Shown here: positions 1 to 64,000 of the stretch, piece by piece | Layout: the number at the start of each line of letters is the position of its first letter | Position numbering within the stretch: the first letter of the stretch is position 1 | DNA from: Candidatus Eiseniibacteriota bacterium | GTDB taxonomy: Bacteria > Orphanbacterota > Orphanbacteria > Orphanbacterales > Orphanbacteraceae | Assembly (NCBI GenBank): GCA_029262235.1 | Contig: JAJCZU010000004.1 | Location: 1,248,244 to 1,312,243, forward strand | Reading direction: 5' to 3' | Length of the DNA stretch: 64,000 bases | Translations under genes and position numbers: made by a program | Notes under the pieces: model-generated | What the model was told of the DNA's origin: nothing | The model's input: the letters and a program-made list of their open reading frames with translations, nothing else | Databases searched by the model: none

Positions 1-1
1 G

Positions 2-280
2 CTGCCGGTGGGTCAGCTCGACGGAGGGCACATTCTCTACGGGCTGTTCGGGGAGAGATCGGCGCGGATCTCGCTCTTTTTCCTGGTGGGAATCGGCGTG
101 TTTGCGCTGTTTCAGTCGCCGGCTTATCTGCTCATCGTCGTGCTGCTGGCGGTGTTCGGACACCGCCATCCGCCCGCGCGGGAAGCGGTGGTCGGTCTCG
201 ACCCTTTCCGCCGCCGCCTCGGTTTCGCCACGCTCGGGTTCTTCCTGCTCGCGTTCACACCGGTACCGATTCAGTTCTGA
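2..280 (+). CDS. M50-family (site-2-type) zinc metallopeptidase, C-terminal part
   Basis: The gene enters from the left edge, so only the last 92 residues are visible. The fragment opens with L-P-V-G-Q-L-D-G-G-H, which matches the conserved LDG motif of M50/S2P intramembrane proteases; its Asp is the third zinc ligand. Two hydrophobic segments follow (about residues 20-36 and 38-48), then a short basic loop and a final hydrophobic stretch, as expected for the C-terminal membrane half of such a protease. The HExxH motif would lie upstream, outside the window. The substrate cannot be told. M50 relatives cut membrane-bound anti-sigma factors or transmembrane signal proteins. The family call rests on one motif plus membrane topology. 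Confidence 0.75.
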   Translation: MPVGQLDGGHILYGLFGERSARISLFFLVGIGVFALFQSPAYLLIVVLLAVFGHRHPPAREAVVGLDPFRRRLGFATLGFFLLAFTPVPIQF

Positions 281-311
281 CCTGCGCCTGACCCGCCCAG
301 CCGCGCCGTGA

Positions 312-1184
312 TCAGCGCCAGCCGACCTTCCCGCACGTGCCTGCCGCAAACGACGGACCGGACACGCGACCGTAGAGCTTCGCATCGTCGAACGTGAACT
401 GTTCGGACCGGCTGTCGGTGTCGGGCAGTTTGACGCCATCATCGCCACCGAGGAACACGCCTTCGTTCCCCCAGTAGCCGTTGCAGGAAAACGTGGGTAC
501 GCACTTCGGCGTCATCAGATGGATCGTCGTTACGCCTGCCTGATCCACGAACACGTTGTTTTCGATGCGCGGGGAGGCGTCGTACATGCCGATGGCGGAT
601 CCTGAGCGTGAAGCGACATTACCGACGAAGGTATTGGCGCGAACGCGCGGTTCCGCGTGCTGCATGTAGATCGCGCCACCCCAGCTGCGCGCGATATTGC
701 CGATGAACAGGTTGTTCTCGATCGTGGGACTGCACTGCGGACTGATATAGATCGCGCCCGCGATGCCCGCCGAGTTCTCGCGGAAGATGTTGTTGCGGAT
801 CGTGGGCGAAGACTGCTGGTTGATGGTGATCGCGCCGCCGAATCGTTCGGCGTCGTTCCCCTGGAACGTAAAGCCTTCCACGACGGTCTGATGATCGCCG
901 CTCGAACGGATCTGCAGAATCGCGTTTTTCGCGTTCCCGGTCAGGATCGTTTCTTCCGGCCCCTTCACGCTTCGAATCGTGATCCCTTTGCTGTAAACCG
1001 CGCTGGCGAGCCCTTCGTACAGCCCCGGATGCACGAGAACGATGTCGCCGTCTGCCGCTTCCAGAATCGCGGTCTGCAGTTCGGCCGCTTCGGCGCCGCC
1101 CTTCCCCACTTCCACTGTGGCCGCGAGGATGCTCTGAGGCAGGATGCAGGTGAGGGCCAACAAGACAAGAACGCGAAATTTCAT
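312..1184 (-). CDS. Secreted right-handed beta-helix repeat protein
   Basis: 290 residues with a clean signal peptide (MKFRVLVLLALTCILPQSILA, cleavage after A-x-A). The mature part has the DUF1565/NosD-like pattern: an opening on making a list of consequences (ADGDIVLVHPGLYEG), then repeated beta-helix coils of the form N-N-I-F-x-x-N-x-A-x-x-x-G-G-A-I-Y (about residues 110-240), as in pectate-lyase-fold surface proteins. No catalytic residues are recognisable. I chose the ATG at 1184 because AGGAGAG lies just upstream and the signal peptide begins there. A longer in-frame extension up to 1256 has neither feature. It is a stand-alone gene facing away from the metallopeptidase gene, with a 334 bp regulatory gap between them. 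It is probably exported; its role is unknown. Confidence 0.8.
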   Translation of the reverse strand: MKFRVLVLLALTCILPQSILAATVEVGKGGAEAAELQTAILEAADGDIVLVHPGLYEGLASAVYSKGITIRSVKGPEETILTGNAKNAILQIRSSGDHQTVVEGFTFQGNDAERFGGAITINQQSSPTIRNNIFRENSAGIAGAIYISPQCSPTIENNLFIGNIARSWGGAIYMQHAEPRVRANTFVGNVASRSGSAIGMYDASPRIENNVFVDQAGVTTIHLMTPKCVPTFSCNGYWGNEGVFLGGDDGVKLPDTDSRSEQFTFDDAKLYGRVSGPSFAAGTCGKVGWR

Positions 1185-1222
1185 AGCTGAACTCTCCTGT
1201 ATGAAACAAATTCGTGCGAAAA

Positions 1223-1240
1223 GAACGAGCCGGCTCGTTC
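1223..1240. repeat. Perfect 18-bp palindrome
   Basis: GAACGAGCCGGCTCGTTC reads identically on both strands. It lies 38 bp upstream of the leftward ATG at 1184, and on the minus strand it is followed by TTTT. It could be an operator, or a hairpin in the leader of the beta-helix gene. The self-complementarity is seen; the function is inferred. Confidence 0.5.
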
Positions 1241-1336
1241 CCTTCCCACCGTTCATGGGTTACCGGATTTCGAACTCCTCATCAGAATCGGCTCCATCAT
1301 ACACCCGGAAGAGGGGTGATCGTTCCGTTGCGATAC

Positions 1337-1352
1337 GCGCTGCCGGCAGTGC
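1337..1352. repeat. 16-bp imperfect inverted repeat, possible enhancer site
   Basis: GCGCTGCCGGCAGTGC is an inverted repeat with one mismatched pair. It lies about 120 bp upstream of the -24 element at 1473, the usual distance for an upstream activator site of a sigma-54 promoter. The sequence differs from the CGGTAA motif found near 40 and 44 kb, so a different activator would be expected. Confidence 0.3.
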
Positions 1353-1413
1353 AGGACGCGCCTCCGGCGCATCCCTTGCCGCGTCCGCTCACCTGTTCGA
1401 AAATCGACCCTCA

Positions 1414-1426
1414 TAAGTCATTGATA
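1414..1426 (-). promoter_or_regulatory. IHF-like binding site
   Basis: On the minus strand this reads TATCAATGACTTA, an exact match to the IHF consensus WATCARNNNNTTR. It sits in an AT-rich patch about 50 bp upstream of the sigma-54 promoter. IHF typically bends DNA at this position so that an upstream activator can touch the polymerase. It is inferred from the motif and its position only. Confidence 0.5.
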
Positions 1427-1471
1427 AACAACGAATTACTGGCTGCGCAAAGATTGGCCAGGCCCCGGGTT

Positions 1472-1488
1472 CTGGCACCAACGTTGCA
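1472..1488 (+). promoter_or_regulatory. Sigma-54 (-24/-12) promoter for the metallopeptidase gene
   Basis: The sequence CTGGCAC, five bases, TTGCA matches the RpoN consensus YTGGCAC-N5-TTGCW, with exactly ten bases between the invariant GG (1474-1475) and GC (1486-1487). Transcription would begin near 1499, which places the GTG at 1501 at the RNA end and favours the ATG at 1519 as the true start. Confidence 0.75.
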
Positions 1489-1518
1489 CCAGGGGAGGGC
1501 GTGAAAGGAAACACGTCC

Positions 1519-3399
1519 ATGCGTTTATCGACAATAAAAAGTCTTCTGTGCACGAGTGTGGGGGCCGCCCTGTTTCTGATCTCTCCAACGAGCCTGATGG
1601 GCTCACCTCTCCTTCTATCGCGGCTGGCAGGTGCGGCTCCCTACACCAGTGCACAGAATGATGTCGAACGATATGGTGGTTCCGTGCGGCACCGCTTTCC
1701 GCCGGACCACCTGATCGTCGACGTCGACGACGCGCATGTAAATGATCTCGCCCGCAGCCTGGGCGATGGCTGGGTCATCGCGGATGGCCCGGTCAGCAAT
1801 CCGTCCGGCGCGGCAGAGAACGCGTGGAACCGGATGTTCGAGCGGGAGGCGGCGCTTTCGAAAGTGCACAAGACGGGCACGCCGCTGAATCAGTGCGTTC
1901 ATATGATGCCGCCGACGATCGAAGCTCCGGCGCAGGCGAAGGCGTCCTCCGGTGCGACGTACGGCGCGTACGGCGCCGGCTTCTGGGACGGAAGCGAATA
2001 CATGCTCGGCGATGTGGCCGTAGCCGTCATTCTGCCCGAGTCGAACGGCACGACCGACCCGAACCAGGAAGACTGGACGCCGGCGGAAGAAACGCACGTT
2101 ACGAATCAGGTCGTCGAGGCGATGGACTGGTGGATCGACCAGACGCACCTCGGCCCGCTTACCTTTACGTATGAATATCATTATGATGTGGACACGGACT
2201 ACGAGCCGATCACGCATCCGCAGAGCGAAGAGAACATCTGGATCGAAGATGCGCTGAAGACTCTCGGATACGACGGGCCGGATCGCTTCACGATGGCGCA
2301 GCTGTTCGTGAACGATCTGAAGGACGCGTACGATACGGACTGGGCGTTTCTGATCTTCGTCGCGGACTCGGAAGTCGATGACGACGGACTGTTCGCGAGC
2401 GGGCACTTTGCCTACGCGTATCTCGGCGGTCCGTTCATGGTGCTTACGCTCGACAACAACGGGTGGGGGCAGGCGAATTTCTCGGCCGTCTGTGCGCATG
2501 AAACGGGCCACATCTTCTACGCGCTCGACGAGTACTACAATGCCGGATCCGCATGCACCGACGAGTCGGGCTATCTGCTTTATCAGAACCAGAACAGCCA
2601 GTACGGGTCGTGCGCCGAAGATGTGCCGACCTCGATCATGCGGAGCGTGCCGCTTTCTGTCGCGACGGTCAGTTCGTCGGCGCGCGGCATGATCGGCTGG
2701 GCGGATGCGGACGGCGATTCGGTTCCGGACGTGTTCGACACGAGCCCGACCGTGCAGATCACGTACGCGGCGAAGACGTCGGCCACCGCGAATTTCCGCG
2801 TGGAGGGAACGGCACACGTTTCTCCGATCGCGAACCTCAACACGCGCGGCTACGGAAACGATATCAGCGCCAACGAGATTCAGGCCGTGCAGTTTCGCGT
2901 GGACGGAGGCGCATGGGTGAATGCCGTTCCGGATGACGGCGTGTGGGACAGCGGTTCGGAAGGCTTCTCGTTCGAACCGACCGCGCCGTCGGAAGGGCAG
3001 CACGACCTGGAGGTGCGCGGGCTGAACAACCGCAACATCCAGAGCGCCGCCTACTACGAAGACAGCTTCGACTTCCTGGGCGTCACGAGCGTTACGCTGA
3101 GCGGCGGGGACGGCGTTCCGGTCGCCCTTCGCCTGCTCGGAAACCGCCCGAACCCGTTCAATCCGAAAACGTCGATCGCGCTCCGTGTCGACGGCGCTCT
3201 CCCCGCCTCCGTTGTGGTGTACGACGCGGCGGGTCGTCTCGTGCGCACGCTCTTTGCCGGCATCCTGCCCGAAGGGGACAATGTGATCGTCTGGGACGGG
3301 GTCGACGACCGCGGGCGCCCGTCCGCGAGCGGCCGCTATCATTACAGGGTGGATGCGGGCGGCGGTTCCGCCGTCGGCTCGATGCTTCTCGTCCGCTGA
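1519..3399 (+). CDS. Secreted zinc metallopeptidase with C-terminal FlgD-like sorting domain
   Basis: 626 residues. A signal sequence (about 1-30) is followed by a long catalytic region with H-E-T-G-H at residues 327-331, continued as I-F-Y-A-L-D-E-Y. This HExxH...(L)xDEY layout resembles M64-type (IgA-protease-like) metallopeptidases, in which the second acidic group supplies the third zinc ligand. A Ca-binding-like DADGDSVPD loop follows at about 395. The last ~90 residues (RLLGNRPNPFNPKTSI... ending GSMLLVR) form a FlgD Ig-like domain of the kind used as a C-terminal sorting signal in FCB bacteria. I chose the ATG at 1519 because AAAGGA lies 9 bases upstream; an upstream GTG at 1501 coincides with the predicted transcript start. 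It is controlled by the sigma-54 promoter at 1472. The natural substrate is unknown. Confidence 0.85.
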   Translation: MRLSTIKSLLCTSVGAALFLISPTSLMGSPLLLSRLAGAAPYTSAQNDVERYGGSVRHRFPPDHLIVDVDDAHVNDLARSLGDGWVIADGPVSNPSGAAENAWNRMFEREAALSKVHKTGTPLNQCVHMMPPTIEAPAQAKASSGATYGAYGAGFWDGSEYMLGDVAVAVILPESNGTTDPNQEDWTPAEETHVTNQVVEAMDWWIDQTHLGPLTFTYEYHYDVDTDYEPITHPQSEENIWIEDALKTLGYDGPDRFTMAQLFVNDLKDAYDTDWAFLIFVADSEVDDDGLFASGHFAYAYLGGPFMVLTLDNNGWGQANFSAVCAHETGHIFYALDEYYNAGSACTDESGYLLYQNQNSQYGSCAEDVPTSIMRSVPLSVATVSSSARGMIGWADADGDSVPDVFDTSPTVQITYAAKTSATANFRVEGTAHVSPIANLNTRGYGNDISANEIQAVQFRVDGGAWVNAVPDDGVWDSGSEGFSFEPTAPSEGQHDLEVRGLNNRNIQSAAYYEDSFDFLGVTSVTLSGGDGVPVALRLLGNRPNPFNPKTSIALRVDGALPASVVVYDAAGRLVRTLFAGILPEGDNVIVWDGVDDRGRPSASGRYHYRVDAGGGSAVGSMLLVR

Positions 3400-3488
3400 T
3401 CCGGCCTCTGAGACGTCATGAGCGCGCCGGCCTTCCGGCATGCGGTGAAACGCCTGCGGTTCCTCTATTACGCTCCAGGACAATTCAA

Positions 3489-3518
3489 TTGACACTTTTC
3501 GAGGCGGATTGCTACGCT
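3489..3518 (+). promoter_or_regulatory. Sigma-70-type promoter
   Basis: TTGACA (3489-3494), an 18-base spacer, then TACGCT (3513-3518). It lies about 65 bp upstream of the lipoprotein ATG at 3583. The same TTGnCn-N17/18-TAnnnT layout recurs at other gene starts in this window. Confidence 0.55.
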
Positions 3519-3582
3519 TTCGGCTCGAACTCCGGGCGCTGTCCCGGCTCGTCCCCTCACTCCAGTAACTGGACAAGGTGTT

Positions 3583-4461
3583 ATGCGGATTGTACTTCCC
3601 GCCTTCGGGCTATTGTTACTCCTGTCGTCATGCAACCTGTTCGAAAAAGAAGAGACGTTCGTCGACGCGAGCGTGGCCGCGGCCGTGAACGGTACCGCGG
3701 TAAGCGAGACCAACACGTTTCGGCTTGCGGACTACGACATCCTCGCGGAGGGACAGGACCATCTGCTGCTCAAGGCGGGGAACGCGATTCAGATCGTGGC
3801 CGCCACGGGGTATCAGGATTCCGTCGCCCGTTTCGGAAAGAAGCCGGACGCTCTTCTTGTAAAGAAGTGGACGAATCCGTATCCGCATTTCCGCCTGCGC
3901 GGTTATGAGGTCGACGGGACGCGTCATGACGGTTCGTTCGTGATCGCCGCTTCGGAGCTTCCGATTCTGATGGATCGCAAGCTGTACGACACGTCGTTCT
4001 TTCAGACGTACGAACTCGCCGCGTGGGAAGAAGAAATGCCCGACAAGCTGATGGGCAACATGATCGGTTTCGTCGGCTCGGTCGAGCGCGTCGTGATCGA
4101 CTCGACGACGCTTGCGAAAGAGGCGGCTGCTGCCGAAAAGGCGGCGAAAGCAAAGCCGAAGGCGCCCGCAGCACCCGCAGCTGACGAGGCGCCGGCGCCG
4201 GGAACGGAAGCGCCCGCTCCGCCGAAAGAGACGGTCCGCTACTACATTAGTAGCGGCAACGTGCGCGTGCAGATCGAGAACACGACCGAACCCGGGGTCA
4301 GGCTTCTGCTCGACGGCATGATCTCCCAGGGGAAGAAGGGCGCGTTCTACGGTACGATCAATGAGGTTTCGCCCCCGAAGATCCGCAAGGACACGAAGAT
4401 CTACGGCAAGTTTCAGCTCAGCGTGTTCGACTTCGCGAACAGGCTGTGCGTCCTGCGCTAA
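3583..4461 (+). CDS. Lipoprotein of unknown function with Ala/Pro-rich linker
   Basis: 292 residues. The start has a hydrophobic run ending in a lipobox (LLLLLSSC, acylated Cys at residue 17), so the protein should be lipid-anchored in the cell envelope. The central region (about 40-170) has no domain I recognise. Residues ~177-215 form a Lys/Ala/Pro/Glu-rich linker, probably disordered, and a mixed beta segment follows to the end (YYISSGNVRVQIENT...). A weak AAGGTG Shine-Dalgarno precedes the ATG at 3583. It stands between the metallopeptidase and a convergent porin-like gene and looks monocistronic. Function unknown. Confidence 0.75.
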   Translation: MRIVLPAFGLLLLLSSCNLFEKEETFVDASVAAAVNGTAVSETNTFRLADYDILAEGQDHLLLKAGNAIQIVAATGYQDSVARFGKKPDALLVKKWTNPYPHFRLRGYEVDGTRHDGSFVIAASELPILMDRKLYDTSFFQTYELAAWEEEMPDKLMGNMIGFVGSVERVVIDSTTLAKEAAAAEKAAKAKPKAPAAPAADEAPAPGTEAPAPPKETVRYYISSGNVRVQIENTTEPGVRLLLDGMISQGKKGAFYGTINEVSPPKIRKDTKIYGKFQLSVFDFANRLCVLR

Positions 4462-4492
4462 AAAACCGCGTGGTCGTTTCGAGCGAGTCGGA

Positions 4493-5551
4493 TTATTGAG
4501 AGAGCCCGAGTCCGGGCACGTAATAGAGGCGGACCCCGAAGTGGTCCGCCGAATCGTTTGCGGTAGGAGAGGGAGAGCGGCCGTATTCGAACATGCCGCC
4601 GATGCCCCGGAAGATTTCGTGACCGATCCCGAACCCGAACGTGCCGCCTTCGCGACCGCCGAGCAGGATGTCGTCGTCTGACTGATAGCCGAACCTGATC
4701 GCCACCACACCGCTCACGCGAATCTCCGTCCCCACGGACCATCCCAGCCTGTCGACCGTTGTCGTGTTCTCGTCACCGCCGAGATCCACCGTGCGGTCGC
4801 GCAGCAGATTGTAAATGTCGGCCGCCAGCGTGATCGTGTTGTTGCGATCCTTCTCGTAACGCGACGAGTACCCGAACCGTGCGTACAGAGGTAGATCCGC
4901 CTCGCGATTGCCGATCATGAACGACGGCCCCAGATTCGCGACGGAAACGCCGACGCGTGACGTCACGGGCAGATCGCCGAGCGTGTGGCCCTGCTTGAAC
5001 AGCACGCCGAACGTGGCGGCGAAGGTCGCCTCCCCGTCGAGAGAATCGTGATCGGCGCTGTGCTGGTAGCTGATCCCCGTCACGCCCGCCGACCAGTTCG
5101 CCCCGATCTGCCTCGCGTACGAAAGCATCAACACCTTTTCGAGAATGTCGGTGCGGACCAGCGTGACTTCGTTTCCGTCAACGAACTGAAACTGACGGTC
5201 CCCTCCATCGCGCAGGATGACCGCGGCGCCCACCGTGTTGTTCTTCGAAAGCTTTGCGCTCGTCATGAACACGCGGTCGCGGCGCGAGTCCTGGAAGTCG
5301 TTCACTTCATCGTTCGGCGCTGCGTAAAACAGGTAACCCTTCGAGTAGGAGAGCCCCGCCGGATTGATCCAGACATTGGACGGTGTTCCGGGAATGGACC
5401 CCACGGCGTTCCCCATCCCCTGACCCATAGCGGTATACGACAGGAACGGATGAAGTGCGAGGTCGTTCTCTTCCGCGATCGCCCAGGCGGCGGGCGCAGC
5501 GACGAGAATTCCGAGTAGAAGAGATAAGATGGCAAACATCTTCCGGAACAT
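4493..5551 (-). CDS. PorV/PorQ-like outer-membrane beta-barrel protein
   Basis: About 352 residues. A signal peptide (FRKMFAILSLLLGILVAAPAAWA) precedes the PorV/UPF0164-type opening M-G-Q-G-M-G-N-A...N-V-W-I-N-P-A-G-L, then alternating beta strands with many Gly and aromatic residues, ending in ...YYVPGLGLSQ. PorV is the outer-membrane shuttle of the type IX secretion system and PorQ-like proteins are its relatives, which fits the FlgD/CTD-tailed secreted proteins in this window. The start is uncertain. The ATG at 5551 gives a normal signal peptide, but no Shine-Dalgarno is visible there, nor at ATG 5557 or TTG 5575. The gene diverges from dapF, whose start is only ~70 bp away. Confidence 0.75.
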   Translation of the reverse strand: MFRKMFAILSLLLGILVAAPAAWAIAEENDLALHPFLSYTAMGQGMGNAVGSIPGTPSNVWINPAGLSYSKGYLFYAAPNDEVNDFQDSRRDRVFMTSAKLSKNNTVGAAVILRDGGDRQFQFVDGNEVTLVRTDILEKVLMLSYARQIGANWSAGVTGISYQHSADHDSLDGEATFAATFGVLFKQGHTLGDLPVTSRVGVSVANLGPSFMIGNREADLPLYARFGYSSRYEKDRNNTITLAADIYNLLRDRTVDLGGDENTTTVDRLGWSVGTEIRVSGVVAIRFGYQSDDDILLGGREGGTFGFGIGHEIFRGIGGMFEYGRSPSPTANDSADHFGVRLYYVPGLGLSQ

Positions 5552-5587
5552 ACCCATGGAAATGAAACGTGTCAACCAGAGGGGCAG

Positions 5588-5616
5588 TTGTCGATTCGCC
5601 CCGATTCTCGTACGAT
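5588..5616 (+). promoter_or_regulatory. Promoter for dapF-like gene, probably leaderless
   Basis: TTGTCG (5588-5593), 17 bases, TACGAT (5611-5616). The -10 box ends only 8 bases before the ATG at 5625 and no Shine-Dalgarno is present, so the transcript probably starts at or next to the initiation codon. Confidence 0.5.
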
Positions 5617-5624
5617 CGCACTAA

Positions 5625-6476
5625 ATGAAGTGTGAAAAATGGCATGCCCTGGCGAACGACTTCCTGATCGCCGACCGGAGAGACGAGCGCGAGCGGAACC
5701 CGGCGCGCTTCGCGGCGCCCCTCTGCGACCGCCATCGCGGCGCCGGGGGCGACGGTTTTCTCGCGATCGAGCCGTCGGGTGACCACAGCGACGCAATGGT
5801 TTCGATCTGGAACGCCGACGGGAGCCGGGCCGAGATCAGCGGGAACGGGCTGCGGTGCGCCGCCGGTTTCCTGCTGCAGCACGGGGCCGTGGACCGCTGT
5901 TCGATCCGAACACAGGCCGGAGTCTCCGCACACAGGGTGATCGAACGCGCGCCGCCCGGTTTTCGGATCGAATCGCACTTTCCCGCCCCCTCGTTCGCCT
6001 CCCGGGTGATCGGGCTCGCGGAAAGCGTGCCGGAAGGGGAGCCGTTCGAGCGCTCCTGGAGCGGCGGGGTCGTCCGCGGCACGGCCGTGTCGGTCGGGAA
6101 CCCGCATTACGTCGTGTTCGAAGGATGGACCGAAGACAACTGGCGCGCGATCGGGGCCGAGCTCGAGAGCGATCCGTTCTTCCTGCATCGCGTGAACGTC
6201 GAATTCGCCCGCGTGATCGATCGCGCCGCGCTGCAGGTCTTCGTGTTCGAACGCGGCGTCGGGGAGACGGCGTCTTCGGGCACGGGCGCGTCGGCGTCGT
6301 TCGCGGCCGCGCGTCGCGCCGGCATGGTCGACCCTGCAATCGACGTGCGCCTCGCCGGCGGCACGTTATCTTTACGGGAAGAGCCCGAGGGCTTCTCGCT
6401 CACCGGATCGTGCGAACGAATCGGCGTTTTCGAAACCGACCCCTCATGGTGGGAGCGCATCAATGACTCCGAGTAA
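5625..6476 (+). CDS. dapF: Diaminopimelate epimerase-like protein, second catalytic Cys replaced by Ser
   Basis: 283 residues, normal for DapF, which interconverts LL- and meso-diaminopimelate for lysine and peptidoglycan synthesis. The first active-site motif N-A-D-G-S...S-G-N-G-L-R-C is intact, with Cys78. The second motif reads E-R-G-V-G-E-T-A-S-S-G-T-G-A, where DapF normally has A-C-G-T-G; the catalytic Cys (Cys217 in the Haemophilus enzyme) is therefore Ser218 here. The enzyme may work with a Cys/Ser pair, act on another substrate, or be impaired. The start at 5625 lacks a Shine-Dalgarno and fits a leaderless transcript. The 3' end overlaps the FG-GAP gene by 14 bp, so the two are probably co-transcribed with recG. 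Confidence 0.85.
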   Translation: MKCEKWHALANDFLIADRRDERERNPARFAAPLCDRHRGAGGDGFLAIEPSGDHSDAMVSIWNADGSRAEISGNGLRCAAGFLLQHGAVDRCSIRTQAGVSAHRVIERAPPGFRIESHFPAPSFASRVIGLAESVPEGEPFERSWSGGVVRGTAVSVGNPHYVVFEGWTEDNWRAIGAELESDPFFLHRVNVEFARVIDRAALQVFVFERGVGETASSGTGASASFAAARRAGMVDPAIDVRLAGGTLSLREEPEGFSLTGSCERIGVFETDPSWWERINDSE

Positions 6477-8097
6477 ACGTCACCCTCATCTGTTTCCCGC
6501 CCTATTCGCGGGCGTGCTTCTGGCGGGCTCCTTCCTGCCAGGCTTCTTCCTGGCAGGCATGGTGTTTCCGTGCGCGGCCGCGGCGCAAAACGATTCGCTC
6601 ACGCCGGAACCGGCCGAGCGCCCTTCGATGAACGTGCGGCGTCATCACGACGTGCGCTTTCTCGGCGCGGATCCGTGGGACGAACTCGGCGTGCAGGCGT
6701 GCTTCGCGGATCTGAACGGCGACGGCTTCGACGAAGTGATTCTGGGCGCATGGCTCGCAGACGGCCCGCGCAACGAGCGTTCGCGGGCGGGCGAAGTGTA
6801 CATCTTCTTCGGGCGCGCTCTCGAAGACTGGGAGCGGGGGACGCTCGACCCGTCCGTCATCTATGGAGGGCGCGCCGGGGACCGCATCGGATCGTCGCTC
6901 GACTCGGGCGACTTCAACGGCGACGGCATCCCGGACCTGCTGATCGGCGCGCGCTACGCCAACGGCCCGAGCGACTCGCTTCGCGCCCGATGCGGCGAAG
7001 CGTTTCTCGTGCTCGGCGGCTCGGCCGGGGAGCGTCACGAAGTCGTGGACCTGCGCGAGAAACCGGACATTCACATTATCGGGCTGGACGAGGGCGATCG
7101 CTTCGGGCGCAGAATCCACGTGCAGGATCTCGATCGCGACGGGCGGGAGGACCTGCTGATGGCGGCGATCGGATCGGACGGCCGGTACGACGAAGACGCG
7201 GACGCCGGCGCCGTTTACGTTCTCTACGGAAGGCCGCGTGATGATTTCGAGAAGGTGATCGATCTCGGCGATCGCGAACTTCCCGTGCTGCACGGGTCGG
7301 ACGAGTCGGACGGACTCGGCGGCGCGATGGCGACCGGCGACTGGGACGGCGACGGCCAGATCGACATCGTTCTCGGGTGCGGGTTCGCGGACGGTCCGGC
7401 GAACGGGCGAACGAATGCCGGCGAGGCCTATGTGCTGTTCGGTACGGGGAAACGTTTCGAGGGGGAGACGGTGCTTACCGAAGGCGGCGTGTTCACGATT
7501 TACGGCGCGGACTCCTACGACGGCGCGGGCATCGCGGTTGCGTGCGCCGACTTCGACGGTGACGGTGTCGACGACATCGCGCTCGGCGCGAACCTCGCCG
7601 ACGGCCCGAAGAACCATCGAGACAAGTGCGGCGAGGCGTACGTGTTACTCGGAAGCCCTTCGGTCAAGAGCGACAGGATCTTCGATCTCACGTACGCTCC
7701 GGATCTCACGATCTACGGTGCCCGCGAGGGCGATCAGTTCGGCGCCATCTTGAATCTGCAGGACTGGAACGACGACGGGTTCAGCGATCTTCTCGTGGCC
7801 TCCCTGCTCAGCGACGGTCCGGGCGCGCAGCGGGAGGACGCCGGCATGCTCTACGTGATCCTCGGCGCGGCGCAGACGGACCTCGAACCGCGCGTCGATC
7901 TGGCTACGGGCTCCGGCGACCTGTTCCTGCTCGGCCCTTCGGCGCAGGACAAGATTGCGACGGCTTTCACGATGGGCCGCATGGCGAATGAAGACGTGCT
8001 CTTCGCCGCCACGATGCTCGGGGACGGGCCGCACGATGAAAAGAACGATACCGGCGAGGTGTATGTCCTTCGATGGCGCGCTCTGACAGGACAATAG
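6463..8097 (+). CDS. Secreted FG-GAP (integrin-alpha-like) beta-propeller protein
   Basis: 544 residues with an N-terminal hydrophobic signal region (about 9-42, ending C-A-A-A-A-Q). At least six Ca-binding loops of the form D-x-N-G-D-G-x-x-D follow (for example DLNGDGFDE, DFNGDGIPD, DLDRDGRED, DWDGDGQID, DFDGDGVDD, DWNDDGFSD). Each is followed by an A-x-G-P-x-N-x-R-x-x-A-G-E-x-Y-V-L-F/L-G strand. This is the FG-GAP repeat pattern of a seven-bladed propeller, suggesting an extracellular binding or structural protein. It starts inside dapF and runs 25 bp into recG, so translation is probably coupled. The ligand is unknown. Confidence 0.8.
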   Translation: MTPSKRHPHLFPALFAGVLLAGSFLPGFFLAGMVFPCAAAAQNDSLTPEPAERPSMNVRRHHDVRFLGADPWDELGVQACFADLNGDGFDEVILGAWLADGPRNERSRAGEVYIFFGRALEDWERGTLDPSVIYGGRAGDRIGSSLDSGDFNGDGIPDLLIGARYANGPSDSLRARCGEAFLVLGGSAGERHEVVDLREKPDIHIIGLDEGDRFGRRIHVQDLDRDGREDLLMAAIGSDGRYDEDADAGAVYVLYGRPRDDFEKVIDLGDRELPVLHGSDESDGLGGAMATGDWDGDGQIDIVLGCGFADGPANGRTNAGEAYVLFGTGKRFEGETVLTEGGVFTIYGADSYDGAGIAVACADFDGDGVDDIALGANLADGPKNHRDKCGEAYVLLGSPSVKSDRIFDLTYAPDLTIYGAREGDQFGAILNLQDWNDDGFSDLLVASLLSDGPGAQREDAGMLYVILGAAQTDLEPRVDLATGSGDLFLLGPSAQDKIATAFTMGRMANEDVLFAATMLGDGPHDEKNDTGEVYVLRWRALTGQ

Positions 8098-10100
8098 AAC
8101 CGGCGGCCGACGACCCGGTCGACGTACTCCCCGGAATCGGGCCCTCCCGCGCCGCGGATCTCGTGGCGCTCGGAATCGCGAACGTGGGCGATTTCCTGCA
8201 CTACTTTCCCGCGGACTATCTTTCGCCGGCACGCCGCATTCGCGTGGCGGATGCCGTGGCGGAAGAGCCCGCCGTGTTCGCGGGCGAGCTCACTTCGATC
8301 CGCCTGATCCGTCGCGGGTGGGGGCGTTCGATCGTCGAGGGCGTTCTCGACGACGGGACGGGCACGATCCGCATGAGCTGGTTTCGCGCCGGGTACCTCG
8401 CGAAGAGCCTGAAGCCCGGCATGAAACTCGTGATCAAGGGAAAGCCGACTGGCAAGCCTCTCCGCATGCAGCATCCCGCGTTCGAAACGCTCGTTCCCGC
8501 TGAGGGCGAATCCGATTTCGAACGCATTCTTCCCCGCTACCGCAGTCTCGGCGGGCTCCCGCAGAAAACGATTCGCAAGGCCATGGCGGTCGCGCTTCAC
8601 GCCATTCCCGAAACGGAGCCGCTCTCCGACCGCATTCGCCACGCGCTCGATCTTCCCGGCCGCGCGGATGCTTATCACTTCGTGCATCGTCCCGAATCCG
8701 AAGACGAGATCATTCGGGCGCGCCGGCGCTTTCTGTTCGAGGAACTCTTTCGTACGCAGTGCCGTTTCGCCGAAACGCATCGCGCGCGCATGGCGTCACG
8801 TTCGAAGAAGCGCGTGTTCGAGAAGACGGCCGTCGTCGAACAGCTCATCGCGTCGCTCCCGTTTACGCTCACGCGGGATCAGGCGCGGGTGCTCGAGCAG
8901 ATTCAGAAGGATCTGCGTTCCGGGTGCCCGATGGAGCGTCTCGTGCTCGGCGATGTCGGTTCGGGAAAGACGATCGTGGCCGCCGCGGCCATTGCGCAGG
9001 TGGCGAAGCAGGGAGGGCAGGCGGCGCTTCTCGTGCCGACCGAAATCCTCGCCCGGCAGCATGCGCGTTCGCTCGCGGAGCTGTTCGAGCCGCTCGGGCT
9101 TCCCGTGCGACTGCTCGTGAGCGACCTTCCCGCGCCCGAGAAACGCGAAGCGCTCGCGGGTCTCGCGGACGGCTCGATCGGGATCGTGGTCGGGACGCAC
9201 GCTCTGATTCAAAGCGCGGTGAAGTTCGACTCGCTCGCGCTTTGTGTGATTGACGAACAGCATCGTTTCGGCGTGCGCCAGCGCGCGTCGCTCACGGCGA
9301 AGGGGAAGAACGTGCATTTCCTGCTTCTTTCCGCCACGCCGATTCCGCGCACGCTTGCGCTCACGCTGCACGGCGATCTCGACCTCTCCGTGATTCGCAC
9401 CATGCCGCCCGGGCGCATTCCGGTCGCTACGAAGCACGTCGCGGGCGAAGCGCGCAAGAAGGCTTATCATCATATGCGCGACCGCCTGCGCGAAGGGGAA
9501 CAGGCGTTCATTCTGTTTCCGCTCGTCGAAGAGTCGGAGAAGGCGGACTGGAAGGCCGCGGTCGAAGCGGAGAAGAAACTCGCGAAGACGTTCCTGCGCG
9601 AGTTCTCACTCGGCCTCCTGCACGGAAGGCTTCCGTCGCGCGAAAGGGAGGAGACGCTGCAGCGATTCCGGACGGGCGAACTGCACGCGCTGATCTGTAC
9701 GACCGTGGTCGAGGTCGGCGTCGATCTTCCGCGTGCCACCGTGATGATTATCGAAGACGCCGATCGCTTCGGCCTCTCCCAGCTGCATCAGATCCGCGGC
9801 CGCGTGGGGCGGAGCAGGCTGGCGAGCTACTGCTACCTTTCGACCCACGGGTCCGTCGGAGGGACCGCGCGGGAACGCCTGGGCGTGCTGGAGCGGGAAA
9901 ACGACGGCTTCGCGATCGCCGAGGCCGATCTGGCCATTCGCGGGCCCGGCGACCTGCTCGGACTCGACCAGAGCGGCCACGGGCCCCTTCGCCTCGCGCT
10001 TCAGGAGTTTGACCCGCAACTGGTCGAATGGGCCCGCAAAGAGGCGTGGGAGAGCTCTCAGGCCCCCTCAGACGGAGCACGCCCGCTGCGCGCCGGATGA
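8073..10100 (+). CDS. recG: ATP-dependent DNA helicase RecG
   Basis: 675 residues, close to the usual ~690. RecG drives branch migration and reversal of stalled replication forks. The N-terminal wedge/OB region begins with a helix-hairpin-like V-L-P-G-I-G-P-S-R. Helicase motif I (G-D-V-G-S-G-K-T, ~292-299), motif II D-E-Q-H (~393-396), motif III S-A-T-P-I-P-R-T and the C-terminal motifs (VVEVGVDLPRATVM, then H-Q-I-R-G-R-V-G-R) are all in order. The gene begins inside the FG-GAP gene. That is an odd partner for a repair helicase and is probably only transcriptional coupling. Intact. Confidence 0.95.
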   Translation: MARSDRTIEPAADDPVDVLPGIGPSRAADLVALGIANVGDFLHYFPADYLSPARRIRVADAVAEEPAVFAGELTSIRLIRRGWGRSIVEGVLDDGTGTIRMSWFRAGYLAKSLKPGMKLVIKGKPTGKPLRMQHPAFETLVPAEGESDFERILPRYRSLGGLPQKTIRKAMAVALHAIPETEPLSDRIRHALDLPGRADAYHFVHRPESEDEIIRARRRFLFEELFRTQCRFAETHRARMASRSKKRVFEKTAVVEQLIASLPFTLTRDQARVLEQIQKDLRSGCPMERLVLGDVGSGKTIVAAAAIAQVAKQGGQAALLVPTEILARQHARSLAELFEPLGLPVRLLVSDLPAPEKREALAGLADGSIGIVVGTHALIQSAVKFDSLALCVIDEQHRFGVRQRASLTAKGKNVHFLLLSATPIPRTLALTLHGDLDLSVIRTMPPGRIPVATKHVAGEARKKAYHHMRDRLREGEQAFILFPLVEESEKADWKAAVEAEKKLAKTFLREFSLGLLHGRLPSREREETLQRFRTGELHALICTTVVEVGVDLPRATVMIIEDADRFGLSQLHQIRGRVGRSRLASYCYLSTHGSVGGTARERLGVLERENDGFAIAEADLAIRGPGDLLGLDQSGHGPLRLALQEFDPQLVEWARKEAWESSQAPSDGARPLRAG

Positions 10101-10254
10101 CCCGGTTCCGTATCCCCTTGTCCTGCAGAAATTTAGCCTCCCGAGAAATCCTGGAAAAGTTCTAATCACTCGTCCGCCCCCTGCCGATCCTTGGATGGAA
10201 TCGAAAAATGTTCAATTGGTGACATCCGACCCGTTTGGGAGAGGTACAGATTCG

Positions 10255-11499
10255 ATGGTCGTATTCAATTACAGCGGACGCGAGATCAACGCCAAGATCG
10301 TTTACTACGGTCCGGGGCTTTCCGGGAAGACGACGAACCTGGAGCGAATTTACGGACAGGTTCCCGAGCAGCGCCGAGGCAAGATGGTCTCGATGAAGAC
10401 GCGTTCCGATCGAACGCTCTTCTTCGACTTCCTCCCGGTATCGGGCGGCGAGATCAAGGGATTCCGCACGCGCTATCTCCTTTATACCGTTCCCGGTCAG
10501 GTCCACTACAACGCGACGCGAAAACTCGTGCTGAAAGGGACCGACGCGATCATCTTCGTCGCCGATTCCGATCCCGTGCTGCGCGACGCGAACATCGAAA
10601 GCATGGCGAACCTCGAAGAGAACCTCGCCGAATACGGGCTCTCGACGGACAAGATTCCGATCATCATCCAGTACAACAAGCGCGACGTGCCGAACCCGAT
10701 GTCGATCGAGCAGCTGAACGCGGACATCAATCCGCGCGGCTGGCCGTGGTTCGAGGGTGTGGCGATCGAAGACAAAGGCGTATGGGAAACGTTCCGCGCC
10801 GCGGTCGACGCGCTGTTCAAGACACTCGAGGAGAACCTGGGCGGCGATGACTCGTCCTCCAAAAAGGCGGCCGCTTCGCAGGAAGACCAGGCCGAGCCCG
10901 CGCTCGTCGCGCCTCCCGAGACGGAAGGCGGCATCACGCTTTCGGGCGATGTCACTCATGGCGATGGCGCCGATTCCGGCGGCGGCGACAGTACTTATAA
11001 TGTGGATGAAAGCATCAAGGGAGATGCCCCGGTCAAGCTGAGCGATCCGGGCGAAGTTACCCAGTCGGCACCCGGGCATCAGCAGGAAGCTGCGTCCGCG
11101 GAGCAGCCCTCCCCGTCCCGTGGCACGCAGAACGGCCAGAATATCGACTGGCGCGAGAACTACATTCCGCCGGGAGCCAAGCAGAGAACGCAGGCTTCGA
11201 CCGCGACGCAGAGTCCCGCGGCAACGCAGGAGCCGGCTCCGCACACGGAACCGGAACCGCAGGAAGCCGTGGCCACCGGATCGCCCGAAGTGGGGCACGT
11301 GGACCAGGCGGGGCACGTGCCAGAGCCGCAGCCGGCTGCCACTGCTGCGGCGACTGTGTCCGCGACCGACGGCGTCGTGCAGGTCCCGATCAAAGTGGAA
11401 ACGGAACATGGCGTACTGCGCCTCGAGATCTCGATCAACCTGCAGCTCAAAGAGGGCGCGACCCCGGCCGTCGTTGACAGCGGCGGCGACTGGAAGTAA
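10255..11499 (+). CDS. mglA: MglA-type small GTPase with long C-terminal extension
   Basis: 414 residues. The first ~195 form a complete MglA-like Ras-family GTPase: Walker A G-P-G-L-S-G-K-T (19-26), a switch region with FDFLP, Y-T-V-P-G-Q-V as the G3 equivalent, and the N-K-R-D G4 motif. MglA sets cell polarity and governs motility or pilus localisation. Normal MglA stops at ~195. Here a ~215-residue tail follows, rich in Ala, Pro, Glu, Gln and Thr, and ends in an ordered strand-like block (VQVPIKVETEHGVLRLEISI). I chose the ATG at 10255 because GGGAGAGG lies upstream and the family start M-V-x-F-N matches. No mglB-like roadblock gene is adjacent. Confidence 0.9.
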   Translation: MVVFNYSGREINAKIVYYGPGLSGKTTNLERIYGQVPEQRRGKMVSMKTRSDRTLFFDFLPVSGGEIKGFRTRYLLYTVPGQVHYNATRKLVLKGTDAIIFVADSDPVLRDANIESMANLEENLAEYGLSTDKIPIIIQYNKRDVPNPMSIEQLNADINPRGWPWFEGVAIEDKGVWETFRAAVDALFKTLEENLGGDDSSSKKAAASQEDQAEPALVAPPETEGGITLSGDVTHGDGADSGGGDSTYNVDESIKGDAPVKLSDPGEVTQSAPGHQQEAASAEQPSPSRGTQNGQNIDWRENYIPPGAKQRTQASTATQSPAATQEPAPHTEPEPQEAVATGSPEVGHVDQAGHVPEPQPAATAAATVSATDGVVQVPIKVETEHGVLRLEISINLQLKEGATPAVVDSGGDWK

Positions 11500-11502
11500 A
11501 TT
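11474..11502 (+). promoter_or_regulatory. Sigma-70-type promoter
   Basis: TTGACA (11474-11479), 17 bases, TAAATT (11497-11502). It overlaps the end of the MglA gene and would start RNA about 25 bases before the TTG at 11535. Confidence 0.5.
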
Positions 11503-11534
11503 CGAACGGACGTTCCCCCTGTTCGGAGGCTCGC

Positions 11535-12020
11535 TTGTCTCGAATTCCGGTCCTCGCGCTGATGCTCAGTCTGGCCTCGTTCTCCGCGCCGGCCCTGGCG
11601 GGCGAACTGCCTCCGTTCGTGCTTGCCGACGACGCCGTCTCTCCGGGATACGGCTACGGCCTGGAACAGGAACCTTCGCACGGTCTTCTCGGCATTCTCG
11701 ACCCCGCAAAACTCAAGATGTCGCACACCATGACGTTCGGTTATCAGTCGGGAAGCGGCGCCGCGCCGTCGGGCGGATCCGGCTTCTATGAGAACCGGCT
11801 CAGCTATCAACTGCACGAACGACTGAACGCCACGGTCTATCTCGGCTACGAAATCGCCTCGCCGTATCGCCAGAGCGAGGACGAGAGCCGCATCGTTCCC
11901 GGGCTGTCGCTGACCTATACGCCGAGCGACAACACGCTGATCCACTTCTCGTATCGCAAGCTGAACGGCGGTCACGGGCGCTACGGCGCGCTTTCTCCCT
12001 ATCCGTTTCTTCTCGAATAG
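11535..12020 (+). CDS. Small secreted, probably outer-membrane-associated protein
   Basis: 161 residues. A signal peptide (IPVLALMLSLASFSAPALA) is followed by a mature region rich in Tyr, Gly and alternating strands (for example MTFGYQSGSG, NATVYLGYEIA, TLIHFSYRKL), as in a small beta-barrel or a barrel fragment. The start is a TTG at 11535, with GGAGG six bases upstream. It directly follows mglA, with its own promoter overlapping the mglA end. No named family is recognised. A role in surface polarity with MglA is possible but not supported by sequence. Confidence 0.7.
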   Translation: MSRIPVLALMLSLASFSAPALAGELPPFVLADDAVSPGYGYGLEQEPSHGLLGILDPAKLKMSHTMTFGYQSGSGAAPSGGSGFYENRLSYQLHERLNATVYLGYEIASPYRQSEDESRIVPGLSLTYTPSDNTLIHFSYRKLNGGHGRYGALSPYPFLLE

Positions 12021-12026
12021 TTCATC

Positions 12027-12055
12027 TAGACATCCTCTCTCCGGTTCACTACACT
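12027..12055 (+). promoter_or_regulatory. Sigma-70-type promoter with overlapping palindrome
   Basis: TAGACA (12027-12032), 17 bases, TACACT (12050-12055). The predicted start point (about 12062) falls at the centre of the palindrome 12052-12069, which is the position of a repressor operator. Confidence 0.45.
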
Positions 12056-12069
12056 ACGGCTCCGTAGTG
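12052..12069. repeat. 18-bp palindrome at transcription start (candidate operator)
   Basis: CACTACGGCTCCGTAGTG has 8-bp perfect arms around a central CT. It overlaps the -10 box and the predicted start point of the TPR/trpA/ubiA/uppP operon, 40 bp before the ATG at 12109. It could be a repressor site or a leader hairpin. Confidence 0.45.
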
Positions 12070-12108
12070 CGAGTCCTTCAGGTGCGGACCTGATACAGGG
12101 GGGGAAAT

Positions 12109-13215
12109 ATGCTCGGTCGGTTCCTCAAGAGGAAACGCGACGACGAGTTTACGGAACTGCTGCGCAGGCACGAGCAGGAGCCGGACGACGCGTCGACGCT
12201 TCGGGAAATTGCAGGTCGATACGAACGGGAGCGTTCGTACGAGCGCGCGGTGCACTATCTCGAACAGCTTCATGCGCACAATCCCGGCGACATCTCCGTC
12301 CTGATCCGCCTCAGCAAACTGCTCCGGAAGACCGGCCAGACGGACGAATCGCTCGAGCGAATGGCCGCGGCGTTCCGCGCCGATCCTGAGGATCTCGAGG
12401 TCGTGCTCGGACTCGTCAAAGCCTATGTGGCCTCCCGCAACTACGACAAGGCGGAGCGCACGCTCCTTCCGGTCATCCAGAAGCATCCCGACTCGCCCCG
12501 CGTCTACTACACGCTCGGCATCATGCGCACCGCCCAGGGAAAGACGCGTGGAGCCGTAGAGGCGTATCGAAAAGCGATCGGGCTCGACCCGGCGTTTGCG
12601 CGGGCTCACTCGAACCTCGGGCTGCTGCTCGAGGGGATCGGCGATCCCGACGAGGCGCTGACACACTTCCGCCGCGCTATTCGCTGCGAGCCGGACCGCG
12701 CGGAGTGGCACTTGAACCTCGGCGCCGTATACGGCGAGAAGAGGATGCTGCGGGAGGCGAAGATCGAGTTTCGCGAAGCGCTGAAGCTCGACCCGCACAA
12801 CGTGGAAGCGCACTTCAATCTGGGCATGATCGCCCACGATCAGGGGCAGTACGACGAAGCCATTCATGAGTTCGAAGTGGCGCTGCGGGCCGAACCCGAC
12901 AATATCAAAGCACACTACCTGCTCGGACAGTCCTATATCCGTCGCGGTCTCTACGATCTGGCACGCAAGGAGATGAACAAGATTCTCGCGCTGGATCCGG
13001 AGAACGCGAAGGCGTATTACTACGTCGGCGTCGCGGAGAACAAGCGCGAGAATATCGACGAGGCGATCGAAGCTCTCGAGAGATCGATTGCAATCGACCC
13101 CGAGGACGATCGTCCTTACTGGTTCCTCGGCATCGCCTACGACAAGAAGGGGATCGGCGACAAGGCACGTGATGCGTATCAGGCGCACGAGCGACTGGCG
13201 CAGGCAAAGCGGTGA
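12109..13215 (+). CDS. TPR-repeat protein
   Basis: 368 residues with no signal peptide; it opens with a basic amphipathic stretch (MLGRFLKRKRDDEF). Residues ~30-360 hold about nine consecutive TPR units, several textbook (RAHSNLGLLLEGIGDPDEAL; EAHFNLGMIAHDQGQYDEAI; KAHYLLGQSYIRRGLYDLA). TPR arrays are protein-binding scaffolds, and this one is probably cytoplasmic or on the inner face of the membrane. A G-rich Shine-Dalgarno precedes the ATG. Its stop overlaps the trpA start as GTGA, making it first gene of a four-gene chain with trpA, a UbiA-type enzyme and uppP. The partner is unknown. Confidence 0.85.
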   Translation: MLGRFLKRKRDDEFTELLRRHEQEPDDASTLREIAGRYERERSYERAVHYLEQLHAHNPGDISVLIRLSKLLRKTGQTDESLERMAAAFRADPEDLEVVLGLVKAYVASRNYDKAERTLLPVIQKHPDSPRVYYTLGIMRTAQGKTRGAVEAYRKAIGLDPAFARAHSNLGLLLEGIGDPDEALTHFRRAIRCEPDRAEWHLNLGAVYGEKRMLREAKIEFREALKLDPHNVEAHFNLGMIAHDQGQYDEAIHEFEVALRAEPDNIKAHYLLGQSYIRRGLYDLARKEMNKILALDPENAKAYYYVGVAENKRENIDEAIEALERSIAIDPEDDRPYWFLGIAYDKKGIGDKARDAYQAHERLAQAKR

Positions 13216-14027
13216 AACGCGTGTCCGAGTTCCGGTCCCGCATGCTCTCTCTCCGCAAGGAGGGAAAGGCGGGGCTGCTTCCCTTCATTACGGCCGGTGA
13301 TCCTTCTCTCGCATTCACGGAAAAAGCGATGCGCGCGATGGATCGCCAGGAGGTCGTCGGCCTCGAAATCGGTGTACCGTTCTCGGATCCTCTCGCCGAC
13401 GGCCCTACGATTCAGCGCTCTTCCGAACGCGCGCTTGCGCGCGGCACCACGCTTCGTGACACACTCGATCTGATCGAAAAGATGCGGCCGAAAGTGTCGT
13501 ACCCCGTTCTCGTGATGTCGTACTTCAATCCGATGCATGCCTACGGTCTCGAGCGCTTCGTGAAGCGGTGCGCGAGCGCCGGGGTCGACGCGGTGCTCCC
13601 GACGGATCTGCCGGTCGAGGAAGCGGCGCCCTTTCGCAGGGCGCTCAGCGCAGGCGGGATCGGTTCCGTGTTTCTTGCCGCGCCGACGAGCGAAAACGAC
13701 AGGATCGAACGCATTGCGCGCGCCTCGAGCGCCTTCCTCTATTATGTGAGCCTCACGGGAGTCACCGGGGCGCGCACCGAACTTCCGCCGGGACTTCTGC
13801 GGCGCCTGAAAGAAGTGCGCCGGCTGGTTACGAAGCCGCTTGCCGTCGGCTTCGGCGTTTCGAAAGGAAAGCACGTGAAAGCGCTGGCCCCGCATTGCGA
13901 TGCCGTCGTGGTCGGGAGCGCGATCGTGCGCGCGATCGAAAAGGGAAAGAACGATCGCGAACGTCTGGACTCGTTGCACGTTCTTCTCGACGACCTCGTG
14001 CGGCCGCTTAGAAAACCGGTGCGATGA
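13212..14027 (+). CDS. trpA: Tryptophan synthase alpha chain
   Basis: 271 residues, normal length. TrpA splits indole-3-glycerol phosphate into indole and glyceraldehyde-3-phosphate, the penultimate step of tryptophan synthesis. The signature L-E-I-G-V-P-F-S-D-P-L-A-D-G-P-T-I-Q is present with the catalytic Glu (~50) and Asp (~61). Also present are the F-I-T-A-G-D-P N-terminal motif, P-T-D-L-P-V-E-E, and the phosphate-binding G-F-G-V-S and V-V-G-S-A-I-V near the end. It starts with GTG at 13212, overlapping the previous stop. trpB is not adjacent, and the neighbours are a TPR protein and isoprenoid-lipid enzymes, so trpA has been separated from its usual operon. Confidence 0.95.
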   Translation: MKRVSEFRSRMLSLRKEGKAGLLPFITAGDPSLAFTEKAMRAMDRQEVVGLEIGVPFSDPLADGPTIQRSSERALARGTTLRDTLDLIEKMRPKVSYPVLVMSYFNPMHAYGLERFVKRCASAGVDAVLPTDLPVEEAAPFRRALSAGGIGSVFLAAPTSENDRIERIARASSAFLYYVSLTGVTGARTELPPGLLRRLKEVRRLVTKPLAVGFGVSKGKHVKALAPHCDAVVVGSAIVRAIEKGKNDRERLDSLHVLLDDLVRPLRKPVR

Positions 14028-14854
14028 TGCGCCCCTGGTTCACGCTCGTGCGGTTCCCGAACCTCCTGATCCTGGCCGTGGCACTCCTGTTCGCGTGGTT
14101 TCATGCGGGAGGAGGGGCGGAAGTTGCGGCGCTGATTCCCGCCATCCTGGCCGCCGTCGCAATCGTGGCCGCGTTCTACATCGAAAACGATCGCCGTGAC
14201 GTGAAGGTCGACGCGGTGAACGCCGCGAACCGCCCGCTGGTAACGGGCGCCGTTTCGGAGAAGGCGGCGCGCGGTGCGGGGCTCGTGCTGTTTGCGATCG
14301 GCTGGGCCGCCGCCTGGTTCGCGGGCCCTCTCGTTCTCGGTTTCGCCGCGTTCTGGACGGCTGCTCTCGCTCTTTATGAAACGGCGCTCAAACGCACGGG
14401 GCTGCCGGGGAACATTCTGGTGGCGGTTGTCGCTTCCTCGCCGCTGATTCTGGGCGCATGGCTCGCGGGGGAGAGGGCGGCCGGTATTGTTCCGTTCGCG
14501 TTCGGCTTCGTGCTGCATCTGTCGCGTGAGATCGCGAAGGATATCGCCGATCAGGACGGCGATCGGACCTCCCGCCGCACACTCGTCGAGTCGTTCGGGG
14601 AAGAGGGTGCCTGGAATGTGCTCACGATCTGCGCGGCCGCCCTGATTCTCTGGATACCGTTTCCCTATCTGACCGCCGGCTATGATCTGCTCTACCTGCT
14701 TCCGGCCCTGGCACTGGCGTTTGTTCTCATGACCGTGCTGCTCTTTGCCCGCGCGGGCGAAACACGCAACCCGCGCGCCGTTTCCGGCACGCTCAAATGG
14801 GCGATGCTTCTCATCCTGCTTATCCTCGGCGCGGGACGGGGGGGAGTGGTTTGA
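14024..14854 (+). CDS. UbiA-family membrane prenyltransferase
   Basis: 276 residues, nearly all membrane-embedded (about eight to nine helices). The two Asp-rich Mg-prenyl-diphosphate motifs of the family are present: N-D-R-R-D-V-K-V-D after the second helix (~57-65) and E-I-A-K-D-I-A-D-Q-D-G-D in the middle (~168-180). The layout, with R-E-I-x-K-D-I-x-D, is closest to geranylgeranylglyceryl-phosphate geranylgeranyltransferase and related UbiA enzymes rather than to UbiA or MenA proper. It transfers an isoprenoid chain to an acceptor that sequence alone cannot fix. It overlaps trpA by ATGA and uppP by TTGA, and the pairing with uppP suggests polyprenyl-lipid metabolism. Confidence 0.85.
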   Translation: MMRPWFTLVRFPNLLILAVALLFAWFHAGGGAEVAALIPAILAAVAIVAAFYIENDRRDVKVDAVNAANRPLVTGAVSEKAARGAGLVLFAIGWAAAWFAGPLVLGFAAFWTAALALYETALKRTGLPGNILVAVVASSPLILGAWLAGERAAGIVPFAFGFVLHLSREIAKDIADQDGDRTSRRTLVESFGEEGAWNVLTICAAALILWIPFPYLTAGYDLLYLLPALALAFVLMTVLLFARAGETRNPRAVSGTLKWAMLLILLILGAGRGGVV

Positions 14855-15615
14855 GTATCTGGGAATCGATCCTGCTCGGCCTGGTGCAGGGGCTCACGGA
14901 GTTCTTCCCGGTTTCGAGTTCCGGTCATCTCGTTCTCGTACAGGCGCTGCTCGGAGTTTATGAAGAAGGCATCCTGTTCGAAGTGCTTCTGCACGTCGCG
15001 ACTCTGGTCGTGGTGCTCGGTTTCTATCGCCGCGATGTGGCGTCGTTGCTGGCGCCCCGTTTCGATGCCGTTACGAACCGGAACCGTCTGCTCCTTTTCG
15101 TCGGACTGCTGCCGACCGTAGTCGCGGGATTGTTTTTCAAAGACCAGCTCGAGAGTGCCTACGGGAGTCCGCGCGCGGTGCTTGCGGCGCTCGCGTTTAC
15201 GGGTATTTTCCTGCTCTCGACCCGGTTCGCGAAGGAGCGGGGAGTCCGGATCACGATTCTGTTCGCCCTCCTGATCGGTCTTGCCCAGGCGTTCGCGATC
15301 CTCCCCGGAATCTCACGATCGGGTGCCACGATCGCCATGGCCCTCTTTCTCGGCATCGGGCGCGCGGAAGCGGCTCGCTTTTCGTTCCTGCTCTCGGCGC
15401 CGGCGATCGCGGGAGCCGCGATTCTGGCCCTCAAGGACGGCGTGCCGCCCGGCGGGTTCGCCTGGGGGCCGGGCATCCTCGGCATGCTCACAGCCGCTCT
15501 GGCGGGGTGGGTCGCGATCCGGCTCCTCGTCCGTATGGTCATTTCCGGCCGGTTCGACCGATGGGGCTACTACTGCCTCGGGGCCGCTCTGGCAGGCTGG
15601 TTCGTTCTCGCTTGA
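14851..15615 (+). CDS. uppP: Undecaprenyl-diphosphatase (BacA/UppP)
   Basis: 254 residues, slightly short of the usual ~270. It dephosphorylates undecaprenyl diphosphate, recycling the lipid carrier for peptidoglycan and surface polysaccharide synthesis, and confers bacitracin tolerance. The two signature stretches are intact: G-L-V-Q-G-L-T-E-F-F-P-V-S-S-S-G-H-L near the N terminus and G-I-S-R-S-G-A-T-I-A in the middle, among about eight membrane helices. The start is a TTG at 14851 that overlaps the UbiA-like stop (TTGA), with a G-rich ribosome site just upstream. No other start fits the family. Confidence 0.93.
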   Translation: MSIWESILLGLVQGLTEFFPVSSSGHLVLVQALLGVYEEGILFEVLLHVATLVVVLGFYRRDVASLLAPRFDAVTNRNRLLLFVGLLPTVVAGLFFKDQLESAYGSPRAVLAALAFTGIFLLSTRFAKERGVRITILFALLIGLAQAFAILPGISRSGATIAMALFLGIGRAEAARFSFLLSAPAIAGAAILALKDGVPPGGFAWGPGILGMLTAALAGWVAIRLLVRMVISGRFDRWGYYCLGAALAGWFVLA

Positions 15616-15641
15616 CAGGGCAGACGGGAACTCGCTAGCCT
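15612..15641 (+). promoter_or_regulatory. Sigma-70-type promoter
   Basis: TTGACA (15612-15617), 18 bases, TAGCCT (15636-15641). It begins at the uppP stop codon and serves the TPR gene at 15699. Confidence 0.55.
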
Positions 15642-15698
15642 GATTAGCTGTACTATTCAACAGCTACTGTCCCCAGACGTACTCAAGGAAACTGACCC

Positions 15699-16340
15699 GT
15701 GAAGCGAAAGCACTTCTTCGCCGCCGCCGCTCTGCTTGCCTTCTTTCTGATGGCGGGAGCCACTGCGGCGGAGTCTCCTTATAATGAGATTCTGAAGCTC
15801 GATCCGGAACTTCGGATCGCGTCTCTCGAGAAGCTTCGCGACGAGGGGGACGAATCGTGGGAGATCGATTTTCGGATCGGGAACGCCTTTCAGGACATGG
15901 AACTGTACGGCGACGCCGTGACGAACTATCGGGAGTCGCTTCGCAGGGGCGGTCCGGACATGGTCTTCTACAACATGGTGTTCGCTCTGACCGCGCTCGG
16001 GAATCGGGAAGAAGCGGATCAGGAGTTTCGGAATCGGACGAAGGTCCGGGAGAAGGACGCGCTCTTCCATGCCATGTACGGCGATTTTCTCGCGGAAGGG
16101 CCGGATACGACGGCTGCGATCACGGCGGCGGTAGCCGAGTACAGGAAAGCGCTCGCGATCGACGAGAATCAGAACGAGGCGCGCTTCGGCCTCGGCGTTC
16201 TCTTTGCGCGACTCGGTATGTACGAGGAAGCGAAGCGCGAGTGGGGGTGGCTGACGATCAAGGGCGAGTCCCCGGGGGCCGTGCGCAATGCGCGGTATTC
16301 CCTGACGCGGCTTCGCCAGCAACTCGGATTTGACGACTAA
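15699..16340 (+). CDS. Secreted TPR-like protein
   Basis: 213 residues. The signal peptide (KRKHFFAAAALLAFFLMAGATAA) predicts export to the periplasm. The mature part carries three to four TPR-like helix pairs (for example W-E-I-D-F-R-I-G-N-A-F-Q-D-M-E-L-Y-G-D-A; A-R-F-G-L-G-V-L-F-A-R-L-G-M-Y-E-E-A). The start is a GTG at 15699 with AAGGAA nine bases upstream and its own promoter at 15612. It is followed 78 bp later by a second TPR gene with a separate promoter. The pair may form a periplasmic scaffold. No enzymatic motif is seen. Confidence 0.8.
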   Translation: MKRKHFFAAAALLAFFLMAGATAAESPYNEILKLDPELRIASLEKLRDEGDESWEIDFRIGNAFQDMELYGDAVTNYRESLRRGGPDMVFYNMVFALTALGNREEADQEFRNRTKVREKDALFHAMYGDFLAEGPDTTAAITAAVAEYRKALAIDENQNEARFGLGVLFARLGMYEEAKREWGWLTIKGESPGAVRNARYSLTRLRQQLGFDD

Positions 16341-16358
16341 TCCTTTCGTTCGTAGAGT
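16330..16358 (+). promoter_or_regulatory. Sigma-70-type promoter
   Basis: TTGACG (16330-16335), 17 bases, TAGAGT (16353-16358). It overlaps the end of the preceding TPR gene and would start RNA about 55 bases before the ATG at 16419. Confidence 0.5.
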
Positions 16359-16418
16359 GGCCTCGCGAACGGACCCACCGGCGGGCCTGCCGGCATGATA
16401 TCAGGAGGAACGAACAGA

Positions 16419-17609
16419 ATGATGGCTTCAATCCGCAGGATGAGGGGCACGCTTCTCATAGCATCGCTCGTTGCGCTGGCCGGCTTTGCCTGCCAGGCGG
16501 TCAACGACGAGGTAATCGAATTCGAACGGGACGTCACGATAGACGAGGACGACCAGGTCAGCCGGTTGCTCGGCAGCGGCGCGCAGTATCTCGACAGCGA
16601 TCTTTACGACAAGGCCGAAGAGGTCTATCGCAAAGTCCTTCGCATCGACGAAAACAACAAGACGGCGATGCAGAACCTTTCCTATACATATCGCCAGCAG
16701 GGCCGCATGGCCGACGCGATCTCGATGGATCAGCGCTACGTGGCGAAGTTCCCGGACGATCCGAACGGATACGCGCGCCTCGCCGCCGTGGAAGCGGAGG
16801 AGAGCCTCGATTACGACGGCGCGATCGCGCACATCGACAAGGCGATCGAACTGAACCCGGATGACGACACGTACTTTGCCGACCGCGGATTTTACGCGTA
16901 CAGCAAGACGGACGATGACGGCGCCCGCACCGATCTCGCTCTGGCGCTTGCCAGTTACCAGAAGGCCGAAGAGCTCGACCCCGAGAACGAGAGCTACGGC
17001 AAGTACATCAAGAAGATCATTATCGAAATGGGCGACACCGGCATGATCGCCGACAACGCGCTCGAAGAGCTGGAAGCGGATCCCGAAAATCCGCGCCTCC
17101 TGCGCCAGGTCGCGAAGATGTATCAGGATCAGCAGGACTGGTCGTCGGCCGCGATTTACTACGAGCGCCTGAGCAACGTCGATACGGGGAACGCCGGCGT
17201 TCTGCAGAACCTCGCGCTGATTTATCTTCAGATCCCGGATACAACGAGCGCGGTCCGTTCCTACGACCGCCTGGTCGCGGTCGACCCGACGAATGTCGAC
17301 GGACTCGTCCGGCTCGCCGAACTGCAGTCTTCCAAGTCGCAGCGGAACTATCGGGACGGGATCACGACCGTCAAGAAGGCCATCGACATCGATCCGGAAA
17401 ACGCGCGGGCCTGGAGCGCCTGGGGCAAGGCCCTCGAGTACCTCGAACAGTACGAGGAAGCCAGGGCGAAGTTCGTCAAGGCATCGAGCTTGAAGGACCC
17501 GGTCTGGTCGAGCTATGCTCAACAGGAAATCGGGCGCCAGGATCAGCTGATCGAGCGTCGCGAGAAACTGAAGGAAAAAGCCCAGTACGAAGCGAAAACG
17601 GGCAACTGA
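16419..17609 (+). CDS. Exported TPR protein, possible lipoprotein
   Basis: 396 residues. The N terminus (RRMRGTLLIASLVALAGFAC) is a signal peptide ending in Cys. The preceding G-F-A is not a standard lipobox, so lipid anchoring is likely but unproven. Eight or so TPR units follow, separated by acidic turns (L-D-P-E-N, I-D-P-E-N). The C terminus is a charged helix (LIERREKLKEKAQYEAK). I chose the ATG at 16419 because AGGAGG lies ten bases upstream; the in-frame ATG at 16395 lies before that site. The gene ends at a strong factor-independent terminator. The partner is unknown. Confidence 0.82.
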   Translation: MMASIRRMRGTLLIASLVALAGFACQAVNDEVIEFERDVTIDEDDQVSRLLGSGAQYLDSDLYDKAEEVYRKVLRIDENNKTAMQNLSYTYRQQGRMADAISMDQRYVAKFPDDPNGYARLAAVEAEESLDYDGAIAHIDKAIELNPDDDTYFADRGFYAYSKTDDDGARTDLALALASYQKAEELDPENESYGKYIKKIIIEMGDTGMIADNALEELEADPENPRLLRQVAKMYQDQQDWSSAAIYYERLSNVDTGNAGVLQNLALIYLQIPDTTSAVRSYDRLVAVDPTNVDGLVRLAELQSSKSQRNYRDGITTVKKAIDIDPENARAWSAWGKALEYLEQYEEARAKFVKASSLKDPVWSSYAQQEIGRQDQLIERREKLKEKAQYEAKTGN

Positions 17610-17630
17610 TTTCGCGCATACGGTGATTCG

Positions 17631-17664
17631 GCCCGCGCTCTCGCCGAGCGCGGGCTGTTTTTTT
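17631..17664 (+). terminator. Rho-independent terminator
   Basis: A perfect 10-bp GC-rich stem (17631-17640 pairs with 17646-17655) with a 5-base loop is followed by TGTTTTTTT. It ends the TPR unit and insulates the cysteine desulfurase/mnmA operon that starts at 17690. Confidence 0.92.
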
Positions 17665-17689
17665 GAGACCACCTGTCGCAGGACACGCC

Positions 17690-18859
17690 ATGGACCGGAT
17701 CTACCTCGACCACAATGCGACGACACCCGTTGACCCGGATGTCGTTGCACTGGTCGCGAAAACACTGACCGAATTCGCCGGTAACCCATCGAGCGCCCAT
17801 GCCTCGGGGCGCGCCGCGAAAGCCCGCCTCGAAGAGGCGCGTGCGGATATCGCCGGCGTGCTTGCGTGCAAGCCGTCGGAAATCCGCTTCACTTCGACCG
17901 GGAGCGAAGCCGACAACCTGGCCGTGTACGGCCTTGCCGTCGCGCGCGGGGGACGGATCGTGACTTCGAATGTGGAGCACCCGGCGATTGCGCGTCCGTG
18001 CCGTGCCGCGGGAGCCTCGCTCACGCAGCTCGACGAGCTTCCCGTAGACAAGAGCGGGCGAGTTACGAAGGAGAGCGTGGCTTCGGCGCTGGATCGCGAA
18101 GGGGCACCCGCGATTGCGCTCGTTACGATGATTCACGCTCAGAACGAAACGGGAATACTTCAGCCCATTCATGATATCGGCGTACTCTGCCGCGAGCACG
18201 ACGTGCCGTTTCATACGGACTCCGCGCAGTCGTTCGGCAAGGTTCCGATTGACCTCTCGCACGACCCGGTCGATCTCATGACGATTGTCGGTCACAAATG
18301 CTACGCCCCGAAGGGGATCAGCATCCTTTATGTGCGAAGCGGGATCGAGATGAAGCCGGTCATTCTGGGAGGGGGTCAGGAGGGCGGCATGCGCCCCGGC
18401 ACCGAGAACGTCGCCATGGCGGCGGGGCTTGCCCTTGCGATGAAGAAGGCCGCGGACAATCTGCCGGAAGAAAGCAAACGGCTTCGTGAAGTGCGTGATA
18501 CGTTTGAAGCCGGCCTGGTCAGGAAGGTGGGCGGCGTGCATGTCGTCGGCCGCGATGTCGACCGTCTGCCCGGCACGAGCTGCGTTCTGTTCGAGGGCGT
18601 CATGGGTTTCGAGCTGGGGACGGCGCTCGATGAACGCGGGTACGAAGTTTCGACCGGATCCGCGTGCCACTCCGGGTCGCCCGCACCGTCCTCCACGCTG
18701 ATCGCGATGGGCGTCGACCCGTTGCTGGCCCTCGGCATGGTGCGTGTGGGCTTCGGGCACGCGAACACGCAGGACCATGCGAACGGTCTCGTGGATGCCG
18801 TAGCCGACTCCGTCAAACAACTGCGCGCCCTCGGCGCTCCGCGCGAGGTGAACCGATGA
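17690..18859 (+). CDS. Cysteine desulfurase (NifS/IscS family)
   Basis: 389 residues, normal length. This PLP enzyme removes sulfur from cysteine to give a protein-bound persulfide. The start Y-L-D-H-N-A-T-T-P is the family N terminus. The PLP lysine lies in G-H-K-C-Y-A-P-K-G (Lys203). The catalytic Cys lies in S-T-G-S-A-C-H-S-G (Cys326), as in group I NifS-like enzymes. I chose the ATG at 17690; GCAGGA is seven bases upstream. Its stop overlaps the mnmA start as ATGA, so the persulfide is probably passed to MnmA for tRNA thiolation. No iscU or nifU scaffold is next to it. Confidence 0.93.
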   Translation: MDRIYLDHNATTPVDPDVVALVAKTLTEFAGNPSSAHASGRAAKARLEEARADIAGVLACKPSEIRFTSTGSEADNLAVYGLAVARGGRIVTSNVEHPAIARPCRAAGASLTQLDELPVDKSGRVTKESVASALDREGAPAIALVTMIHAQNETGILQPIHDIGVLCREHDVPFHTDSAQSFGKVPIDLSHDPVDLMTIVGHKCYAPKGISILYVRSGIEMKPVILGGGQEGGMRPGTENVAMAAGLALAMKKAADNLPEESKRLREVRDTFEAGLVRKVGGVHVVGRDVDRLPGTSCVLFEGVMGFELGTALDERGYEVSTGSACHSGSPAPSSTLIAMGVDPLLALGMVRVGFGHANTQDHANGLVDAVADSVKQLRALGAPREVNR

Positions 18860-19998
18860 TCCCGATCTCCGGAAAGAATTTCATGCCACCGACCGGCGCC
18901 CGCGTTGCCGTTGCGATGAGCGGCGGTGTCGACAGCGCGGTGGCGGCGCTTCTGATGGTGAGAGCGGGCCACAAGGTCACGGGCGTCACGCTGAAGCTCT
19001 GGTGTTCCGACACGCACCCCGAGCGCGAAACGGAAAAAGCGTGCTGTTCGCGTGAAGCGATCGACGACGCGGCTTCGACCGCGGCACGGCTCGGGTTTCC
19101 GCATCATGTGTGGGATTTCAGCGCCGAGTTTCAGAAAGCGGTCATCACGCCGTTCCGTGAAACGTATTTCTCGGGGCGGACGCCGAACCCGTGTGTGGAC
19201 TGCAATCGCAACGTTCGCTTTACTACTTTATACGACAAGCTGCGCGCCGCCGGATTCGACTACCTCGTTACCGGACACTACGCGCGCGTGCTCTACCAGG
19301 ACGGAGAGCCGCAGCTTTTCAACGGTGTCGATCCGAAGAAAGATCAGAGCTACGTGCTCTGGGGAATCGGCCCCGATGCGCTCGCCCATACGTGTTTTCC
19401 GCTCGGAGACCTCGTGAAGAGCGAGGTGCGCGCGCTGGCGGCCGAAGCCGGCATCCCGGTTGCGGACAAGGAAGAGAGCCAGGACATCTGCTTCATTCCC
19501 GACAACAACCTCGGCGGGTTTCTCGGCGTTCTCGAGCAGGGCGACATTCTGCTGACGGACGGTACGAAGGTCGGCACGCATACCGGCGCTGCCCAGTTCA
19601 CGATCGGGCAGCGGCGCGGACTCGGTGTCGGCGGCGGCGACGAGCCGCTTTACGTGACGCGGATCGACGCGATTCGGAATCTTGTCTATATCGGGCCGGA
19701 GGAAGAGCTTTACGCTTCGGGCGCGGTTCTCGGCGAAGTGTCGCTTCTCGTGGATCCGGCGACTCTTGCGAGCTACGACCTCGACGTCAAGATCCGCTAC
19801 AAGCACAATGCCGCGGCGGGGCATGCCGCGATCGACGCCGACGGGCGCGCCAGGGTCCGGTTCACGGAGCCGCAGAAGGCAATCACGCCCGGGCAGTCGG
19901 CCGTTTTCTTCGACGGGGACCGGCTTCTGGGCGGCGGCGTGATCGACGAGGCCATTCCGCTCGTTCCGGCCGCCGCAGCGCCCCTCGAAGGGGCGTAA
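18856..19998 (+). CDS. mnmA: tRNA-specific 2-thiouridylase MnmA
   Basis: 380 residues. MnmA makes the 2-thio group of s2U34 in Lys, Glu and Gln tRNAs, using ATP and sulfur from a desulfurase. The PP-loop S-G-G-V-D-S is at 22-27. The first catalytic Cys lies in N-P-C-V-D-C-N (~113) and the second in Q-D-I-C-F-I-P (~212); G-T-H-x-G and I-G-Q-R-R-G-L follow in the C-terminal half. It starts at 18856, overlapping the desulfurase stop. The cassette therefore couples sulfur release to tRNA thiolation. An 8-bp inverted repeat spans its end (19987-20019) but lacks a T tract. Confidence 0.95.
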   Translation: MIPISGKNFMPPTGARVAVAMSGGVDSAVAALLMVRAGHKVTGVTLKLWCSDTHPERETEKACCSREAIDDAASTAARLGFPHHVWDFSAEFQKAVITPFRETYFSGRTPNPCVDCNRNVRFTTLYDKLRAAGFDYLVTGHYARVLYQDGEPQLFNGVDPKKDQSYVLWGIGPDALAHTCFPLGDLVKSEVRALAAEAGIPVADKEESQDICFIPDNNLGGFLGVLEQGDILLTDGTKVGTHTGAAQFTIGQRRGLGVGGGDEPLYVTRIDAIRNLVYIGPEEELYASGAVLGEVSLLVDPATLASYDLDVKIRYKHNAAAGHAAIDADGRARVRFTEPQKAITPGQSAVFFDGDRLLGGGVIDEAIPLVPAAAAPLEGA

Positions 19999-20190
19999 GG
20001 CCTCTTCATCGGCCCCTTCCGTCGGCCCCGATCGACTTTATCTTCAATAAGCTGAACTATTTCGTGCAACCTTTCGCCGATTCACCGTCACTCATATAGG
20101 TGAATGGAGCAGCGGGAGAGGCACCATCCCCCCGCTCGCCCGTCGCAGCGCCGACTGCGATCACCTCAATCACTGCTGAAGGAGAGACAA

Positions 20191-21384
20191 ATGCGCAAAA
20201 GAAGCACCGGGGGCCTCCTGGTCGCGATGCTGGCCGTCACGGCCCTGAGCACCACGGCCCCGGCCGGGACGATTACGGACCTCGATCAGGCGCTGCGTGA
20301 AGCCGAAGCGCAGGGCAAGCCGGTCCTCATGAAGGTAGGCGCCGACTGGTGCAGCGCCTGTAATGCATTCGACAAAGCCACCTACGAAAACGATATCGTG
20401 AAGTCCGCGCTCGGCGACAACGTCGTGCTCTGCAAGATCGATGCGGAAAAGGGCAAGGGAATCGGCGTCGCACGCCAGTACTCCGTGCGCAACTTCCCGA
20501 CGTTCATTCTGGTGAATGCCGAAGGCGAAACGATGGATCGCTGGCTCGGGTATCAGGAAGAGGAAGGCTTCGCGACCTCGCTCGCCTCGTCGCTCGAAGA
20601 TCCCAAAACGGTAGCGGACCGCCTTGCGCAGTTCCAGAAATCGCCGGCGGAAACCGACGCGCTGACGCTCGGCAAAATCCGTTTTCACGAAGGCATGTTC
20701 GCGGAAGCCGCGGCGTTTTACCGCCGCGCTTCGGAACTGAACCCGCAGACGGAATTGCCTTACGAGTCGTACATCTTCAATGCGATGGCCTACGGGAACT
20801 ACTTCCAGGTGTTCAGCGCTGACCAGGTGAAGGCACAGGCCGACGCCGTGTTCGCTTCGAGCAACAGCAGCGCCAAGGACATCATGAAGGCGACGTACTC
20901 GATGCACAAGGTTGCGTCGCGGTCGCACGACATGGACTATTATCTGCCGTACCTCAAGAAGGCCATGGCCCGCACGGCGAACTCGACGGACGAGAAGGTT
21001 TCCTCGATGCGCGCCAGTCTTCTCCCGGACTACGCCATGCACATCGAGAAAGATGTCGCGAAGGCGGTCGAATACAAACTGGCGGCACAGCCCGAAGGGT
21101 GGCAGGAAGACGCGAACCTTCTGAACAACTACGCGTGGTGGTGCTTCGAAAACCGGGTCAATCTCGAAGAAGCGGCCGACTTTGCGCGCAAGGGAATCGA
21201 ACTGGCGGAAGCCGGCAAGATGAAGGCCAACATTCTCGACACGCTCGCGGAAATCTGCAACGCCTCCGGCGATTGCGAAAATTCCGTGGAATACATTCGC
21301 CTCGCGGTCAAGGAAGACCCGAAAAACGAATACTTCCAGAGCCAGCTCACGCGGTTCGAGGAGATTCTGGCGGCTCAGCGATAG
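20191..21384 (+). CDS. Periplasmic thioredoxin-fold protein with TPR-like helical domain
   Basis: 397 residues. A signal peptide (RKRSTGGLLVAMLAVTALSTTAPA) is followed by a thioredoxin-like domain (~30-145) with the redox motif W-C-S-A-C in G-A-D-W-C-S-A-C-N-A-F and the cis-Pro equivalent in N-F-P-T-F. The remaining ~240 residues are helical with TPR-like pairs (FHEGMFAEAAAFYRRA; ILDTLAEICNASGDCENSVEYI). Related proteins act as periplasmic thiol-disulfide oxidoreductases; the substrate is unknown. AAGGAGAG lies just before the ATG at 20191. The gene is alone, bounded by mnmA and an ECF sigma gene. Confidence 0.85.
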   Translation: MRKRSTGGLLVAMLAVTALSTTAPAGTITDLDQALREAEAQGKPVLMKVGADWCSACNAFDKATYENDIVKSALGDNVVLCKIDAEKGKGIGVARQYSVRNFPTFILVNAEGETMDRWLGYQEEEGFATSLASSLEDPKTVADRLAQFQKSPAETDALTLGKIRFHEGMFAEAAAFYRRASELNPQTELPYESYIFNAMAYGNYFQVFSADQVKAQADAVFASSNSSAKDIMKATYSMHKVASRSHDMDYYLPYLKKAMARTANSTDEKVSSMRASLLPDYAMHIEKDVAKAVEYKLAAQPEGWQEDANLLNNYAWWCFENRVNLEEAADFARKGIELAEAGKMKANILDTLAEICNASGDCENSVEYIRLAVKEDPKNEYFQSQLTRFEEILAAQR

Positions 21385-21404
21385 GGTAGCAAGGGCCTGA
21401 GCAG

Positions 21405-21449
21405 GGCCGGGCGCGGGAGAAGGGACCCCCCTCAATCCGGCGCCCGGCC
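21405..21449. repeat. 10-bp inverted repeat, possible terminator
   Basis: GGCCGGGCGC (21405-21414) and its exact complement GCGCCCGGCC (21440-21449) flank a 25-base loop downstream of the thioredoxin-TPR gene. No T tract follows, so it may be a weak or factor-assisted terminator. Confidence 0.4.
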
Positions 21450-21485
21450 GCTCGGTCAATTCTTCTGGAAGAAGCGGGACGAAGC

Positions 21486-22106
21486 ATGGCAGCAGCGCGA
21501 AACGGACAAGCCTCGGATCACGAACTCGTGATTCACTTCCTGACGAACCGGGAAGAGAAGGCCTTTCGCGAACTTTACCGGCGGCACGGACCGAAACTCC
21601 ATCAGCTCGTGGTCCGGCTGGTCGGTAGCGAGAACGGCGATGCCGACGACGTGATTCAGGCGACATGGACGCGCGTGGTGGAACGCCTCCCCGGTTTTCG
21701 ATGGGAGTCGAGCCTCCGCACGTGGCTGACGGGAATCGCGCTGAACTGCACGCGCGAACACAGGCGAAAGGCGGGGCGCCGCGACGCCCCCGGTTTTGAC
21801 GGCGACGCCCTTGACGCCATCCCGGGGAAAGAAGGTCCGAACCGCGTGAACAGGGCGATCGAGAGAATCGACCTGGAGCGCGCGATCGCTTCGCTTCCGG
21901 CGGGGTATCGGGACGTGCTCGTCCTGCACGACGTCGAAGGCTACACGCATCGCGAGATCGGCGGATTTCTGGGGATCGAGAGCGGAACATCGAAGAGCCA
22001 GCTGGCGCGGGCGAGAAACGCCATGCGCATGAGACTGAACGGACATGGAGCGAACGGAAATGGAAGAGATGAACAGGGAAGCGAAGAACGATCTCACACC
22101 TTGTGA
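21486..22106 (+). CDS. ECF-type RNA polymerase sigma factor
   Basis: 206 residues. Region 2 (~15-85; F-R-E-L-Y-R-R-H-G-P-K-L-H...D-A-D-D-V-I-Q-A-T-W-T-R-V-V-E-R) and region 4 (~125-180; I-A-S-L-P-A-G-Y-R-D-V-L-V-L-H-D-V-E-G-Y-T-H-R-E-I-G-G-F-L-G-I-E-S-G-T-S-K-S-Q-L) are both complete and regions 1.1 and 3 are absent, which defines the ECF group. It overlaps the next gene, a single-pass membrane protein, so the two probably form a sigma/anti-sigma pair. The trigger and regulon are unknown. Confidence 0.9.
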   Translation: MAAARNGQASDHELVIHFLTNREEKAFRELYRRHGPKLHQLVVRLVGSENGDADDVIQATWTRVVERLPGFRWESSLRTWLTGIALNCTREHRRKAGRRDAPGFDGDALDAIPGKEGPNRVNRAIERIDLERAIASLPAGYRDVLVLHDVEGYTHREIGGFLGIESGTSKSQLARARNAMRMRLNGHGANGNGRDEQGSEERSHTL

Positions 22107-22491
22107 GAAGCAGGCGCTCCGGTCGCTCGGCACGGTGGACCTTTACTCGCGCCGGGAAGAGGATCGCGTCGCAAGATCTTTACGGGAACAGGGACTCCTC
22201 CGCAGGACACCTTCATTGGGATGGAATCGGTTCGTAAAACTGACCGCCGCGGCGGCCGCGTTGATCGTCTCGTTCTATCTGGGTGCACAATTCGGAGGTC
22301 GATCGGGGAGTGAGTCCGTTCCCGTAGTTAATCCCGCAGAGGACCGCCAGGATTCCCTGGCGCCCTCCTCGGATATTCTGCTTACGAAGTCGACGACGGG
22401 CCAGGACCGGGTTCTCTTCCCGTACTACCGGGACGAGCCGGACCACCCGGCGGCCGAAACCGCGATTCTGGCGAAGGAGATCGATCGCTAG
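22060..22491 (+). CDS. Single-pass membrane protein, putative anti-sigma factor
   Basis: 143 residues. A charged, helical N-terminal ~65 residues precede one membrane segment (F-V-K-L-T-A-A-A-A-A-L-I-V-S-F-Y-L-G-A) and a Ser/Pro/Asp-rich outer part. This topology and its position, overlapping the ECF sigma gene by 47 bp, suggest an anti-sigma factor. However, no H-x-x-x-C-x-x-C zinc motif is present. GGAG lies nine bases before the ATG at 22060; an ATG at 22045 is also possible. Its stop overlaps that of the convergent TPR gene by four bases (CTAG). Confidence 0.6.
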   Translation: MEEMNREAKNDLTPCEKQALRSLGTVDLYSRREEDRVARSLREQGLLRRTPSLGWNRFVKLTAAAAALIVSFYLGAQFGGRSGSESVPVVNPAEDRQDSLAPSSDILLTKSTTGQDRVLFPYYRDEPDHPAAETAILAKEIDR

Positions 22492-23432
22492 TCGGAGAGC
22501 CCCGCGAGCTCGCGAATGCGGGCTACGCGTTCCGCTTCGGAGTCGAGCACCCATTGGTACTGCTCGTCACCGTGAAGCGCTTCATGTGTCAATAGAAAGT
22601 AGCGGCGGGCCTCTTCCCCGGCCCCGAGAGCCAGGTGGCATTCCGCGATTTCTTCGAGCGTGAACGCGCCGGCCTTCCCCGCCTTCTCTTCCGCCGCGAG
22701 CAGTTCCTGCTGAAGCGCGAGCGCCTTCTCCGTCTTTCCCTGCAACCGGTACGTCTTGCCCATGAACCAGCGCGCGATCGCGCCGAAAGAATCGTTCCCC
22801 GTCTCCGCGCAGAACTCTTCGAGCTTGCGGAAGTTTACGAGCGCGAGTTCGTACTCACCCTGCTCCAGGTACGTGTAGCCGATATTGTTGTAGAGGGAGC
22901 CGATCCATTTGCGCGCGACCGGGTTGTCGGACGCGCCCGCCATTGCGAGCGCACGTTCGTTCCAGACGAGCTGCTCCCCGGGGGGCGCCACGATGCCCAT
23001 CATGTGCGCCGCGTCGATCGCGTAAAACTCTTCGTCGCTCTCTTCCGCCATCACGAGGGCCCGCTCGAAATGCACGCGGCTCTTCTCGGCGTTGCCTGAC
23101 GAATTCACCATGCGGCCCTTCTCGAGTTCATAGCGAATGCGCGCGCGGGGGGAGAGCGCCCCTCCGATCGCAAGCACGCGTTTGAGCGTCTCGTCCGCTT
23201 CGTCGAACTTCGACTGCAGCCCTTCCGCACGCGCGATCTGCGTCAAGAGCTCGGCATAAAGCGCCGGGTGGTTCTTCTGCACGGATTCTTCGATCGACCG
23301 GAAACGAGCTTCGCTTTCGGACGGGTGCCCATAGTCCCAGAGCTCCTGGAATACGGGAATGGCATGCGGGTCCCATGCGGGCGGGTTCATGACGGTTCCT
23401 CCAGTAAGAATCAAGGCGAACAGCAGATTCAT
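22488..23432 (-). CDS. TPR-repeat protein
   Basis: About 314 residues with five to six TPR units. These include a Y-N-N-I-G-Y-T-Y-L-E-Q-G-E-Y-E-L-A-L-V-N-F unit and the unit beginning W-F-M-G-K-T-Y-R-L-Q-G-K-T-E-K-A, the layout of tetratricopeptide regulators. Two starts are credible. The ATG at 23432 has AGGAG five bases upstream and adds a short hydrophobic lead (NLLFALILTGG). The ATG at 23390 has GGAGGA upstream and gives a plain cytoplasmic protein. It lies 31 bp after the persulfide dioxygenase gene in the same orientation, so they are probably co-transcribed. Its exact role in sulfide handling is not known. Confidence 0.78.
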   Translation of the reverse strand: MNLLFALILTGGTVMNPPAWDPHAIPVFQELWDYGHPSESEARFRSIEESVQKNHPALYAELLTQIARAEGLQSKFDEADETLKRVLAIGGALSPRARIRYELEKGRMVNSSGNAEKSRVHFERALVMAEESDEEFYAIDAAHMMGIVAPPGEQLVWNERALAMAGASDNPVARKWIGSLYNNIGYTYLEQGEYELALVNFRKLEEFCAETGNDSFGAIARWFMGKTYRLQGKTEKALALQQELLAAEEKAGKAGAFTLEEIAECHLALGAGEEARRYFLLTHEALHGDEQYQWVLDSEAERVARIRELAGLSD

Positions 23433-23463
23433 GTGAACTCCTGTCAAAAAGTCGCAATGACGG

Positions 23464-24894
23464 TCAGCGCGACACTCGATCGCGCACGTGTTCATCGGCC
23501 CCCGGCTCGACGGCGCCCCCGTGCTTCATCCAGGCGTCGATTCCGCCCGAGACGTTGCGCACGCTTTCGTATCCCTCGCTCTGCAGAATGCTGCATGCGA
23601 GAAGCGAGCGTCCGCCGGCTTTGCAGTGGACGGCCAGCGGCCGGTCTTTCGGCAGTTCGTCGAGATGCCTGCGCAGATTGCCGAAGTGCACGCGCTTCGA
23701 GCCCGCGATGCGGGCTTCCGCAAATTCCGCCGCGCCGCGTACGTCGAGAATCATGGCGCCGGTCTGCTGCGCGTGATGCGCGAGATCCGAAGCTTCGACC
23801 GAGTCGACCAGCGCGAGCCTGCGCCCCGACTGCTCCCAGGTGTCGACGTCGGGCGCGAGTGCGACCACTTTGTCGAGACCGATCCGCGACAGCGCCACGA
23901 CCGCTTCGTCCGCCATGCGCGCGTCGACGCTGAGAATGATGGGGCGGTCGTACGGAATCACCCAGCCCGCCCAGGTCGTAAACGCGTTCGAAAACGGCAG
24001 GAAGAGCGCGCCGGGAATATGGCCGCCGAGAAACGCCTGCTTGCTGCGGAGATCGGCGAGAACGGCGCCCTTCCGCATGCGCGCTTCGAGTTCTTCCGGC
24101 TCGAGAACGGCGAGCGTCTTCTTCTCGAAGAGCGGGCGCTCGACCCGGTTCAGTCGTTTCATCATCGCGAAATAGGTCGGCGGTTCCGGCTGCCCGTCGA
24201 GAATGGTGGCGACAAACGAGGCTTCGTCCTTCGCCTGGAACGCCCAGTTTACGAGTTTTTCGTATCCCACCGTGCTGCCGGGGACCGCGCCGAGCGCCTT
24301 CCCGCATGCGCTCCCGGCGCCGTGCCCGGGCCACATCTGGAGATGATCGGGGAGCGCGCGGAAAAGCGCGAGCGACCGCCAGAGTGACTGCGCGCTTTCC
24401 GTCATCGTACCGGCGATTCCCGCGGCCTTTTCGAGAAGGTCGGGTCGTCCCACGTCTCCCACGAAGACGAAATCCCCGGTAAAGAGCATGACGGGGTCGG
24501 TGCCGGCCGGCGTGTCGGTGAGCAGAAAGCAGATGTGTTCGGGGGTGTGCCCCGGCGTATGAAGGACTTCGAACTTCAGGTTCCCGACCATGAAATGCTC
24601 GCCGCGACGAAGGGAGGTGTGCGGGAACTCGTACTGCCAGTCCGCGCCCCCCTCGTCGCTCAGGAGCAGCTCGGCGCCCGTGGCTGCCGCGAGCTCCCGG
24701 GAACCGCTCAGAAAATCGGCATGGATGTGGGTTTCGGTCACTTTCCGGATGCGGAGCCCCTCGCGCCGTGCGAGCGTCACATAGTCGTCGATATCCCGCT
24801 TCGGATCGATAACGATCGCTTCTCCCGTCGCCTGACAGCCGACGAGATAGCTCGCCTGGGCGAGGCCGCGCTCGTAAATGCGTTCAAAGAACAT
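23464..24894 (-). CDS. Persulfide dioxygenase-rhodanese fusion (CstB-like)
   Basis: 476 residues. The N-terminal half is a metallo-beta-lactamase fold of the ETHE1/persulfide dioxygenase type: T-H-I-H-A-D-F-L-S-G, H-T-P-G-H-T-P-E-H, the iron ligand Asp in T-G-D-F-V-F-V-G-D-V-G-R-P-D-L, and G-H-G-A-G-S-A-C-G-K. Two rhodanese domains follow. The first (~265-355) lacks an active-site Cys (I-L-S-V-D-A-R-M), while the second (~370-470) keeps it in V-H-C-K-A-G-G-R-S. Such fusions, like CstB of Staphylococcus, oxidise persulfides to thiosulfate or sulfite and detoxify sulfide. AGGAGG precedes the ATG. A TPR gene follows in the same unit. Confidence 0.92.
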   Translation of the reverse strand: MFFERIYERGLAQASYLVGCQATGEAIVIDPKRDIDDYVTLARREGLRIRKVTETHIHADFLSGSRELAAATGAELLLSDEGGADWQYEFPHTSLRRGEHFMVGNLKFEVLHTPGHTPEHICFLLTDTPAGTDPVMLFTGDFVFVGDVGRPDLLEKAAGIAGTMTESAQSLWRSLALFRALPDHLQMWPGHGAGSACGKALGAVPGSTVGYEKLVNWAFQAKDEASFVATILDGQPEPPTYFAMMKRLNRVERPLFEKKTLAVLEPEELEARMRKGAVLADLRSKQAFLGGHIPGALFLPFSNAFTTWAGWVIPYDRPIILSVDARMADEAVVALSRIGLDKVVALAPDVDTWEQSGRRLALVDSVEASDLAHHAQQTGAMILDVRGAAEFAEARIAGSKRVHFGNLRRHLDELPKDRPLAVHCKAGGRSLLACSILQSEGYESVRNVSGGIDAWMKHGGAVEPGADEHVRDRVSR

Positions 24895-25053
24895 GACTTC
24901 CTCCTGTGCCTCCAGTGTAACGCGAGGCGTGCGTCGGATGCGAGTCCGGATTGGGGCCGGGCGCGGCCTCGGCGGGCGGTTGCGGAAACCGAAGGGAAAT
25001 CCTGCTACTGTTTCCCCGATTCACGCCGATCTTTCGATATAGAGGAGTCTCTC

Positions 25054-28000
25054 GTGGGAAGTGTCCGACAGCAGAGAAGAATGCGAACGAGTCCCTGCGC
25101 CGCAGGCGCCGTCCGCACAGGCGGCGTGGCCTGCGCGATCGCGTTCCTCTGCGCGCTGGCACTGGTCTCGTGCGCGGATCACGGCGAGTACGAACCGGAT
25201 GTCGGCTGGGACTATATCCATCGTCAGCACGAGAAGAGCCCCGCCCCCGACTGGCTCGCGGGCGCCCGGTTCGGATCCGTGTTCACGGCACGCGATCTGC
25301 GCGAAAGCGTGATCGACTCGCTGCTCGGCGTGCGCGCGCTCGAGAACTGCTCGGTGGCCCTGATCGACGACACTCTTTCGTATGACATGGACGAGGCGGG
25401 ATTTGCGGCGGCGTGTGAACGCGTGCAGAGGGCCGCCGATGCGGCGCACGCGCGCGGCATGAAAGCCGTCCTCTACGTTCCCGCGCTGGAAATGCTCTCA
25501 ATAATAGACGAATCGGGGGCATCGTTCGGTTCCCGTCACAAGGACTGGCTGCAGCGGGGCCTCGACGGCACGCCGAACGTGTTTCGCGGAAGCGAGGTGT
25601 GGGTCGGAGAGGGAACGGAGAGCGCGTGGCTCTCGCCGAACAGCGGATTCCGGGCGTTCTTCCTCGACCGCGTGCGTACGCTGGCCCGCCTGCCGATCGA
25701 CGCATTCTGGCTGGACGTTCCCCTCTATCTCGAAACGGGGGCGGAATGGGCGGATGCCTCGAAGCCCGCAGTGCTGGCGTACCGCTCGTGGGCAGACGCG
25801 CGGAACGTGGCCGACGGTTCGCTGCCGGCCGCGGCGGACGTTTCCGACGCGCGCTTTCACGACTGGGTCCGTTTCCGCCACGAGAATCTCGCAGGGTACG
25901 TGGCGGACGTGCAGCGCGCCGCCCGCACGGTGAAGCCCGCACTGTTTACGATTGTCGAAGTCTATCCGATGGACTACATGGACGCGATGACGACCGGCCT
26001 CGACGCGACCTGTCTCGCCCACCTTCCCGGGCTCGCGTTCGCGTGGGAGATCGACGCCGTTTCGAATCGTGACGGGATGCAGTACGCGTCGATGCGCGAC
26101 ATGCATGCCCAGATCGCGATGCTCAAGTGGGGGGCGGCGGTCGGTCGCGACTGGCCCGGTGTCGGGTTCTCGTACGGTGCGGCCGAAACGGACGCGGCTC
26201 TTGTCATCGGCGCCGTGATGGCGTCCGGACTCGCGCCGCTCGAGTGCCGGATTCCGGACATGACCGCGAGCGTGGGCTCGGCGTTTCGGGCGCGCTCGTA
26301 TTCGTTTCTCGAGGACCATGCGCAGGAAATCGCGGGCGAGCGAACGGCGAACGTGGGCGTCTGGTACAGCTCGTCCACGCGCGACCGGTTCGATTTCGAA
26401 GCGGGCGGCTATTACGGCAAGTACGTCGAACTCGAGCCCGTGATCGACGACCCGGAATGGTGGGCCGAGCATCCGGACGATTCGCCGCTCAAGAAACCGC
26501 ACCTCGGCGGCTGGCGCGCGGCGGCTCACTTTCTGCTCGGTGCGAAGGTGCCGTTTCGTCCGTTGATCGAGCGGCCGGAGGGCGCCGGGCCCGATTCGTT
26601 CGACGGTCTCGACTGGATCTGGCTTCCTTCTGTGCGCGCGATGAGTGAAAGCGATGCGAAACGCCTGCGACGGTTCGTGGAGGATGGTGGACGCGTTCTC
26701 GCCACCGGAGACGAACCCGCCACGCATGATCGTGCGGGAAAGCGGCACGCCGCCGGCCCGCTTCTCGCGGACCTCTTCCCTGATGGTGCCGCGCGCGATC
26801 GCGCTGCATATGTCGGCGACGGTCTTGCGCTCGCCCGTCCCGGGATTACGCCGGACGCGCTGTTCGACACGGGGGCCCGCGGCGACTCGATTCGTACTGC
26901 GCTCGGCAAGAACGTCCTGCCGCACGTCGATCCCGTCGTTCGCGTGGAGCAGGATCGCGTGTACCTCGAGATCATCGAGCCGGTCGAAGGGGAGAACAGG
27001 CAGAGCATCGCCCTCGTCGATCTGATCGGTCTGCAGCGTCCGGTGGCCCCGCCCGACCGGCTTCTGACGGTTCATTTTCGTCCGCCCGCGCATGCGCGAC
27101 GTATCACGGCCCATGTTTCGGGACCGGGCCGTGCCGCGCGGCGCGTTCCGGTCGAACGCGGCGGAACGGTGCTGAGCCGCGACGAGTTCGTGTCGCTCTC
27201 GCTCCGCGCCACTCCCATGGCGCTCGTTACGTTTCGCTGGGAGATTGCAGAGGCCGATCCGCCCGTTCTCTCAGCGGGAAGGGCCGAGGCGCCCGACTGG
27301 CTTGCGGAACCGATCGAAAGCGCGATGGCGTTCGTGAAGAATTCGATGCGAAACGCGGAGCTTCCGGAGCCGTGGCGGTTCGGCGTGCACACGAATCTCG
27401 CGCACTACTCCGAGCGCGAGGACGACACGTATGTGTACGGCGATTACGTTACGACCGAGCATATGGGGCTGGCGCTTCGCGCGGCGGCGCGAACGGGTGA
27501 TCGTGCGCTGTTCGATGAGAGTGCGCGTTTCGTGCGCGAGGTCATGATGTCGCGTGTGTTCGGTGTACTGAACTGGGCGACGGACGAAAACGTGCGCGCG
27601 CCCCACACGGAAGAAGCGGATTTCGGTTGGATTCAGGCGAACGCGCCGTTCGATGATCTGCGGATCGTGCGTGGGCTCCGGGAAGGCGCGGAAACGTTCG
27701 GGGATCGCGCCCCGGCCGCGTTTTCGGATCGCGTCGCCCGCGCTCTTTACGAAACGTCGGTCGTGAGCGTGCCGGTGGAAGGCGTGCCGCGCGCCCTGAT
27801 CGCGTACGCGTTCGACTTCCTCGAACTCGGCGCTGATTCCGTTGCGGAAGAAGGCCGGAGCGGCTTCGGGTACACGAACGGCGACCCCGCACCCGGGAGC
27901 TATCAGGATCTCTACACGATCGGGGGCATGGCGCGAAAGGATCCGCGCTGGCGCCGCGTGCTGCGTGACGCGACCGACTTCCTTCTTGCGGCCGAGATCG

Positions 28001-28611
28001 GGACGAGCGGTCTCTTCTGGGGCGGATGGAGCGCCGGGGATGACAGCTGGATCGGAGACTTCGAGTACCGCGACAGTCCGCGCGGATCCTACCTGAAAAC
28101 GATACAGGTCGTCTGGTCGGCGATTCATCTTGCCGAAGCGGCGAACGCGCATGCGGATCTGATCGGTCCCGAACGGACGGGGGAGGCTCTTTTCGCGGCG
28201 CACAGAACGCTCCGGTTTTTTCAGGACTATTACGAAACGCACGGGCGCGTTCCGGAGTATCTCACGGTAGGCGGTGGCGATGTCGTCGACTGTCCGGACG
28301 ATCGGGGCGCGGGGAACGGTTCCGGAGCCCTCGCCCAGCCATGCCTTCGTGCCGGCGAAGAGAATCTGACGGACGGGGACGCGAGAATCGACGCGCTCCT
28401 CGCGCGGCTTGCGCTCATTCTCGAAGAACGACGATGGGCCGCGCGCATCGTCAGGGAGAGAATTCTGCCGGATCGTGTGTCCGGGAAAGAAGATCCCCGT
28501 TACGGCTTGATCGGAAAGCGTTCGGTGGACCCGGGCGACGCGGCGGCGTGGAACGTTCTCGAAAGCGTGATCACATTGCAGATGCTTGCGGAAGAGGCGG
28601 GAGACCGTTGA
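25054..28611 (+). CDS. Large glycosidase-like lipoprotein (TIM-barrel plus helical domain)
   Basis: 1185 residues. The start is a GTG at 25054, six bases after AGAGGAG. The lipobox L-V-S-C (Cys at ~41) anchors it in the envelope. Residues ~55-420 resemble a TIM-barrel glycoside-hydrolase-like fold (A-A-D-A-A-H-A-R-G-M-K-A-V-L-Y-V-P; A-F-W-L-D-V-P-L-Y; F-T-I-V-E-V-Y-P). A Rossmann-like/GATase-type region with E-D-G-G-R-V-L-A-T-G-D-E follows (~500-560). The last ~400 residues are helical, as in alpha/alpha-toroid glycosidases. It is first gene in the polysaccharide operon and overlaps the deacetylase-like gene by TTGA. The natural glycan is unknown and I cannot name a GH family. Confidence 0.72.
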   Translation: MGSVRQQRRMRTSPCAAGAVRTGGVACAIAFLCALALVSCADHGEYEPDVGWDYIHRQHEKSPAPDWLAGARFGSVFTARDLRESVIDSLLGVRALENCSVALIDDTLSYDMDEAGFAAACERVQRAADAAHARGMKAVLYVPALEMLSIIDESGASFGSRHKDWLQRGLDGTPNVFRGSEVWVGEGTESAWLSPNSGFRAFFLDRVRTLARLPIDAFWLDVPLYLETGAEWADASKPAVLAYRSWADARNVADGSLPAAADVSDARFHDWVRFRHENLAGYVADVQRAARTVKPALFTIVEVYPMDYMDAMTTGLDATCLAHLPGLAFAWEIDAVSNRDGMQYASMRDMHAQIAMLKWGAAVGRDWPGVGFSYGAAETDAALVIGAVMASGLAPLECRIPDMTASVGSAFRARSYSFLEDHAQEIAGERTANVGVWYSSSTRDRFDFEAGGYYGKYVELEPVIDDPEWWAEHPDDSPLKKPHLGGWRAAAHFLLGAKVPFRPLIERPEGAGPDSFDGLDWIWLPSVRAMSESDAKRLRRFVEDGGRVLATGDEPATHDRAGKRHAAGPLLADLFPDGAARDRAAYVGDGLALARPGITPDALFDTGARGDSIRTALGKNVLPHVDPVVRVEQDRVYLEIIEPVEGENRQSIALVDLIGLQRPVAPPDRLLTVHFRPPAHARRITAHVSGPGRAARRVPVERGGTVLSRDEFVSLSLRATPMALVTFRWEIAEADPPVLSAGRAEAPDWLAEPIESAMAFVKNSMRNAELPEPWRFGVHTNLAHYSEREDDTYVYGDYVTTEHMGLALRAAARTGDRALFDESARFVREVMMSRVFGVLNWATDENVRAPHTEEADFGWIQANAPFDDLRIVRGLREGAETFGDRAPAAFSDRVARALYETSVVSVPVEGVPRALIAYAFDFLELGADSVAEEGRSGFGYTNGDPAPGSYQDLYTIGGMARKDPRWRRVLRDATDFLLAAEIGTSGLFWGGWSAGDDSWIGDFEYRDSPRGSYLKTIQVVWSAIHLAEAANAHADLIGPERTGEALFAAHRTLRFFQDYYETHGRVPEYLTVGGGDVVDCPDDRGAGNGSGALAQPCLRAGEENLTDGDARIDALLARLALILEERRWAARIVRERILPDRVSGKEDPRYGLIGKRSVDPGDAAAWNVLESVITLQMLAEEAGDR

Positions 28612-31100
28612 GAATCTCTGCGCGATACGCGCGAATGCGCGCCCGATTCGGCCCCCGGATCGTGGCTCTGGCCCTGGTGTCGATCGCGGTCTCGATCGCG
28701 GCGTCAGACGCCCGGGCCGTGTTCGCGCCCCGTATCGCCGTGGTGCTGAGCCGCGAAGGCGTGGCGCTTTCGTCGTATATCCCGCAGCGGACAGGGCATG
28801 GATGGCTCGGCGTCGCCGCGCTTGCGGGCGTTCCGTACGCGACCCTGTTCGTCGACGAACTCGAAGAAGACGGCGCGGCGCTGGCAGGTGAGTACGGCGC
28901 GCTCGTTCTGCCCGAACTGCATGCGCTTTCCGACGGGAACTACGAACGCCTGACACAGACTCTGATCGCCTATCGTGCGGCGGGAGGCGCGGTGCTGCTC
29001 GACGGTCCCCCCGGAATCTGGGACGAAGCGGGCGGGTGGCGCGGGGACGGGCCGCTGCACGCCGCGCTCGACTGCGCGCTCGGCGGGTTCGTCGGTGACA
29101 GCCGATGCCATGTCACGATCGCGGACGCTGCGGGCGGTGCGCATTTCATTACGCGGGGATGGAGCGAGGGCGAAGCGGTGACGCCTCCGTTTACGATCGG
29201 TTTCAACGCGCTGATCGCAAAACCGCGCGCCGGAATCGACGCCGGCGTGCTGCTCGAGGCGCGCGGCGCCGGGAAATCGCATCCGTGGCTCTCGTACGTG
29301 CAGAGCGGCGCGTCGCGCGTGGTCCTGATCGGGGGCGTATTCGGCGCGGGGGATGCCGCGTCGATCTTTCGAAACGGCGCGGATCGAGTGCCGGATCCCC
29401 CGAACCGCGTGTACGACATTCTGGTCGCGGCGTTGCAGTGGGCACTCTACGGGGACGCACCCGGGCCGATTCCCGCGCTCCAGTTCTGCGCCGCGGACGC
29501 GGCCGTCCTGATTCGCCTCGACGGCGATCACAGCAATCGATCCGAAGACGTGGCCCATACGTTTTCGTATCTCACGGACATCGCGGAAGAGAGCGGGGTC
29601 GCGGCCGCATACGGCATCGTGACAGGGCGCGCGGCGGAAACGGGGTGGGCCGGGTTCGCTCCGCTTGCGAAGCGACTCGAAGAGCGTGGCGGCGAGATCG
29701 GAACGCATACGCATTCGCACGACATCTATCGCGTGCTTGACGAAGAGATTGCATTTCGCGAGCTCGACGAATCGGTCCGCGCGATCGATCACGATCTCAC
29801 GGCCGCGGGCTATGACGCGGAAGGCGTGCCCTTCCTGATCAATCCGAACGGCATGATCCCGATGACCGCTTACCCCATTATCGCGTCGCGCTTCCCGCTG
29901 TTCCTGACGCACGGAATCTCATCCTCGGTGCCCGTTGCTTACGGAGTCAGTACGTGGTTCGCGCGATCAGATCCGCCATTCACGGTGATATACGATTCGC
30001 CGGTGCCCGACTTCCAATGGCTTTACGAGCGCAACTGGAGCTATACGGCGGAAGAGGCCGCGGACCTGCAGTGCGCGATCCTGAATCACTATGCCCGTTC
30101 GATCCGGCGCGGCGTATTGTTCGACATGATGTGGCACGATTACGGCATCGCTTCGTCCGGAGAGGATCAGGCACGCCTTCATTTTCGCTGGGCGGATCTC
30201 TTCAAGCCGGCACGCAAGAAGAGCGCGTCGAACCTGCCGCTCTTCGACGCGATGCGCGCGATGTTTCGCGCGCTGCCGATCTACTGCCCGGAGCCGCTCG
30301 AGGCCGCAGACAAGCTGCGCATCATGCAGCGGGCGGAGTACTCGTGGACCGCGGGCGAACATGCGATGGAGATGACGCTCGACCTCACCGGCTTTGACGA
30401 GGAAACAGTGCGGAGCATGGCGGGTATGGGGATCCGTATCGACAGGACATCCGCGCCGATCGAGTCCGTTGCGATCGACGGAAGGCCGCACGCCGCATTC
30501 CGCATTCCCGGCGACGGGGGCGATGACAATGTCGTGATCGTGCCCGCTCTTTCCGCCGGGAAGCATGTGATCGAGGTCACGTTCGGCGATCATCCCGGGC
30601 GACCGCGTCTTACGCATGTTTCGAAACCGCTTCTATCGATCGAACAAAACCTGCACGGCGGAGAACTGCAGTTCTCGATCGACTCGGAGAGTCTCGTTCG
30701 ACTCGATCTCGAAGCGGATGGCAGCTGGCCCTACCTCGTCGGCGCGGACGGGTTCCGTACGCGGGGCCGGCCCGGCGCCTGCGCACTGTCTGGCACGAAG
30801 CTGGGCGGGGGCACGTTCACCCTGCGAACGATTCCGCCTGGATTTCCCCGGATCGTCCGCGCGGAGGGTCCCGTTCTCGCGTGCGATCGCACGGGGAACG
30901 ACGTCTATTCGATTACGTTCGGCAGCCACGCCGGTGGCGACATGGCAGTGGAGTTTCAGGATGAGCGGGCGCTGCGCCTTCGTGGACCGGACGGGCAAAC
31001 CTTGACGGCGGTTCGACAGGCGGACTTCCGCCAGACATTCATGGTACCGGGGTCGGCGCGCGAAACGCGCTTCACTCTGACGCGGGAGGATGGACCATGA
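28608..31100 (+). CDS. Secreted polysaccharide-deacetylase-like protein
   Basis: 830 residues with a signal peptide (RIVALALVSIAVSIAASDARA). The first ~280 residues look like a GATase-type Rossmann domain (Y-G-A-L-V-L-P-E-L-H-A-L-S-D). Residues ~300-480 carry a NodB-like deacetylase core: L-I-R-L-D-G-D-H-S holds the catalytic Asp pair position, and I-G-T-H-T-H-S-H-D the metal-binding His motif. A long beta-rich C-terminal region follows. The start is a TTG at 28608 overlapping the upstream stop, with GGGAG just before it. A secreted hydrolase-like and a deacetylase-like gene in tandem recall the two activities of PelA and PgaB, which trim exported polysaccharides. That comparison is an inference. 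Confidence 0.72.
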   Translation: MRISARYARMRARFGPRIVALALVSIAVSIAASDARAVFAPRIAVVLSREGVALSSYIPQRTGHGWLGVAALAGVPYATLFVDELEEDGAALAGEYGALVLPELHALSDGNYERLTQTLIAYRAAGGAVLLDGPPGIWDEAGGWRGDGPLHAALDCALGGFVGDSRCHVTIADAAGGAHFITRGWSEGEAVTPPFTIGFNALIAKPRAGIDAGVLLEARGAGKSHPWLSYVQSGASRVVLIGGVFGAGDAASIFRNGADRVPDPPNRVYDILVAALQWALYGDAPGPIPALQFCAADAAVLIRLDGDHSNRSEDVAHTFSYLTDIAEESGVAAAYGIVTGRAAETGWAGFAPLAKRLEERGGEIGTHTHSHDIYRVLDEEIAFRELDESVRAIDHDLTAAGYDAEGVPFLINPNGMIPMTAYPIIASRFPLFLTHGISSSVPVAYGVSTWFARSDPPFTVIYDSPVPDFQWLYERNWSYTAEEAADLQCAILNHYARSIRRGVLFDMMWHDYGIASSGEDQARLHFRWADLFKPARKKSASNLPLFDAMRAMFRALPIYCPEPLEAADKLRIMQRAEYSWTAGEHAMEMTLDLTGFDEETVRSMAGMGIRIDRTSAPIESVAIDGRPHAAFRIPGDGGDDNVVIVPALSAGKHVIEVTFGDHPGRPRLTHVSKPLLSIEQNLHGGELQFSIDSESLVRLDLEADGSWPYLVGADGFRTRGRPGACALSGTKLGGGTFTLRTIPPGFPRIVRAEGPVLACDRTGNDVYSITFGSHAGGDMAVEFQDERALRLRGPDGQTLTAVRQADFRQTFMVPGSARETRFTLTREDGP

Positions 31101-32476
31101 CGCCACCCGCGCGAACGAAAGTGCTCTTCTTCGCGCCGACGCTCGAAATGGGCGGCGCCGAGCGCGTGATCGTGGAGTACGTGAACCATGCCGTGCGGAT
31201 CGAGCCCGTTCTGGCGCTGCAGTACAAACGCGGTCCGCTTCTGGCCGAGATCGACCCGCGTACGAAGATCGTGCGCATCGAGAAGAAACCGCGTTCGCTG
31301 AGCCGTCTGCACAGGTGGGCAAGACGCCACCGTCGCCGCATGCGGGTTCGCACGCGCGCCTGTTCCCGTGCGATCCGCGAGCACATCAAGGGATACATGA
31401 CGGAAGAACGGATCGCCGCGATTCAGGAGTGGGAATTTGCGGTGCGCGACTTTCTGCGTCTCACGCCGCCGGATGCCGCAGCGGAAGGCGCGGAGTGGGC
31501 GCCGCGTTCGGGATGGAGAGTATGGCTCGACCTGCCCTCGTGGACCCTCTTCCTGTTTCATCAGGCCAGAATGCTTGCCGAGGAATCGCGGGAGCGAGGC
31601 GCCGACACGATTGTCAGCTTCCTTCCGTTCACGAACGCGATCGCCGTGCTCGCGAAGGTTCGATACCGGCGTGACCTCCGCGTCGTGATTAACGTACACA
31701 GCAACAAGTCGCGTCTGCTCGCGACGCTGGGCTCTTACGAGCGCTTCTGCATCGGAAACGCGATGAAGCTGCTCTACCATCGCGCGGACAGCGTGATCGC
31801 AGTGTCGGGCGGGATTCGCGACGATCTTGTCGCCCGCTATCGGGTGCCCGCGGAACTTATCGAGGTCGTTCACAATCCCGTTCCGGTGGAGCGGATTCAG
31901 GAGCGCAGCGCCGAAATCGTAACGGATTGCTTCTCACAGGAAGGGTACACGGTCATTGCCGTAGGCCGGCTCGTCAGGCTGAAAGCGTATGACCGGTTGA
32001 TCGAAGCGATTGCCGCGCTCGATGATCTTCCTGTCCGGCTCCTCATTATCGGAGACGGTCCGGAGCGGGACCGCCTTCGCAGGCAGGCGGCCGATGCGGG
32101 TCTTTCCGAGCGCGTGCATTTTTTCGGCTATCAGAAGAATCCGTGGAAGTATATGCGCATGGCCGACGCGCTCGTGCTCGCGAGCGACGTCGAAGGCCTG
32201 CCGAATGTGATCGGCGAAGCGCTCGCGCTGCAGGTGCCAGTGGTGGCGACGGACTGCTGCCGGGGCGTGAGCGAGTATCTGGGCGACTCGGAATACGGCC
32301 TGGTCGTTCCGCCCGGGGACGCGGCGGCGCTTGCTGCCGGAATTCGCACCGTGCTCACGGATCGCGCCATGAGCGAAGGATTTCGTGCGCGGGCCGCGGC
32401 GCGCATCGCGCGTTTCGACCTGGCCCCGACCGTGCGCCAGTTCGAAAGCGTCGTGCTGGGTGAGGGAGCGCCATGA
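31097..32476 (+). CDS. Glycosyltransferase family 4 (GT-B)
   Basis: 459 residues. The N-terminal Rossmann domain opens with V-L-F-F-A-P-T-L-E-M-G-G-A-E-R-V, the classic acceptor-side motif. The C-terminal GT4 domain has A-V-G-R-L-V, I-I-G-D-G-P-E-R and the nucleotide-sugar E-x7-E region V-E-G-L-P-N-V-I-G-E-A. It is cytoplasmic and adds a sugar to a growing surface glycan. A basic, Arg-rich insert (~65-95) may help membrane contact. It overlaps its neighbours on both sides by ATGA, so it is translationally coupled in the operon. The donor sugar is not predictable. Confidence 0.9.
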   Translation: MTPPARTKVLFFAPTLEMGGAERVIVEYVNHAVRIEPVLALQYKRGPLLAEIDPRTKIVRIEKKPRSLSRLHRWARRHRRRMRVRTRACSRAIREHIKGYMTEERIAAIQEWEFAVRDFLRLTPPDAAAEGAEWAPRSGWRVWLDLPSWTLFLFHQARMLAEESRERGADTIVSFLPFTNAIAVLAKVRYRRDLRVVINVHSNKSRLLATLGSYERFCIGNAMKLLYHRADSVIAVSGGIRDDLVARYRVPAELIEVVHNPVPVERIQERSAEIVTDCFSQEGYTVIAVGRLVRLKAYDRLIEAIAALDDLPVRLLIIGDGPERDRLRRQAADAGLSERVHFFGYQKNPWKYMRMADALVLASDVEGLPNVIGEALALQVPVVATDCCRGVSEYLGDSEYGLVVPPGDAAALAAGIRTVLTDRAMSEGFRARAAARIARFDLAPTVRQFESVVLGEGAP

Positions 32477-33618
32477 AAACGATCTTTCTGATTCGAAGTC
32501 TGGAGGCAGGCGGAGCGGAGCGCGTGTTTGCGACGTACGTCGACTCCCTGCGCGCGTACGAACCGCTCGTCGTATTGCACGATCCGATCATCGACCGCGG
32601 CTTCGAAGTTTCGCCCCGGGTCACAATTCGCCCCATTATCGAGAACAGCCGGTTGCGCCGTGCGCTGGCGCTGGTGCCTCCGGTCGCCAAGGTCGTCGAG
32701 GCGTGGCTGCTCGCGCGGATTGCGCGGCAGTCCGGTGCGCGCGTCATCGTCAGTTTTCTGTTCAAATCGAATCGCGTGGCGATCTTGACGAAGCGTCTCT
32801 TCGCGCGCGATCTGCACATCGTGCTCACCGCGCACGAGCACCTCTCGCAGCACATCGTGAATGCTCATGCGTACGGATGGGAGCGCGCGCTGCAGCGACG
32901 GATCGCGCGTTCACTCTGGGCGCACGCGGATCGCGTCATTGCGGTTTCAAACGGCGTCAAGGACGATCTGGTGCGCGAGTTCGGAGCGGCGCCCGCGAAG
33001 GTGGAGGTCGTGTCGAATCCGATCGACGCCGCACGCATCCGGGCGCGAGGGGCCGAGAGGGTGGAGTACCCGTTCGAAGGCAGCGGGCGGTGTCATCTGA
33101 TTACGGTCGGGCGGCTGTCGCCCGAAAAGGGTCTGGACTTTCTGGCTCGATCTCTGGCAGGAGTAGATACGAACGCGTTCGACTGGGTGGTCGTGGGGGA
33201 CGGACCGGAGCGCGAACGGATCCGCACCCTCGTTCAGGAAGCCGGGATGGAGGAGCGTGTTCACTTCGCGGGAATGTGCGAGAATCCCTGGTCTCTGATG
33301 AGGCATGCCGACATCCTCGTACATCCGTCGCGCAGCGAGGCGTTTCCGAACGTGTTCGGCGAGGCGTTTGCGCTGGGCCTGCCCGTGATCGCGTCGGATT
33401 GTTCTCCCGGCGTGCGCGAGTATCTGCGTGACGGCGCATGCGGCATTCTGGTACCGGTAGGGGATGAGGCGGCCATGGCGGGCGCGATTTCGTCGCTCGC
33501 CGCGGACGCTGCGATGAGAGAGCAACTCGGCCGGGCCGGACTCAAGCGGGTTGTCGAACTGAATCCGGAGGCTTCGGTGGCCCATTTCGAAGAGATCCTG
33601 CGAGAGGCAAGCGGATAG
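32473..33618 (+). CDS. Glycosyltransferase family 4 (GT-B)
   Basis: 381 residues, a second GT4 enzyme related to its upstream neighbour. It starts I-F-L-I-R-S-L-E-A-G-G-A-E-R-V and has T-V-G-R-L-S-P-E-K-G, V-V-G-D-G-P-E-R and S-E-A-F-P-N-V-F-G-E-A in the donor domain. It is shorter than the first because it lacks the basic insert. The two probably arose by duplication and would add successive sugars. The ATG overlaps the upstream stop (ATGA), and the stop is followed immediately by the permease ATG. Confidence 0.9.
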   Translation: MKTIFLIRSLEAGGAERVFATYVDSLRAYEPLVVLHDPIIDRGFEVSPRVTIRPIIENSRLRRALALVPPVAKVVEAWLLARIARQSGARVIVSFLFKSNRVAILTKRLFARDLHIVLTAHEHLSQHIVNAHAYGWERALQRRIARSLWAHADRVIAVSNGVKDDLVREFGAAPAKVEVVSNPIDAARIRARGAERVEYPFEGSGRCHLITVGRLSPEKGLDFLARSLAGVDTNAFDWVVVGDGPERERIRTLVQEAGMEERVHFAGMCENPWSLMRHADILVHPSRSEAFPNVFGEAFALGLPVIASDCSPGVREYLRDGACGILVPVGDEAAMAGAISSLAADAAMREQLGRAGLKRVVELNPEASVAHFEEILREASG

Positions 33619-34395
33619 ATGCTCGACTGGCGCGAAATCTGGAAGTTCCGGTACTTTCTGCAGAACCTCGTAGCCCGGGATCTGAAGGTCAAGTACAAGC
33701 GTTCCGTGCTCGGTTTTCTCTGGACGTTCATCAACCCCCTTCTGATGGTCACGATTCTCGTGATGGTTTTCCGGCTCGTGGTCCGGATCCAGATGGAAGG
33801 GTACTGGGCGTTCATACTGAGCGGATACTTCGTCTGGAACACGATATCGACAACGATTTACGCGTCAACGTACACGCTGCAGGAGCACGGGCCGATCGCG
33901 CGGAACGTTGCGTTTCCGAAGGAGATCGTTCTTCTTTCGGCCGTCATGACGCGCATGATCGAATTCTCACTCGAAATCACGCTCGTGACGGCGGCGCTGC
34001 TGATCATGCATCACGGCGGCGTCCCGGCGCCGATCGTGCTCCTCCCTGTGCTTCTTCTGGTGCAGTTCGTCTTGAGCCTCGGGATTGCGCTGCCCGTCAG
34101 CATTCTCTCCGTACTCTTCAGCGACGTGCAGCACGCGCTTCCCGTGATCCTGACGGGGCTCTTCTACTTTACGCCGATCTTTTACCCCGTGAGCTTCGTT
34201 CCGGAAGGGTGGCGGAATCTCTGGTATTTGAATCCGTTCGCGCCGCTGCTGACTTCGTATCAGGCCGTGCTGTACCACGGCATCTGGCCGGCGCGCGGCG
34301 ACCTGATCGCGCTCGGAGTGCATGCGGTTTTCTGGCTCCTGGTCGGCGGCATTGTCTTTCGCAGCAGGCGGGAGGTGATCAGTGAACTCGTCTGA
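33619..34395 (+). CDS. ABC-2 type polysaccharide export permease (Wzm/TagG-like)
   Basis: 258 residues. A cytoplasmic N-terminal stretch with R-D-L-K-V-K-Y-K-R-S-V-L-G-F-L-W is the conserved entry of Wzm/TagG/KpsM-type permeases. About six membrane helices follow, with a typical F-Y-F-T-P-I-F-Y-P loop. It would form the channel that moves a lipid-linked glycan across the inner membrane. It starts directly after the second GT4 stop and its end overlaps the ATPase gene by 14 bp. Confidence 0.93.
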   Translation: MLDWREIWKFRYFLQNLVARDLKVKYKRSVLGFLWTFINPLLMVTILVMVFRLVVRIQMEGYWAFILSGYFVWNTISTTIYASTYTLQEHGPIARNVAFPKEIVLLSAVMTRMIEFSLEITLVTAALLIMHHGGVPAPIVLLPVLLLVQFVLSLGIALPVSILSVLFSDVQHALPVILTGLFYFTPIFYPVSFVPEGWRNLWYLNPFAPLLTSYQAVLYHGIWPARGDLIALGVHAVFWLLVGGIVFRSRREVISELV

Positions 34396-35137
34396 TCGTA
34401 TCGCCGTCGAATGCCGTGACGTCGTAAAGCGCTTCTACTATTACGAACATCGAGACGGATCGCTCCGCGAGTGGTTCGTGCGCACGCTCCGCGGTCGGCC
34501 GCGAACGAAAGCGAGCCACGGATTTCATCTCGACCATCTCAGCATCACGGTTCCCGTGGGCGAATCGGTCGCGTTGATCGGTTCGAACGGGTCGGGAAAG
34601 AGCACCGCGCTTCGGATCATGGCGGGCATCTACTCGCCGACATCGGGGAGCGTCCGTGTGAACGGGCGTATGACGGCCGTGATCGAACTCGGCGCCGGGT
34701 TCCATCCGGAGCTTTCGGGGCGCGAGAATGTTTCGCTTTCGGGGGCCGTGCTCGGCATGCGGCCGGGCGAAATGGAATCGAAGCTCGAGAGCATCATTGC
34801 GTTTGCGGAACTCGGCGAGTTCATCGACACTCCGGTCAAGTACTACTCCTCGGGCATGCGTTCGCGCCTCGCGTTTGCCGTTTCCACCGCCGTCAATCCT
34901 GACGTCGCCCTTCTCGACGAAATTCTGGCCGTGGGGGACGCGACGTTCCGGAAGCGCTGCCTCGACTGGATCGATGCGTTCCGTGCGCGCGGCGGCACGC
35001 TCGTGTTCGTGAGCCACGATCTCGACTCGGTACTTCGGCTGGCAGACCGTGTGATCTGGATGGACGCGGGAAAAGTGCGCGCGGAAGGGAATCCGCGTGA
35101 AGTCGTCGATGCGTATCTCGCTTCGGTCGCCTCCTGA
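34382..35137 (+). CDS. ABC-type polysaccharide export ATPase (Wzt/TagH-like)
   Basis: 251 residues. Walker A is G-S-N-G-S-G-K-S-T, the signature is Y-S-S-G-M-R-S-R-L-A, Walker B is V-A-L-L-D-E-I-L-A-V-G-D, and the His switch lies in F-V-S-H-D. The region E-L-G-A-G-F-H-P-E-L-S-G-R-E-N is typical of Wzt/TagH. It stops right after the nucleotide-binding domain, so it lacks the C-terminal carbohydrate-binding domain that selects finished O-chains in O9a-type Wzt. The start is a GTG at 34382 with GGAGG six bases upstream. It powers the permease encoded just before it. Confidence 0.94.
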   Translation: MNSSDRIAVECRDVVKRFYYYEHRDGSLREWFVRTLRGRPRTKASHGFHLDHLSITVPVGESVALIGSNGSGKSTALRIMAGIYSPTSGSVRVNGRMTAVIELGAGFHPELSGRENVSLSGAVLGMRPGEMESKLESIIAFAELGEFIDTPVKYYSSGMRSRLAFAVSTAVNPDVALLDEILAVGDATFRKRCLDWIDAFRARGGTLVFVSHDLDSVLRLADRVIWMDAGKVRAEGNPREVVDAYLASVAS

Positions 35138-35168
35138 GTCCTTACGGTTTTCCGGAAATGACCTTCAG

Positions 35169-35198
35169 TGGACACACAGCCTCGCGAAATAGTACAAT
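35169..35198 (+). promoter_or_regulatory. Sigma-70-type promoter
   Basis: TGGACA (35169-35174), 18 bases, TACAAT (35193-35198), the best sigma-70 match in the window. RNA would start near 35205, 53 bases before the ATG at 35258. Confidence 0.65.
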
Positions 35199-35257
35199 AG
35201 ACGCACATTGCGCGCCTCGCTCAGCGCGCTTTTCCACTCAAAGCCGGGAGGCCCCAG

Positions 35258-37855
35258 ATGAAACGGATGTTTCCGTTGACCCCCCAGCTCCCCCGATTCG
35301 TGTATCGCATTACTTTTCTATCGCTGTTGCTGTCTCCGATGGCGTTGTTCGCCCAGTCGCCCGTGAATGCGCAGTCCGATCCACGGCCGGAACGGCAGAT
35401 CGACTACGCCACGGAGTGGCTGGATCGCATGGCGCGGTACTTCGACGAGAACCCCGATTTGAAGGAGACGCGAAGCAGCGGCTGGAAACCGTACAACCGC
35501 GCGAAGTGGTTTTACGAGCCGCGCCTCGAAGACGAAATCCCGTCGCTCGCGGCCGCACGCTGGAACGTGTGGCGCGAGAAAAACCAACGTGCGCGTGCAC
35601 TGGCGGCACAGGGCAAGACGGCCGCCGCGAACTGGTTCCTCGTCGGGCCCGCCAACATGTCGGGCCGGATCCTGAGCCTCGCATTTCATCCCGCGAACGC
35701 GGACATCGTTTATGTGGGAAGCGCGAGCGGCGGTCTCTGGAAGTCGACGGATGGCGGCGACAACTGGACGACATCGACGGACGAACTGCCTTCGCTTTCG
35801 ATCGGCGCAGTCGCCGTACTTCCCGGCAACCCGGACATCGTGCTGATCGGCACGGGCGAAGGGACAACCGCGGGCGCGGGCGATGACGGAGTCGGGATTC
35901 TGAAATCGACCGACGCCGGACAGACCTGGAACACGACGAGCCTCGTGAAATCGCTTACGCAGGGACACGGCTTTCACATCATGGAAGCGAACCCTGTCAC
36001 CGGCACGATCATCGCGGGCGCGAACGACGGCCTTTATCGGTCGACGGACGACGGCGACACATGGACACAGATCGGATTCGGCGGGCATTACTACGACGTG
36101 AAGTTCCACCCGACCGATTCCCTGACCGTGTATGCGGCGAAGGGATTCGGCGCGAGCGGGAACAACGTCAAGGTCTCGCTCAACGACGGACTGACGTGGG
36201 CGAAACTCGGAACCGGCTATCCGGCGTCGAATACCGTAGGGAAGACGAAGATCGACATCAGCCGGTCGAATCCGAACGTCATTTACGCGAACATCGTGAA
36301 CTCGAGCAATCATCAAACACTCGGGATCTATCGAAGCGACGACGCGGGCGCCACCTGGAACAACGTGTACTCGAGCCCGAACATGACGAATGCCCAGGGC
36401 TGGTACAACCTGTCCCTCGCGGTCGATCCGAATGACCCCGATGTCGTGATCGCCGGCGGCGTGAGTCTCTATCGTTCGACGAACGCGGGGTCGACGTTCG
36501 TGAAAACGGGCGAGGGTTTTATTCTCGGCAACGAAACCGACGTGCACTGGGACCATCATGTGGCCGTGTACGAGCCCGGCTCGAACGCGAATATCTGGGT
36601 CGGAAACGACGGAGGTGTGTGGCGCTCGACGAACGACGGCCAGACCTGGTCTTCGCGGCGCGAAGGGATCAGCACCTACCAGTTTTATGATATCGGCGTG
36701 GCGCAGTCGGACCCGCTCTTCGCGCTCGGCGGCGCGCAGGACAACGGCATACCCGGCCATCTGACGGCCGACCAGTGGTTCGTGTCGAATCTTCTTGCTG
36801 ACGGGTTCGTCTGCAATATTCACCCGAACAACCCCGATCGTGTCTACGCGGAGTGGCAGTTCGGGAATCACGTGAAGAGCCTCGACGGCGGCCAGACCTG
36901 GCTCGGGGCGATGACGGGGATCACGGGCTCGGGCGCGTGGCTCGCCCCGGTTGCGATGGACATGAACGATCCGAAGCAGCTCTTTACTTCGACGAGCGCC
37001 GGTATTTTCCGCACGAACAATCGCATGAATCAGTGGACCCAGGTCGGCAATCAGACCGCGATCTGGATCGACGCGAGTCAGGCGAGCACGGATATCGTCT
37101 GGACCGTCAACGCGAGCGGGCCATGGGTTTCGATCGACGACGGGGACTCATGGGCGCCGGCGGGACCATACGGATTCGCAACGGGTGCCGAAACGAAAGT
37201 GGCGGCGCATCCGACCGACGGGAACACGGCGTTCGTGACGTTTTCGGGATACAGCGCAACGGCCAAGATCGCGATGACGAACGATCAGGGCGCAACGTGG
37301 ACGAACGTGACAGGCGACCTTCCGTTCCAGCCCGTGAATACGATGATCGTCGATCCGAACGACACGGACGCGTGGTACATCGGAACGGATGTCGGCGTCT
37401 GGACGAGCACGAACGGCGGTGTGAACTGGACGCCGTACGATACGGGCCTGCCGAATGCGGTCGTGACGGATCTCGAGATCCGGACGGCGTACGGGAAACT
37501 GGCGGCGGGCACCTATGGCCGCGGCCTCTGGGAGACGAATCTTCCGACCGTTCCGACAGACGTGGCCGGGGCAAGCGAGGAACGGTCGCTCAATCTGATG
37601 CTGGACCCGCCCTACCCGAACCCGGTCGGGCAGCGCGCCGTCTTCCGTTTCGCTGCGCGGTTCGAGGGACCGGTGGCGCTCGAGATCTTCGACATTCGCG
37701 GGAGGCGCGTCCAGGAAGTCACGCACCTCTCGCGCGGCGACGGCATCATTCGTAACGTCACCTGGGAACCGAACGGCATCGCGAGCGGCGTCTACTTCGC
37801 GCGGCTCACTGCCGGCAACGAAACGATCACGCGGCGGGTGGTGTTCACCCGCTGA
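35258..37855 (+). CDS. Secreted sortilin/BNR-type beta-propeller protein with C-terminal sorting domain
   Basis: 865 residues. A signal peptide (about 1-33, ending M-A-L-F-A-Q) precedes many Asp-box/BNR repeats (S-T-D-G-G-D-N-W-T; S-T-D-A-G-Q-T-W-N; S-T-D-D-G-D-T-W-T; S-L-D-G-G-Q-T-W) that build sialidase- or VPS10-like propellers. The last ~85 residues (L-D-P-P-Y-P-N-P-V-G...I-F-D-I-R-G-R-R-V...S-G-V-Y-F-A-R-L) form a type IX-style C-terminal sorting domain, so the protein should be displayed at or released from the surface. No sialidase catalytic triad could be placed with confidence. GGGAGG lies upstream of the ATG. It is monocistronic under the promoter at 35169. Confidence 0.85.
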   Translation: MKRMFPLTPQLPRFVYRITFLSLLLSPMALFAQSPVNAQSDPRPERQIDYATEWLDRMARYFDENPDLKETRSSGWKPYNRAKWFYEPRLEDEIPSLAAARWNVWREKNQRARALAAQGKTAAANWFLVGPANMSGRILSLAFHPANADIVYVGSASGGLWKSTDGGDNWTTSTDELPSLSIGAVAVLPGNPDIVLIGTGEGTTAGAGDDGVGILKSTDAGQTWNTTSLVKSLTQGHGFHIMEANPVTGTIIAGANDGLYRSTDDGDTWTQIGFGGHYYDVKFHPTDSLTVYAAKGFGASGNNVKVSLNDGLTWAKLGTGYPASNTVGKTKIDISRSNPNVIYANIVNSSNHQTLGIYRSDDAGATWNNVYSSPNMTNAQGWYNLSLAVDPNDPDVVIAGGVSLYRSTNAGSTFVKTGEGFILGNETDVHWDHHVAVYEPGSNANIWVGNDGGVWRSTNDGQTWSSRREGISTYQFYDIGVAQSDPLFALGGAQDNGIPGHLTADQWFVSNLLADGFVCNIHPNNPDRVYAEWQFGNHVKSLDGGQTWLGAMTGITGSGAWLAPVAMDMNDPKQLFTSTSAGIFRTNNRMNQWTQVGNQTAIWIDASQASTDIVWTVNASGPWVSIDDGDSWAPAGPYGFATGAETKVAAHPTDGNTAFVTFSGYSATAKIAMTNDQGATWTNVTGDLPFQPVNTMIVDPNDTDAWYIGTDVGVWTSTNGGVNWTPYDTGLPNAVVTDLEIRTAYGKLAAGTYGRGLWETNLPTVPTDVAGASEERSLNLMLDPPYPNPVGQRAVFRFAARFEGPVALEIFDIRGRRVQEVTHLSRGDGIIRNVTWEPNGIASGVYFARLTAGNETITRRVVFTR

Positions 37856-37872
37856 CGAAGGCGCGTTCCCCG

Positions 37873-37902
37873 CGAACGGCCATGAACGAGGAGCGCCGTT
37901 CG
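37873..37902 (+). promoter_or_regulatory. Leader hairpin with the ribosome site in its loop
   Basis: CGAACGGC (37873-37880) pairs perfectly with GCCGTTCG (37895-37902). The 14-base loop contains GAGGAG (37888-37893), the likely Shine-Dalgarno of the TTG at 37905. The fold could tune translation of the lipid kinase or could be the end of the upstream transcript. Confidence 0.35.
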
Positions 37903-37904
37903 TC

Positions 37905-38828
37905 TTGAGCAGCATTCGCAAGGTACTGTTCGTCGTCAACCCGGTTTCCGGTGAGGCTGCGGGGGAGGAACGTGCGGCCGAGGCCGTGAAAGCGCTGCGC
38001 GAAGGCGCCGTCGAAAGCGCAGTTCTGCTGACGGAAGAGGAGCGGCCCGCGTCGGTCGTAACCGCGGAAACAGACCTCGCGCCGTTCGACGCCGTCGTTG
38101 CTGTCGGCGGCGACGGCACGCTGCGTGAAGTCGTCGGCGCCGTGATCGATGCCGGCGCCGGTCTTCCCGTCGGCTTCCTTCCCTCGGGCACGGCGAACGT
38201 ATGCGCGCTCGCGCTCGGACTTCCCACCGACCCGGCAGGGCTCGCGGCGCTCATTCTCGCGAACGAAACCGCCGACCTCGATGTCGCGCACCTCCCCGAC
38301 CGCAACGAGTACTTCGTACTGATGCTGGGCGCCGGCCTCGCGGCCTCCGTGATCGAAGAATCTCCGCGCAGCGTCAAGAACGTGCTCGGATTCGGCGCCT
38401 ACGTCATCGCAGCGTTCAAAGAGACTCTGCTGCGCAAACGCTCGCTGTATCGCATCACGCTCGACGACGACGTGGCCCTCTCCGTTCGCGGCAGCGCGCT
38501 GTTCGTCGTGAATCTGGGAAGACTGCCCGGGCGCGACATCGGGATCGCACCGGACGCCAGCGGTCGTGACGGACTGCTCGACGTGGTCGTGATCAAAACG
38601 AAAACGCTTTTTCATTCCGTGGCAGTCCTCGCACAGTTGCTGACCGGCCGTCGTCCGGCTTATCATCAGTACCAAAGTCATCGCACAGCGGAAGTGAGAG
38701 TGGAAAGCCGCCCGATCGAGTCGGTACAGCTCGACGGTGATCTGACAGGCGATACGCCGGTTACGGTGCGCGCTCTGCCCCGCGCGATTCGACTGTTCAT
38801 TCCCCGTGACTTGATCGCGGATCTATAG
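37905..38828 (+). CDS. Diacylglycerol-kinase-family lipid kinase (YegS/BmrU-like)
   Basis: 307 residues. The ATP-binding core is clear: V-N-P-V-S-G near the start and the G-G-D-G-T-L-R-E-V motif (~68-76), then P-S-G-T-A-N at ~93 and the C-terminal beta-sandwich with L-D-G-D-L near the end. Family members phosphorylate diacylglycerol, sphingoid bases or related lipids at the membrane; the exact substrate is unclear. The start is a TTG at 37905 with GAGGAG about eleven bases upstream, inside a hairpin loop. It is followed ten bases later by the MgtC-like gene, probably in the same transcript. Confidence 0.88.
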   Translation: MSSIRKVLFVVNPVSGEAAGEERAAEAVKALREGAVESAVLLTEEERPASVVTAETDLAPFDAVVAVGGDGTLREVVGAVIDAGAGLPVGFLPSGTANVCALALGLPTDPAGLAALILANETADLDVAHLPDRNEYFVLMLGAGLAASVIEESPRSVKNVLGFGAYVIAAFKETLLRKRSLYRITLDDDVALSVRGSALFVVNLGRLPGRDIGIAPDASGRDGLLDVVVIKTKTLFHSVAVLAQLLTGRRPAYHQYQSHRTAEVRVESRPIESVQLDGDLTGDTPVTVRALPRAIRLFIPRDLIADL

Positions 38829-38838
38829 GAGGGCTCGC

Positions 38839-39282
38839 ATGCCTGCGGTCGATTTCAGTGAGATCCTGGGGCACCTGCTGCATCTCGGGATCGCGTATCT
38901 GCTGGCGCTCCCGCTCGCGTTCGATCGCGAGAAGGAAAAGACAAGCGCCGGTCTGCGTACGTTCCCGCTTGTTGCGATCGGTTCGTGCGCCTTCATGTTG
39001 ACGGGACTTTCCTTTTTCGAGGGCGAGGAGGCACGCGCGCGGCTGGCGCACGGGTTGTTGACGGGCATGGGCTTCATCGGCGGGGGAGCGATCCTGCGTC
39101 GCGACGACAGGGTCGCGGGTACGGCAACGGCTGCGAGCCTTTGGAATACGGGAGGCATCGGTATGGCGGTCGCCATGGACCGCTACGAAATCGGGATTGC
39201 GCTCGCCGTGGTCAGCTTCCTCACTCTCCGCTATGTGTCGCGCATCAAGAAGGAAGTGCCCGAAGAGAAGACGGAGACCTAG
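38839..39282 (+). CDS. MgtC/SapB-family membrane protein
   Basis: 147 residues with about four membrane helices. The conserved MgtC core is present: L-A-L-P-L-A-F-D-R-E, A-G-L-R-T-F-P-L-V-A-I-G, and G-M-G-F-I-G-G-G-A-I-L-R...V-A-G-T-A-T-A-A-S-L-W. It lacks the C-terminal ACT-like domain of MgtC proper, like many SapB relatives. MgtC proteins affect Mg2+ starvation survival and the F-type ATPase, but here the function is inferred only by family. AGGAGGG precedes the ATG. The stop overlaps that of the convergent BON gene (shared CTAG). Confidence 0.9.
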   Translation: MPAVDFSEILGHLLHLGIAYLLALPLAFDREKEKTSAGLRTFPLVAIGSCAFMLTGLSFFEGEEARARLAHGLLTGMGFIGGGAILRRDDRVAGTATAASLWNTGGIGMAVAMDRYEIGIALAVVSFLTLRYVSRIKKEVPEEKTET

Positions 39283-39926
39283 CCTCCCGTGACTTCGATT
39301 TCATTGCGGAGGTGGAGCACCCGGGATTGACGGGCGATTTCCTCGGCCGCCTCCCTGCAGGCGGAATTCGGAACACGACCCGACAAAACCACGGTGTCGT
39401 TGTTGACCGATACCTGAATCGGCAGATTCGCGAGATCGCGCCTTCGCAGGAATCTTCGTTTGATCGCGCGGGCAATTGTCTTGTCTGTCGTTTCCGCCAC
39501 GTCGTCGATCAGGATCAGATTGCGAACGGAGCGGACCCCGCGCACACGCAGCGCCACTCTTTCGGCGGTCGCCCTTTCCTGATCGCGAGAGACGTTTCCA
39601 TTCAGCGTGACTTCGCCGTTGCTGACAGAAACGGTGAGCGTCTCCTTCCGCAGATCGGCGTGCGCATCAAGCGCGGCCCGCACATAGTTCGCCACTTGCG
39701 CGTCGGGCGTGATCCGGGCCGGTTCCACTACGAGAGCGTTGACAACCCCCTGCACTCCCGGCAGCGATTGCGCGATCTCCTCGGCCGCCAGCTTGCGCGT
39801 GTAAGTCGTAACGGCGCCACGAAGGAACACGAACCCGCCGGTCGCCGAAACGCGGATCGCTTCTCCCGCGAGCTGCTCATCCTCACGAATCGCACGATGC
39901 GCCTGCTCACCCAGTTTTACATCCAT
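39279..39926 (-). CDS. Protein with three BON domains
   Basis: 215 residues with no signal peptide. It contains three BON (OsmY/nodulation) domains in tandem (~3-70, 77-145, 150-215), each with the hallmark V-x-N-G-x-V-x-L-x-G-x-V pattern (S-N-G-E-V-T-L-N-G-N-V; N-N-D-T-V-V-L-S-G-R-V). BON domains bind phospholipid surfaces and are common in osmotic-shock and envelope-stress proteins. GAGGGA lies six bases before the ATG. It is the last gene of a three-gene minus-strand unit (DUF1328, Pro-rich peptide, BON) whose promoter is the sigma-54 site at 40372-40388. Confidence 0.88.
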   Translation of the reverse strand: MDVKLGEQAHRAIREDEQLAGEAIRVSATGGFVFLRGAVTTYTRKLAAEEIAQSLPGVQGVVNALVVEPARITPDAQVANYVRAALDAHADLRKETLTVSVSNGEVTLNGNVSRDQERATAERVALRVRGVRSVRNLILIDDVAETTDKTIARAIKRRFLRRRDLANLPIQVSVNNDTVVLSGRVPNSACREAAEEIARQSRVLHLRNEIEVTGG

Positions 39927-39934
39927 GGCATCCC

Positions 39935-40132
39935 TCAGCGCTGTCGGGGGACCGGGGAATCGTGCGGCCCTTTCCGCTTTTTCGGCGGAGGCCCGGGTAT
40001 CGGCGGGTTCGGTTCACCCGGCACCGGTTTCGGCGGCTTGCGCGGCTCCCGCGGTTTCGGAGGAGCCTTGCGTGGCTTCGGCCGCTCCGGAGTTTTTGCG
40101 GTTGTTCGCATGTGGTTTCTGGTGTCTGACAT
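39935..40132 (-). CDS. Small Pro/Lys/Arg-rich protein
   Basis: 65 residues, almost entirely low complexity: more than a third Pro with many Lys/Arg in P-K-P-R-E-P-R-K-P-P-type runs. No fold or family is recognised and it is probably disordered. It is likely a real gene because GGAAGG lies eight bases before its ATG, it sits in the tight gap between DUF1328 (20 bp upstream) and BON (8 bp downstream), and no other frame here makes sense. It could be a cell-wall- or nucleic-acid-binding peptide; this is unknown. Confidence 0.5.
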   Translation of the reverse strand: MSDTRNHMRTTAKTPERPKPRKAPPKPREPRKPPKPVPGEPNPPIPGPPPKKRKGPHDSPVPRQR

Positions 40133-40151
40133 CTTGATGTCCTTCCGTTCG

Positions 40152-40322
40152 TTACGAGGAGGCGTTTCCGAGTGTACGGAATACGAACGACGCGATCAGC
40201 AGAATCATGAATACGAAGAACAGAATCTTCGCGATTCCGGCGAACGCGACGGCGAATCCGCCGAATCCGAAAACGGCCGATAGAAGTGCGAGTAGAAAGA
40301 AAGTAAGTGCCCAACCCAGCAT
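40152..40322 (-). CDS. DUF1328 (YtjA-like) small membrane protein
   Basis: 56 residues with two membrane helices. The pattern [21 protein letters not shown]...I-A-K-I-L-F-F-V-F matches the DUF1328/YtjA family, small proteins often found next to BON, CsbD and other stress genes. AAGGAG lies six bases before the ATG at 40322. It heads the DUF1328/Pro-rich/BON unit and has a near-consensus sigma-54 promoter ~40 bases upstream of its start. Its molecular role is unknown. Confidence 0.85.
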
Positions 40323-40371
40323 GACGTTTCTCCTTTGTTCGAGAATGGAATTGCTGCCTGACCGTGAGAAT

Positions 40372-40388
40372 TGCAAGGGCCGTGCCGA
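40372..40388 (-). promoter_or_regulatory. Sigma-54 promoter for the DUF1328/BON unit
   Basis: Read leftward it is TCGGCACG, four bases, TTGCA. GG (40386-40385) and GC (40374-40373) are separated by exactly ten bases, and only the first T of TGGCACG differs from consensus. RNA would start near 40361, about 39 bases before the ATG. Confidence 0.72.
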
Positions 40389-40485
40389 AAAGTACAAAAC
40401 ACCGGAACGCGCTGCGGAAACGGGCGCATCGGTGGAATCCTGCCCGGCAGACAACCTGCGGAACCGGAGGGAAGAGCCGTGATCC

Positions 40486-40520
40486 CGGTAAGAAGTGCTG
40501 ATGATCGGTAAGGAATGCCG
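40486..40520. promoter_or_regulatory. Tandem candidate enhancer sites for the NtrC-type activator
   Basis: CGGTAAGAAGTGCTG (40486-40500) and CGGTAAGGAATGCCG (40506-40520) are two copies of one 15-mer, spaced 20 bp apart (two helical turns). They resemble the perfect palindrome CGGTAAATGTTACCG at 44817-44831. They lie about 100-133 bp from the leftward promoter and 121-155 bp from the rightward one, the normal range for a sigma-54 activator. Confidence 0.55.
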
Positions 40521-40639
40521 GGGGCCAGGGGACGGCTGAGGGAGTCACGTACGGGTTCGGGAAACACGCCTGACGGGTCTACAGCTCTACCAGCTCTAAT
40601 AGTAGAGCGCAGCCGGAGCGAGAGGACGCCAGGAGTGGA

Positions 40640-40655
40640 CGGCACGATTCCTGCA
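40640..40655 (+). promoter_or_regulatory. Sigma-54-like promoter for the two-helix membrane protein
   Basis: CGGCACG, four bases, CTGCA, with GG (40641-40642) and GC (40653-40654) ten bases apart. Two positions differ from consensus. RNA would start near 40667, about 70 bases before the ATG at 40736. Confidence 0.6.
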
Positions 40656-40735
40656 CCTGCTTACTTGCGGCGATCGAAGACTCGTTCGATCGACGGAGTC
40701 AGATCAACAGAAACCGTATCGTAAGGAGAACAATC

Positions 40736-40957
40736 ATGCGGACCCCTGTAATCGCCGGCATCGCGCTGCTCGTCATTGGCGTCGTCGGATTTACGCTCGG
40801 CGGCGTTTCGATTCCGACCGACAAAGACACGGCCGAAATCGGGCCGATGGAAATCTCGGTCACCCAGAAAGAAACGATTTCGCTTTCGCCGGTCTTGTCA
40901 GGCGTTTCGATTCTCGCCGGCGCGATTCTCGTGGGCGCGGGCTTCCGCAAATCGTAA
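40736..40957 (+). CDS. Small two-helix membrane protein
   Basis: 73 residues: two membrane helices (about 5-24 and 52-70) joined by a short polar loop (I-G-P-M-E-I-S-V-T-Q-K-E-T-I). This matches a widespread set of small uncharacterised bacterial membrane proteins whose loop contains an I-G-P...K-x-T-I pattern. AAGGAG lies eight bases before the ATG. Transcription is probably from the sigma-54-like site at 40640. Its convergent neighbour is the hybrid kinase of the adjacent two-component cassette, only 47 bp away. Confidence 0.75.
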   Translation: MRTPVIAGIALLVIGVVGFTLGGVSIPTDKDTAEIGPMEISVTQKETISLSPVLSGVSILAGAILVGAGFRKS

Positions 40958-41004
40958 CGGCAGCGCGATGGAAGGCGCGAATGAGCCGGTGGACGTCCGC
41001 GACG

Positions 41005-42696
41005 TTACTCCCGGACGGCGGCACGCAGCTTCGCGACGTCAACCGGCTTCGGAAAGATCGCGTCCGCACCCGGCAGTGAGGAGACGTGGTCGATTGCGGA
41101 CGATCCGCTCAGAACGAAGATCCGGCACGCACTGACGGAAGGCGACGATCGCAGTCTTTCCATCACTTCGTATCCCGAGATGTCGGGGAGATCGAGGTCG
41201 CAGAGAATGATTTCCGGCTGAAACGATTCCCGGAGCGACAGCGCCGCATTCCCGTCGGGCGCGAGTTCGACGAGGTGCCCGTCGAGTTCGAGAATCTTCT
41301 TCAAGCCGCTCGCGGTCGCTTCATGATCCTCGACGATCAGGATACGCCGCACGACATCGGTTCGCTTTCGATCGACTTTCGCCTTTGTGCGGTCGATCGT
41401 ATGATCCGGGCGTTCGTCGGTTCGCATCAGGAAGAAGCGGAATTCGGCCCCCGTGCCGAGGCCGTCACTGTAGACTTCAAAGCGGCCACCATGCCTCTTC
41501 ACGATCGCTTCCGAGATCGCGAGACCGAGGCCGAGACCCTGCTCTGATTTTCGCGCAGGAACCACTCCCTGGCGAAACGGCTGGAACAGTGACGCGACCT
41601 CTTCCGGGCGGATCCCCATTCCCGTGTCTCTGACGAAAATCGCCAGTTCGGTCGGGTCCTGCGCGCGGTCGATCCCGACCGAGATTCGTCCGCCTTCGTC
41701 CGTGAACTTCGCGGCGTTGCGAATCAGATTACTGAGCACCTGCCTGATGCGCGTCGGATCCGCGCGCGTGTAGAAATCTTCATCGGTCGATTCGATCACC
41801 ATCTCGAGACCCTTCTCCTCGACGGACCAGCGAAGGTCTTCCGCGATCGAGACAATCAGATCCCTGGCGCTTACGACTTCCGGCTCCATCGTGAGAGTGT
41901 CGCTGCCGGCCGCGGACAGGTCGACAAGGTCATTGACGATCCGGGTCAGGTCGGTGAGCTGCCGTGACATGGCTTCTTCGACTTCACGAAGCCAAGCCGG
42001 AAGCGTGCCGTCCATGCGGAGCTGCTCGACGTGCAGTGTGAGCGCGCCGAGCCCGTTTCGAAACTCGTGGCTCAAGACCCGAAGAAAGAGCTCTTTCGTT
42101 GCATTCGTTTCTTCGAGGTCGCGGTTCAGTTCGAGCAGCTGCAGGTTCCACGACTGCAGGCGTTCATGCGTGAGCAGCAGATCCTGATTCTGCAGGATGA
42201 TTTCGTGCGTAGGCGACGAGGGAAGTTCGACGCGGAGGTGCCGCCTCATCGCCGCGATGGCTGACGGGGTCAGATTCGGCCCCTGTGGCGGGAGCGGCTC
42301 CGTGATCGTGGCAATCGTTCCGCTGGAAGACGATTCGATCGCGAAGCCTCCCGATAGATTCGAAACGCCGCGCACGCCGAAGCCCGACCGCGAAGGATGG
42401 ATCTCCGCCTCGACGAGACTCGCGACGTCCAGGATGCCGGGGCCGCTGTCGCGCACGCGGATCCGGAGTTCCGTCGGCGACTCTGGCGGCGCGAGGCCGA
42501 AATCGATCGAGGCCTCTTTCGCGTGATGCTGCGCGTTCCATGCCAGTTCGGAAACGGCCGTCGCGATGCGAATCTGGTGGAGGTGTTCGAAGCCGAGCAG
42601 CCCCGTAATCTGGCGCGCGCGCTGGCGCGCGATGATGACATCGTCTTCTGAGTCGACGACGACATGGATCAGGGGAGTGCTGTCACGAGCGGTCAT
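41005..42696 (-). CDS. Hybrid histidine kinase with N-terminal RsbT-like domain and C-terminal receiver
   Basis: 563 residues, cytoplasmic, no membrane segment. Residues ~8-140 form an RsbT/RsbW-type ATPase domain (I-A-R-Q-R-A-R...I-A-T-A-V-S-E-L-A-W-N-A...R-D-S-G-P-G-I). A coiled coil (~150-210) links it to a HisKA domain with the phospho-His in V-L-S-H-E-F-R-N (~225). A full HATPase follows (N-L-I-R-N-A-A; D-T-G-M-G-I; G-L-G-L-G-L-A-I), then a receiver domain (~440-563; phospho-Asp in I-I-L-C-D-L-D-L-P-D, Lys in F-P-K-P). The fusion joins a partner-switching kinase module to a hybrid sensor. It overlaps the NtrC-type regulator gene by ATGA, so it is third in the cassette. Confidence 0.88.
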   Translation of the reverse strand: MTARDSTPLIHVVVDSEDDVIIARQRARQITGLLGFEHLHQIRIATAVSELAWNAQHHAKEASIDFGLAPPESPTELRIRVRDSGPGILDVASLVEAEIHPSRSGFGVRGVSNLSGGFAIESSSSGTIATITEPLPPQGPNLTPSAIAAMRRHLRVELPSSPTHEIILQNQDLLLTHERLQSWNLQLLELNRDLEETNATKELFLRVLSHEFRNGLGALTLHVEQLRMDGTLPAWLREVEEAMSRQLTDLTRIVNDLVDLSAAGSDTLTMEPEVVSARDLIVSIAEDLRWSVEEKGLEMVIESTDEDFYTRADPTRIRQVLSNLIRNAAKFTDEGGRISVGIDRAQDPTELAIFVRDTGMGIRPEEVASLFQPFRQGVVPARKSEQGLGLGLAISEAIVKRHGGRFEVYSDGLGTGAEFRFFLMRTDERPDHTIDRTKAKVDRKRTDVVRRILIVEDHEATASGLKKILELDGHLVELAPDGNAALSLRESFQPEIILCDLDLPDISGYEVMERLRSSPSVSACRIFVLSGSSAIDHVSSLPGADAIFPKPVDVAKLRAAVRE

Positions 42697-44087
42697 GGCG
42701 CGCTCGATTCGTATTTCTGCAGTTTGTTGTAAAGCGTTTTCGGGCTGATGCCGAGCATGCGCGCCGCTTCCGTGCGGTTGCCGTCGCACGATGCGAGAGT
42801 GGCGAGAATCAGTGAGCGCTCCATGTCGGCGATGGTGGCGCCCGGCGCGATCGCGGGTTCTGATGACGATGGCATGTCGGCCGCAGACGGAGCCGCAGAC
42901 GGAGCCGCAGACGCGGAGGGCAATCCGGCATCGCCTTCGATCGGAACGTGGGCTTCCGTGATCGTGTCGTCAGCCAGGATGCAGGCGCGCTGGACGATGT
43001 TCTTCAGTTCGCGTACGTTTCCGGGAAACGCGTGTTGTTCGAGTTTTCGAATCGCCGCCTCCGCAAACTTCTTTTTCTGTCCTGTCTCGGCGTTCAGCAC
43101 GTTCAGAAAATGTTCGGCGATCGCATGCAGATCGTCGCCGCGTTCGCGCAGGGGGGGGAGTGCGATCGGGAATACGTTGAGCCGGTAATAGAGGTCGGCT
43201 CTGAATTTTTCGTCGGCGACGGCCAGCGCCAGGTCGCGGTTCGTCGCGGAAACGATCCGGACATCCACCGTGACCGGCTCGCTCCCCCCGACGCGCGTGA
43301 TCTGCCCGGTTTCGAGCACGCGCAGCAGTTTGACCTGCAGGTCGAACGGCATTTCCGTGATCTCGTCGAGAAACAGCGTTCCCTTGTCCGCGCGCTCGAA
43401 GACGCCCGCGTGGTCCGCGCTCGCGCCCGTGAAGCTCCCCTTCCTGTGCCCGAATAGTTCGCTTTCGATCAGTGTCGGGGGAATGGCGCCGCAGTTGATC
43501 GCGACGAAACCGGCGCCGGCGCGCTTGCTGAGCTGGTGCACGGTTTGCGCGGCCAGTTCCTTGCCCGTTCCGCTCTCGCCGAAGACGAGAACGGCAGCGT
43601 CCGTCGCGGCGACGCGTTCGATCATGTCGTATACGGCCTGCATCGGCGGCGACGATCCGATCATCGGACCGAACCGGCCGAGGTTCCGCAGTTCGGTGCG
43701 CAGGCTCTTGACTTCGTTCTGCAGTTCGCGCGTGCGGCGCACTCCCGCCAGCAGCGTTCGCAGCCGGGCCGCATCGATCGGCTTCGTGAGGTAGTCGGTC
43801 GCTCCGGCGCGCAGCGCTTCGATGACACTGTCGACCGTAGCCTGCCCCGTGATCAGAACGATCTCGGACGAAGCGGCCGTTTCTTCCGTCAGCAGATCGG
43901 TACCCTGACCGTCCGGCAGGGAGAGATCCGTCAGGATCACGTCAGGTACCGCGGTCTCGAGCGCCGTCCGCGCTTCCGCGAGATTCTCACAAGTGGTTAC
44001 GGTGAAGTTTTCGCGCTCGACGAGTCTGGCGAGACCTTCCCGCGACGCGCGGTCGTCCTCGACGATCAGAGCGGTAAGGTTGCTCAC
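42693..44087 (-). CDS. NtrC-family sigma-54-dependent response regulator
   Basis: 464 residues. The receiver (1-120) has phospho-Asp in I-L-T-D-L-S-L-P-D and the Lys in T-K-P. The AAA+ domain (~145-370) has Walker A G-E-S-G-T-G-K-E, Walker B G-T-L-F-L-D-E-I, and the sigma-54 contact loop written G-S-F-T-G-A instead of the usual G-A-F-T-G-A. A Fis-type helix-turn-helix ends the protein (L-A-S-C-D-G-N-R-T-E-A-A-R-M-L-G-I-S-P-K-T-L-Y-N-K-L). It should bind enhancer DNA and open sigma-54 promoters when phosphorylated. Sigma-54 promoters next to the cassette (44918, 40640, 40372) are its likely targets. It overlaps both neighbouring genes by ATGA. Confidence 0.95.
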   Translation of the reverse strand: MSNLTALIVEDDRASREGLARLVERENFTVTTCENLAEARTALETAVPDVILTDLSLPDGQGTDLLTEETAASSEIVLITGQATVDSVIEALRAGATDYLTKPIDAARLRTLLAGVRRTRELQNEVKSLRTELRNLGRFGPMIGSSPPMQAVYDMIERVAATDAAVLVFGESGTGKELAAQTVHQLSKRAGAGFVAINCGAIPPTLIESELFGHRKGSFTGASADHAGVFERADKGTLFLDEITEMPFDLQVKLLRVLETGQITRVGGSEPVTVDVRIVSATNRDLALAVADEKFRADLYYRLNVFPIALPPLRERGDDLHAIAEHFLNVLNAETGQKKKFAEAAIRKLEQHAFPGNVRELKNIVQRACILADDTITEAHVPIEGDAGLPSASAAPSAAPSAADMPSSSEPAIAPGATIADMERSLILATLASCDGNRTEAARMLGISPKTLYNKLQKYESSAP

Positions 44088-44785
44088 GCGACTTCTCCTT
44101 TCGTCAGTACGATCACGATCCGCCGCTCAGAGTCACGGCTCTCGTGCCTGACATCCCAGCCGCTTGCCGCGAACGAAGCGGCGACGGGCCCGGTCTCGAG
44201 GGGGGCGCCCTCCCGGCTGTCGCCTTCGAGGCTGTCGCCCGCCCGGGTGTCGTCCGTCACTTGCCATGCGCATGTCAATGTGCAGCGGCCGGGTTCGTCC
44301 TTCCCGGCAACGGTGATCCCGGTGCCCGTGCCCGCACTTTCTATGATGCCGAACAGGATGTGGAGCAGCGGAATTGTCGGCGAACCCGCACCATCCCGCG
44401 CCGTCAACGGGCCGGTGATCGGATCGCCCGTGATCGCGAGCGGCGTTCCCCGTTTTCGCGCGAAGATTGCGGCGAGGCCGAGCGCGGCGTCCCACTCTTC
44501 CGCGAACCCCCCGCGCCCCTGTTCGCGCGCCCTTTCGTCCCGGGCGGCCCCGGCAACGCGTTCCATACTCTCGAGGGCGGACGTTACGGCGGCGATTGCG
44601 GTCCGGATTTCCCTGGCGCCGTTTTCGATCTCGCGCGCGGCCGGCGTGCCCGGCTCGACCGTCGCCTGGATCAGTTCCAGATGGATTGCGGCCGTGTTAA
44701 GCGATCCGCGCACGTCGTGCGCCCATGACGGAGCGACGCGGGCCCAGATCCGCCCCAGGAGCGCTTCCTTCTGCTTCGGATTCAT
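44084..44785 (-). CDS. Histidine-kinase-like protein with degenerate ATP-binding domain
   Basis: 233 residues, cytoplasmic. A DHp-type helix has a good H-box (S-W-A-H-D-V-R-G-S-L-N-T-A, His ~22), but I cannot find N, G1 or G2 boxes in the C-terminal half. That half keeps beta strands (T-L-T-C-A-W-Q-V; R-R-I-V-I-V-L) with an acidic insert. It may act as a His-phosphotransfer protein or a docking scaffold between the hybrid kinase and the NtrC regulator rather than as a kinase. It is first in the cassette, and its stop overlaps the regulator start (ATGA). The palindrome at 44815-44833 lies 30 bp upstream of its ATG. Confidence 0.65.
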   Translation of the reverse strand: MNPKQKEALLGRIWARVAPSWAHDVRGSLNTAAIHLELIQATVEPGTPAAREIENGAREIRTAIAAVTSALESMERVAGAARDERAREQGRGGFAEEWDAALGLAAIFARKRGTPLAITGDPITGPLTARDGAGSPTIPLLHILFGIIESAGTGTGITVAGKDEPGRCTLTCAWQVTDDTRAGDSLEGDSREGAPLETGPVAASFAASGWDVRHESRDSERRIVIVLTKGEVA

Positions 44786-44814
44786 GGCCGATTCCCCCCG
44801 GCATGGTGAGAGCC

Positions 44815-44833
44815 TCCGGTAAATGTTACCGGA
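44815..44833. promoter_or_regulatory. 19-bp palindrome, candidate activator site (UAS)
   Basis: TCCGGTAAATGTTACCGGA has 8-bp perfect arms around ATG. It lies 86 bp upstream of the rightward sigma-54 -24 box (44919) and 30 bp upstream of the leftward cassette start, so it could activate one and autoregulate the other. The half-site CGGTAA recurs at 40486 and 40506. Confidence 0.6.
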
Positions 44834-44917
44834 ACATCGCGGGAACCGCCAGCCCCCATGTCGGGTGATGATCGACTAACCAGGTACAGGAAGGGGCGTT
44901 AGCTCGCCGCGCCGTCG

Positions 44918-44934
44918 CTGGCACGCGCCTTGCA
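44918..44934 (+). promoter_or_regulatory. Consensus sigma-54 promoter for the SYLF gene
   Basis: CTGGCACG, four bases, TTGCA: a full match to YTGGCACGN4TTGCW, with ten bases between GG (44920-44921) and GC (44932-44933). RNA would start near 44945, about 50 bases before the ATG at 44996. Confidence 0.82.
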
Positions 44935-44995
44935 ATTTACAGACGGTGTCCGGGGAGGTCACCCGATGAATTCACCAGCGAAAAGGAGTTTACAA

Positions 44996-45733
44996 ATGAA
45001 ACGTTACCTCACGACAGCAGCCGGTCTGCTGATGATTGCAAGCCTTACTTCGGTCGCACCCGCGATGGCCGATTCCGAAACGAAGGCCGAGAAGAAGGCT
45101 GTGAAAGAAATGAGCGAGGACGCGGAACGCGCGATGAAGGCCGGTACCGTTCTCGATGAAGTCATGGCTCAGGAAGACAACGGGATTCCGGACGATCTTC
45201 TGGAGCGCGCGACGGGCATCGCGGTCATTCCGCACGTCGTAAAGGGCGCGATGGGGATCGGCGGGCGCTACGGCAAGGGCCTGATCGTGACTCGTGGCGA
45301 GAACGGAATCTGGCACGCTCCGTCGTACGTCCATGTGGGCGGCGCAAGCTGGGGACTTCAGTTCGGCGTGGAAGCGACCGACCTGATTCTCGTGTTCACC
45401 GAAGTTGATGGTGTGAAGGCACTGATGGAAGACAAGCTCGAACTCGGCGGCAGCGCCGCCGTGGCAGCCGGGCCGGTCGGACGTCATGCCGAGGTCGGTA
45501 CGAATCTCACGATCGACTCCGGGATCTATTCGTATTCGCGAAGCAAGGGTCTGTTTGCCGGCGTCGCGATCGAGGGCGCTGTAGTGACCATCGACGACGA
45601 TGCGAACAACCGCGTTTACGGCAAGGATAAAACTTCCGAACAGATCATGGAAAGCCATGCGTACCCGGCTCCGGTGAAACCGTTCATGGACGCCGTGAAG
45701 CGCCACGCTCCCGCGATCAAAATCCGAAGCTGA
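44996..45733 (+). CDS. Secreted SYLF-domain (Ysc84-like) lipid-binding protein
   Basis: 245 residues. A signal peptide (KRYLTTAAGLLMIASLTSVAPAMA) is followed by a helical linker and the SYLF domain (~55-235): I-P-D-D-L-L-E-R-A-T-G-I-A-V-I-P, G-G-R-Y-G-K-G-L-I-V, and S-Y-S-R-S-K-G-L-F-A-G-V-A-I-E-G. SYLF domains bind phosphoinositide-type or other acidic lipids, and bacterial forms are secreted envelope proteins of unclear role. I chose the ATG at 44996 because AAAGGAG lies upstream and the signal peptide starts there. It is transcribed alone, from the sigma-54 promoter at 44918 to the strong terminator at 45774. Confidence 0.88.
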   Translation: MKRYLTTAAGLLMIASLTSVAPAMADSETKAEKKAVKEMSEDAERAMKAGTVLDEVMAQEDNGIPDDLLERATGIAVIPHVVKGAMGIGGRYGKGLIVTRGENGIWHAPSYVHVGGASWGLQFGVEATDLILVFTEVDGVKALMEDKLELGGSAAVAAGPVGRHAEVGTNLTIDSGIYSYSRSKGLFAGVAIEGAVVTIDDDANNRVYGKDKTSEQIMESHAYPAPVKPFMDAVKRHAPAIKIRS

Positions 45734-45773
45734 TCGCGTAGTCGCGACGCTTGCGATCTGGGAGCACTCTCCC

Positions 45774-45805
45774 GCCCGGGCTCTTCGGAGCCCGGGCTTC
45801 TTTTT
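45774..45805 (+). terminator. Rho-independent terminator
   Basis: A perfect 10-bp stem (45774-45783 with 45788-45797) closed by a TTCG tetraloop, then TTCTTTTT. It ends the SYLF transcript. Confidence 0.93.
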
Positions 45806-45835
45806 GCCCGGGAGTGACGCCCGGCCCGGTCGTTT

Positions 45836-46900
45836 TCAGTGGGAGTGCCCGGCCTGCGCCTGCGCGTGATGCCCGTTCTCGTGCGCCGGCTCATGCGCAT
45901 GAGCATGGCCGTGCCCGTGCGTATGGTCGGTCGCGCCGTGCGCATGCACCGCGGCGGGGAACACGGCCGCCCAGCGCGCGTCGATCGCGTCGGCACGGCG
46001 CTCGTAGTTACGCGCCGATCGTTCGTCTCCCGCCAGTTTCGACAGAGCCGCCAGGCGACGTTCCAGTTCGGGGCGTTCCCGCCCGCTCGTCGCCTCGCGC
46101 AGCAACGCAATCGCCTCGTGTTGTTCCCCGCGCGCCGCCAGAACTTCCGCCCGTTCGACGTCCGTGATCCACCAGTTCGGAAACGCGCGTTCCGCCGCCT
46201 CACAGAGTGCGAGCGCGGAATCCGTGTCCCCGCGCATGCGGGCATTCCTCGCGCGTTGCAGCAGGAGCCAGGCGGTCGGGTACGTGCGCCCGCCGTGATA
46301 GGCGAGGGACGCTTCCCGGTAGAGACGTTCGGCCTCGTCCCATCGCTCCGTGCGGGTCATGAGCATGGCAAGGCGTGCGACGCTCTTCATGTCCTTTCGA
46401 AGAAGGATCGACCGGCGATAAAGCTCTTCGGCAAGTACGAAGTCGCCCGCCTGCATGGCCACGTCGCCGCGAAGGCCCGCGATCGCCGCGCGTTCCCGCG
46501 TGTTCAGGAGCAGTTTCGTTTCGAAGGCCGCGAGATCGGCTTCGACTTCGTCGAACCGATGCATGGTGTAATGAAGCGCCGCGCGTGTCAGAAACGGACC
46601 CGCGCCCGCCGGCGCCAGCTCGAATGCCCTCACGAGGAGGGACTCCGCCGACGCGTAGTCGGCGAAGCCTCCCGTGAGTCGCGCCCGCTCCTCAAAAGCA
46701 ACCGATGCTTTCTCGTGATCCAGCGAGGAGCGAGGCGCAGTCTGAAGACGCTCTTCGATCGCAGCAATTTCGGCGTCGAGACGGGATACTTCGGTCTCAT
46801 ACCTCGGGAGCGAGGATACGCTCAAAGCGAAACTCGCTGTATCCGCCACGACAATCGATCCTGCCCCCGCGATCGCCCCTATAATTAAAAGCGTCTTCAT
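45836..46900 (-). CDS. Exported TPR protein with His-rich tail
   Basis: 354 residues. A signal peptide or N-terminal anchor (about 1-25) and a short coiled coil (E-T-E-V-S-R-L-D-A-E-I-A-A-I-E-E-R-L) precede five to six TPR-like units. The last ~39 residues contain 13 His in H-x-H runs with few other side chains, a likely Zn/Ni/Cu-binding or metal-buffering tail. AAGGAG lies eight bases before the ATG. It follows the two DUF4331 genes in the same direction with a 22 bp gap, so the three probably form one unit. The metal and the partner are not known. Confidence 0.8.
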   Translation of the reverse strand: MKTLLIIGAIAGAGSIVVADTASFALSVSSLPRYETEVSRLDAEIAAIEERLQTAPRSSLDHEKASVAFEERARLTGGFADYASAESLLVRAFELAPAGAGPFLTRAALHYTMHRFDEVEADLAAFETKLLLNTRERAAIAGLRGDVAMQAGDFVLAEELYRRSILLRKDMKSVARLAMLMTRTERWDEAERLYREASLAYHGGRTYPTAWLLLQRARNARMRGDTDSALALCEAAERAFPNWWITDVERAEVLAARGEQHEAIALLREATSGRERPELERRLAALSKLAGDERSARNYERRADAIDARWAAVFPAAVHAHGATDHTHGHGHAHAHEPAHENGHHAQAQAGHSH

Positions 46901-46922
46901 TTCGTGTCTCCTTGTCCGATTT

Positions 46923-47507
46923 CTACGGCGTGTGCGGCGCGGCCAGGTACGGGAACGTGCCGGAGAACGCCTTGTCGTTTGCGGTGGGGTTCACGGGTAC
47001 GCCTGCCAGCGTGGCTGCCGTGTGCGGACCGGCGCTGTTCCCGAGATCGATATCAAGCAGCACGAGCGCCAGCGTCACGTCGATGACCGGGTCCGTAAGG
47101 CCGCGGCCGTTCGGGAAGCCGGCGGGTGCCGCCGTGTTGATCATGAGCACGTCGGGAACCACAAACGGCGCGGCCTGCGCCACCGCTTCCGCCGGCGTCG
47201 CCGGTGTGAGGCCGAGCCCGGCCAGGTCGTCGTCGAGCGCGTTATGCAGCCCGGTGACGTTCGCCGTGATCTCGCCGACCCAGTTGCCCGCGACATCCCC
47301 GGCCGGCGTGTCGCTGTTGTACATGTCCTTGCTCGTGATGACCGCGGTCGCGATCGCGGGCATCCCCATGCGGTCGACTTTCGTGAAGGTTTCCATCGTC
47401 GGCTGCATGCCGTTGTTGTTGTCATTGTTGTCGTCCCCGCAACCCGCGGCGACGAGCATGCATCCGGCCAGGGCCGCAAGCAGCGTGTTTCTCGTCAAGC
47501 GTTTCAT
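46923..47507 (-). CDS. Lipoprotein with DUF4331 C-terminal half
   Basis: 194 residues. A lipoprotein-type signal (L-L-A-A-L-A-G-C-M-L-V-A-A-G-C) precedes an Asp/Asn linker (D-D-N-N-D-N-N-N). The rest matches the C-terminal half of DUF4331 proteins: D-R-M-G-M-P-A-I-A-T-A, P-D-V-L-M-I-N-T-A-A-P-A-G-F-P-N-G-R-G-L-T-D-P-V-I-D, and the closing F-P-Y-L-A-A-P-H. The N-terminal half of that family is the gene immediately upstream, so one DUF4331 protein is carried as two polypeptides. The start is 2 bp after the upstream stop; AAAGGA precedes it. Function unknown. Confidence 0.78.
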   Translation of the reverse strand: MKRLTRNTLLAALAGCMLVAAGCGDDNNDNNNGMQPTMETFTKVDRMGMPAIATAVITSKDMYNSDTPAGDVAGNWVGEITANVTGLHNALDDDLAGLGLTPATPAEAVAQAAPFVVPDVLMINTAAPAGFPNGRGLTDPVIDVTLALVLLDIDLGNSAGPHTAATLAGVPVNPTANDKAFSGTFPYLAAPHTP

Positions 47508-47509
47508 GG

Positions 47510-48154
47510 TCAGCTGTCCTTTCTCGAAGTCGTCGCCCAGATGTAGAGGTTCGATCCGCCGCCTGCCGCGCTCGAAAGGTCCATTTCGAGAACGATGGCC
47601 GTGCAGTTCAGGCCGGCGACCGAGTCGCGCGTCGAGTCGAACATGAGCGTGCCGGTCGCGAGCGTGTTGTTGAACCCTTCGAGGTCGAAGAAGAAGGGAT
47701 CGTCGCGGAGGCCGGCGTAAAGCTGCACTCCCTGATCGCTGATGACGGTGCCGACGGCCCCTGTCACGTCGCCGGTAGTGCCGGGCACGTTGCTCGCGGT
47801 CACGGTCCAGTTGCCGTTCACTTTCGCGAAACGGACACCGATCTTGACGTCCGCCTCGTACGTGGCCGGGAAGCCACCGCCGTCGCGCCCGATGCGTACT
47901 TCATAAAGCACGTCTTCGTCGTACGCGCCGTCCTGCCCTGCGACCGGCGCCCGGAGCCCCGCAAACGTGATCGCCGCAACGAGCCGCCCGGCATCGTGCC
48001 ACGCGTAAACGTCCGCGATGTCCGCGGCAGGATCCGCCTGCGTCCCCGGCGCTTCCATGTGATCCGCGGCACGCGTGAGCCCCGGCATTCCCGCGAGCAG
48101 CGCGAGCGTGACTGCTGTCAGAAGCTTCGTGCTTCTGCTTCGATTCTGTTTCAT
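47510..48154 (-). CDS. Secreted DUF4331 N-terminal half
   Basis: 214 residues. After a signal peptide (K-L-L-T-A-V-T-L-A-L-L-A-G-M-P-G-L-T-R-A) the mature protein starts A-D-H-M-E-A-P-G-T-Q-A-D-P-A-A-D-I-A-D-V-Y-A-W, the hallmark opening of DUF4331. It continues through F-A-G-L-R-A-P...F-A-G-L-R-D-D-P-F-F-F-D-L-E-G-F and ends before the C-terminal half, which is encoded separately downstream. GAGGAGG lies five bases before the ATG at 48154. The two products probably assemble outside the cytoplasm; because only the second is lipidated, it may anchor the first. Confidence 0.8.
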   Translation of the reverse strand: MKQNRSRSTKLLTAVTLALLAGMPGLTRAADHMEAPGTQADPAADIADVYAWHDAGRLVAAITFAGLRAPVAGQDGAYDEDVLYEVRIGRDGGGFPATYEADVKIGVRFAKVNGNWTVTASNVPGTTGDVTGAVGTVISDQGVQLYAGLRDDPFFFDLEGFNNTLATGTLMFDSTRDSVAGLNCTAIVLEMDLSSAAGGGSNLYIWATTSRKDS

Positions 48155-48410
48155 TCCAAGCCTCCTCTGTTTTGCTGGATCGAATCGACTGTTCACATGG
48201 ATTACGCCGCGGCCCCCCGGGGTGGATGAGCCAATCGAGAACAATGTTGGTCGTTTCTTGCAGGATCTTGCGCGCCGTGACTCGAAAACCGGGAGCGATC
48301 CACGATTTGAACCCAGACGCGGTTCGAGACCGCGTACAATTATGAAAGGAACACGAGCGGAAGCTGGACGGCGGTCGCTCCGCATTGCCTTTCACGCCGG
48401 CGGAACCAGG

Positions 48411-50567
48411 GTGTCTTTGCGAGAACAGTGGAAACTCTCATTCGCAGCCGTGCTGATCGCAGCGGCGGCTTCGCTGTGGGCGGGTTGTTCCGCGTCGGGC
48501 GGTCCCGATCGTGCCTCCCGACCGGCACCGCCGGCGTCCGAAGACAGCGCTTCCGTAACGCTGGACGGTACGGACTGGACCCTGGTGCGCGCGTGGGATT
48601 TCGCTCATGGACTCTTCCCCGGCGGGTGGGGATGGGGCACCTGGGAGATCCGCAACAAGACGCTGCAGGGCGAGAGCCGCGACGACGATTTCTCCGTCTA
48701 TTTCTTTCCTGTCGTGCACGGGGATGACGCTCTTCTCGAGACGAAAGTACGGTTCGAGAGCAGCGTTCCCGGGCACCGCGTGGAAGCGCAGCTGCTGACG
48801 CGGGACCAGGAATCCATTTGCCACGAAAGCGGACTCGTTCTCTTCGCCGATCGCGACAGCGTCGACGTGCGGCACATGGCCCACGCGCACGACTACGTCC
48901 GCGAAGGCGTTCCGCTGACGACCCGTGTGACGTACGGCGAGTGGCACGTCATGCGCTTCCTGATGCGCGGCGGAGAGATTCACGCGTACATCGACGACGA
49001 GCACGTGTATTCGTCCGTCGCCTCGGCCGGCCGCGACGAAGCCGATCCTGAGCTCCGCGCGCTCGGCGGCGTCTTTCCTGTCGGCATCTATGACGAGCCT
49101 CACCTCGCGGTCAAGTGGGGCACCGCTTCGTTCGAGTACGTGAAGTTGTATCTTGCCGGGGCCGAGGGGACGGCTGTCGCGTCGAACACAGGCGCGCGTC
49201 GCGAACACGCCCGCTCGCTCTCCACGTTCCGTGTCGACCGCAGGCACTGGGCGATCACGCTCATGCTGTACCTGTTCTATGCCGTCATCTTCATCGTCTG
49301 CATCTATCTCGTCCGCCATTACGTTTTCACGGTGAATCGTCTGTTCGGGCGGCAGCGGCAGCCGTACATCGATATCGACACGGCCGACTGGCCGCAGGTG
49401 ACCATCGTGATCCCCGCGCATGACGAGGAAGTCGTGATCAGCGAGATTCTCGAGGCGCTGCTCGACGTCGATTATCCGCTGGATCGCATGACGATCATGC
49501 CCGTCAACGACCGTTCGAAAGACAGGACGGGCGAGATCATCGACGAAATCGCCGCGCGGCATCCGAACACGATCGAGCCGTATCATCGCACGCGCGGCAG
49601 CGGGGGGAAGGCGGCCGCGCTCAAAGACGCCACCGCGCGCGTAAGGACCGAGATCATGCTCGTGTTCGACGCGGATTACATTCCGGGGCGCGGGCTCATC
49701 AAGCAGCTGGTGGCGCCGTTCTTCGATCCCGAAGTGGGCGCCGTGATGGGGCGCGTGGTCCCGTACAACGTCGACAGCAATCTGCTGACGCGTCTGCTCG
49801 ATCTCGAACGCGCCGGCGGATACCAGGTGGACCAGCAGGCGCGCATGAACATGAAGCTCGTGCCGCAGTACGGCGGAACCGTCGGCGGCGTCCGGCGCAC
49901 CGCGCTCGAAAGCGTCGGCGGCTGGCAGACCGACTCGCTCGCGGAAGACACCGACGCGACGTACCGGCTCCTGCTTTCCGGATGGAAGACCGTGTATCAG
50001 AACCGGTCCGAGTGCTACGAGCAGGTGCCCGAGACATGGGCTTCGCGACTGCGCCAGATCACGCGATGGGCCAAAGGGCACAACCAGGTAACGAATCGTT
50101 ATACGTGGGCGCTCATTCGCAATCGCCGCACGAGCCTTGTCGAAAAGATCGACGGCCTCCTGCTGCTCGGCGTGTACGTGATGTCGCCCGTGCTGCTGTT
50201 CGGCTGGACGCTCGGCATCATTCTCTGGTATCTGGGCGAACCGCGGTCGGGGCTGATCATTCTGCTTGCCGTTACCGCTTACAGCACGCTCGGGAACTTC
50301 GCCGTGTTCTTCGAAATCACAGCGGCAACCTATCTCGACGGTACGCGTCTGCGGATCCGGCTCCTTCCGTTCGTGTTCCTGGGATTCCTCGTAAGCCTGC
50401 TTTCGATCACGCGCGCCACGTTCGTTGAAGTCACCATGAACGGGAACGGGAAGAACGGGGCGAAGCGCAAGGTCGTGTGGGACAAAACCGAACGAAGCAA
50501 CAGTTTCAACGGACACACGAACGGCCAGAACGGTTATCACTTTCATACCGCGCGGAACGAAGAATGA
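48411..50567 (+). CDS. Membrane GT2 polysaccharide synthase fused to an N-terminal lectin-like domain
   Basis: 718 residues from the GTG at 48411; an ATG at 48342 is the alternative, with a long basic lead. A signal segment ends in W-A-G-C (Cys26), a poor lipobox, so lipidation is uncertain. Residues ~45-265 look like an extracytoplasmic LamG/concanavalin-type beta-sandwich (W-G-W-G-T-W-E-I-R-N...V-K-L-Y-L). One membrane helix (~285-310) leads to a cytosolic processive GT2 core: V-I-P-A-H-D-E-E, V-F-D-A-D-Y-I, A-E-D-T-D-A-T-Y and Q-I-T-R-W. Three or more further helices follow, as in BcsA, HasA and PgaC synthases. First gene of the second exopolysaccharide operon; ATGA overlap to the next gene. 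Confidence 0.85.
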   Translation: MSLREQWKLSFAAVLIAAAASLWAGCSASGGPDRASRPAPPASEDSASVTLDGTDWTLVRAWDFAHGLFPGGWGWGTWEIRNKTLQGESRDDDFSVYFFPVVHGDDALLETKVRFESSVPGHRVEAQLLTRDQESICHESGLVLFADRDSVDVRHMAHAHDYVREGVPLTTRVTYGEWHVMRFLMRGGEIHAYIDDEHVYSSVASAGRDEADPELRALGGVFPVGIYDEPHLAVKWGTASFEYVKLYLAGAEGTAVASNTGARREHARSLSTFRVDRRHWAITLMLYLFYAVIFIVCIYLVRHYVFTVNRLFGRQRQPYIDIDTADWPQVTIVIPAHDEEVVISEILEALLDVDYPLDRMTIMPVNDRSKDRTGEIIDEIAARHPNTIEPYHRTRGSGGKAAALKDATARVRTEIMLVFDADYIPGRGLIKQLVAPFFDPEVGAVMGRVVPYNVDSNLLTRLLDLERAGGYQVDQQARMNMKLVPQYGGTVGGVRRTALESVGGWQTDSLAEDTDATYRLLLSGWKTVYQNRSECYEQVPETWASRLRQITRWAKGHNQVTNRYTWALIRNRRTSLVEKIDGLLLLGVYVMSPVLLFGWTLGIILWYLGEPRSGLIILLAVTAYSTLGNFAVFFEITAATYLDGTRLRIRLLPFVFLGFLVSLLSITRATFVEVTMNGNGKNGAKRKVVWDKTERSNSFNGHTNGQNGYHFHTARNEE

Positions 50568-51739
50568 GCTTCGCGATTGCCATTATCATATTTTTCGGTT
50601 TCGTGCTCGGGCTTGCCGTGCTGCCGTTCGTTCCGGCTGTGGCCGAATGGCGTCAGAAGACTGATGCCGAGCCGCTCTCTGTTGCGTACCGGTCCGAAGT
50701 CGACGTGCGCCACCTGGCGAAGGGGTTCAGGAAGTACGTGGCGGCTCATCTGGGCAAGCACCTCGAGCAATGTCGCGCGAGCGGTGCTGCGGAGCGGGGC
50801 ACACTCGAAGACGGCACGCCGTTTCTCGTCGCGCCTGATCACGAACAGGACATTCTGCTGCCCGAGGAAATCCGGGATGGCGCCGCGCACCGACTGGTTC
50901 TGGCGTGCGGCGATCTGAAGCTCCCGGGTGAGACGATGTTCCTGCCTGAAGTGTTTGCCGAAGGTTCGATCGTCGGCGGGGAGAACAACATCTATCGCGC
51001 CATGCTGGCGGGAAGCGATATCACACTCGGGCGCGGCAGCACGCTGCTTCGCTGGGTGCATGCGCGCGCCATACGCGTGCACGCGGACGGCGTTCTGTTC
51101 GGGCGCGCTTCGGCCGACGAGTCGATCGTGCTCGAAGCCGGATGTCGTTTCCAGAGACTGCACGCGCCTCGCCTCGCGTTCGGCGAGACACCAGGTACGT
51201 GCGACTCTGCCGGCGACGAACCGCGGGGCGTCTTCGACGGTCTCGAGCTGGCGCCGGACGACGTTCCGAACACGGTTGATGTGAAAGCGGGAAGATGGCT
51301 CGTGGACGGCGATCTGGAAATCCCGGCCGGAAAAACGGTGAAAGCCGATCTCGTGGTAACAGGGGGGATCGAAATACGCAAGGGCGCCCGTGTCGACGGG
51401 GCGATCAAGAGCCACAAGGACATTCGAATTGCGGAGGGCGCTGTGATCAACGGCAGCGTGATCAGCGGGCGCGATCTCGTTGTCGAACGCAGGAGTCGCA
51501 TCTACGGCCCCGTCCTCGCCGATCGCAGCATCGCGTGCGGGGAAGGCGTCGTTCTCGGCACGGCGGCGAAGCCGACCAGTGTGAGCGCGGAAGAGATCAC
51601 GGTCGTGCGGGGCACGGTCGCGCACGGCACGGTATGGGCACACAGGAACGGCCGTGTTCTGGACTCCGCCGACACGCCCGACACCGTCCCGAACGGCTCG
51701 CGGGATCAGGGACGCCATCACAAACGGGCGGAAGCGTAG
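50564..51739 (+). CDS. Membrane-anchored bactofilin-like polymer-forming protein
   Basis: 391 residues. One N-terminal membrane helix (about 3-25) is followed by beta-solenoid-like repeats. The stretch V-V-T-G-G-I-E-I-R-K-G-A-R-V-D-G-A-I-K-S-H-K (~265-345) is typical of the bactofilin/polymer-forming domain, in which short Gly/Val-rich coils stack into a filament. Unlike classical bactofilins it has a membrane anchor and a long N-terminal extension with Cys residues. It overlaps the GT2 stop by ATGA, so it is translated with the synthase and may position it or form a scaffold for export. Confidence 0.78.
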   Translation: MSFAIAIIIFFGFVLGLAVLPFVPAVAEWRQKTDAEPLSVAYRSEVDVRHLAKGFRKYVAAHLGKHLEQCRASGAAERGTLEDGTPFLVAPDHEQDILLPEEIRDGAAHRLVLACGDLKLPGETMFLPEVFAEGSIVGGENNIYRAMLAGSDITLGRGSTLLRWVHARAIRVHADGVLFGRASADESIVLEAGCRFQRLHAPRLAFGETPGTCDSAGDEPRGVFDGLELAPDDVPNTVDVKAGRWLVDGDLEIPAGKTVKADLVVTGGIEIRKGARVDGAIKSHKDIRIAEGAVINGSVISGRDLVVERRSRIYGPVLADRSIACGEGVVLGTAAKPTSVSAEEITVVRGTVAHGTVWAHRNGRVLDSADTPDTVPNGSRDQGRHHKRAEA

Positions 51740-51742
51740 ACG

Positions 51743-52621
51743 ATGCCGAACACGAACTTCTACAAGGTGTACCGCCACCCGGGCAGAACCGATCCGAAGC
51801 TTCGCAAGTGGCTGGAGGATCTGAGCCGGCGCGGGTTCCGGGGCGGAACGATTCTGAACCATCGCGCCATGCTGACATCGCGTCACGGCCGGGCGAAGAT
51901 TCTGTCGTCGTCCGCGCTCTCCATACTGCTTCTTTTCGGATGGCTGTCATCCGTCAGCGTGGTGAGCGGCGTATGGGCCCGCATGCTGTCGTTCTGGAAC
52001 GAAGTCCTCGGAATCGGCGGGTACGTCACGCAGATCCACTATCAGATCGGCGGCTTTTACCATTTCCGCGCGCCGTACTTTCATGTCTCGTCGGCAACAC
52101 CGGACGATCTGGTGATCATGATCGGCTGGGTGGTGACGGCGATTTTCTTCGTCGCGTCGTTTCTCATTCCGCGCATGCATCTGCCGCTGATTTATGTCGT
52201 GCGCGTCGTGCTGTTCTTTCAATTGTGCGCGCAGGTGTTCTTCACGTTCGTGCCGCTCCGGTTCCCGTACGGCGCGGCCGGGTATGTGCACGGGCTCTTG
52301 ATCGCGGGTCTCGGCCTGATCGCGCTCGTTCCGATTCTGCTCGGATTCACGTACTTCATTTTCGACTTCAGTCTTCTGCGAAAAGTCGGCCTGGCGCTGC
52401 TCATCATCCTGTACATGGCGCTGTTCATACCGCTGCAGTTCGCGGCGCACGCGTTCATTCTGCATCATGCATCGCTGCTCGTACTGCCGCTTCTCTTCTT
52501 CGTATTCGGACTGCCGTTCAATGTGATGACGTTTATCGCGCTGTATTCATGGGGCGCGAGCTGGAAGAACGAACTGTACGAACGGGATGTTCCGCGGAAG
52601 GTGAGGCGCCATGTACGCTAG
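51743..52621 (+). CDS. Polytopic membrane protein of the exopolysaccharide operon
   Basis: 292 residues. A basic cytoplasmic N terminus (R-H-P-G-R-T-D-P-K-L-R-K-W-L) precedes six to seven membrane helices with aromatic-rich loops (Y-H-F-R-A-P-Y-F-H). No glycosyltransferase, acyltransferase or transporter motif is recognised. It lies 3 bp after the bactofilin-like gene and overlaps the YaiO-like gene by 11 bp, so it belongs to the synthase operon. It may be a permease partner or a conduit for the GT2 product; this is inferred from position only. Confidence 0.75.
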   Translation: MPNTNFYKVYRHPGRTDPKLRKWLEDLSRRGFRGGTILNHRAMLTSRHGRAKILSSSALSILLLFGWLSSVSVVSGVWARMLSFWNEVLGIGGYVTQIHYQIGGFYHFRAPYFHVSSATPDDLVIMIGWVVTAIFFVASFLIPRMHLPLIYVVRVVLFFQLCAQVFFTFVPLRFPYGAAGYVHGLLIAGLGLIALVPILLGFTYFIFDFSLLRKVGLALLIILYMALFIPLQFAAHAFILHHASLLVLPLLFFVFGLPFNVMTFIALYSWGASWKNELYERDVPRKVRRHVR

Positions 52622-53429
52622 AAACGGCAGGCGCGCTCTTCGTGCGACTCTCCGCGCGACTCTCCTGATGGCGGTCTTGTGCGGCGCGGCCGGACTCGGC
52701 TCGCGCGCGGCCGCGGATCCGCTCGTCTACTCGATCGAGGGGGGCGGTTCGTATACGCATTTCACGGAAGACTACGGCAGCGGCAACACGCAGTTCGCGG
52801 CATTCACACTGACGAGACCGTCCCGGTACGCGATCAGGATCGACGCGGGAAGGGCCGAACGGTTCGATGACGACGGTTACGGAATCGGCGCACTTCTCAC
52901 AAAGTATCTCGCGCGTAACTGGAGCGCCGGCGTGGGAGCCGGCACGGGAACGGGGGACTTCATTCACCCTGAGTACCGCCTGGACGCTTTCGTAAGTAAA
53001 GGGCTTCTCGCGAACGGCAACCTGATTGCCACGCTCGGCTATGCGCACGAAGAGAGCAAGGCCGCGAACTACTACGACAGGGTTGCCGGCTCGCTGACCT
53101 GGTGGGCCGACGCGCACTGGATCTTCGGCGGGTTCTATCATTACGACATCGGATATCCGGGCGACACGCGAACGAAATCCGGCGGCGCGGGGATCACGTG
53201 GTACGACTGGCAGGAGCGTTCGCTCAGCGTGTCGGGTTCACTGGGCGACGTGAACTACACGCAGGTCGGCCCGACATCCTTCCTCGTCGGCTATGAAGAA
53301 GTGTCGGTATCCCTCGGCGTTACGGAGTACCTGAGCTCACGTGGGGGACTTCGGTTGAAGCTCGACTGGGGCAGCAACGACTTCTACGATGCCTACGGAG
53401 TCACGGTCAGTCTGTTCAGGGAGAGGTAG
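52611..53429 (+). CDS. YaiO-family outer-membrane beta-barrel protein
   Basis: 272 residues. A signal peptide (L-R-A-T-L-L-M-A-V-L-C-G-A-A-G-L-G-S-R-A-A-A) is followed by about twelve amphipathic strands rich in Tyr, Gly and Asp. The opening Y-S-I-E-G-G-G-S-Y-T-H-F and later W-W-A-D-A-H-W-I-F-G-G-F-Y are typical of YaiO outer-membrane proteins. In E. coli yaiO lies next to the GT2 gene yaiP, and here it follows a GT2 synthase. It may be the outer-membrane port for the exopolysaccharide. It overlaps the previous gene by 11 bp, and the GT-C gene follows after 5 bp. Confidence 0.8.
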   Translation: MYARNGRRALRATLRATLLMAVLCGAAGLGSRAAADPLVYSIEGGGSYTHFTEDYGSGNTQFAAFTLTRPSRYAIRIDAGRAERFDDDGYGIGALLTKYLARNWSAGVGAGTGTGDFIHPEYRLDAFVSKGLLANGNLIATLGYAHEESKAANYYDRVAGSLTWWADAHWIFGGFYHYDIGYPGDTRTKSGGAGITWYDWQERSLSVSGSLGDVNYTQVGPTSFLVGYEEVSVSLGVTEYLSSRGGLRLKLDWGSNDFYDAYGVTVSLFRER

Positions 53430-53434
53430 GCGCA

Positions 53435-55345
53435 TTGCTTCCGGACTCGTTACAGAATCACGATCATGAGAAGGGCGCCGATCACGCGCTCGCGGCGTTC
53501 GCGGGCGTTGTCGTCCTCCTCGCCCTTGTCCAGGTACTGACGATTTCCGTTTCGCTTGCGGGGCTCACTCTCGCCGGGCCCCTTGCCGTCGTGGTTCTCG
53601 TGGTCGCGCTCGGCGCGGCAGGCATGGTTGCATGGCGATACGCGCGTTCCGAAAGCGCGGCGGGAACAAGGCGTCCGGATCCCGCGCCCAGAAGCGATCG
53701 CAATGCGCTTACGATGCTGGGGACGCTGGCCGCCGCCGCCGCGGTCGCCTGGTTCGTCTGGGTCTGGGGGCAGCTGTGGCTTCTGGCCGGCGCGCGGCCG
53801 CCGTACGACTGGGACGGACTCTACTATCATCTGCCCGCCATTCACGAATGGGTCGCGAACGGGCGCATCGCGTTTATCGGCAACACCCCCGACATTCCGT
53901 TCGTCAACTTTCCGATGGGAGTGGAGCTGACCTCTTACTTCGTGCATCAATTGACGGGCACGAGCCGTTTCGTGAACGCGTGCAATCTCTGGTACTGGCC
54001 GCTCGCGTTTCTGTCGCTCGTCGTGATTGCGACGCGCCTCGGTGCCCGCGGCGCCTGGCGATGGGCGGCCGGTGCACTGCTCTTCGGCGCGCCGGTCTTC
54101 GTCTCCCAGAGCGTGACCTGCTACATCGATCCGGGGTTTGCGAGCGCGGTGATGGCCGCGATCGCGGCTTCGTGTGTGTTCGTGTTCGATCGGGACAGGG
54201 AACGTGCCCGGAACGCGCTGCTTCTCGGCGCCGCTGTGGGGCTCGTGCTGGGGAGCAAGGGCACAGGCGCGCCGTTTGCGGGCGTGATTCTCGTCGCGGT
54301 CACGGCCGCGGCCCTGGCTCGAGGCGGCTTCGGGGGCGCGGGCAGAGTTCTCGCGTCCGCGGCGCTCACGCTCCTGGTCGCGTTTCTCGTCGGCGGATAC
54401 TGGTATGCGCGCAACGCGTACCACACGGGGAACCCGATCCATCCGATTCAAATCGAATTCGGACAGAAAGTATTAATCGAGGGGTATGATCCGGCGCTGT
54501 TTCTCTCGGCGAATCTCCCGACGTGGCTCGCGCCGTATCCCGCCTGGGCGCGGATGTTCGTGGCATGGTTTCAGCCCGACGCGCCCGTGTCGGGGTACGC
54601 GCCGGTCGGAGGCATGGGGTATATCTGGCTCGCGGCCGCGTTGCCGGCGCTCTTCTATCTGTTCGTTCTTGCTGCGCGCCGGCGTTATCCCGGCCCTGCC
54701 CGCGAGTTTCTGTTCGTGTCATTTCTGGCGCTCATTCTGTTCGCCGTGCAGCCCGCGAGCTGGTGGTCGCGTCTCACGATCTGGTTTCTCGCGATCGGAC
54801 TCCCGTGCATCGCCGTGGCGGCCTCGCACGCGGCTTCGACCTGGCGGGCGACTCCGCTGCGATCGATCGTGCTCGGCTGGGCGATCGGATCGATCGCGCT
54901 CGCGGTCTGGGAATCGAACGGGACGCTGCAGCTCGAGCGGGCGACCGGGCGGACGGTTGCGGACACGCGTTCGCAGGCCACGTACATGTCGAGTCTCGAC
55001 TACATACTTCCGGGAATGGCCGCGGCGCCCGGCTTCGAGGAATTCTTCCGCGCCCGCAGGATCGCGCGCAGCCCCTGGGAGCGGATCGGCACACTGCTCG
55101 GGGGCGTACTCGCCATGCCGCTCGACGCCAGAGAGATCACCGTACTGCCTCTCTATCCGGAGGAGGCCGACGTGGACGCGCTCGCGGACGCCGGCGTCGA
55201 ATGGATCATCTGGGACGTGCTCGGATCGGGAGAAGCGCCCGCTGTCATCACGAGCGCGGCCGATCGCCATCACGTCTTCCATCCCGCGCCGGACGTGAAC
55301 TTCCACATATTCCGCCTCGAGAGCACCGCACGCGCCCGGCATTGA
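53435..55345 (+). CDS. GT-C-type membrane glycosyltransferase
   Basis: 636 residues with at least ten membrane helices. The large first external loop holds P-P-Y-D-W-D-G-L-Y-Y-H-L-P-A-I-H-E-W, an acidic active-site motif of GT39/GT83 (ArnT/PMT-like) enzymes that use a polyprenyl-phosphate sugar. Loop residues G-N-P-I-H-P-I-Q-I-E and a C-terminal soluble domain (~520-636) support the family. It would add sugars on the outer face, decorating lipid-linked glycan, lipid A-like acceptors or protein. The start is a TTG at 53435 with AGGGAGAGG upstream. It is the last gene of the exopolysaccharide operon. Confidence 0.8.
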   Translation: MLPDSLQNHDHEKGADHALAAFAGVVVLLALVQVLTISVSLAGLTLAGPLAVVVLVVALGAAGMVAWRYARSESAAGTRRPDPAPRSDRNALTMLGTLAAAAAVAWFVWVWGQLWLLAGARPPYDWDGLYYHLPAIHEWVANGRIAFIGNTPDIPFVNFPMGVELTSYFVHQLTGTSRFVNACNLWYWPLAFLSLVVIATRLGARGAWRWAAGALLFGAPVFVSQSVTCYIDPGFASAVMAAIAASCVFVFDRDRERARNALLLGAAVGLVLGSKGTGAPFAGVILVAVTAAALARGGFGGAGRVLASAALTLLVAFLVGGYWYARNAYHTGNPIHPIQIEFGQKVLIEGYDPALFLSANLPTWLAPYPAWARMFVAWFQPDAPVSGYAPVGGMGYIWLAAALPALFYLFVLAARRRYPGPAREFLFVSFLALILFAVQPASWWSRLTIWFLAIGLPCIAVAASHAASTWRATPLRSIVLGWAIGSIALAVWESNGTLQLERATGRTVADTRSQATYMSSLDYILPGMAAAPGFEEFFRARRIARSPWERIGTLLGGVLAMPLDAREITVLPLYPEEADVDALADAGVEWIIWDVLGSGEAPAVITSAADRHHVFHPAPDVNFHIFRLESTARARH

Positions 55346-55538
55346 CCGCGGCGAAATCTCTTGTTCCCCCTCCGTTCCGGCTGCTATGAAAGAGAAAGGG
55401 CGGGGTGGGTGTCTGCGGACGTGTGTCCCTGTCTGAATGGGAAGCAATCACAAACTCTTACGAATTCAGGGCGTCCAAAACGGGTATGAGCGGCGTAACT
55501 ACATTGAGGGGGCACGCGACAGCCGTGCAGGTGCGCCC

Positions 55539-56099
55539 ATGAACGACCGGCAGCGCGCCGCGGATATTCGTATGCTTGCAAGTGTGGCGAACGGCGATCG
55601 CGAAGCGCTGGGCGCGCTTTACGATCGGTTCACACCGCTTCTGTTTCCGGTGGCGCTTCGCATTGCGGGCGGTCATGCCGACGCCGAGGATGTGATGCAG
55701 GAGGTCTGGGTGCAGGTGTGGCGGCGCGCTTCGTCGTTCGATGCGGCGCGCGGCAGCGTGCCCGCCTGGCTCATGACGATTACGCGATCGCGCGCGCTGG
55801 ATCACATCAGGAGCCGCAGCGCACGGGCGAAGCGCGAAGAAACGGCAGAGCCGCCGAAGCAGCACGCGCCTGATCCGGCGGAGAGCGCGGAGAGCCGGAA
55901 CGTGCGGGCAAAACTGCGCGCGGCGTTCGCGGAACTAGGGCCCGAGCGGACGCAGGTACTCGAACTCGCGTACTGGGAAGGGCTCTCCCAGAGCGAGATC
56001 GCGGAGCGAACCGGATCGCCGCTCGGCACGGTGAAGTCGTGGACGCGCCAGGGACTGGAACGCATGCGCAAACTTCTTCCCGATGGGGAATGGTGGTAA
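55539..56099 (+). CDS. ECF sigma factor (SigK-like)
   Basis: 186 residues. Region 2 (A-L-Y-D-R-F-T-P-L-L-F-P-V-A-L-R-I...A-E-D-V-M-Q-E-V-W-V-Q-V-W-R) and region 4 (E-L-G-P-E-R-T-Q-V-L-E-L-A-Y-W-E-G-L-S-Q-S-E-I-A-E-R-T-G-S-P-L-G-T-V-K-S-W) are complete and most like the SigK/RskA-controlled ECF group. I chose the ATG at 55539 by family alignment; only a weak CAGG ribosome site is visible. A possible promoter (TTGTTC at 55361, 18 bases, TATGAA) lies upstream. It shares a base with the anti-sigma ATG (TAATG), so the two are translationally coupled. Confidence 0.9.
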   Translation: MNDRQRAADIRMLASVANGDREALGALYDRFTPLLFPVALRIAGGHADAEDVMQEVWVQVWRRASSFDAARGSVPAWLMTITRSRALDHIRSRSARAKREETAEPPKQHAPDPAESAESRNVRAKLRAAFAELGPERTQVLELAYWEGLSQSEIAERTGSPLGTVKSWTRQGLERMRKLLPDGEWW

Positions 56100-57025
56100 T
56101 GGCAAAGCACGAGCGACATCCTGAACTCGACCTCGTCGCCGGGTACGTACTGCAGGCGCTCAGCCCGCGGGACGAAGCGCGCCTGCTCGCGCACCTCATG
56201 GAAGGGTGCGAAGAGTGTGAAGCGGCGATGCGTGACGCGAGCGATGCCACGGTTGCAATCGGGGGCGGCGCCCCCGCGGCCATGCCTTCGGATGCGCTGC
56301 GCTCGCGCGTGCTGAGCGATCCGCGGATCTCGGGAAGCGCCGGCGGCGCTGGGGCTGGTGGAGCTGGAACTGGTAGCGATGTCGGCCGTGACTCCGGCGC
56401 GGGCTCGGACGCGGAAACGAATGCGGATACGGATGCCGACGCGCGTTCGCCTCGCGCGCCCGGGCGCACGCCACTTCGACCGCGCGACGGCGCGCGGGCC
56501 GGCGGCGGGAAAGCGATCGCCGGCATGCTCGCGGCCGCGTGCGTCGTTCTCATGTTCGGGAACTACTGGTTCTGGCAGAAAGCGGGCGAGTTCCGGGCCG
56601 AACGTGACGCCGTGCAGCGGACGCTGCGCGAAGTGGAAGCCGAGCTCAGCGCGAAAGAGTGGATCCCGAAGATGGTGACCGCGCCCGGCACTGACTGCTA
56701 CGACCTGGCGCTGACAGGATCGATCGACGCCCCGCTGAACGGCACCGCCTGCTTCGCCAGGGAGAGCGGCGCTGCTGTCGTGCTCCTGGCCGAGCTTCGG
56801 CCGCCGAGCGGGCGCGACTACGAACTCTGGGTGCTCCGCGGCAGCGTCCCGACGAGCCTCGGCGTGATCCGTGCCGACGAAGAAGGGCGCGCGGCGATCA
56901 GGTTCGACGCCATACCCGACGCCGGCGCAATCACGGCGTTCGCCGTCTCTCTCGAACCGACCGGAGGTTCCCCCGGACCCGCGCCGACCGGTCCGGTCGT
57001 GATGGTGGCCCCGGTCACAGGTTAG
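56099..57025 (+). CDS. RskA-like anti-sigma factor
   Basis: 308 residues. The N-terminal ~70 residues carry a zinc-type anti-sigma (ZAS-like) motif H-L-M-E-G-C-E-E-C. A Gly/Ala/Asp-rich disordered linker follows (~95-150), then one membrane helix (A-I-A-G-M-L-A-A-A-C-V-V-L-M-F-G) and a periplasmic RskA domain (~215-308; R-D-Y-E-L-W-V-L-R-G-S, P-A-P-T-G-P-V-V-M-V). It should hold the preceding sigma factor inactive until regulated proteolysis. The ATG at 56099 uses the last base of the sigma stop codon. Confidence 0.85.
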   Translation: MAKHERHPELDLVAGYVLQALSPRDEARLLAHLMEGCEECEAAMRDASDATVAIGGGAPAAMPSDALRSRVLSDPRISGSAGGAGAGGAGTGSDVGRDSGAGSDAETNADTDADARSPRAPGRTPLRPRDGARAGGGKAIAGMLAAACVVLMFGNYWFWQKAGEFRAERDAVQRTLREVEAELSAKEWIPKMVTAPGTDCYDLALTGSIDAPLNGTACFARESGAAVVLLAELRPPSGRDYELWVLRGSVPTSLGVIRADEEGRAAIRFDAIPDAGAITAFAVSLEPTGGSPGPAPTGPVVMVAPVTG

Positions 57026-57062
57026 AATTCCCGCCGTTGCTCACGCAAAGAAGGAGAGATTC

Positions 57063-57410
57063 ATGATCCAGGGGTTGCACGGCATGTTCTATTCGTCTGA
57101 GCCCGAGGAGCTTCGCGCGTTCATGAGAGACAAGCTCGGGATCTCCGCGCGGGACATAGGAGAGGGTTGGCTCATTTTCGACCTCGCGAAAGCCGACCTC
57201 GGCGTGCACCCGACTGAGGGTGAAGCGACGCCGCCTTCCGGAACGCACGACATCTCGTTTTTCTGCGACGACCTCGAAGCGACCGTCGCGGAGCTGCGGG
57301 GGCGCGGCGTCGCGTTTCTCGACGAAATCCGCGATGACGGATGGGGTTTCACGATTAGGCTCGTCATGCCGGGCGGAGTTCAGATGCAGATCTATCAGCC
57401 GAAATTTTAG
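57063..57410 (+). CDS. VOC/glyoxalase-fold protein
   Basis: 115 residues, one VOC (glyoxalase I-like) domain: H-G-M-F-Y-S-S-E-P-E-E-L-R-A-F at the start, H-D-I-S-F-F-C-D-D-L-E-A-T-V in the middle, and the closing P-G-G-V-Q-M-Q-I-Y-Q-P. Family members bind a metal and act on small thiol adducts, diols or antibiotics; no substrate is predictable. AAGGAGAG lies upstream of the ATG. The next gene follows after 3 bp, so they are probably co-expressed. Confidence 0.88.
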   Translation: MIQGLHGMFYSSEPEELRAFMRDKLGISARDIGEGWLIFDLAKADLGVHPTEGEATPPSGTHDISFFCDDLEATVAELRGRGVAFLDEIRDDGWGFTIRLVMPGGVQMQIYQPKF

Positions 57411-57413
57411 CGT

Positions 57414-58181
57414 ATGACGCTGACTACGGATTACTTTGCAAAGCTGCTCGGAACACGACCGGGCTGGCCCGATGACATGACCGGCGAGGAAGAAGCGGTC
57501 ATGGGCGAGCACTTCCGGTATCTGCGCGCGCTGACGGCGCAGGGCAAGGTGCTCATGGCGGGGCCGGTCTTCGGGCAGTTCGGCCTCATCGTTCTGCGCA
57601 CGAGCGACAAGGCCGCCGCGCGGAGCATTCTCGAGAACGACCCTTCGGTCGTGGCGGGTCTGCACACGTTCGAGCTTCACGAAATGAAAGTATCGCTGCT
57701 GGCCGAGTCGATGCGACCGGATCGCTACGTGGCCGATCCCACGGACCGCACCATTCATTGTGAAGCCATCGTGGAGGCGGCGCTCAGCCGTGTCTGGAAT
57801 GCGTGGACGACCGCCGACGGCGTGAAGCGGTTTCTGGGTTGCGAGGCGCGCATCGATCTGCGTCCCGGCGGCCCGTTCGAGATCGAGTTCGACAAAGAAG
57901 CGCCACGCGGCCGGCGCGGATCAGAAGGGTGTCGCGTGCTTGCGGCGTTGCCGATGGAGGTCGTTGCGTTCGAATGGAACGCGCCGCCTGAGTTCGGGGA
58001 ACTCCGCGATGTGCGCACGCAGGTAGTCGTGCGTTTCAAAGAGATCTCGTCGAGCCGCGTGCGTGTTTCGCTCGCGCATGCCGGCTGGGGCGAGGGAGAA
58101 GAGTGGGACCGTCTGTTCGCGTATTTCGTGAAGGCGTGGCCGCACGTTCTGGAGAAGCTGCGCGTACGCTTCGACGATTGA
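57414..58181 (+). CDS. YCII-SRPBCC (AHSA1-like) fusion protein
   Basis: 255 residues with two domains. The first ~100 residues are YCII-like (F-R-Y-L-R-A-L-T-A-Q-G-K-V-L-M-A-G-P-V). Residues ~115-255 form an AHSA1/START-type SRPBCC fold (I-V-E-A-A-L-S-R-V-W-N-A-W-T-T-A-D-G-V-K-R-F...L-R-P-G-G-P-F-E-I-E-F). YCII relatives bind small molecules and AHSA1 proteins bind hydrophobic ligands or client proteins. The fusion is unusual but plausible. It is co-transcribed with the VOC gene. Function unknown. Confidence 0.82.
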   Translation: MTLTTDYFAKLLGTRPGWPDDMTGEEEAVMGEHFRYLRALTAQGKVLMAGPVFGQFGLIVLRTSDKAAARSILENDPSVVAGLHTFELHEMKVSLLAESMRPDRYVADPTDRTIHCEAIVEAALSRVWNAWTTADGVKRFLGCEARIDLRPGGPFEIEFDKEAPRGRRGSEGCRVLAALPMEVVAFEWNAPPEFGELRDVRTQVVVRFKEISSSRVRVSLAHAGWGEGEEWDRLFAYFVKAWPHVLEKLRVRFDD

Positions 58182-58214
58182 AGCCAGGCGCTACTCACAG
58201 GCGTTACCCGCGAG

Positions 58215-59750
58215 TTACTCTTCCGCCCAGCTTTTCGCGCGCTCGACCGCGCGCTGCCAGCGACCGTGCAGTCGAGTGCGTTCGTCTTCCGGCATCGACG
58301 GCGCGTACGAAGAAGCGCGCTTCCACTTCGCATCGATTTCATCGCGCCCTGACCAGAAACCCGTCGCCAGCCCTGCGAGATACGCCGCGCCGAGCGCCGT
58401 CGTCTCCGTGATGGCCGGCACGTCGACCGGCACTCCTAGAATGTCCGACTGAAACTGCATGAGCCACGCGTTCCCGGCCGCGCCGCCGTCCGCGCGCAGC
58501 TCGCGCAGAGGCGTGCCCGCGTCACGCTCCATCGCCTGCACGATGTCGCGCGTCTGGTACGCGATGCTTTCGAGCACCGCGCGCGCGATGTGGGCCTTCG
58601 TCGCGCCGCGCGTGAGCCCCACGATCGTGCCGCGGGCGTACGGATCCCAGTGCGGCGCGCCGAGTCCCGTGAGTGCCGGCACGAAGTAGACGTCGTCGTT
58701 CGTGTCGAGTGAGCGCGCCAGCGCCTCCGTTTCGCTCGCGTGTTCGATGATGCCGAGACCGTCGCGAAGCCATTGCACAGCCGATCCCGTCACGAAAATC
58801 GCGCCCTCGAGCGCGTACTCGGGCGCCTCGTCGCCGATCCCCCAGGCGATCGTGGTGAGTAGTCGATTCTCGCTCTGCGCCGGCGTCGTGCCCGTGTTCA
58901 TGAGCAGAAACGAACCCGTGCCGTACGTGTTCTTCGCGCGCCCTTCGCCGTAGCACGCCTGCCCGAAGAGCGCCGCCTGCTGATCTCCCGCGATCCCCGC
59001 GATCGGAACCGCCGGGGCGTTGTGCTTGTCGGCCCCCTCGCGCGCATAGTCCGCGAACGTGCTCGCATGCGTTGTTCCGTAAACGTGCGACGACGGGCGC
59101 ACTTCCGGCAGCAGCGCGCGCGGAATCTGAAACAGCGCGAGCAGTTCGTCGTCCCAAGCCAGCTCGTGAATGTTATAGAGCAGTGTGCGCGACGCGTTCG
59201 AGTAATCTGTCGCGTGTGCGGCGCCCCCCGTCAGATTCCAGAGAAGCCACGAGTCGATCGTGCCGAACGCGAGTTCGCCCGCCTCCGCGCGCGCGCGAAT
59301 CGCGGGGTCGCGATCGAGCAGCCACTGCAGTTTCGTCGCCGAGAAATACGGGTCGAGCAGCAGGCCCGTCTTCGCGCGCACTCTGTCCTCGTGCCCCGCC
59401 GCCTTCAGTGCATCGCACGCGGCCGCCGTTCGTCGATCCTGCCAGACGATCGCGCGATGCACAGGCTCGCCCGTCGCCCGGTCCCAGAGAACGATCGTTT
59501 CCCGCTGGTTCGTGATGCCGATCGCGTCGAGACCCCGCGGCGCGATCCCCGCGTCGTCCAGCGCCGCCTGCATGACACGCTGCGTCACGGCCCATATCTC
59601 GCCCGCGTCGTGTTCTACCCAGCCCGGCTTCGGGTAGTGCTGCGTGAACTCCGAGTACCCGCGCCCCGCGATCGAGCCGGCGCGGTCGAACACGAGCACG
59701 GTAGAACCCGTCGTCCCCTGATCGATCGCCATGATGTGCGTGCCGCTCAT
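58215..59750 (-). CDS. glpK: Glycerol kinase
   Basis: 511 residues, normal for GlpK, which converts glycerol and ATP to glycerol-3-phosphate. The FGGY-family ATPase core is intact: [20 protein letters not shown], and [16 protein letters not shown]. Also present are [15 protein letters not shown] and, near the end, [12 protein letters not shown] with [15 protein letters not shown] precedes the ATG. No glpF or glpD is adjacent. It diverges from the Ser/Thr kinase gene. Confidence 0.96.
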
Positions 59751-59851
59751 TCGTGACTCCTTGTGTTGCGTCTTGTGATGAATCTAGCACTTCCCGGTTC
59801 GTCGGCGAAGCCCGGAGACAACATGTCCATGGTTGTCGCCTGCCATCTTCC

Positions 59852-59880
59852 TTGTCGGATTCACTTTCAATGCCTAGAAT
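59852..59880 (+). promoter_or_regulatory. Sigma-70-type promoter
   Basis: TTGTCG (59852-59857), 17 bases, TAGAAT (59875-59880). RNA would start near 59887, about 44 bases before the kinase ATG at 59931. Confidence 0.6.
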
Positions 59881-59930
59881 GAACGAAAGCCTGCCGCCTC
59901 ACGATCGTGAATCAGACCGGGGGACTCTCG

Positions 59931-62609
59931 ATGATCGGCAAGACCGTCTCACACTTCAAGATTCTTGGCCATATCGGCAAGGGTGGGATGGGGGTCGTTT
60001 ATCGGGCGCTCGATACCAGGCTGGGGCGCGAAGTGGCGCTCAAGTTCCTTCCGCAGGATCGCGTGAGCGATCCCGATGCCCGCAAACGGATGATTCGTGA
60101 GGCGCGTGCTGCGTCCAGTCTCCGACACAAGAACATCTGTCCCATCTACGAAGTCGTTGAAACCGAAGAGAACGTGTTTATTGCAATGGCTCTGATCGAA
60201 GGTGGGTCCCTGCGGGATCGCATCAAGCAGGGGCCGCTCTCTCTCGAAAGTGCGATCGATATCGGCATTCAAGTCGCCGAAGGGCTTCATGTTGCGCACG
60301 AAGCGGGCATCGTCCACCGCGACGTGAAGCCAGGGAACATTCTTCTCGAGAAAGAAAGTGGGGATGGAAGAGACGGAAGTCGCATGCATCCCGTCATTGT
60401 TGATTTCGGCCTCGCGCTCTCCGCTGACGAATCCCGCATGTCCGGGAAAGGTGAGGCCGTAGGTACCGTCGCCTACATGTCTCCCGAACAGACCCTTGCA
60501 AGAAAGCTCGATCGGCGAACGGACATCTGGTCGCTCGGTGTGACGCTTTACGAAATGCTGGACGGGCAGGTTCCGTTTCCCGCCGACAGTTGGGCCGCGG
60601 TTTTCGATCAGATCCGCAATCGACCGCCTCTTCCGCTGACTGCCCGCAGATCCGATATCCCGCGACAGTTGGAAGAAATCGTCGGTCGATGTCTCGCGAA
60701 AAACATTGAGGAGCGATTTCAGACTGGCCTCGAAGTGGCGGCCGCATTGCGCTCGCTCAAACGTACGCTCTCAGAGTCAACAATCAGAGTGCAGGCCGCA
60801 CAAGCGACTCCCGAGTCCCGTTCGATGCCCCGGAACAGCTGGAGCATGTACCCGGATATTCCGAAGTGGCCCTGGAGCGTGATCGTGATAGCCGTGGTAG
60901 TGCTCGGTGCACTCGGAATGGCAGTTCCCTGGTTTCTTGATAACTGGACGCCGGTATCCGCGCAGGATCCGCAGCGTAATATGATCGTCGTGCTGCCGTT
61001 TCAAAATCTGGGCCCGCCTGAAGACGAGTACTTTGCCGATGGAATTACCGAAGAGATTACGACGCGACTTGCCGCGATTCACGATCTCGGTGTCATCGCT
61101 CGCACGAGCGCCATGCAATACGCGGACGGCGAGAAGTCCGTAGCCGAGGTCGGTGAGGAGCTCGGTGTCGACTACATACTTGAAGGGACGATTCGCTGGC
61201 AGCACCCTGCGGGCGAGAATCGCGTGCGCGTCACGCCCCAGCTCATTCGCGTTTCGGACGCCACTCACATGTGGGGCGAGACGTACCATGAAGAGATGCA
61301 GGAAGTGTTCGAAGTGCAGTCGTCTATCGCCGAAAACGTAGCGCGCGCGCTCGACCTGAACCTGCTTGAACCGGAGCGCCAGTCTCTGCGAGCGCGCCCG
61401 ACCGAGAGCGTGGAAGCGCACGAAGTCTACCTGCGGGGGAAGGATCACTTCCACAAGAGGGCTTCTGAGAGCGAGTCGCGAGCGGCCGCCGCTTTGTTCG
61501 AAGAGGCGGTGTCGCTCGATCCGGAGTTTGCGCAGGCGTGGGCCTCTCTCGCGCGGACGCGCGCCTGGCTCAAGTGGATCGGGCATGAAGATGAATTGCC
61601 GGCCGCCGAGGAGGCTGCGGAGCGCGCGCGTGCTCTTGCGCCCGATGCGCCGGAGACGCACATGGCGTTCGGGGACTTCTACTATTATGGAAGTCGCGAC
61701 TACGAGCGGGCTCTCGAGAAGTACCGTGCAGTCCGCGACGCGCGACCGAGTCATGCGGAGGCCCTTGCGAGTCTCGGCTACATTCTGCGGCGTCTCGGAG
61801 ACTGGGACGCGGCGGTCGCCAGTCTGCAGGACGCGCTGAAACTCAATCCGCGCGACATCGCTCTCGTGCAACCGATCGGCCGTTCACTCGTTCGCATGCG
61901 GCGTTACCCCGAGGCCGAGGAGTATCTGAATCGCCTGCTCGCGCTTTCGCCGGGGCATCCCGTCGCCTATGTCGAGAAGACCCTGCTCTATCTCAGCTGG
62001 GACGGGGATCGCGAGCGGGCCGCGCGGGTGCTCGACGAGGGACTCCGCGCAAGCGACTGCGCCGGGTTTCTGCACAACACGCCCGCTTCGGTCGCGCGTG
62101 TTCTGCCTGAGACGTTCGCAGCCGTGTGGGATGATGCGACGATCGCGAGCGACGGAATCGACTCCCCGTCCGACTCCGCGATGTTTTACCTGTTGATGGC
62201 TGAAGTACATGGGGGCGTCGGCGACTCCGCCGCCGCCCGATCGCACTTCGCCGCCGCGCGCGCAATCCTCGAGCCGCAGTTGTCCGCGTCCGTCGTCCCC
62301 GGCTACATGCATTCGTACATGGGGCTCGCACTTGCTGGTCTGCAGGATCGGGAGCTCGCTGTCCGAGAGTCACGCAAAGCCGTCGAGATGCTGCCCGTCG
62401 AGAAAGACGCGCTCAGCGGGCCTTATCAGCTCGAGCGCCTGGCCGAGGTGTATGTTCGTGTCGGCGAAAGTGCGCAGGCAGTCGATGAACTGGAACGCCT
62501 TCTCGGGATACCGTCGCGGGTGAGCCCCGCTTTGCTGCGGCTAGACCCCATATGGGAGCCCCTGCGCGGGGACGAGCAGTTCCAGGCGTGGACGCAGCCT
62601 GGGGCGTGA
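59931..62609 (+). CDS. Membrane Ser/Thr protein kinase with TolB-like and TPR domains
   Basis: 892 residues. A complete Hanks-type kinase (~8-265) has G-K-G-G-M-G-V-V-Y, the Lys in V-A-L-K-F, H-R-D-V-K-P-G-N, V-D-F-G-L-A and A-Y-M-S-P-E-Q. One membrane helix follows (~310-330; V-I-V-I-A-V-V-V-L-G-A-L-G-M-A-V). The outer part has a TolB-like N-terminal domain (~345-470; V-V-L-P-F-Q-N-L-G...F-A-D-G-I-T-E-E-I) and about eight TPR units. It probably senses something extracytoplasmic and phosphorylates internal targets. I chose the ATG at 59931 because GGGGGA lies seven bases upstream; a GTG at 59907 is weaker. It diverges from glpK. Confidence 0.93.
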   Translation: MIGKTVSHFKILGHIGKGGMGVVYRALDTRLGREVALKFLPQDRVSDPDARKRMIREARAASSLRHKNICPIYEVVETEENVFIAMALIEGGSLRDRIKQGPLSLESAIDIGIQVAEGLHVAHEAGIVHRDVKPGNILLEKESGDGRDGSRMHPVIVDFGLALSADESRMSGKGEAVGTVAYMSPEQTLARKLDRRTDIWSLGVTLYEMLDGQVPFPADSWAAVFDQIRNRPPLPLTARRSDIPRQLEEIVGRCLAKNIEERFQTGLEVAAALRSLKRTLSESTIRVQAAQATPESRSMPRNSWSMYPDIPKWPWSVIVIAVVVLGALGMAVPWFLDNWTPVSAQDPQRNMIVVLPFQNLGPPEDEYFADGITEEITTRLAAIHDLGVIARTSAMQYADGEKSVAEVGEELGVDYILEGTIRWQHPAGENRVRVTPQLIRVSDATHMWGETYHEEMQEVFEVQSSIAENVARALDLNLLEPERQSLRARPTESVEAHEVYLRGKDHFHKRASESESRAAAALFEEAVSLDPEFAQAWASLARTRAWLKWIGHEDELPAAEEAAERARALAPDAPETHMAFGDFYYYGSRDYERALEKYRAVRDARPSHAEALASLGYILRRLGDWDAAVASLQDALKLNPRDIALVQPIGRSLVRMRRYPEAEEYLNRLLALSPGHPVAYVEKTLLYLSWDGDRERAARVLDEGLRASDCAGFLHNTPASVARVLPETFAAVWDDATIASDGIDSPSDSAMFYLLMAEVHGGVGDSAAARSHFAAARAILEPQLSASVVPGYMHSYMGLALAGLQDRELAVRESRKAVEMLPVEKDALSGPYQLERLAEVYVRVGESAQAVDELERLLGIPSRVSPALLRLDPIWEPLRGDEQFQAWTQPGA

Positions 62610-62650
62610 GGGGCGGTTCGTGTGCCCGCGCCCTTGATTCAGCCGCATTC

Positions 62651-62680
62651 TTGACCCGCCACCAATTCCTTTGGTATCCT
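62651..62680 (+). promoter_or_regulatory. Sigma-70-type promoter
   Basis: TTGACC (62651-62656), 18 bases, TATCCT (62675-62680), about 110 bp upstream of the beta-helix gene. Confidence 0.5.
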
Positions 62681-62793
62681 AAGTGCATAAACTGTAAGCA
62701 CCTACTGGTCCCATGTCGCTTATCCCTCCTCGAGCGCTGACCGGTCGCCAACCGTAGCCTTACGCCGTCGCGCGTGATCTCGTTGAGGTGAGC

Positions 62794-64000
62794 ATGACGG
62801 ATTCAACGCGAAATAGTTCCTCCTCCGATATTCGCACGACTTGCGGGTTCTTCGCGTTATTCTGTCGTCGTCTGTTTCTACTCGTTCTACTCGTTCTGCT
62901 GTTCATGCTAAGCGCTGACAATACACTGGCTGACGTGACAGGGATCGTGACTTTCCTTGACTCTTCCGATGATTCGATTGGAATCAACTACCCGCAGGGT
63001 TCTTCTGACGCCTATGTGGAAGTCAAGGATACCGATCTCGATGTTAGCGGCGTGCTCTATGACACCGTCACAGTCATGCTCGTATCGGAGTCCGGCGACT
63101 CCGAGTCCGTCGCTCTGATCGAAACGGATCTTTCGAACGGAATCTTTCGTGGCTCGATTCCATTCAGTCTGGGCGCTGTAAATCTAGAAGACCAACAGTT
63201 CCAGGTTACTGATGCGGACTCCATCTGGGCGATCTATGACGATGCGATAAACCAGTTCGGATCGCCAGAGACAATCGAGGTTGTGAAGTACTTCGGCGGC
63301 TATGCGGGCGATGTGTCCGGCGTCTGGACTTCGGCAGGAAACCTGTATCGAGTAGTGGGCCCGCTCATGGTGCAGCCGAGTGACACACTCCGTCTGGAGC
63401 CTGGCGTACAAATAGAGTTCTGGGAAGGGGTGAGCCTGAACGTCGATGGCGTCCTTCAGATCGCGGGTGCTTTCGAAGATAGCGTAGAGATCGGCCTTCG
63501 TGCGGGGGGAACCGGTTACTGGGGAGGGATCACGATTTCTAACGGATCAGTTGCGGTCGACTATGCCGTGATCGAAGACGCTACCGAAGGGATTCTGCTT
63601 TCCGCCATTAGCGATACTGTTCGAATCAATCACTCACGTTTTTCGTCTTGCGAACAGAGTGGGGTTCATTCTGAGATGGGTTCGGGCGGATTTCTGCTGC
63701 TGTCCAACAGCCATATTGACAATGCAGACGATGCGTTGCTTCTCGGAGACAATGCAGGACCCTACGAGCTTCTTAACTGCGAGTTTCGGAACAGCACGTA
63801 CGGGATCTACGCGACCAACGGATGGGGCCTGATCTCGCAATGCGTCATGACCGCTAACTCCCTCGACGGTGCCAGGATCCTGCTCGACAATCCACCCGTT
63901 TCTACATTGATAGAGAACAGCGAGTTCACGAACAACGGTCGCGATGGTGTGTCCGTTCGCATTCAACACGATCAGTCCTTCCCGCCGATCTTCAGATACT
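62794..64000 (+). CDS. Secreted beta-helix surface protein, 3' end beyond the window
   Basis: An open frame of 402 codons runs off the right edge, so the protein is incomplete. A long N region leads to a signal peptide or anchor (R-R-L-F-L-L-V-L-L-V-L-L-F-M-L). A Ser/Asp/Val-rich beta domain (~50-170) follows (E-S-G-D-S-E-S-V-A-L-I-E-T-D-L), then right-handed beta-helix coils (L-R-L-E-P-G-V-Q-I-E-F; W-G-G-I-T-I-S-N-G-S; I-E-N-S-E-F-T-N-N-G-R-D-G-V). GAGGTG precedes the ATG. Base composition and codon use are visibly more AT-rich than in the neighbouring kinase gene, possibly a sign of transfer or rapid change. Confidence 0.8.
   Translation, partial: MTDSTRNSSSSDIRTTCGFFALFCRRLFLLVLLVLLFMLSADNTLADVTGIVTFLDSSDDSIGINYPQGSSDAYVEVKDTDLDVSGVLYDTVTVMLVSESGDSESVALIETDLSNGIFRGSIPFSLGAVNLEDQQFQVTDADSIWAIYDDAINQFGSPETIEVVKYFGGYAGDVSGVWTSAGNLYRVVGPLMVQPSDTLRLEPGVQIEFWEGVSLNVDGVLQIAGAFEDSVEIGLRAGGTGYWGGITISNGSVAVDYAVIEDATEGILLSAISDTVRINHSRFSSCEQSGVHSEMGSGGFLLLSNSHIDNADDALLLGDNAGPYELLNCEFRNSTYGIYATNGWGLISQCVMTANSLDGARILLDNPPVSTLIENSEFTNNGRDGVSVRIQHDQSFPPIFRY

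Follow-up and report, generated by a model that had tools for sequence, protein, structure and literature searches.

Introduction

The ZraPSR system of E. coli and Salmonella combines an NtrC-type response regulator with sigma-54 promoters, and a small envelope protein encoded divergently next to the regulator is among its targets, while the Psp system uses sigma-54 with an AAA+ activator, PspF, which lacks a REC domain, for envelope-stress genes both adjacent to and distant from the activator. The sigma-B/stressosome system contains an RsbT-like ATPase domain and works by partner switching, and the CsbD, DUF948 and YtxH families are sigma-B genes in Bacillus. Spo0B, ChpT and PhyT are degenerate histidine kinases that have kept the DHp His and lost the ATP site. 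Their relays have EcfG, CtrA or Spo0A as output, and PhyT and Spo0B act in stress or starvation relays (PMC5898713, PMC3433190). Sigma-54 has also been treated as a controller of the bacterial exterior (PMC3162934, which mentions neither DUF1328 nor OsmY), and some activators of the D. vulgaris sigma-54 regulome have been ascribed a role in envelope or general stress (PMC4641369, in which BON, OsmY, SYLF and CsbD go unmentioned).

Here we describe a compact putative switch, made up of an activator and two kinase-like proteins, in Candidatus Eiseniibacteriota bacterium, a member of a poorly known lineage. The locus would work like ZraSR or Psp, yet is neither by family score. It lies on contig JAJCZU010000004.1 of a 4.47-Mb genome, in the stretch of 64,000 nt that was analysed (the window). 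It differs from ZraPSR in the lack of a membrane sensor kinase, in its target families and in an additional hybrid kinase; no ZraP-like periplasmic zinc-binding protein is among the locus genes, and the activator scores 308.3 bits against a ZraR equivalog cut-off of 760 bits. Unlike PspF, the activator has a REC domain; it scores 287.6 bits against a PspF cut-off of 443.55 bits, and no PspA is among the locus genes. Nor is it NtrC proper, the nitrogen regulator (400.3 bits; NCBIfam equivalog cut-off 558.6 bits). The RsbT-like domain is shared with the stressosome, and CsbD, DUF948 and YtxH are among the target families, whereas the domain is fused here to a histidine kinase, and sigma-54 and a putative phosphorelay stand in place of partner switching. 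The output is a sigma-54 activator rather than EcfG, CtrA or Spo0A. The theme of PMC3162934 is shared in general terms. None of the papers found describes this switch, and the preliminary description likewise named no system of this exact make-up. Our best reading, which we consider probable, is a phosphorelay-controlled sigma-54 envelope/general-stress regulon.

Gene organization

Open reading frames and domain matches confirmed all eight genes of the preliminary description at the positions given there. The DUF1328 operon, on the minus strand, begins with a small membrane protein of 56 aa (40152-40322; PF07043, 36.7 bits, cut-off 27), continues with a Pro-rich peptide of 65 aa (39935-40132; ORF and translation), to which the family search gave no match, and ends with a triple-BON protein of 215 aa (39279-39926; Pfam BON, 144.8 bits, three stretches). 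A two-helix membrane protein of 73 aa is encoded on the plus strand (40736-40957; ORF), with 88% identity to the sister-species protein. Then follow three minus-strand regulatory genes. The hybrid kinase (41005-42696, 563 aa) carries RsbT-like HATPase_c_2, HisKA, HATPase_c and REC domains by Pfam, and its start overlaps by 4 bp the stop of the NtrC-type activator (42693-44087, 464 aa), in which REC (84.6 bits), AAA+ (Sigma54_activat, 238.2 bits) and Fis-type HTH (LGISPKTLYNKL; HTH_8, 62.3 bits) domains are joined in one protein. The third, P0007 (44084-44785, 233 aa), is by alignment and structure model an ATPase-less DHp protein. A SYLF (Ysc84) protein with an N-terminal signal peptide is encoded on the plus strand (44996-45733; PF04366, 124.5 bits). 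The tRNA and Rfam scans across the window gave nothing.

The preliminary description proposed that the system loads the envelope with lipid-binding proteins. This role is uncertain because no signal peptide is evident on inspection of the N-terminus of the triple-BON protein.

P0007 and the hybrid kinase

P0007 had been described as a degenerate kinase. Loss of the ATP site is borne out, in that G boxes and ATP-binding motifs are absent from the alignments; a dead kinase is not the reading that we prefer, since the sister-species protein, cognate kinases and Nevskia-type proteins share His23 (in HDVRGSLN). P0007 has no Pfam match at all, to HATPase and HPTransfase included. A PDB sequence search with it returned nothing, and similarity to Spo0B, ChpT or PhyT is not detectable by sequence (Pfam, PDB sequence search). 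Its model, built from two sequences with moderate confidence (pLDDT 70.1), has a DHp helical hairpin, and residues 91-232 match histidine kinase CA folds. The top Foldseek match is the ZraS kinase core; the Foldseek and VIA matches listed include neither Spo0B nor ChpT, and the model does not favour one of them. Because the His is kept, the ATP site is lost and such a protein recurs with a hybrid kinase-REC beside the activator in Nevskia-type genomes, P0007 is most likely a Spo0B/ChpT/PhyT-like phosphotransferase, as judged from alignments and the model, and a phosphorelay is a better reading of the three regulatory genes than a two-component pair accompanied by a dead kinase.

The RsbT-like domain of the hybrid kinase scores 36.5 bits (cut-off 27.4). 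STAS domains, which RsbR/RsbS partners would carry, number six elsewhere in the genome and none within the window coordinates, and a kinase beside one relative (L062) carries RsbRD_N. No relatives of the hybrid kinase were found in viral contigs. A cytoplasmic input signal is plausible, as no membrane sensor domain is recognised in either kinase.

Predicted promoters and operator-like sites

Three sigma-54 promoters are predicted to face the envelope genes, as originally proposed: CGGCACGGCCCTTGCA for the DUF1328 operon (40372-40387, minus strand; CGGCACGCCCCTTGCA in the sister species), CGGCACGATTCCTGCA for the two-helix gene (40640-40655, plus strand; CGGTACGGATCCTGCA, with GG-N10-GC kept) and TGGCACGCGCCTTGCA for SYLF (44919-44934, plus strand; TGGCACGCGGTTTGCA). 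They are three of the four sites in the window that score at least 15, and the probability that at least three of the top four land in 6.5 kb by chance is about 0.004. The genome has rpoN (PF04552, 211.6 bits).

The copies of the CGGTAA-type motif reported at enhancer distance include the two best CGGTAAnnnTTACCG-type palindromes of the window, which lie about 90-120 bp upstream of locus promoters and score 12 and 10 (maximum 12), each score occurring once in the window. The better one, a predicted perfect operator palindrome with the core CGGTAAATGTTACCG (44817-44831; with flanks 44816-44834), is centred at about -121 relative to SYLF; 21 bases are identical in the sister species, and it is the sole exact match in the genome. 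The second, which is imperfect (CGGTAAGGAATGCCG, 40506-40520; CCGGCATTCCTTACCG identical in the sister species), is centred at about -152/-153 and flanked by the divergent promoters of the DUF1328 operon and the two-helix gene. Between the same promoters lies another imperfect operator-like site, CGGTAAGAAGTGCTG (40486-40500), centred at about -132 for DUF1328 and -173 for the two-helix gene, of which TCAGCA-TTCTTACCGG is kept in the sister species. Synteny, promoters and operators of the locus are all conserved in that species, as expected from the preliminary description.

The operator plus promoter scan also led to a PRC-barrel/DUF948/YtxH operon on another contig, conserved in both species; among five family members that lack the activator, it found no such gene. 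This operon is an independent prediction of the regulon model that held. Since it has the same operator and promoter, the locus is not "self-contained" within 6.5 kb, contrary to what had been stated. Inspection led us to reject two further operator-promoter pairs as chance, one at L106 (G000 C2 817487), where a half-site falls inside a sugar-isomerase-like gene, and one at L105 (G001 C506).

Relatives of the activator in other phyla

The activator belongs to a monophyletic clade of 30 members from three phyla (support 99/98), in which the recognition helix is conserved and the sigma-54 contact loop (GAFTGA-type) is almost always GSFTGA, as it is here. Genes for DUF1328, BON, CsbD, PRC, YtxH, DUF883 or holin-like proteins lie near the activator in 16 of 20 other genomes and at none of 15 control loci. 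Strong sigma-54 sites precede such operons in 10 of 31 cases against 7 of 141 (p=7e-5), although the genomes are related and hence not independent. The target families were not found near the orthologues at L059, L061-L065 and L136. An operator-like CCGGTAATCGTTACCGG precedes DUF1328 at L055, and in another phylum (L135) an operator-like CGTGTAAAATTTACCGG has the activator orthologue on one side and a DUF1328/BON operon with a sigma-54 promoter on the other. In genomes of the CTSoil_040 order most palindromes fall inside coding regions, so that the operator there has drifted or the matches are chance; we therefore rejected the palindrome as a universal operator of this order. In two other phyla, relatives of the switch are recognisable next to genes of the same kinds. 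The proposal that small envelope proteins form a sigma-54/NtrC regulon with an operator of its own is supported in the sister species and, in outline, in these phyla.

Proposed mechanism and alternatives

Gene order, overlaps, predicted domains, promoters and operators were read from sequence, as were the conservation of these features, the unlinked fourth promoter and the partnership that recurs in other phyla; operator occupancy by the activator, the direction of phosphate flow, the inducing signal and the physiological role are what we infer. The cytoplasmic hybrid kinase would detect an internal signal, perhaps via its RsbT-like domain, autophosphorylate and pass the phosphate to its own REC. 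His23 of P0007 would accept it and hand it to the REC of the activator, which, once phosphorylated, would bind CCGGTAAnnnTTACCGG-type palindromes that precede the start points by about 120-170 bp and open Esigma54 at four promoters, those of SYLF, DUF1328-Pro-rich-BON, the two-helix protein and the distant PRC-DUF948-YtxH operon.

The same regulon might operate without a relay, the hybrid kinase acting directly on the activator and P0007 serving as a brake (phosphatase or sink). Degenerate kinases can counteract signalling, and PhyP/PhyT was originally proposed as a phosphatase (PMC5898713); moreover, at L056, L058, L059 and L063 the partner of the activator is an ordinary histidine kinase, or a histidine kinase plus a single REC, and no ATPase-less protein is present. 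Against this, the terminal REC of the hybrid kinase would otherwise need a phosphotransferase, the ATPase-less DHp protein recurs with hybrid kinase-RECs in the Nevskia-type loci, and the phosphatase Thr/Asn, four positions after the His, is Gly in P0007 of both species, though cognate kinases elsewhere also lack Thr/Asn. We regard a brake as possible but rather unlikely, and the phosphorelay as the better account.

It is more doubtful still that the palindrome is the site of a different regulator, with the activator just a neighbour. The perfect palindrome precedes the P0007 start by about 30 bp, where a repressor of the cassette could bind, and a first look gave 67 candidates for such an activator in the genome; yet three intergenic regions, spread over two contigs and conserved in both species, have operators at enhancer distance from sigma-54 promoters, a similar palindrome is present at L135 between the orthologue and its DUF1328/BON operon, and the recognition helix is conserved.

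Mere coincidence, with no regulon and GC-rich DNA that happens to hold small genes and promoter look-alikes, is very improbable: the motif scan suggested earlier, done genome-wide as a pattern search, gave no enrichment of the palindrome alone (5 matches with at most one mismatch, where the reversed control gave 7), but its coupling to sigma-54 promoters is enriched (2 observed, 0.0017 expected), the arrangement is conserved in the sister species, and three of the four best sigma-54 sites of the window share one region.

Implications

Outside model organisms, little has been learned about how DUF1328, BON, CsbD, SYLF, PRC-barrel and YtxH proteins, all of them widespread stress proteins, are controlled. 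With a dedicated sigma-54 activator and an operator that can be recognised, they become a regulon testable across phyla, and these stress functions gain a promoter-level handle; the locus also adds a proposed relay through an ATPase-less phosphotransferase that feeds a sigma-54 activator. The chances are about even that the system represents an unrecognised, phylum-spanning envelope/general-stress response, in which a hybrid kinase would act through an ATPase-less DHp phosphotransferase on a dedicated NtrC-type activator, with CGGTAA/TTACCG operators, DUF1328, BON, SYLF, CsbD, PRC, YtxH and DUF883-type targets and stressosome-type inputs (RsbT, RsbRD_N). If so, sigma-54 would fill the role held elsewhere by sigma-B, sigma-S or EcfG.

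Organization of the locus

Gene calls and family searches bore out the gene list of the preliminary description. On the minus strand, the DUF1328 (40152–40322), Pro-rich (39935–40132) and triple-BON (39279–39926) genes follow one another closely, 19 and 8 bp apart, a spacing expected of a single operon. The triple-BON protein may be cytoplasmic because it has no evident signal peptide, a feature in which the BON protein of a relative (locus L060) differs. The genes for a two-helix protein (40736–40957) and SYLF (44996–45733) lie on the plus strand. A TPR protein gene (45836–46900) adjoins SYLF and is transcribed towards it; the long His-rich C-terminal tail of its product (HAHGATDHTHGHGHAHAHE...) is possibly metal-binding. 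The three signalling genes, encoding a hybrid kinase (41005–42696), an NtrC-type activator (42693–44087) and P0007 (44084–44785), are on the minus strand and overlap by 4 bp at both junctions, which makes their joint translation probable.

Sigma-54 promoters and operators

The sigma-54 sites of SYLF (44919–44934, plus strand), the DUF1328 operon (40372–40387, minus strand) and the two-helix gene (40640–40655, plus strand) are three of the four scoring at least 15 in the 64 kb. The motif noted in the preliminary description is real: the SYLF -24 element has a perfect palindrome, CGGTAAATGTTACCG (44816–44834, flanks TCCGG...CCGGA), some 90 bp upstream, and the stretch separating the divergent promoters of DUF1328 and the two-helix gene contains two degenerate copies (40486–40500 and 40506–40520). 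Applied naively, the frequency check initially proposed goes against the motif, which is not enriched by bare genome-wide count (5 matches vs 7 for the reversed control, at most one mismatch); what sets it apart is where it lies with respect to sigma-54 promoters, not its frequency. Elsewhere in the window, a strong sigma-54-like site, TGGCACCAACGTTGCA (1473–1488, plus strand), precedes a 613-aa gene (1558–3399) by about 70 bp, and no palindrome of this operator type scored near it.

The locus is kept in the sister species Gemmatimonadetes bacterium SS_bin_27 (L002), of the same genus as genome G001, with identities of 86% (activator), 78% (hybrid kinase), 84% (SYLF), 95% (DUF1328), 88% (two-helix protein) and 56% (P0007); its contig stops short of the BON gene. 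Promoters and motif are conserved upstream of the orthologous genes: 21 intergenic bases, TCCGGTAAATGTTACCGGAAC, are identical, GG-N10-GC is retained at all three sigma-54 sites, and the DUF1328-side operators persist as CCGGCATTCCTTACCG and TCAGCA-TTCTTACCGG.

An unlinked candidate member of the regulon

Seven genomes of the family were searched for a half-operator combined with a sigma-54 promoter. In the genome of the window, where rpoN is present, the search picked out SYLF and DUF1328 and also one further site, on a different contig. There, operator CCGGTAATCCTTACTGA and promoter CGGCACGCTTCCTGCA, separated by 94 bp, precede an operon for a PRC-barrel protein, a DUF948-like protein and YtxH. 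About 0.0017 joint matches are expected by chance in the genome, and the orthologous operon of the sister species (L104) has the same arrangement. One further match in each of these two species is coding and was dismissed as chance. Since the operator-promoter pair also precedes this unlinked operon, the regulon is not self-contained, as had been supposed.

The five other family members have neither the activator (E≤1e-120) nor SYLF and yielded two chance-level matches. Within these seven genomes the cassette is restricted to one genus, a distribution suggestive of gain or repeated loss. Some 3 kb ahead of rpoN, a site between sugar-isomerase-like and acyltransferase-like genes (L106 1075–1090, G000 C2; TGGCACACGCTTTGCT) is a possible sigma-54 input to lipopolysaccharide genes.

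Activator relatives in other phyla

Two orders, that of 'Deltaproteobacteria' CTSoil_040 and that of a Nevskia MAG, have activator orthologues with 47–60% identity. Together with the window activator these orthologues form a single clade (support 99/98, 30 rows) that leaves other NtrC-type proteins outside and shares the recognition helix LG[IV]S[PLV]KTLYN[KR]L. In the fetched neighbourhoods, with families checked against Pfam, DUF1328, BON, CsbD, PRC, YtxH, DUF883 or holin-like genes lie near the activator in 16 of 20 genomes, and in 14 of 18 without near-identical lineages (p ~6e-6, indicative only, as controls came from other genomes, some were shorter and relatives are not independent). 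Such neighbours were found at none of 15 loci around other NtrC-type genes and, except for the true PRC/YtxH target, were absent from 185 kb of mixed controls.

Sigma-54 scores of at least 15 occur upstream of 10/31 target operons vs 7/141 others. At one relative's locus (L055), DUF1328-holin-YtxH-AI-2E genes follow CCGGTAATCGTTACCGG and TGGCCCGCGCCTTGCT; CsbD-DUF3309-BON, next to the activator, is preceded by an operator-promoter pair of its own. At L060, DUF1328-BON stands beside the activator, preceded by TGGCACCGCGCTTGCA; at L133 and L135, DUF1328/BON is divergent from it with sigma-54 sites in between, L135 additionally carrying CGTGTAAAATTTACCGG. Nevskia-order genomes (L126, 4300–5349; also L128–L132) hold a second sigma-54 activator of the clade, REC-less and divergent from a DUF883/holin-like operon. 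Autoregulation is suggested for a CTSoil_040 paralogue, whose kinase-activator operon has CGGTAATCGTTACAG (L061 5162–5178) about 21 bp upstream.

P0007 and the signalling cassette

P0007, which had been described as a degenerate kinase, has no match in Pfam. Over residues 1–45 it can be aligned to the DHp helix of the sensor kinases paired with the activator orthologues (AHDVRGSLNTAAIHLELIQ vs AHDLKAPLNAMVLNLELLK), and its ATP-binding boxes are gone. The predicted fold (pLDDT 70.1) comprises a DHp hairpin and a CA-like domain, resembling the cores of CpxA, ZraS and RetS. At Nevskia-type loci, too, the activator has an ATPase-less companion, which shows weak similarity to HisKA and carries the motif HELR[GN]P[LM]NA; three of these loci have hybrid HK-REC proteins nearby. 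His23, Arg26 and Asn30 are invariant across P0007 and these companions. A REC-ended hybrid kinase, an ATPase-less DHp protein and a response regulator make up the layout of the Spo0B, ChpT and PhyT relays. PhyT, which controls a general stress response, has itself been interpreted as an evolved degenerate kinase (PMC5898713). We therefore favour a relay, in which phosphate would pass through P0007, over a dead kinase.

Stressosome-type input is a lead, given the RsbT-like N-terminus of the hybrid kinase and the kinases alongside two relatives, RsbT-like at L065 and with RsbRD_N at L062. The L065 activator paralogue is flanked by a B12-binding protein (5874–6866) and the RsbT-like histidine kinase (8812–10110), suggesting light or cobalamin input. 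Its genome (G065; L056, L057, L065) has three activator paralogues with different sensor partners.

Relation to known systems

ZraSR and Psp are functional parallels, membership in either being excluded by family scores. The open-access papers searched, which leave out most of the subscription literature, yielded no description of this system and nothing relevant on DUF1328 with RpoN, DUF1328 with BON or BON/CsbD with RpoN; sigma-54 control of the bacterial exterior is a published general theme (PMC3162934). The preliminary observation is confirmed; of its interpretation, the core stands without the self-containment, and the phosphorelay reading improves on it. Across loci, the sensor partners vary while the activator and its targets persist. 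The sequences themselves, their conservation, the coupling of operators to promoters and the association across phyla are directly observed; we infer that the activator would bind the operators, and the path of phosphate, the signal and the role assigned to the regulon are likewise putative.

Follow-up and report, generated by a model that had tools for sequence, protein, structure and literature searches.

The window analysed here, a stretch of 64,000 nucleotides, carries on its forward strand a GT2 synthase gene followed by genes for a bactofilin-fold protein, a polytopic protein and a YaiO-family barrel (Table 1). A first-pass annotation had described these four genes, and all of them were found at that place, in that order and on that strand. 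It overlooked a fifth gene, which begins five bases after the YaiO gene and encodes a putative GT-C glycosyltransferase. The GT2 frame opens upstream of 48411, where a GTG is a plausible start, and the bactofilin-fold gene starts with the ATG at 50564, overlapping the GT2 stop. The G+C content of the unit is 62.5%, the same as in its surroundings, and no sigma-70-type promoter was seen.

Two further features were noticed beside the unit on the reverse strand. DUF4331 is divided between two exported proteins encoded side by side in frame; both have a signal sequence of their own, and the start of the second resembles that of a lipoprotein. Downstream of this pair a TPR protein is encoded whose tail is very rich in histidine (HAHGATDHTHGHGHAHAHE...) and may bind metal.

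Table 1. Features of the window and of the other loci mentioned in the text.
Feature	Sequence	Position	Strand	Evidence
GT2 synthase, 718 aa	window	48411-50567	+	Pfam GT2, motifs, core superposition
GT2 parts, in order: N-terminal membrane segment or lipoprotein-like signal; predicted concanavalin / 3-keto-disaccharide-hydrolase-like domain (residues ~50-250, extracytoplasmic); membrane segment 282-300; cytoplasmic GT2 core; at least 3 more membrane helices	window			
Bactofilin-fold protein, 391 aa	window	50564-51739	+	Pfam Bactofilin, structure model
Polytopic inner-membrane protein, 292 aa, ~6 predicted segments, unnamed family	window	51743-52621	+	
YaiO-family outer-membrane beta-barrel, 272 aa	window	52611-53429	+	TIGR04390
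Fifth gene: polytopic protein, 636 aa, putative GT-C glycosyltransferase	window	53435-55345	+	motif YDWDGLYYHLPAIHEW only
DUF4331 protein pair	window	46923-48385	-	
TPR protein, histidine-rich tail	window	45836-46900	-	
Ordinary small bactofilin	L001, window genome	1465-1920		
Ordinary small bactofilin	L002, window genome	1462-1875	-	
Unit in broken pieces	L038	3954-7803		
Polytopic-YaiO single frame	L070	9069-10757		
Polytopic-YaiO single frame	L073	8495-10309	-	
Polytopic-YaiO single frame	L074	8880-10784		
yaiX, IS2-interrupted	L075, E. coli K-12	4845-6873		
yaiX, intact	L077, E. coli RM10042	2356-2937		

Synthase and envelope proteins

The synthase matches Pfam GT2 families (E 2.6e-32) and carries D367, DAD at 420-422, AED at 511-513 and QITRW at 549-553, residues which are invariant or near-invariant over the rows of the GT2 alignment. 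The best single fold match of the modelled core is the archaeal mannosyltransferase PcManGT (Z 31.5); the core also superposes on BcsA (Z about 24-26) and on hyaluronan synthases (Z about 22-24). A part list for synthase-dependent exopolysaccharide systems was taken from PMC7112194, and by its motifs and the modelled fold (Z 22-26 to BcsA and hyaluronan synthases) the protein qualifies as the inner-membrane processive GT2 synthase of that list. The proposal of a processive enzyme, which absence of these motifs would have undone, is thereby upheld. The best NCBIfam match is PgaC (TIGR03937), at 134 bits far below the equivalog cut-off of 422, and the BcsA equivalog TIGR03030 gave 82 bits for a cut-off of 699; alignment to PgaC by hhalign reached 99.8%.

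The N-terminal domain of the synthase lies between the first hydrophobic segment and the segment leading into the GT core, which places it outside the cytoplasm. The structure model is unreliable in this part (pLDDT about 30), and Pfam scans of seven homologues were used in its place. PF06439 was matched by three of the seven (best E 1e-9) and a concanavalin-like family by two. It is these matches, not the model, that bear out the extracytoplasmic beta-sandwich proposed before the membrane core; they indicate a domain of the concanavalin type, which may bind or hydrolyse. Among the loci seen, the domain is fused to GT2 in the window, L061 and L065 only, and is encoded as a separate gene in L004, L063, L070 and L072, so the fusion was rejected as a defining trait and is a sporadic variant. 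As the window protein is nearest to L004 and L005 in the GT2 tree, not to L061 or L065, fusion or splitting must have occurred more than once.

No Pfam or NCBIfam family matches the polytopic protein, and its profile gave only 0.1% with E. coli PgaD in hhalign, by which it is not related to PgaD. The fifth-gene protein is likewise free of Pfam, NCBIfam and PDB sequence matches, its GT-C profile giving chance matches only against PDB. Assignment of the barrel to the YaiO family is clear from TIGR04390 (E 2.3e-18, 67 bits, cut-off 32) and PF19413 (40.7, cut-off 23.9). The proposed YaiO-type outer-membrane port thus holds as regards the barrel, whereas its service in export is something that we infer.

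Three genomes encode the polytopic protein and YaiO in a single open reading frame (L070, L073 and L074), a segment resembling a signal peptide being retained between the two parts. Signal peptidase may cut the product, or else it is a genuine fusion from inner to outer membrane.

The bactofilin-fold protein

The window protein scores 31.6-31.9 bits with Pfam Bactofilin (PF04519, cut-off 27.9); the family is matched at E 0.01 or better in 7 of 12 members, several relatives staying under the cut-off. Structure prediction, which had been suggested as a check, gave a model with a pLDDT of 85, consisting of an N-out membrane helix (2-31), a helix at 50-73 and right-handed beta-helix stretches at 111-206 and 237-366, with the bactofilin domain at 249-348. 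In this predicted model residues 249-348 fit the Thermus bactofilin 6ria over 89 of 90 residues at 1.7 A (Z 8.0), which corresponds to the right-handed triangular beta-helix of bactofilins. Foldseek returned no match under E 0.001 for the model, the bactofilin match coming from a second aligner. The protein from L009 has a signal peptide and a proline-rich linker ahead of the usual membrane helix, and those from L062 and L068 have similar signal-like N-termini. A signal peptide followed by a second helix puts the beta-helix in the cytoplasm.

Polymerisation of C. crescentus BacA is abolished by mutation of F130, the phenylalanine of the C-to-C interface (PMC12448750). We assigned the corresponding position by alignment with the two canonical bactofilins of the window genome, and every copy covering the region has Ala, Ile, Val, Met, Thr or Cys there in place of the conserved phenylalanine. 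Furthermore, another beta-helical part lies ahead of the bactofilin domain. Given the replacement, filaments are doubtful, and the protein more probably serves as a scaffold or in clustering. What remains of the bactofilin-like membrane polymer proposed earlier is therefore a membrane-anchored bactofilin fold whose polymerisation is doubtful. N-terminal membrane helices occur in about 3% of bactofilins (PMC12448750). Two ordinary small bactofilins are encoded elsewhere in the genome, which makes the synthase-linked copy an additional, specialised form.

Distribution and gene order

A search for the shared gene order was carried out across genomes. The same five genes, in window order, were found in a Latescibacterota MAG (L004, whose GT2 shares 71% identity over 420 columns) and in another MAG, from an uncultured organism (L005). 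Profile matches to the polytopic protein occurred in 8 of 386 diverse genomes, 18 of 80 Latescibacterota and further genomes in other phyla, and the unit was absent from all six other genomes of the window's phylum. That the unit is scattered over phyla yet missing from near relatives points to horizontal transfer or to repeated loss.

Thirty loci were compared. GT2 is adjacent in 29 and the bactofilin-fold gene is there in 28, which is wherever the contig allows, and YaiO was found in 23, being missing for example from L020, L038 and L065. The polytopic gene adjoins GT2 in every locus with enough sequence, and the trio of GT2, bactofilin-fold and polytopic genes is complete in 28 of 28 such loci. 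Pairwise distances of these three proteins and YaiO correlate at 0.68-0.87. A chance neighbourhood is rejected by this comparison, and the single conserved unit that had been proposed stands, except that its count of four genes was too low, the fifth being conserved too.

The GT2 tree splits into 11 and 18 sequences with 100/100 support for each side, and we call these type I and type II, a division also missed by the first-pass annotation. Type I, comprising the window and Latescibacterota, has the order [UDP-GlcNAc 2-epimerase]-[concanavalin domain]-GT2-bactofilin-fold-polytopic-YaiO-GT-C. Type II is found in several other lineages and in Latescibacterota too, with the order polytopic-GT2-bactofilin-fold-deacetylase-(hydrolase-like)-YaiO, except that YaiO comes first in one lineage and the order is rearranged in L020. 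The type II deacetylase gives weak NodB-family matches with conserved His/Asp motifs, and a search of the window genome (G000) with its profile found none. No database match was obtained for the hydrolase-like family, whose GH8-like label was given by eye only; searched against PDB sequences, its profile and those of the deacetylase and the polytopic protein had no hits. In L038 (G589, of the G084 family; a single contig of 1,855,560 bases) the unit is present in broken pieces only, namely a short polytopic frame, a short bactofilin-fold frame and split deacetylase frames.

Another link overlooked before is that to a non-hydrolysing UDP-GlcNAc 2-epimerase (WecB equivalog, 359-471 bits), encoded within the unit or next to it in L004, L018, L061, L065 and L071; in L061 the epimerase gene overlaps the next start. 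This suggests a supply of UDP-ManNAc, and the sequence data thus hint at a polymer containing ManNAc. The window unit has no epimerase alongside, two copies being encoded elsewhere in the genome.

Proposed working and known systems

We consider it likely that these genes form a synthase-dependent system for an extracellular polysaccharide, and no description of its type was found in the searched literature. Searches on bactofilin with YaiO, with EPS synthase or with gene cluster returned none, and neither YaiO nor bactofilin appears in the main text of a large EPS operon survey (PMC7112194). The reading draws on the 30 loci, which fall into two types that differ in gene set and form fully supported GT2 clades, on the GT2 motifs and BcsA/HAS-like core, the deacetylase and hydrolase-like genes of type II and the linked WecB, and on the 6ria fit, the cytoplasmic beta-helix and the polytopic-YaiO fusions. 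Counting against it are PcManGT as top fold match, the missing phenylalanine, the loci without YaiO, the lack of an epimerase beside the window unit and, by the profile search, of a type II deacetylase in the window genome.

In such a system the substrate of GT2 would be an activated N-acetylhexosamine (probably UDP-ManNAc, alone or in a mixture), polymerised at the cytoplasmic face, and the chain would cross the membrane through the enzyme's own helices. The synthase's constant partner in the inner membrane would be the polytopic protein. With a single N-out helix as its anchor, the bactofilin-fold protein may hold its cytoplasmic beta-helix against the synthase, serving to scaffold or cluster it. 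Outside the membrane the concanavalin-like domain may bind or trim the emerging chain, which YaiO would serve at the outer membrane. Modification could be by GT-C decoration in type I, and by the deacetylase and hydrolase-like protein in type II. More tentatively, and with rather low confidence, the membrane-anchored scaffold may be an obligatory part of a widespread synthase, assembling it together with YaiO and the polytopic protein at a fixed site for export across the envelope. This would add another export machine to the pores of the Bcs/Pga/Alg/Pel type and to Wzx/Wzy.

Other readings were weighed for both the synthase and the beta-helix protein. The preference for PcManGT, the PgaC score far under its cut-off (134 of 422 bits) and the small size of the YaiO barrel would all suit a non-processive GT2 making a glycolipid or other envelope glycoconjugate, with YaiO and the bactofilin-fold protein serving envelope assembly, but the QxxRW motif in a BcsA-like core and the linked type II deacetylase and hydrolase-like genes make this unlikely. 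The bactofilin-fold protein could also truly polymerise and align synthases, with an effect comparable to the cortical belt of Gluconacetobacter. A right-handed bactofilin domain, a membrane anchor with cytoplasmic topology and the constant linkage to the synthase agree with this, yet the replaced phenylalanine (F130 in BacA, PMC12448750) in all copies covering the region and the additional beta-helical part ahead of the domain leave such filaments possible but doubtful.

The least probable reading, which we regard as very unlikely, is a divergent acyltransferase that modifies the polymer or a precursor of it, a role that YaiX may have in E. coli. The bactofilin-fold gene does sit where the E. 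coli locus has its hexapeptide gene, between those for GT2 and YaiO, hhalign to YaiX gave 85% probability, and weak hexapeptide matches were seen in 3 of 12 members. Left-handed acyltransferase helices, however, superpose on the model at only about 11 A compared with 1.7 A for bactofilin, and a left-handed identity was rejected on this superposition.

With an extracellular polysaccharide system as the preferred reading, an unnamed synthase system gains a clear list of parts, two variants and a hint of its substrate, and an orphan YaiO barrel and an orphan polytopic family gain a testable context. Until now the bactofilin fold was associated with cell shape, stalks, DNA organisation and motility. 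Its constant presence in these operons of distant bacteria now ties it to polysaccharide synthesis and, if it clusters synthases without filaments, it would be a fold reused as a non-polymerising membrane scaffold. With bactofilins (PF04519) the window protein shares the right-handed triangular beta-helix domain, and it differs from them in its 391 aa, its second beta-helical part, the missing polymerisation phenylalanine and the link to a synthase.

The ydaJKLMN operon of B. subtilis combines a GT2 with deacetylase-like and GH8-like proteins, as in type II, and includes the c-di-GMP receptor YdaK; it is not known to contain a bactofilin-fold or YaiO part. A c-di-GMP-binding subunit also figures in the part list of PMC7112194; neither PilZ nor GGDEF was matched by the five proteins of the unit (Pfam, NCBIfam). 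The E. coli yaiS-yaiP-yaiX-yaiO locus, which together with Pga comes nearest in logic, likewise lines up genes for GT2, a deacetylase, a YaiO barrel and a protein with a beta-helix, the last between GT2 and YaiO. That protein, YaiX, is of the left-handed hexapeptide kind (Hexapep 1.6e-18), whereas the unit has a bactofilin-type right-handed helix between GT2 and YaiO; YaiS is a PIG-L deacetylase, no polytopic homologue is annotated there and YaiP is only a distant relative. The beta-helix gene yaiX, flanked by yaiP and yaiO, carries an IS2 insertion in E. coli K-12 but is intact in RM10042 and, as annotated, in several other strains.

Pga resembles the unit in its processive GT2 and, for type II, in the deacetylase, hydrolase-like proteins and outer-membrane barrel. 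The unit has neither PgaD nor a PgaA-type TPR porin (Pfam found no TPR domain, which the part list couples to an outer-membrane pore, though the YaiO barrel is present), bactofilin-fold and polytopic core subunits taking their place, and the type II deacetylase is not fused to a hydrolase. Candidates for the periplasmic modification enzymes on that list are the deacetylase and hydrolase-like genes in type II and the concanavalin-like domain only in the window. The claim that the system is unlike Bcs or Pga survives the comparisons with BcsA, PgaC and PgaD, but it overstated the distance from Pga, to which type II, with its deacetylase and often a hydrolase-like protein, is logically close. Compared with Bcs, the unit has no BcsB and no PilZ domain was found (Pfam, NCBIfam), whereas the BcsA-like synthase fold is shared. 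In Gluconacetobacter cellulose synthesis a cytoplasmic structure, the cortical belt, whose components are unnamed in the paper, is thought to align the synthases (PMC7811197), and a cytoplasmic structure beneath the synthase is the analogous idea in the unit described here.
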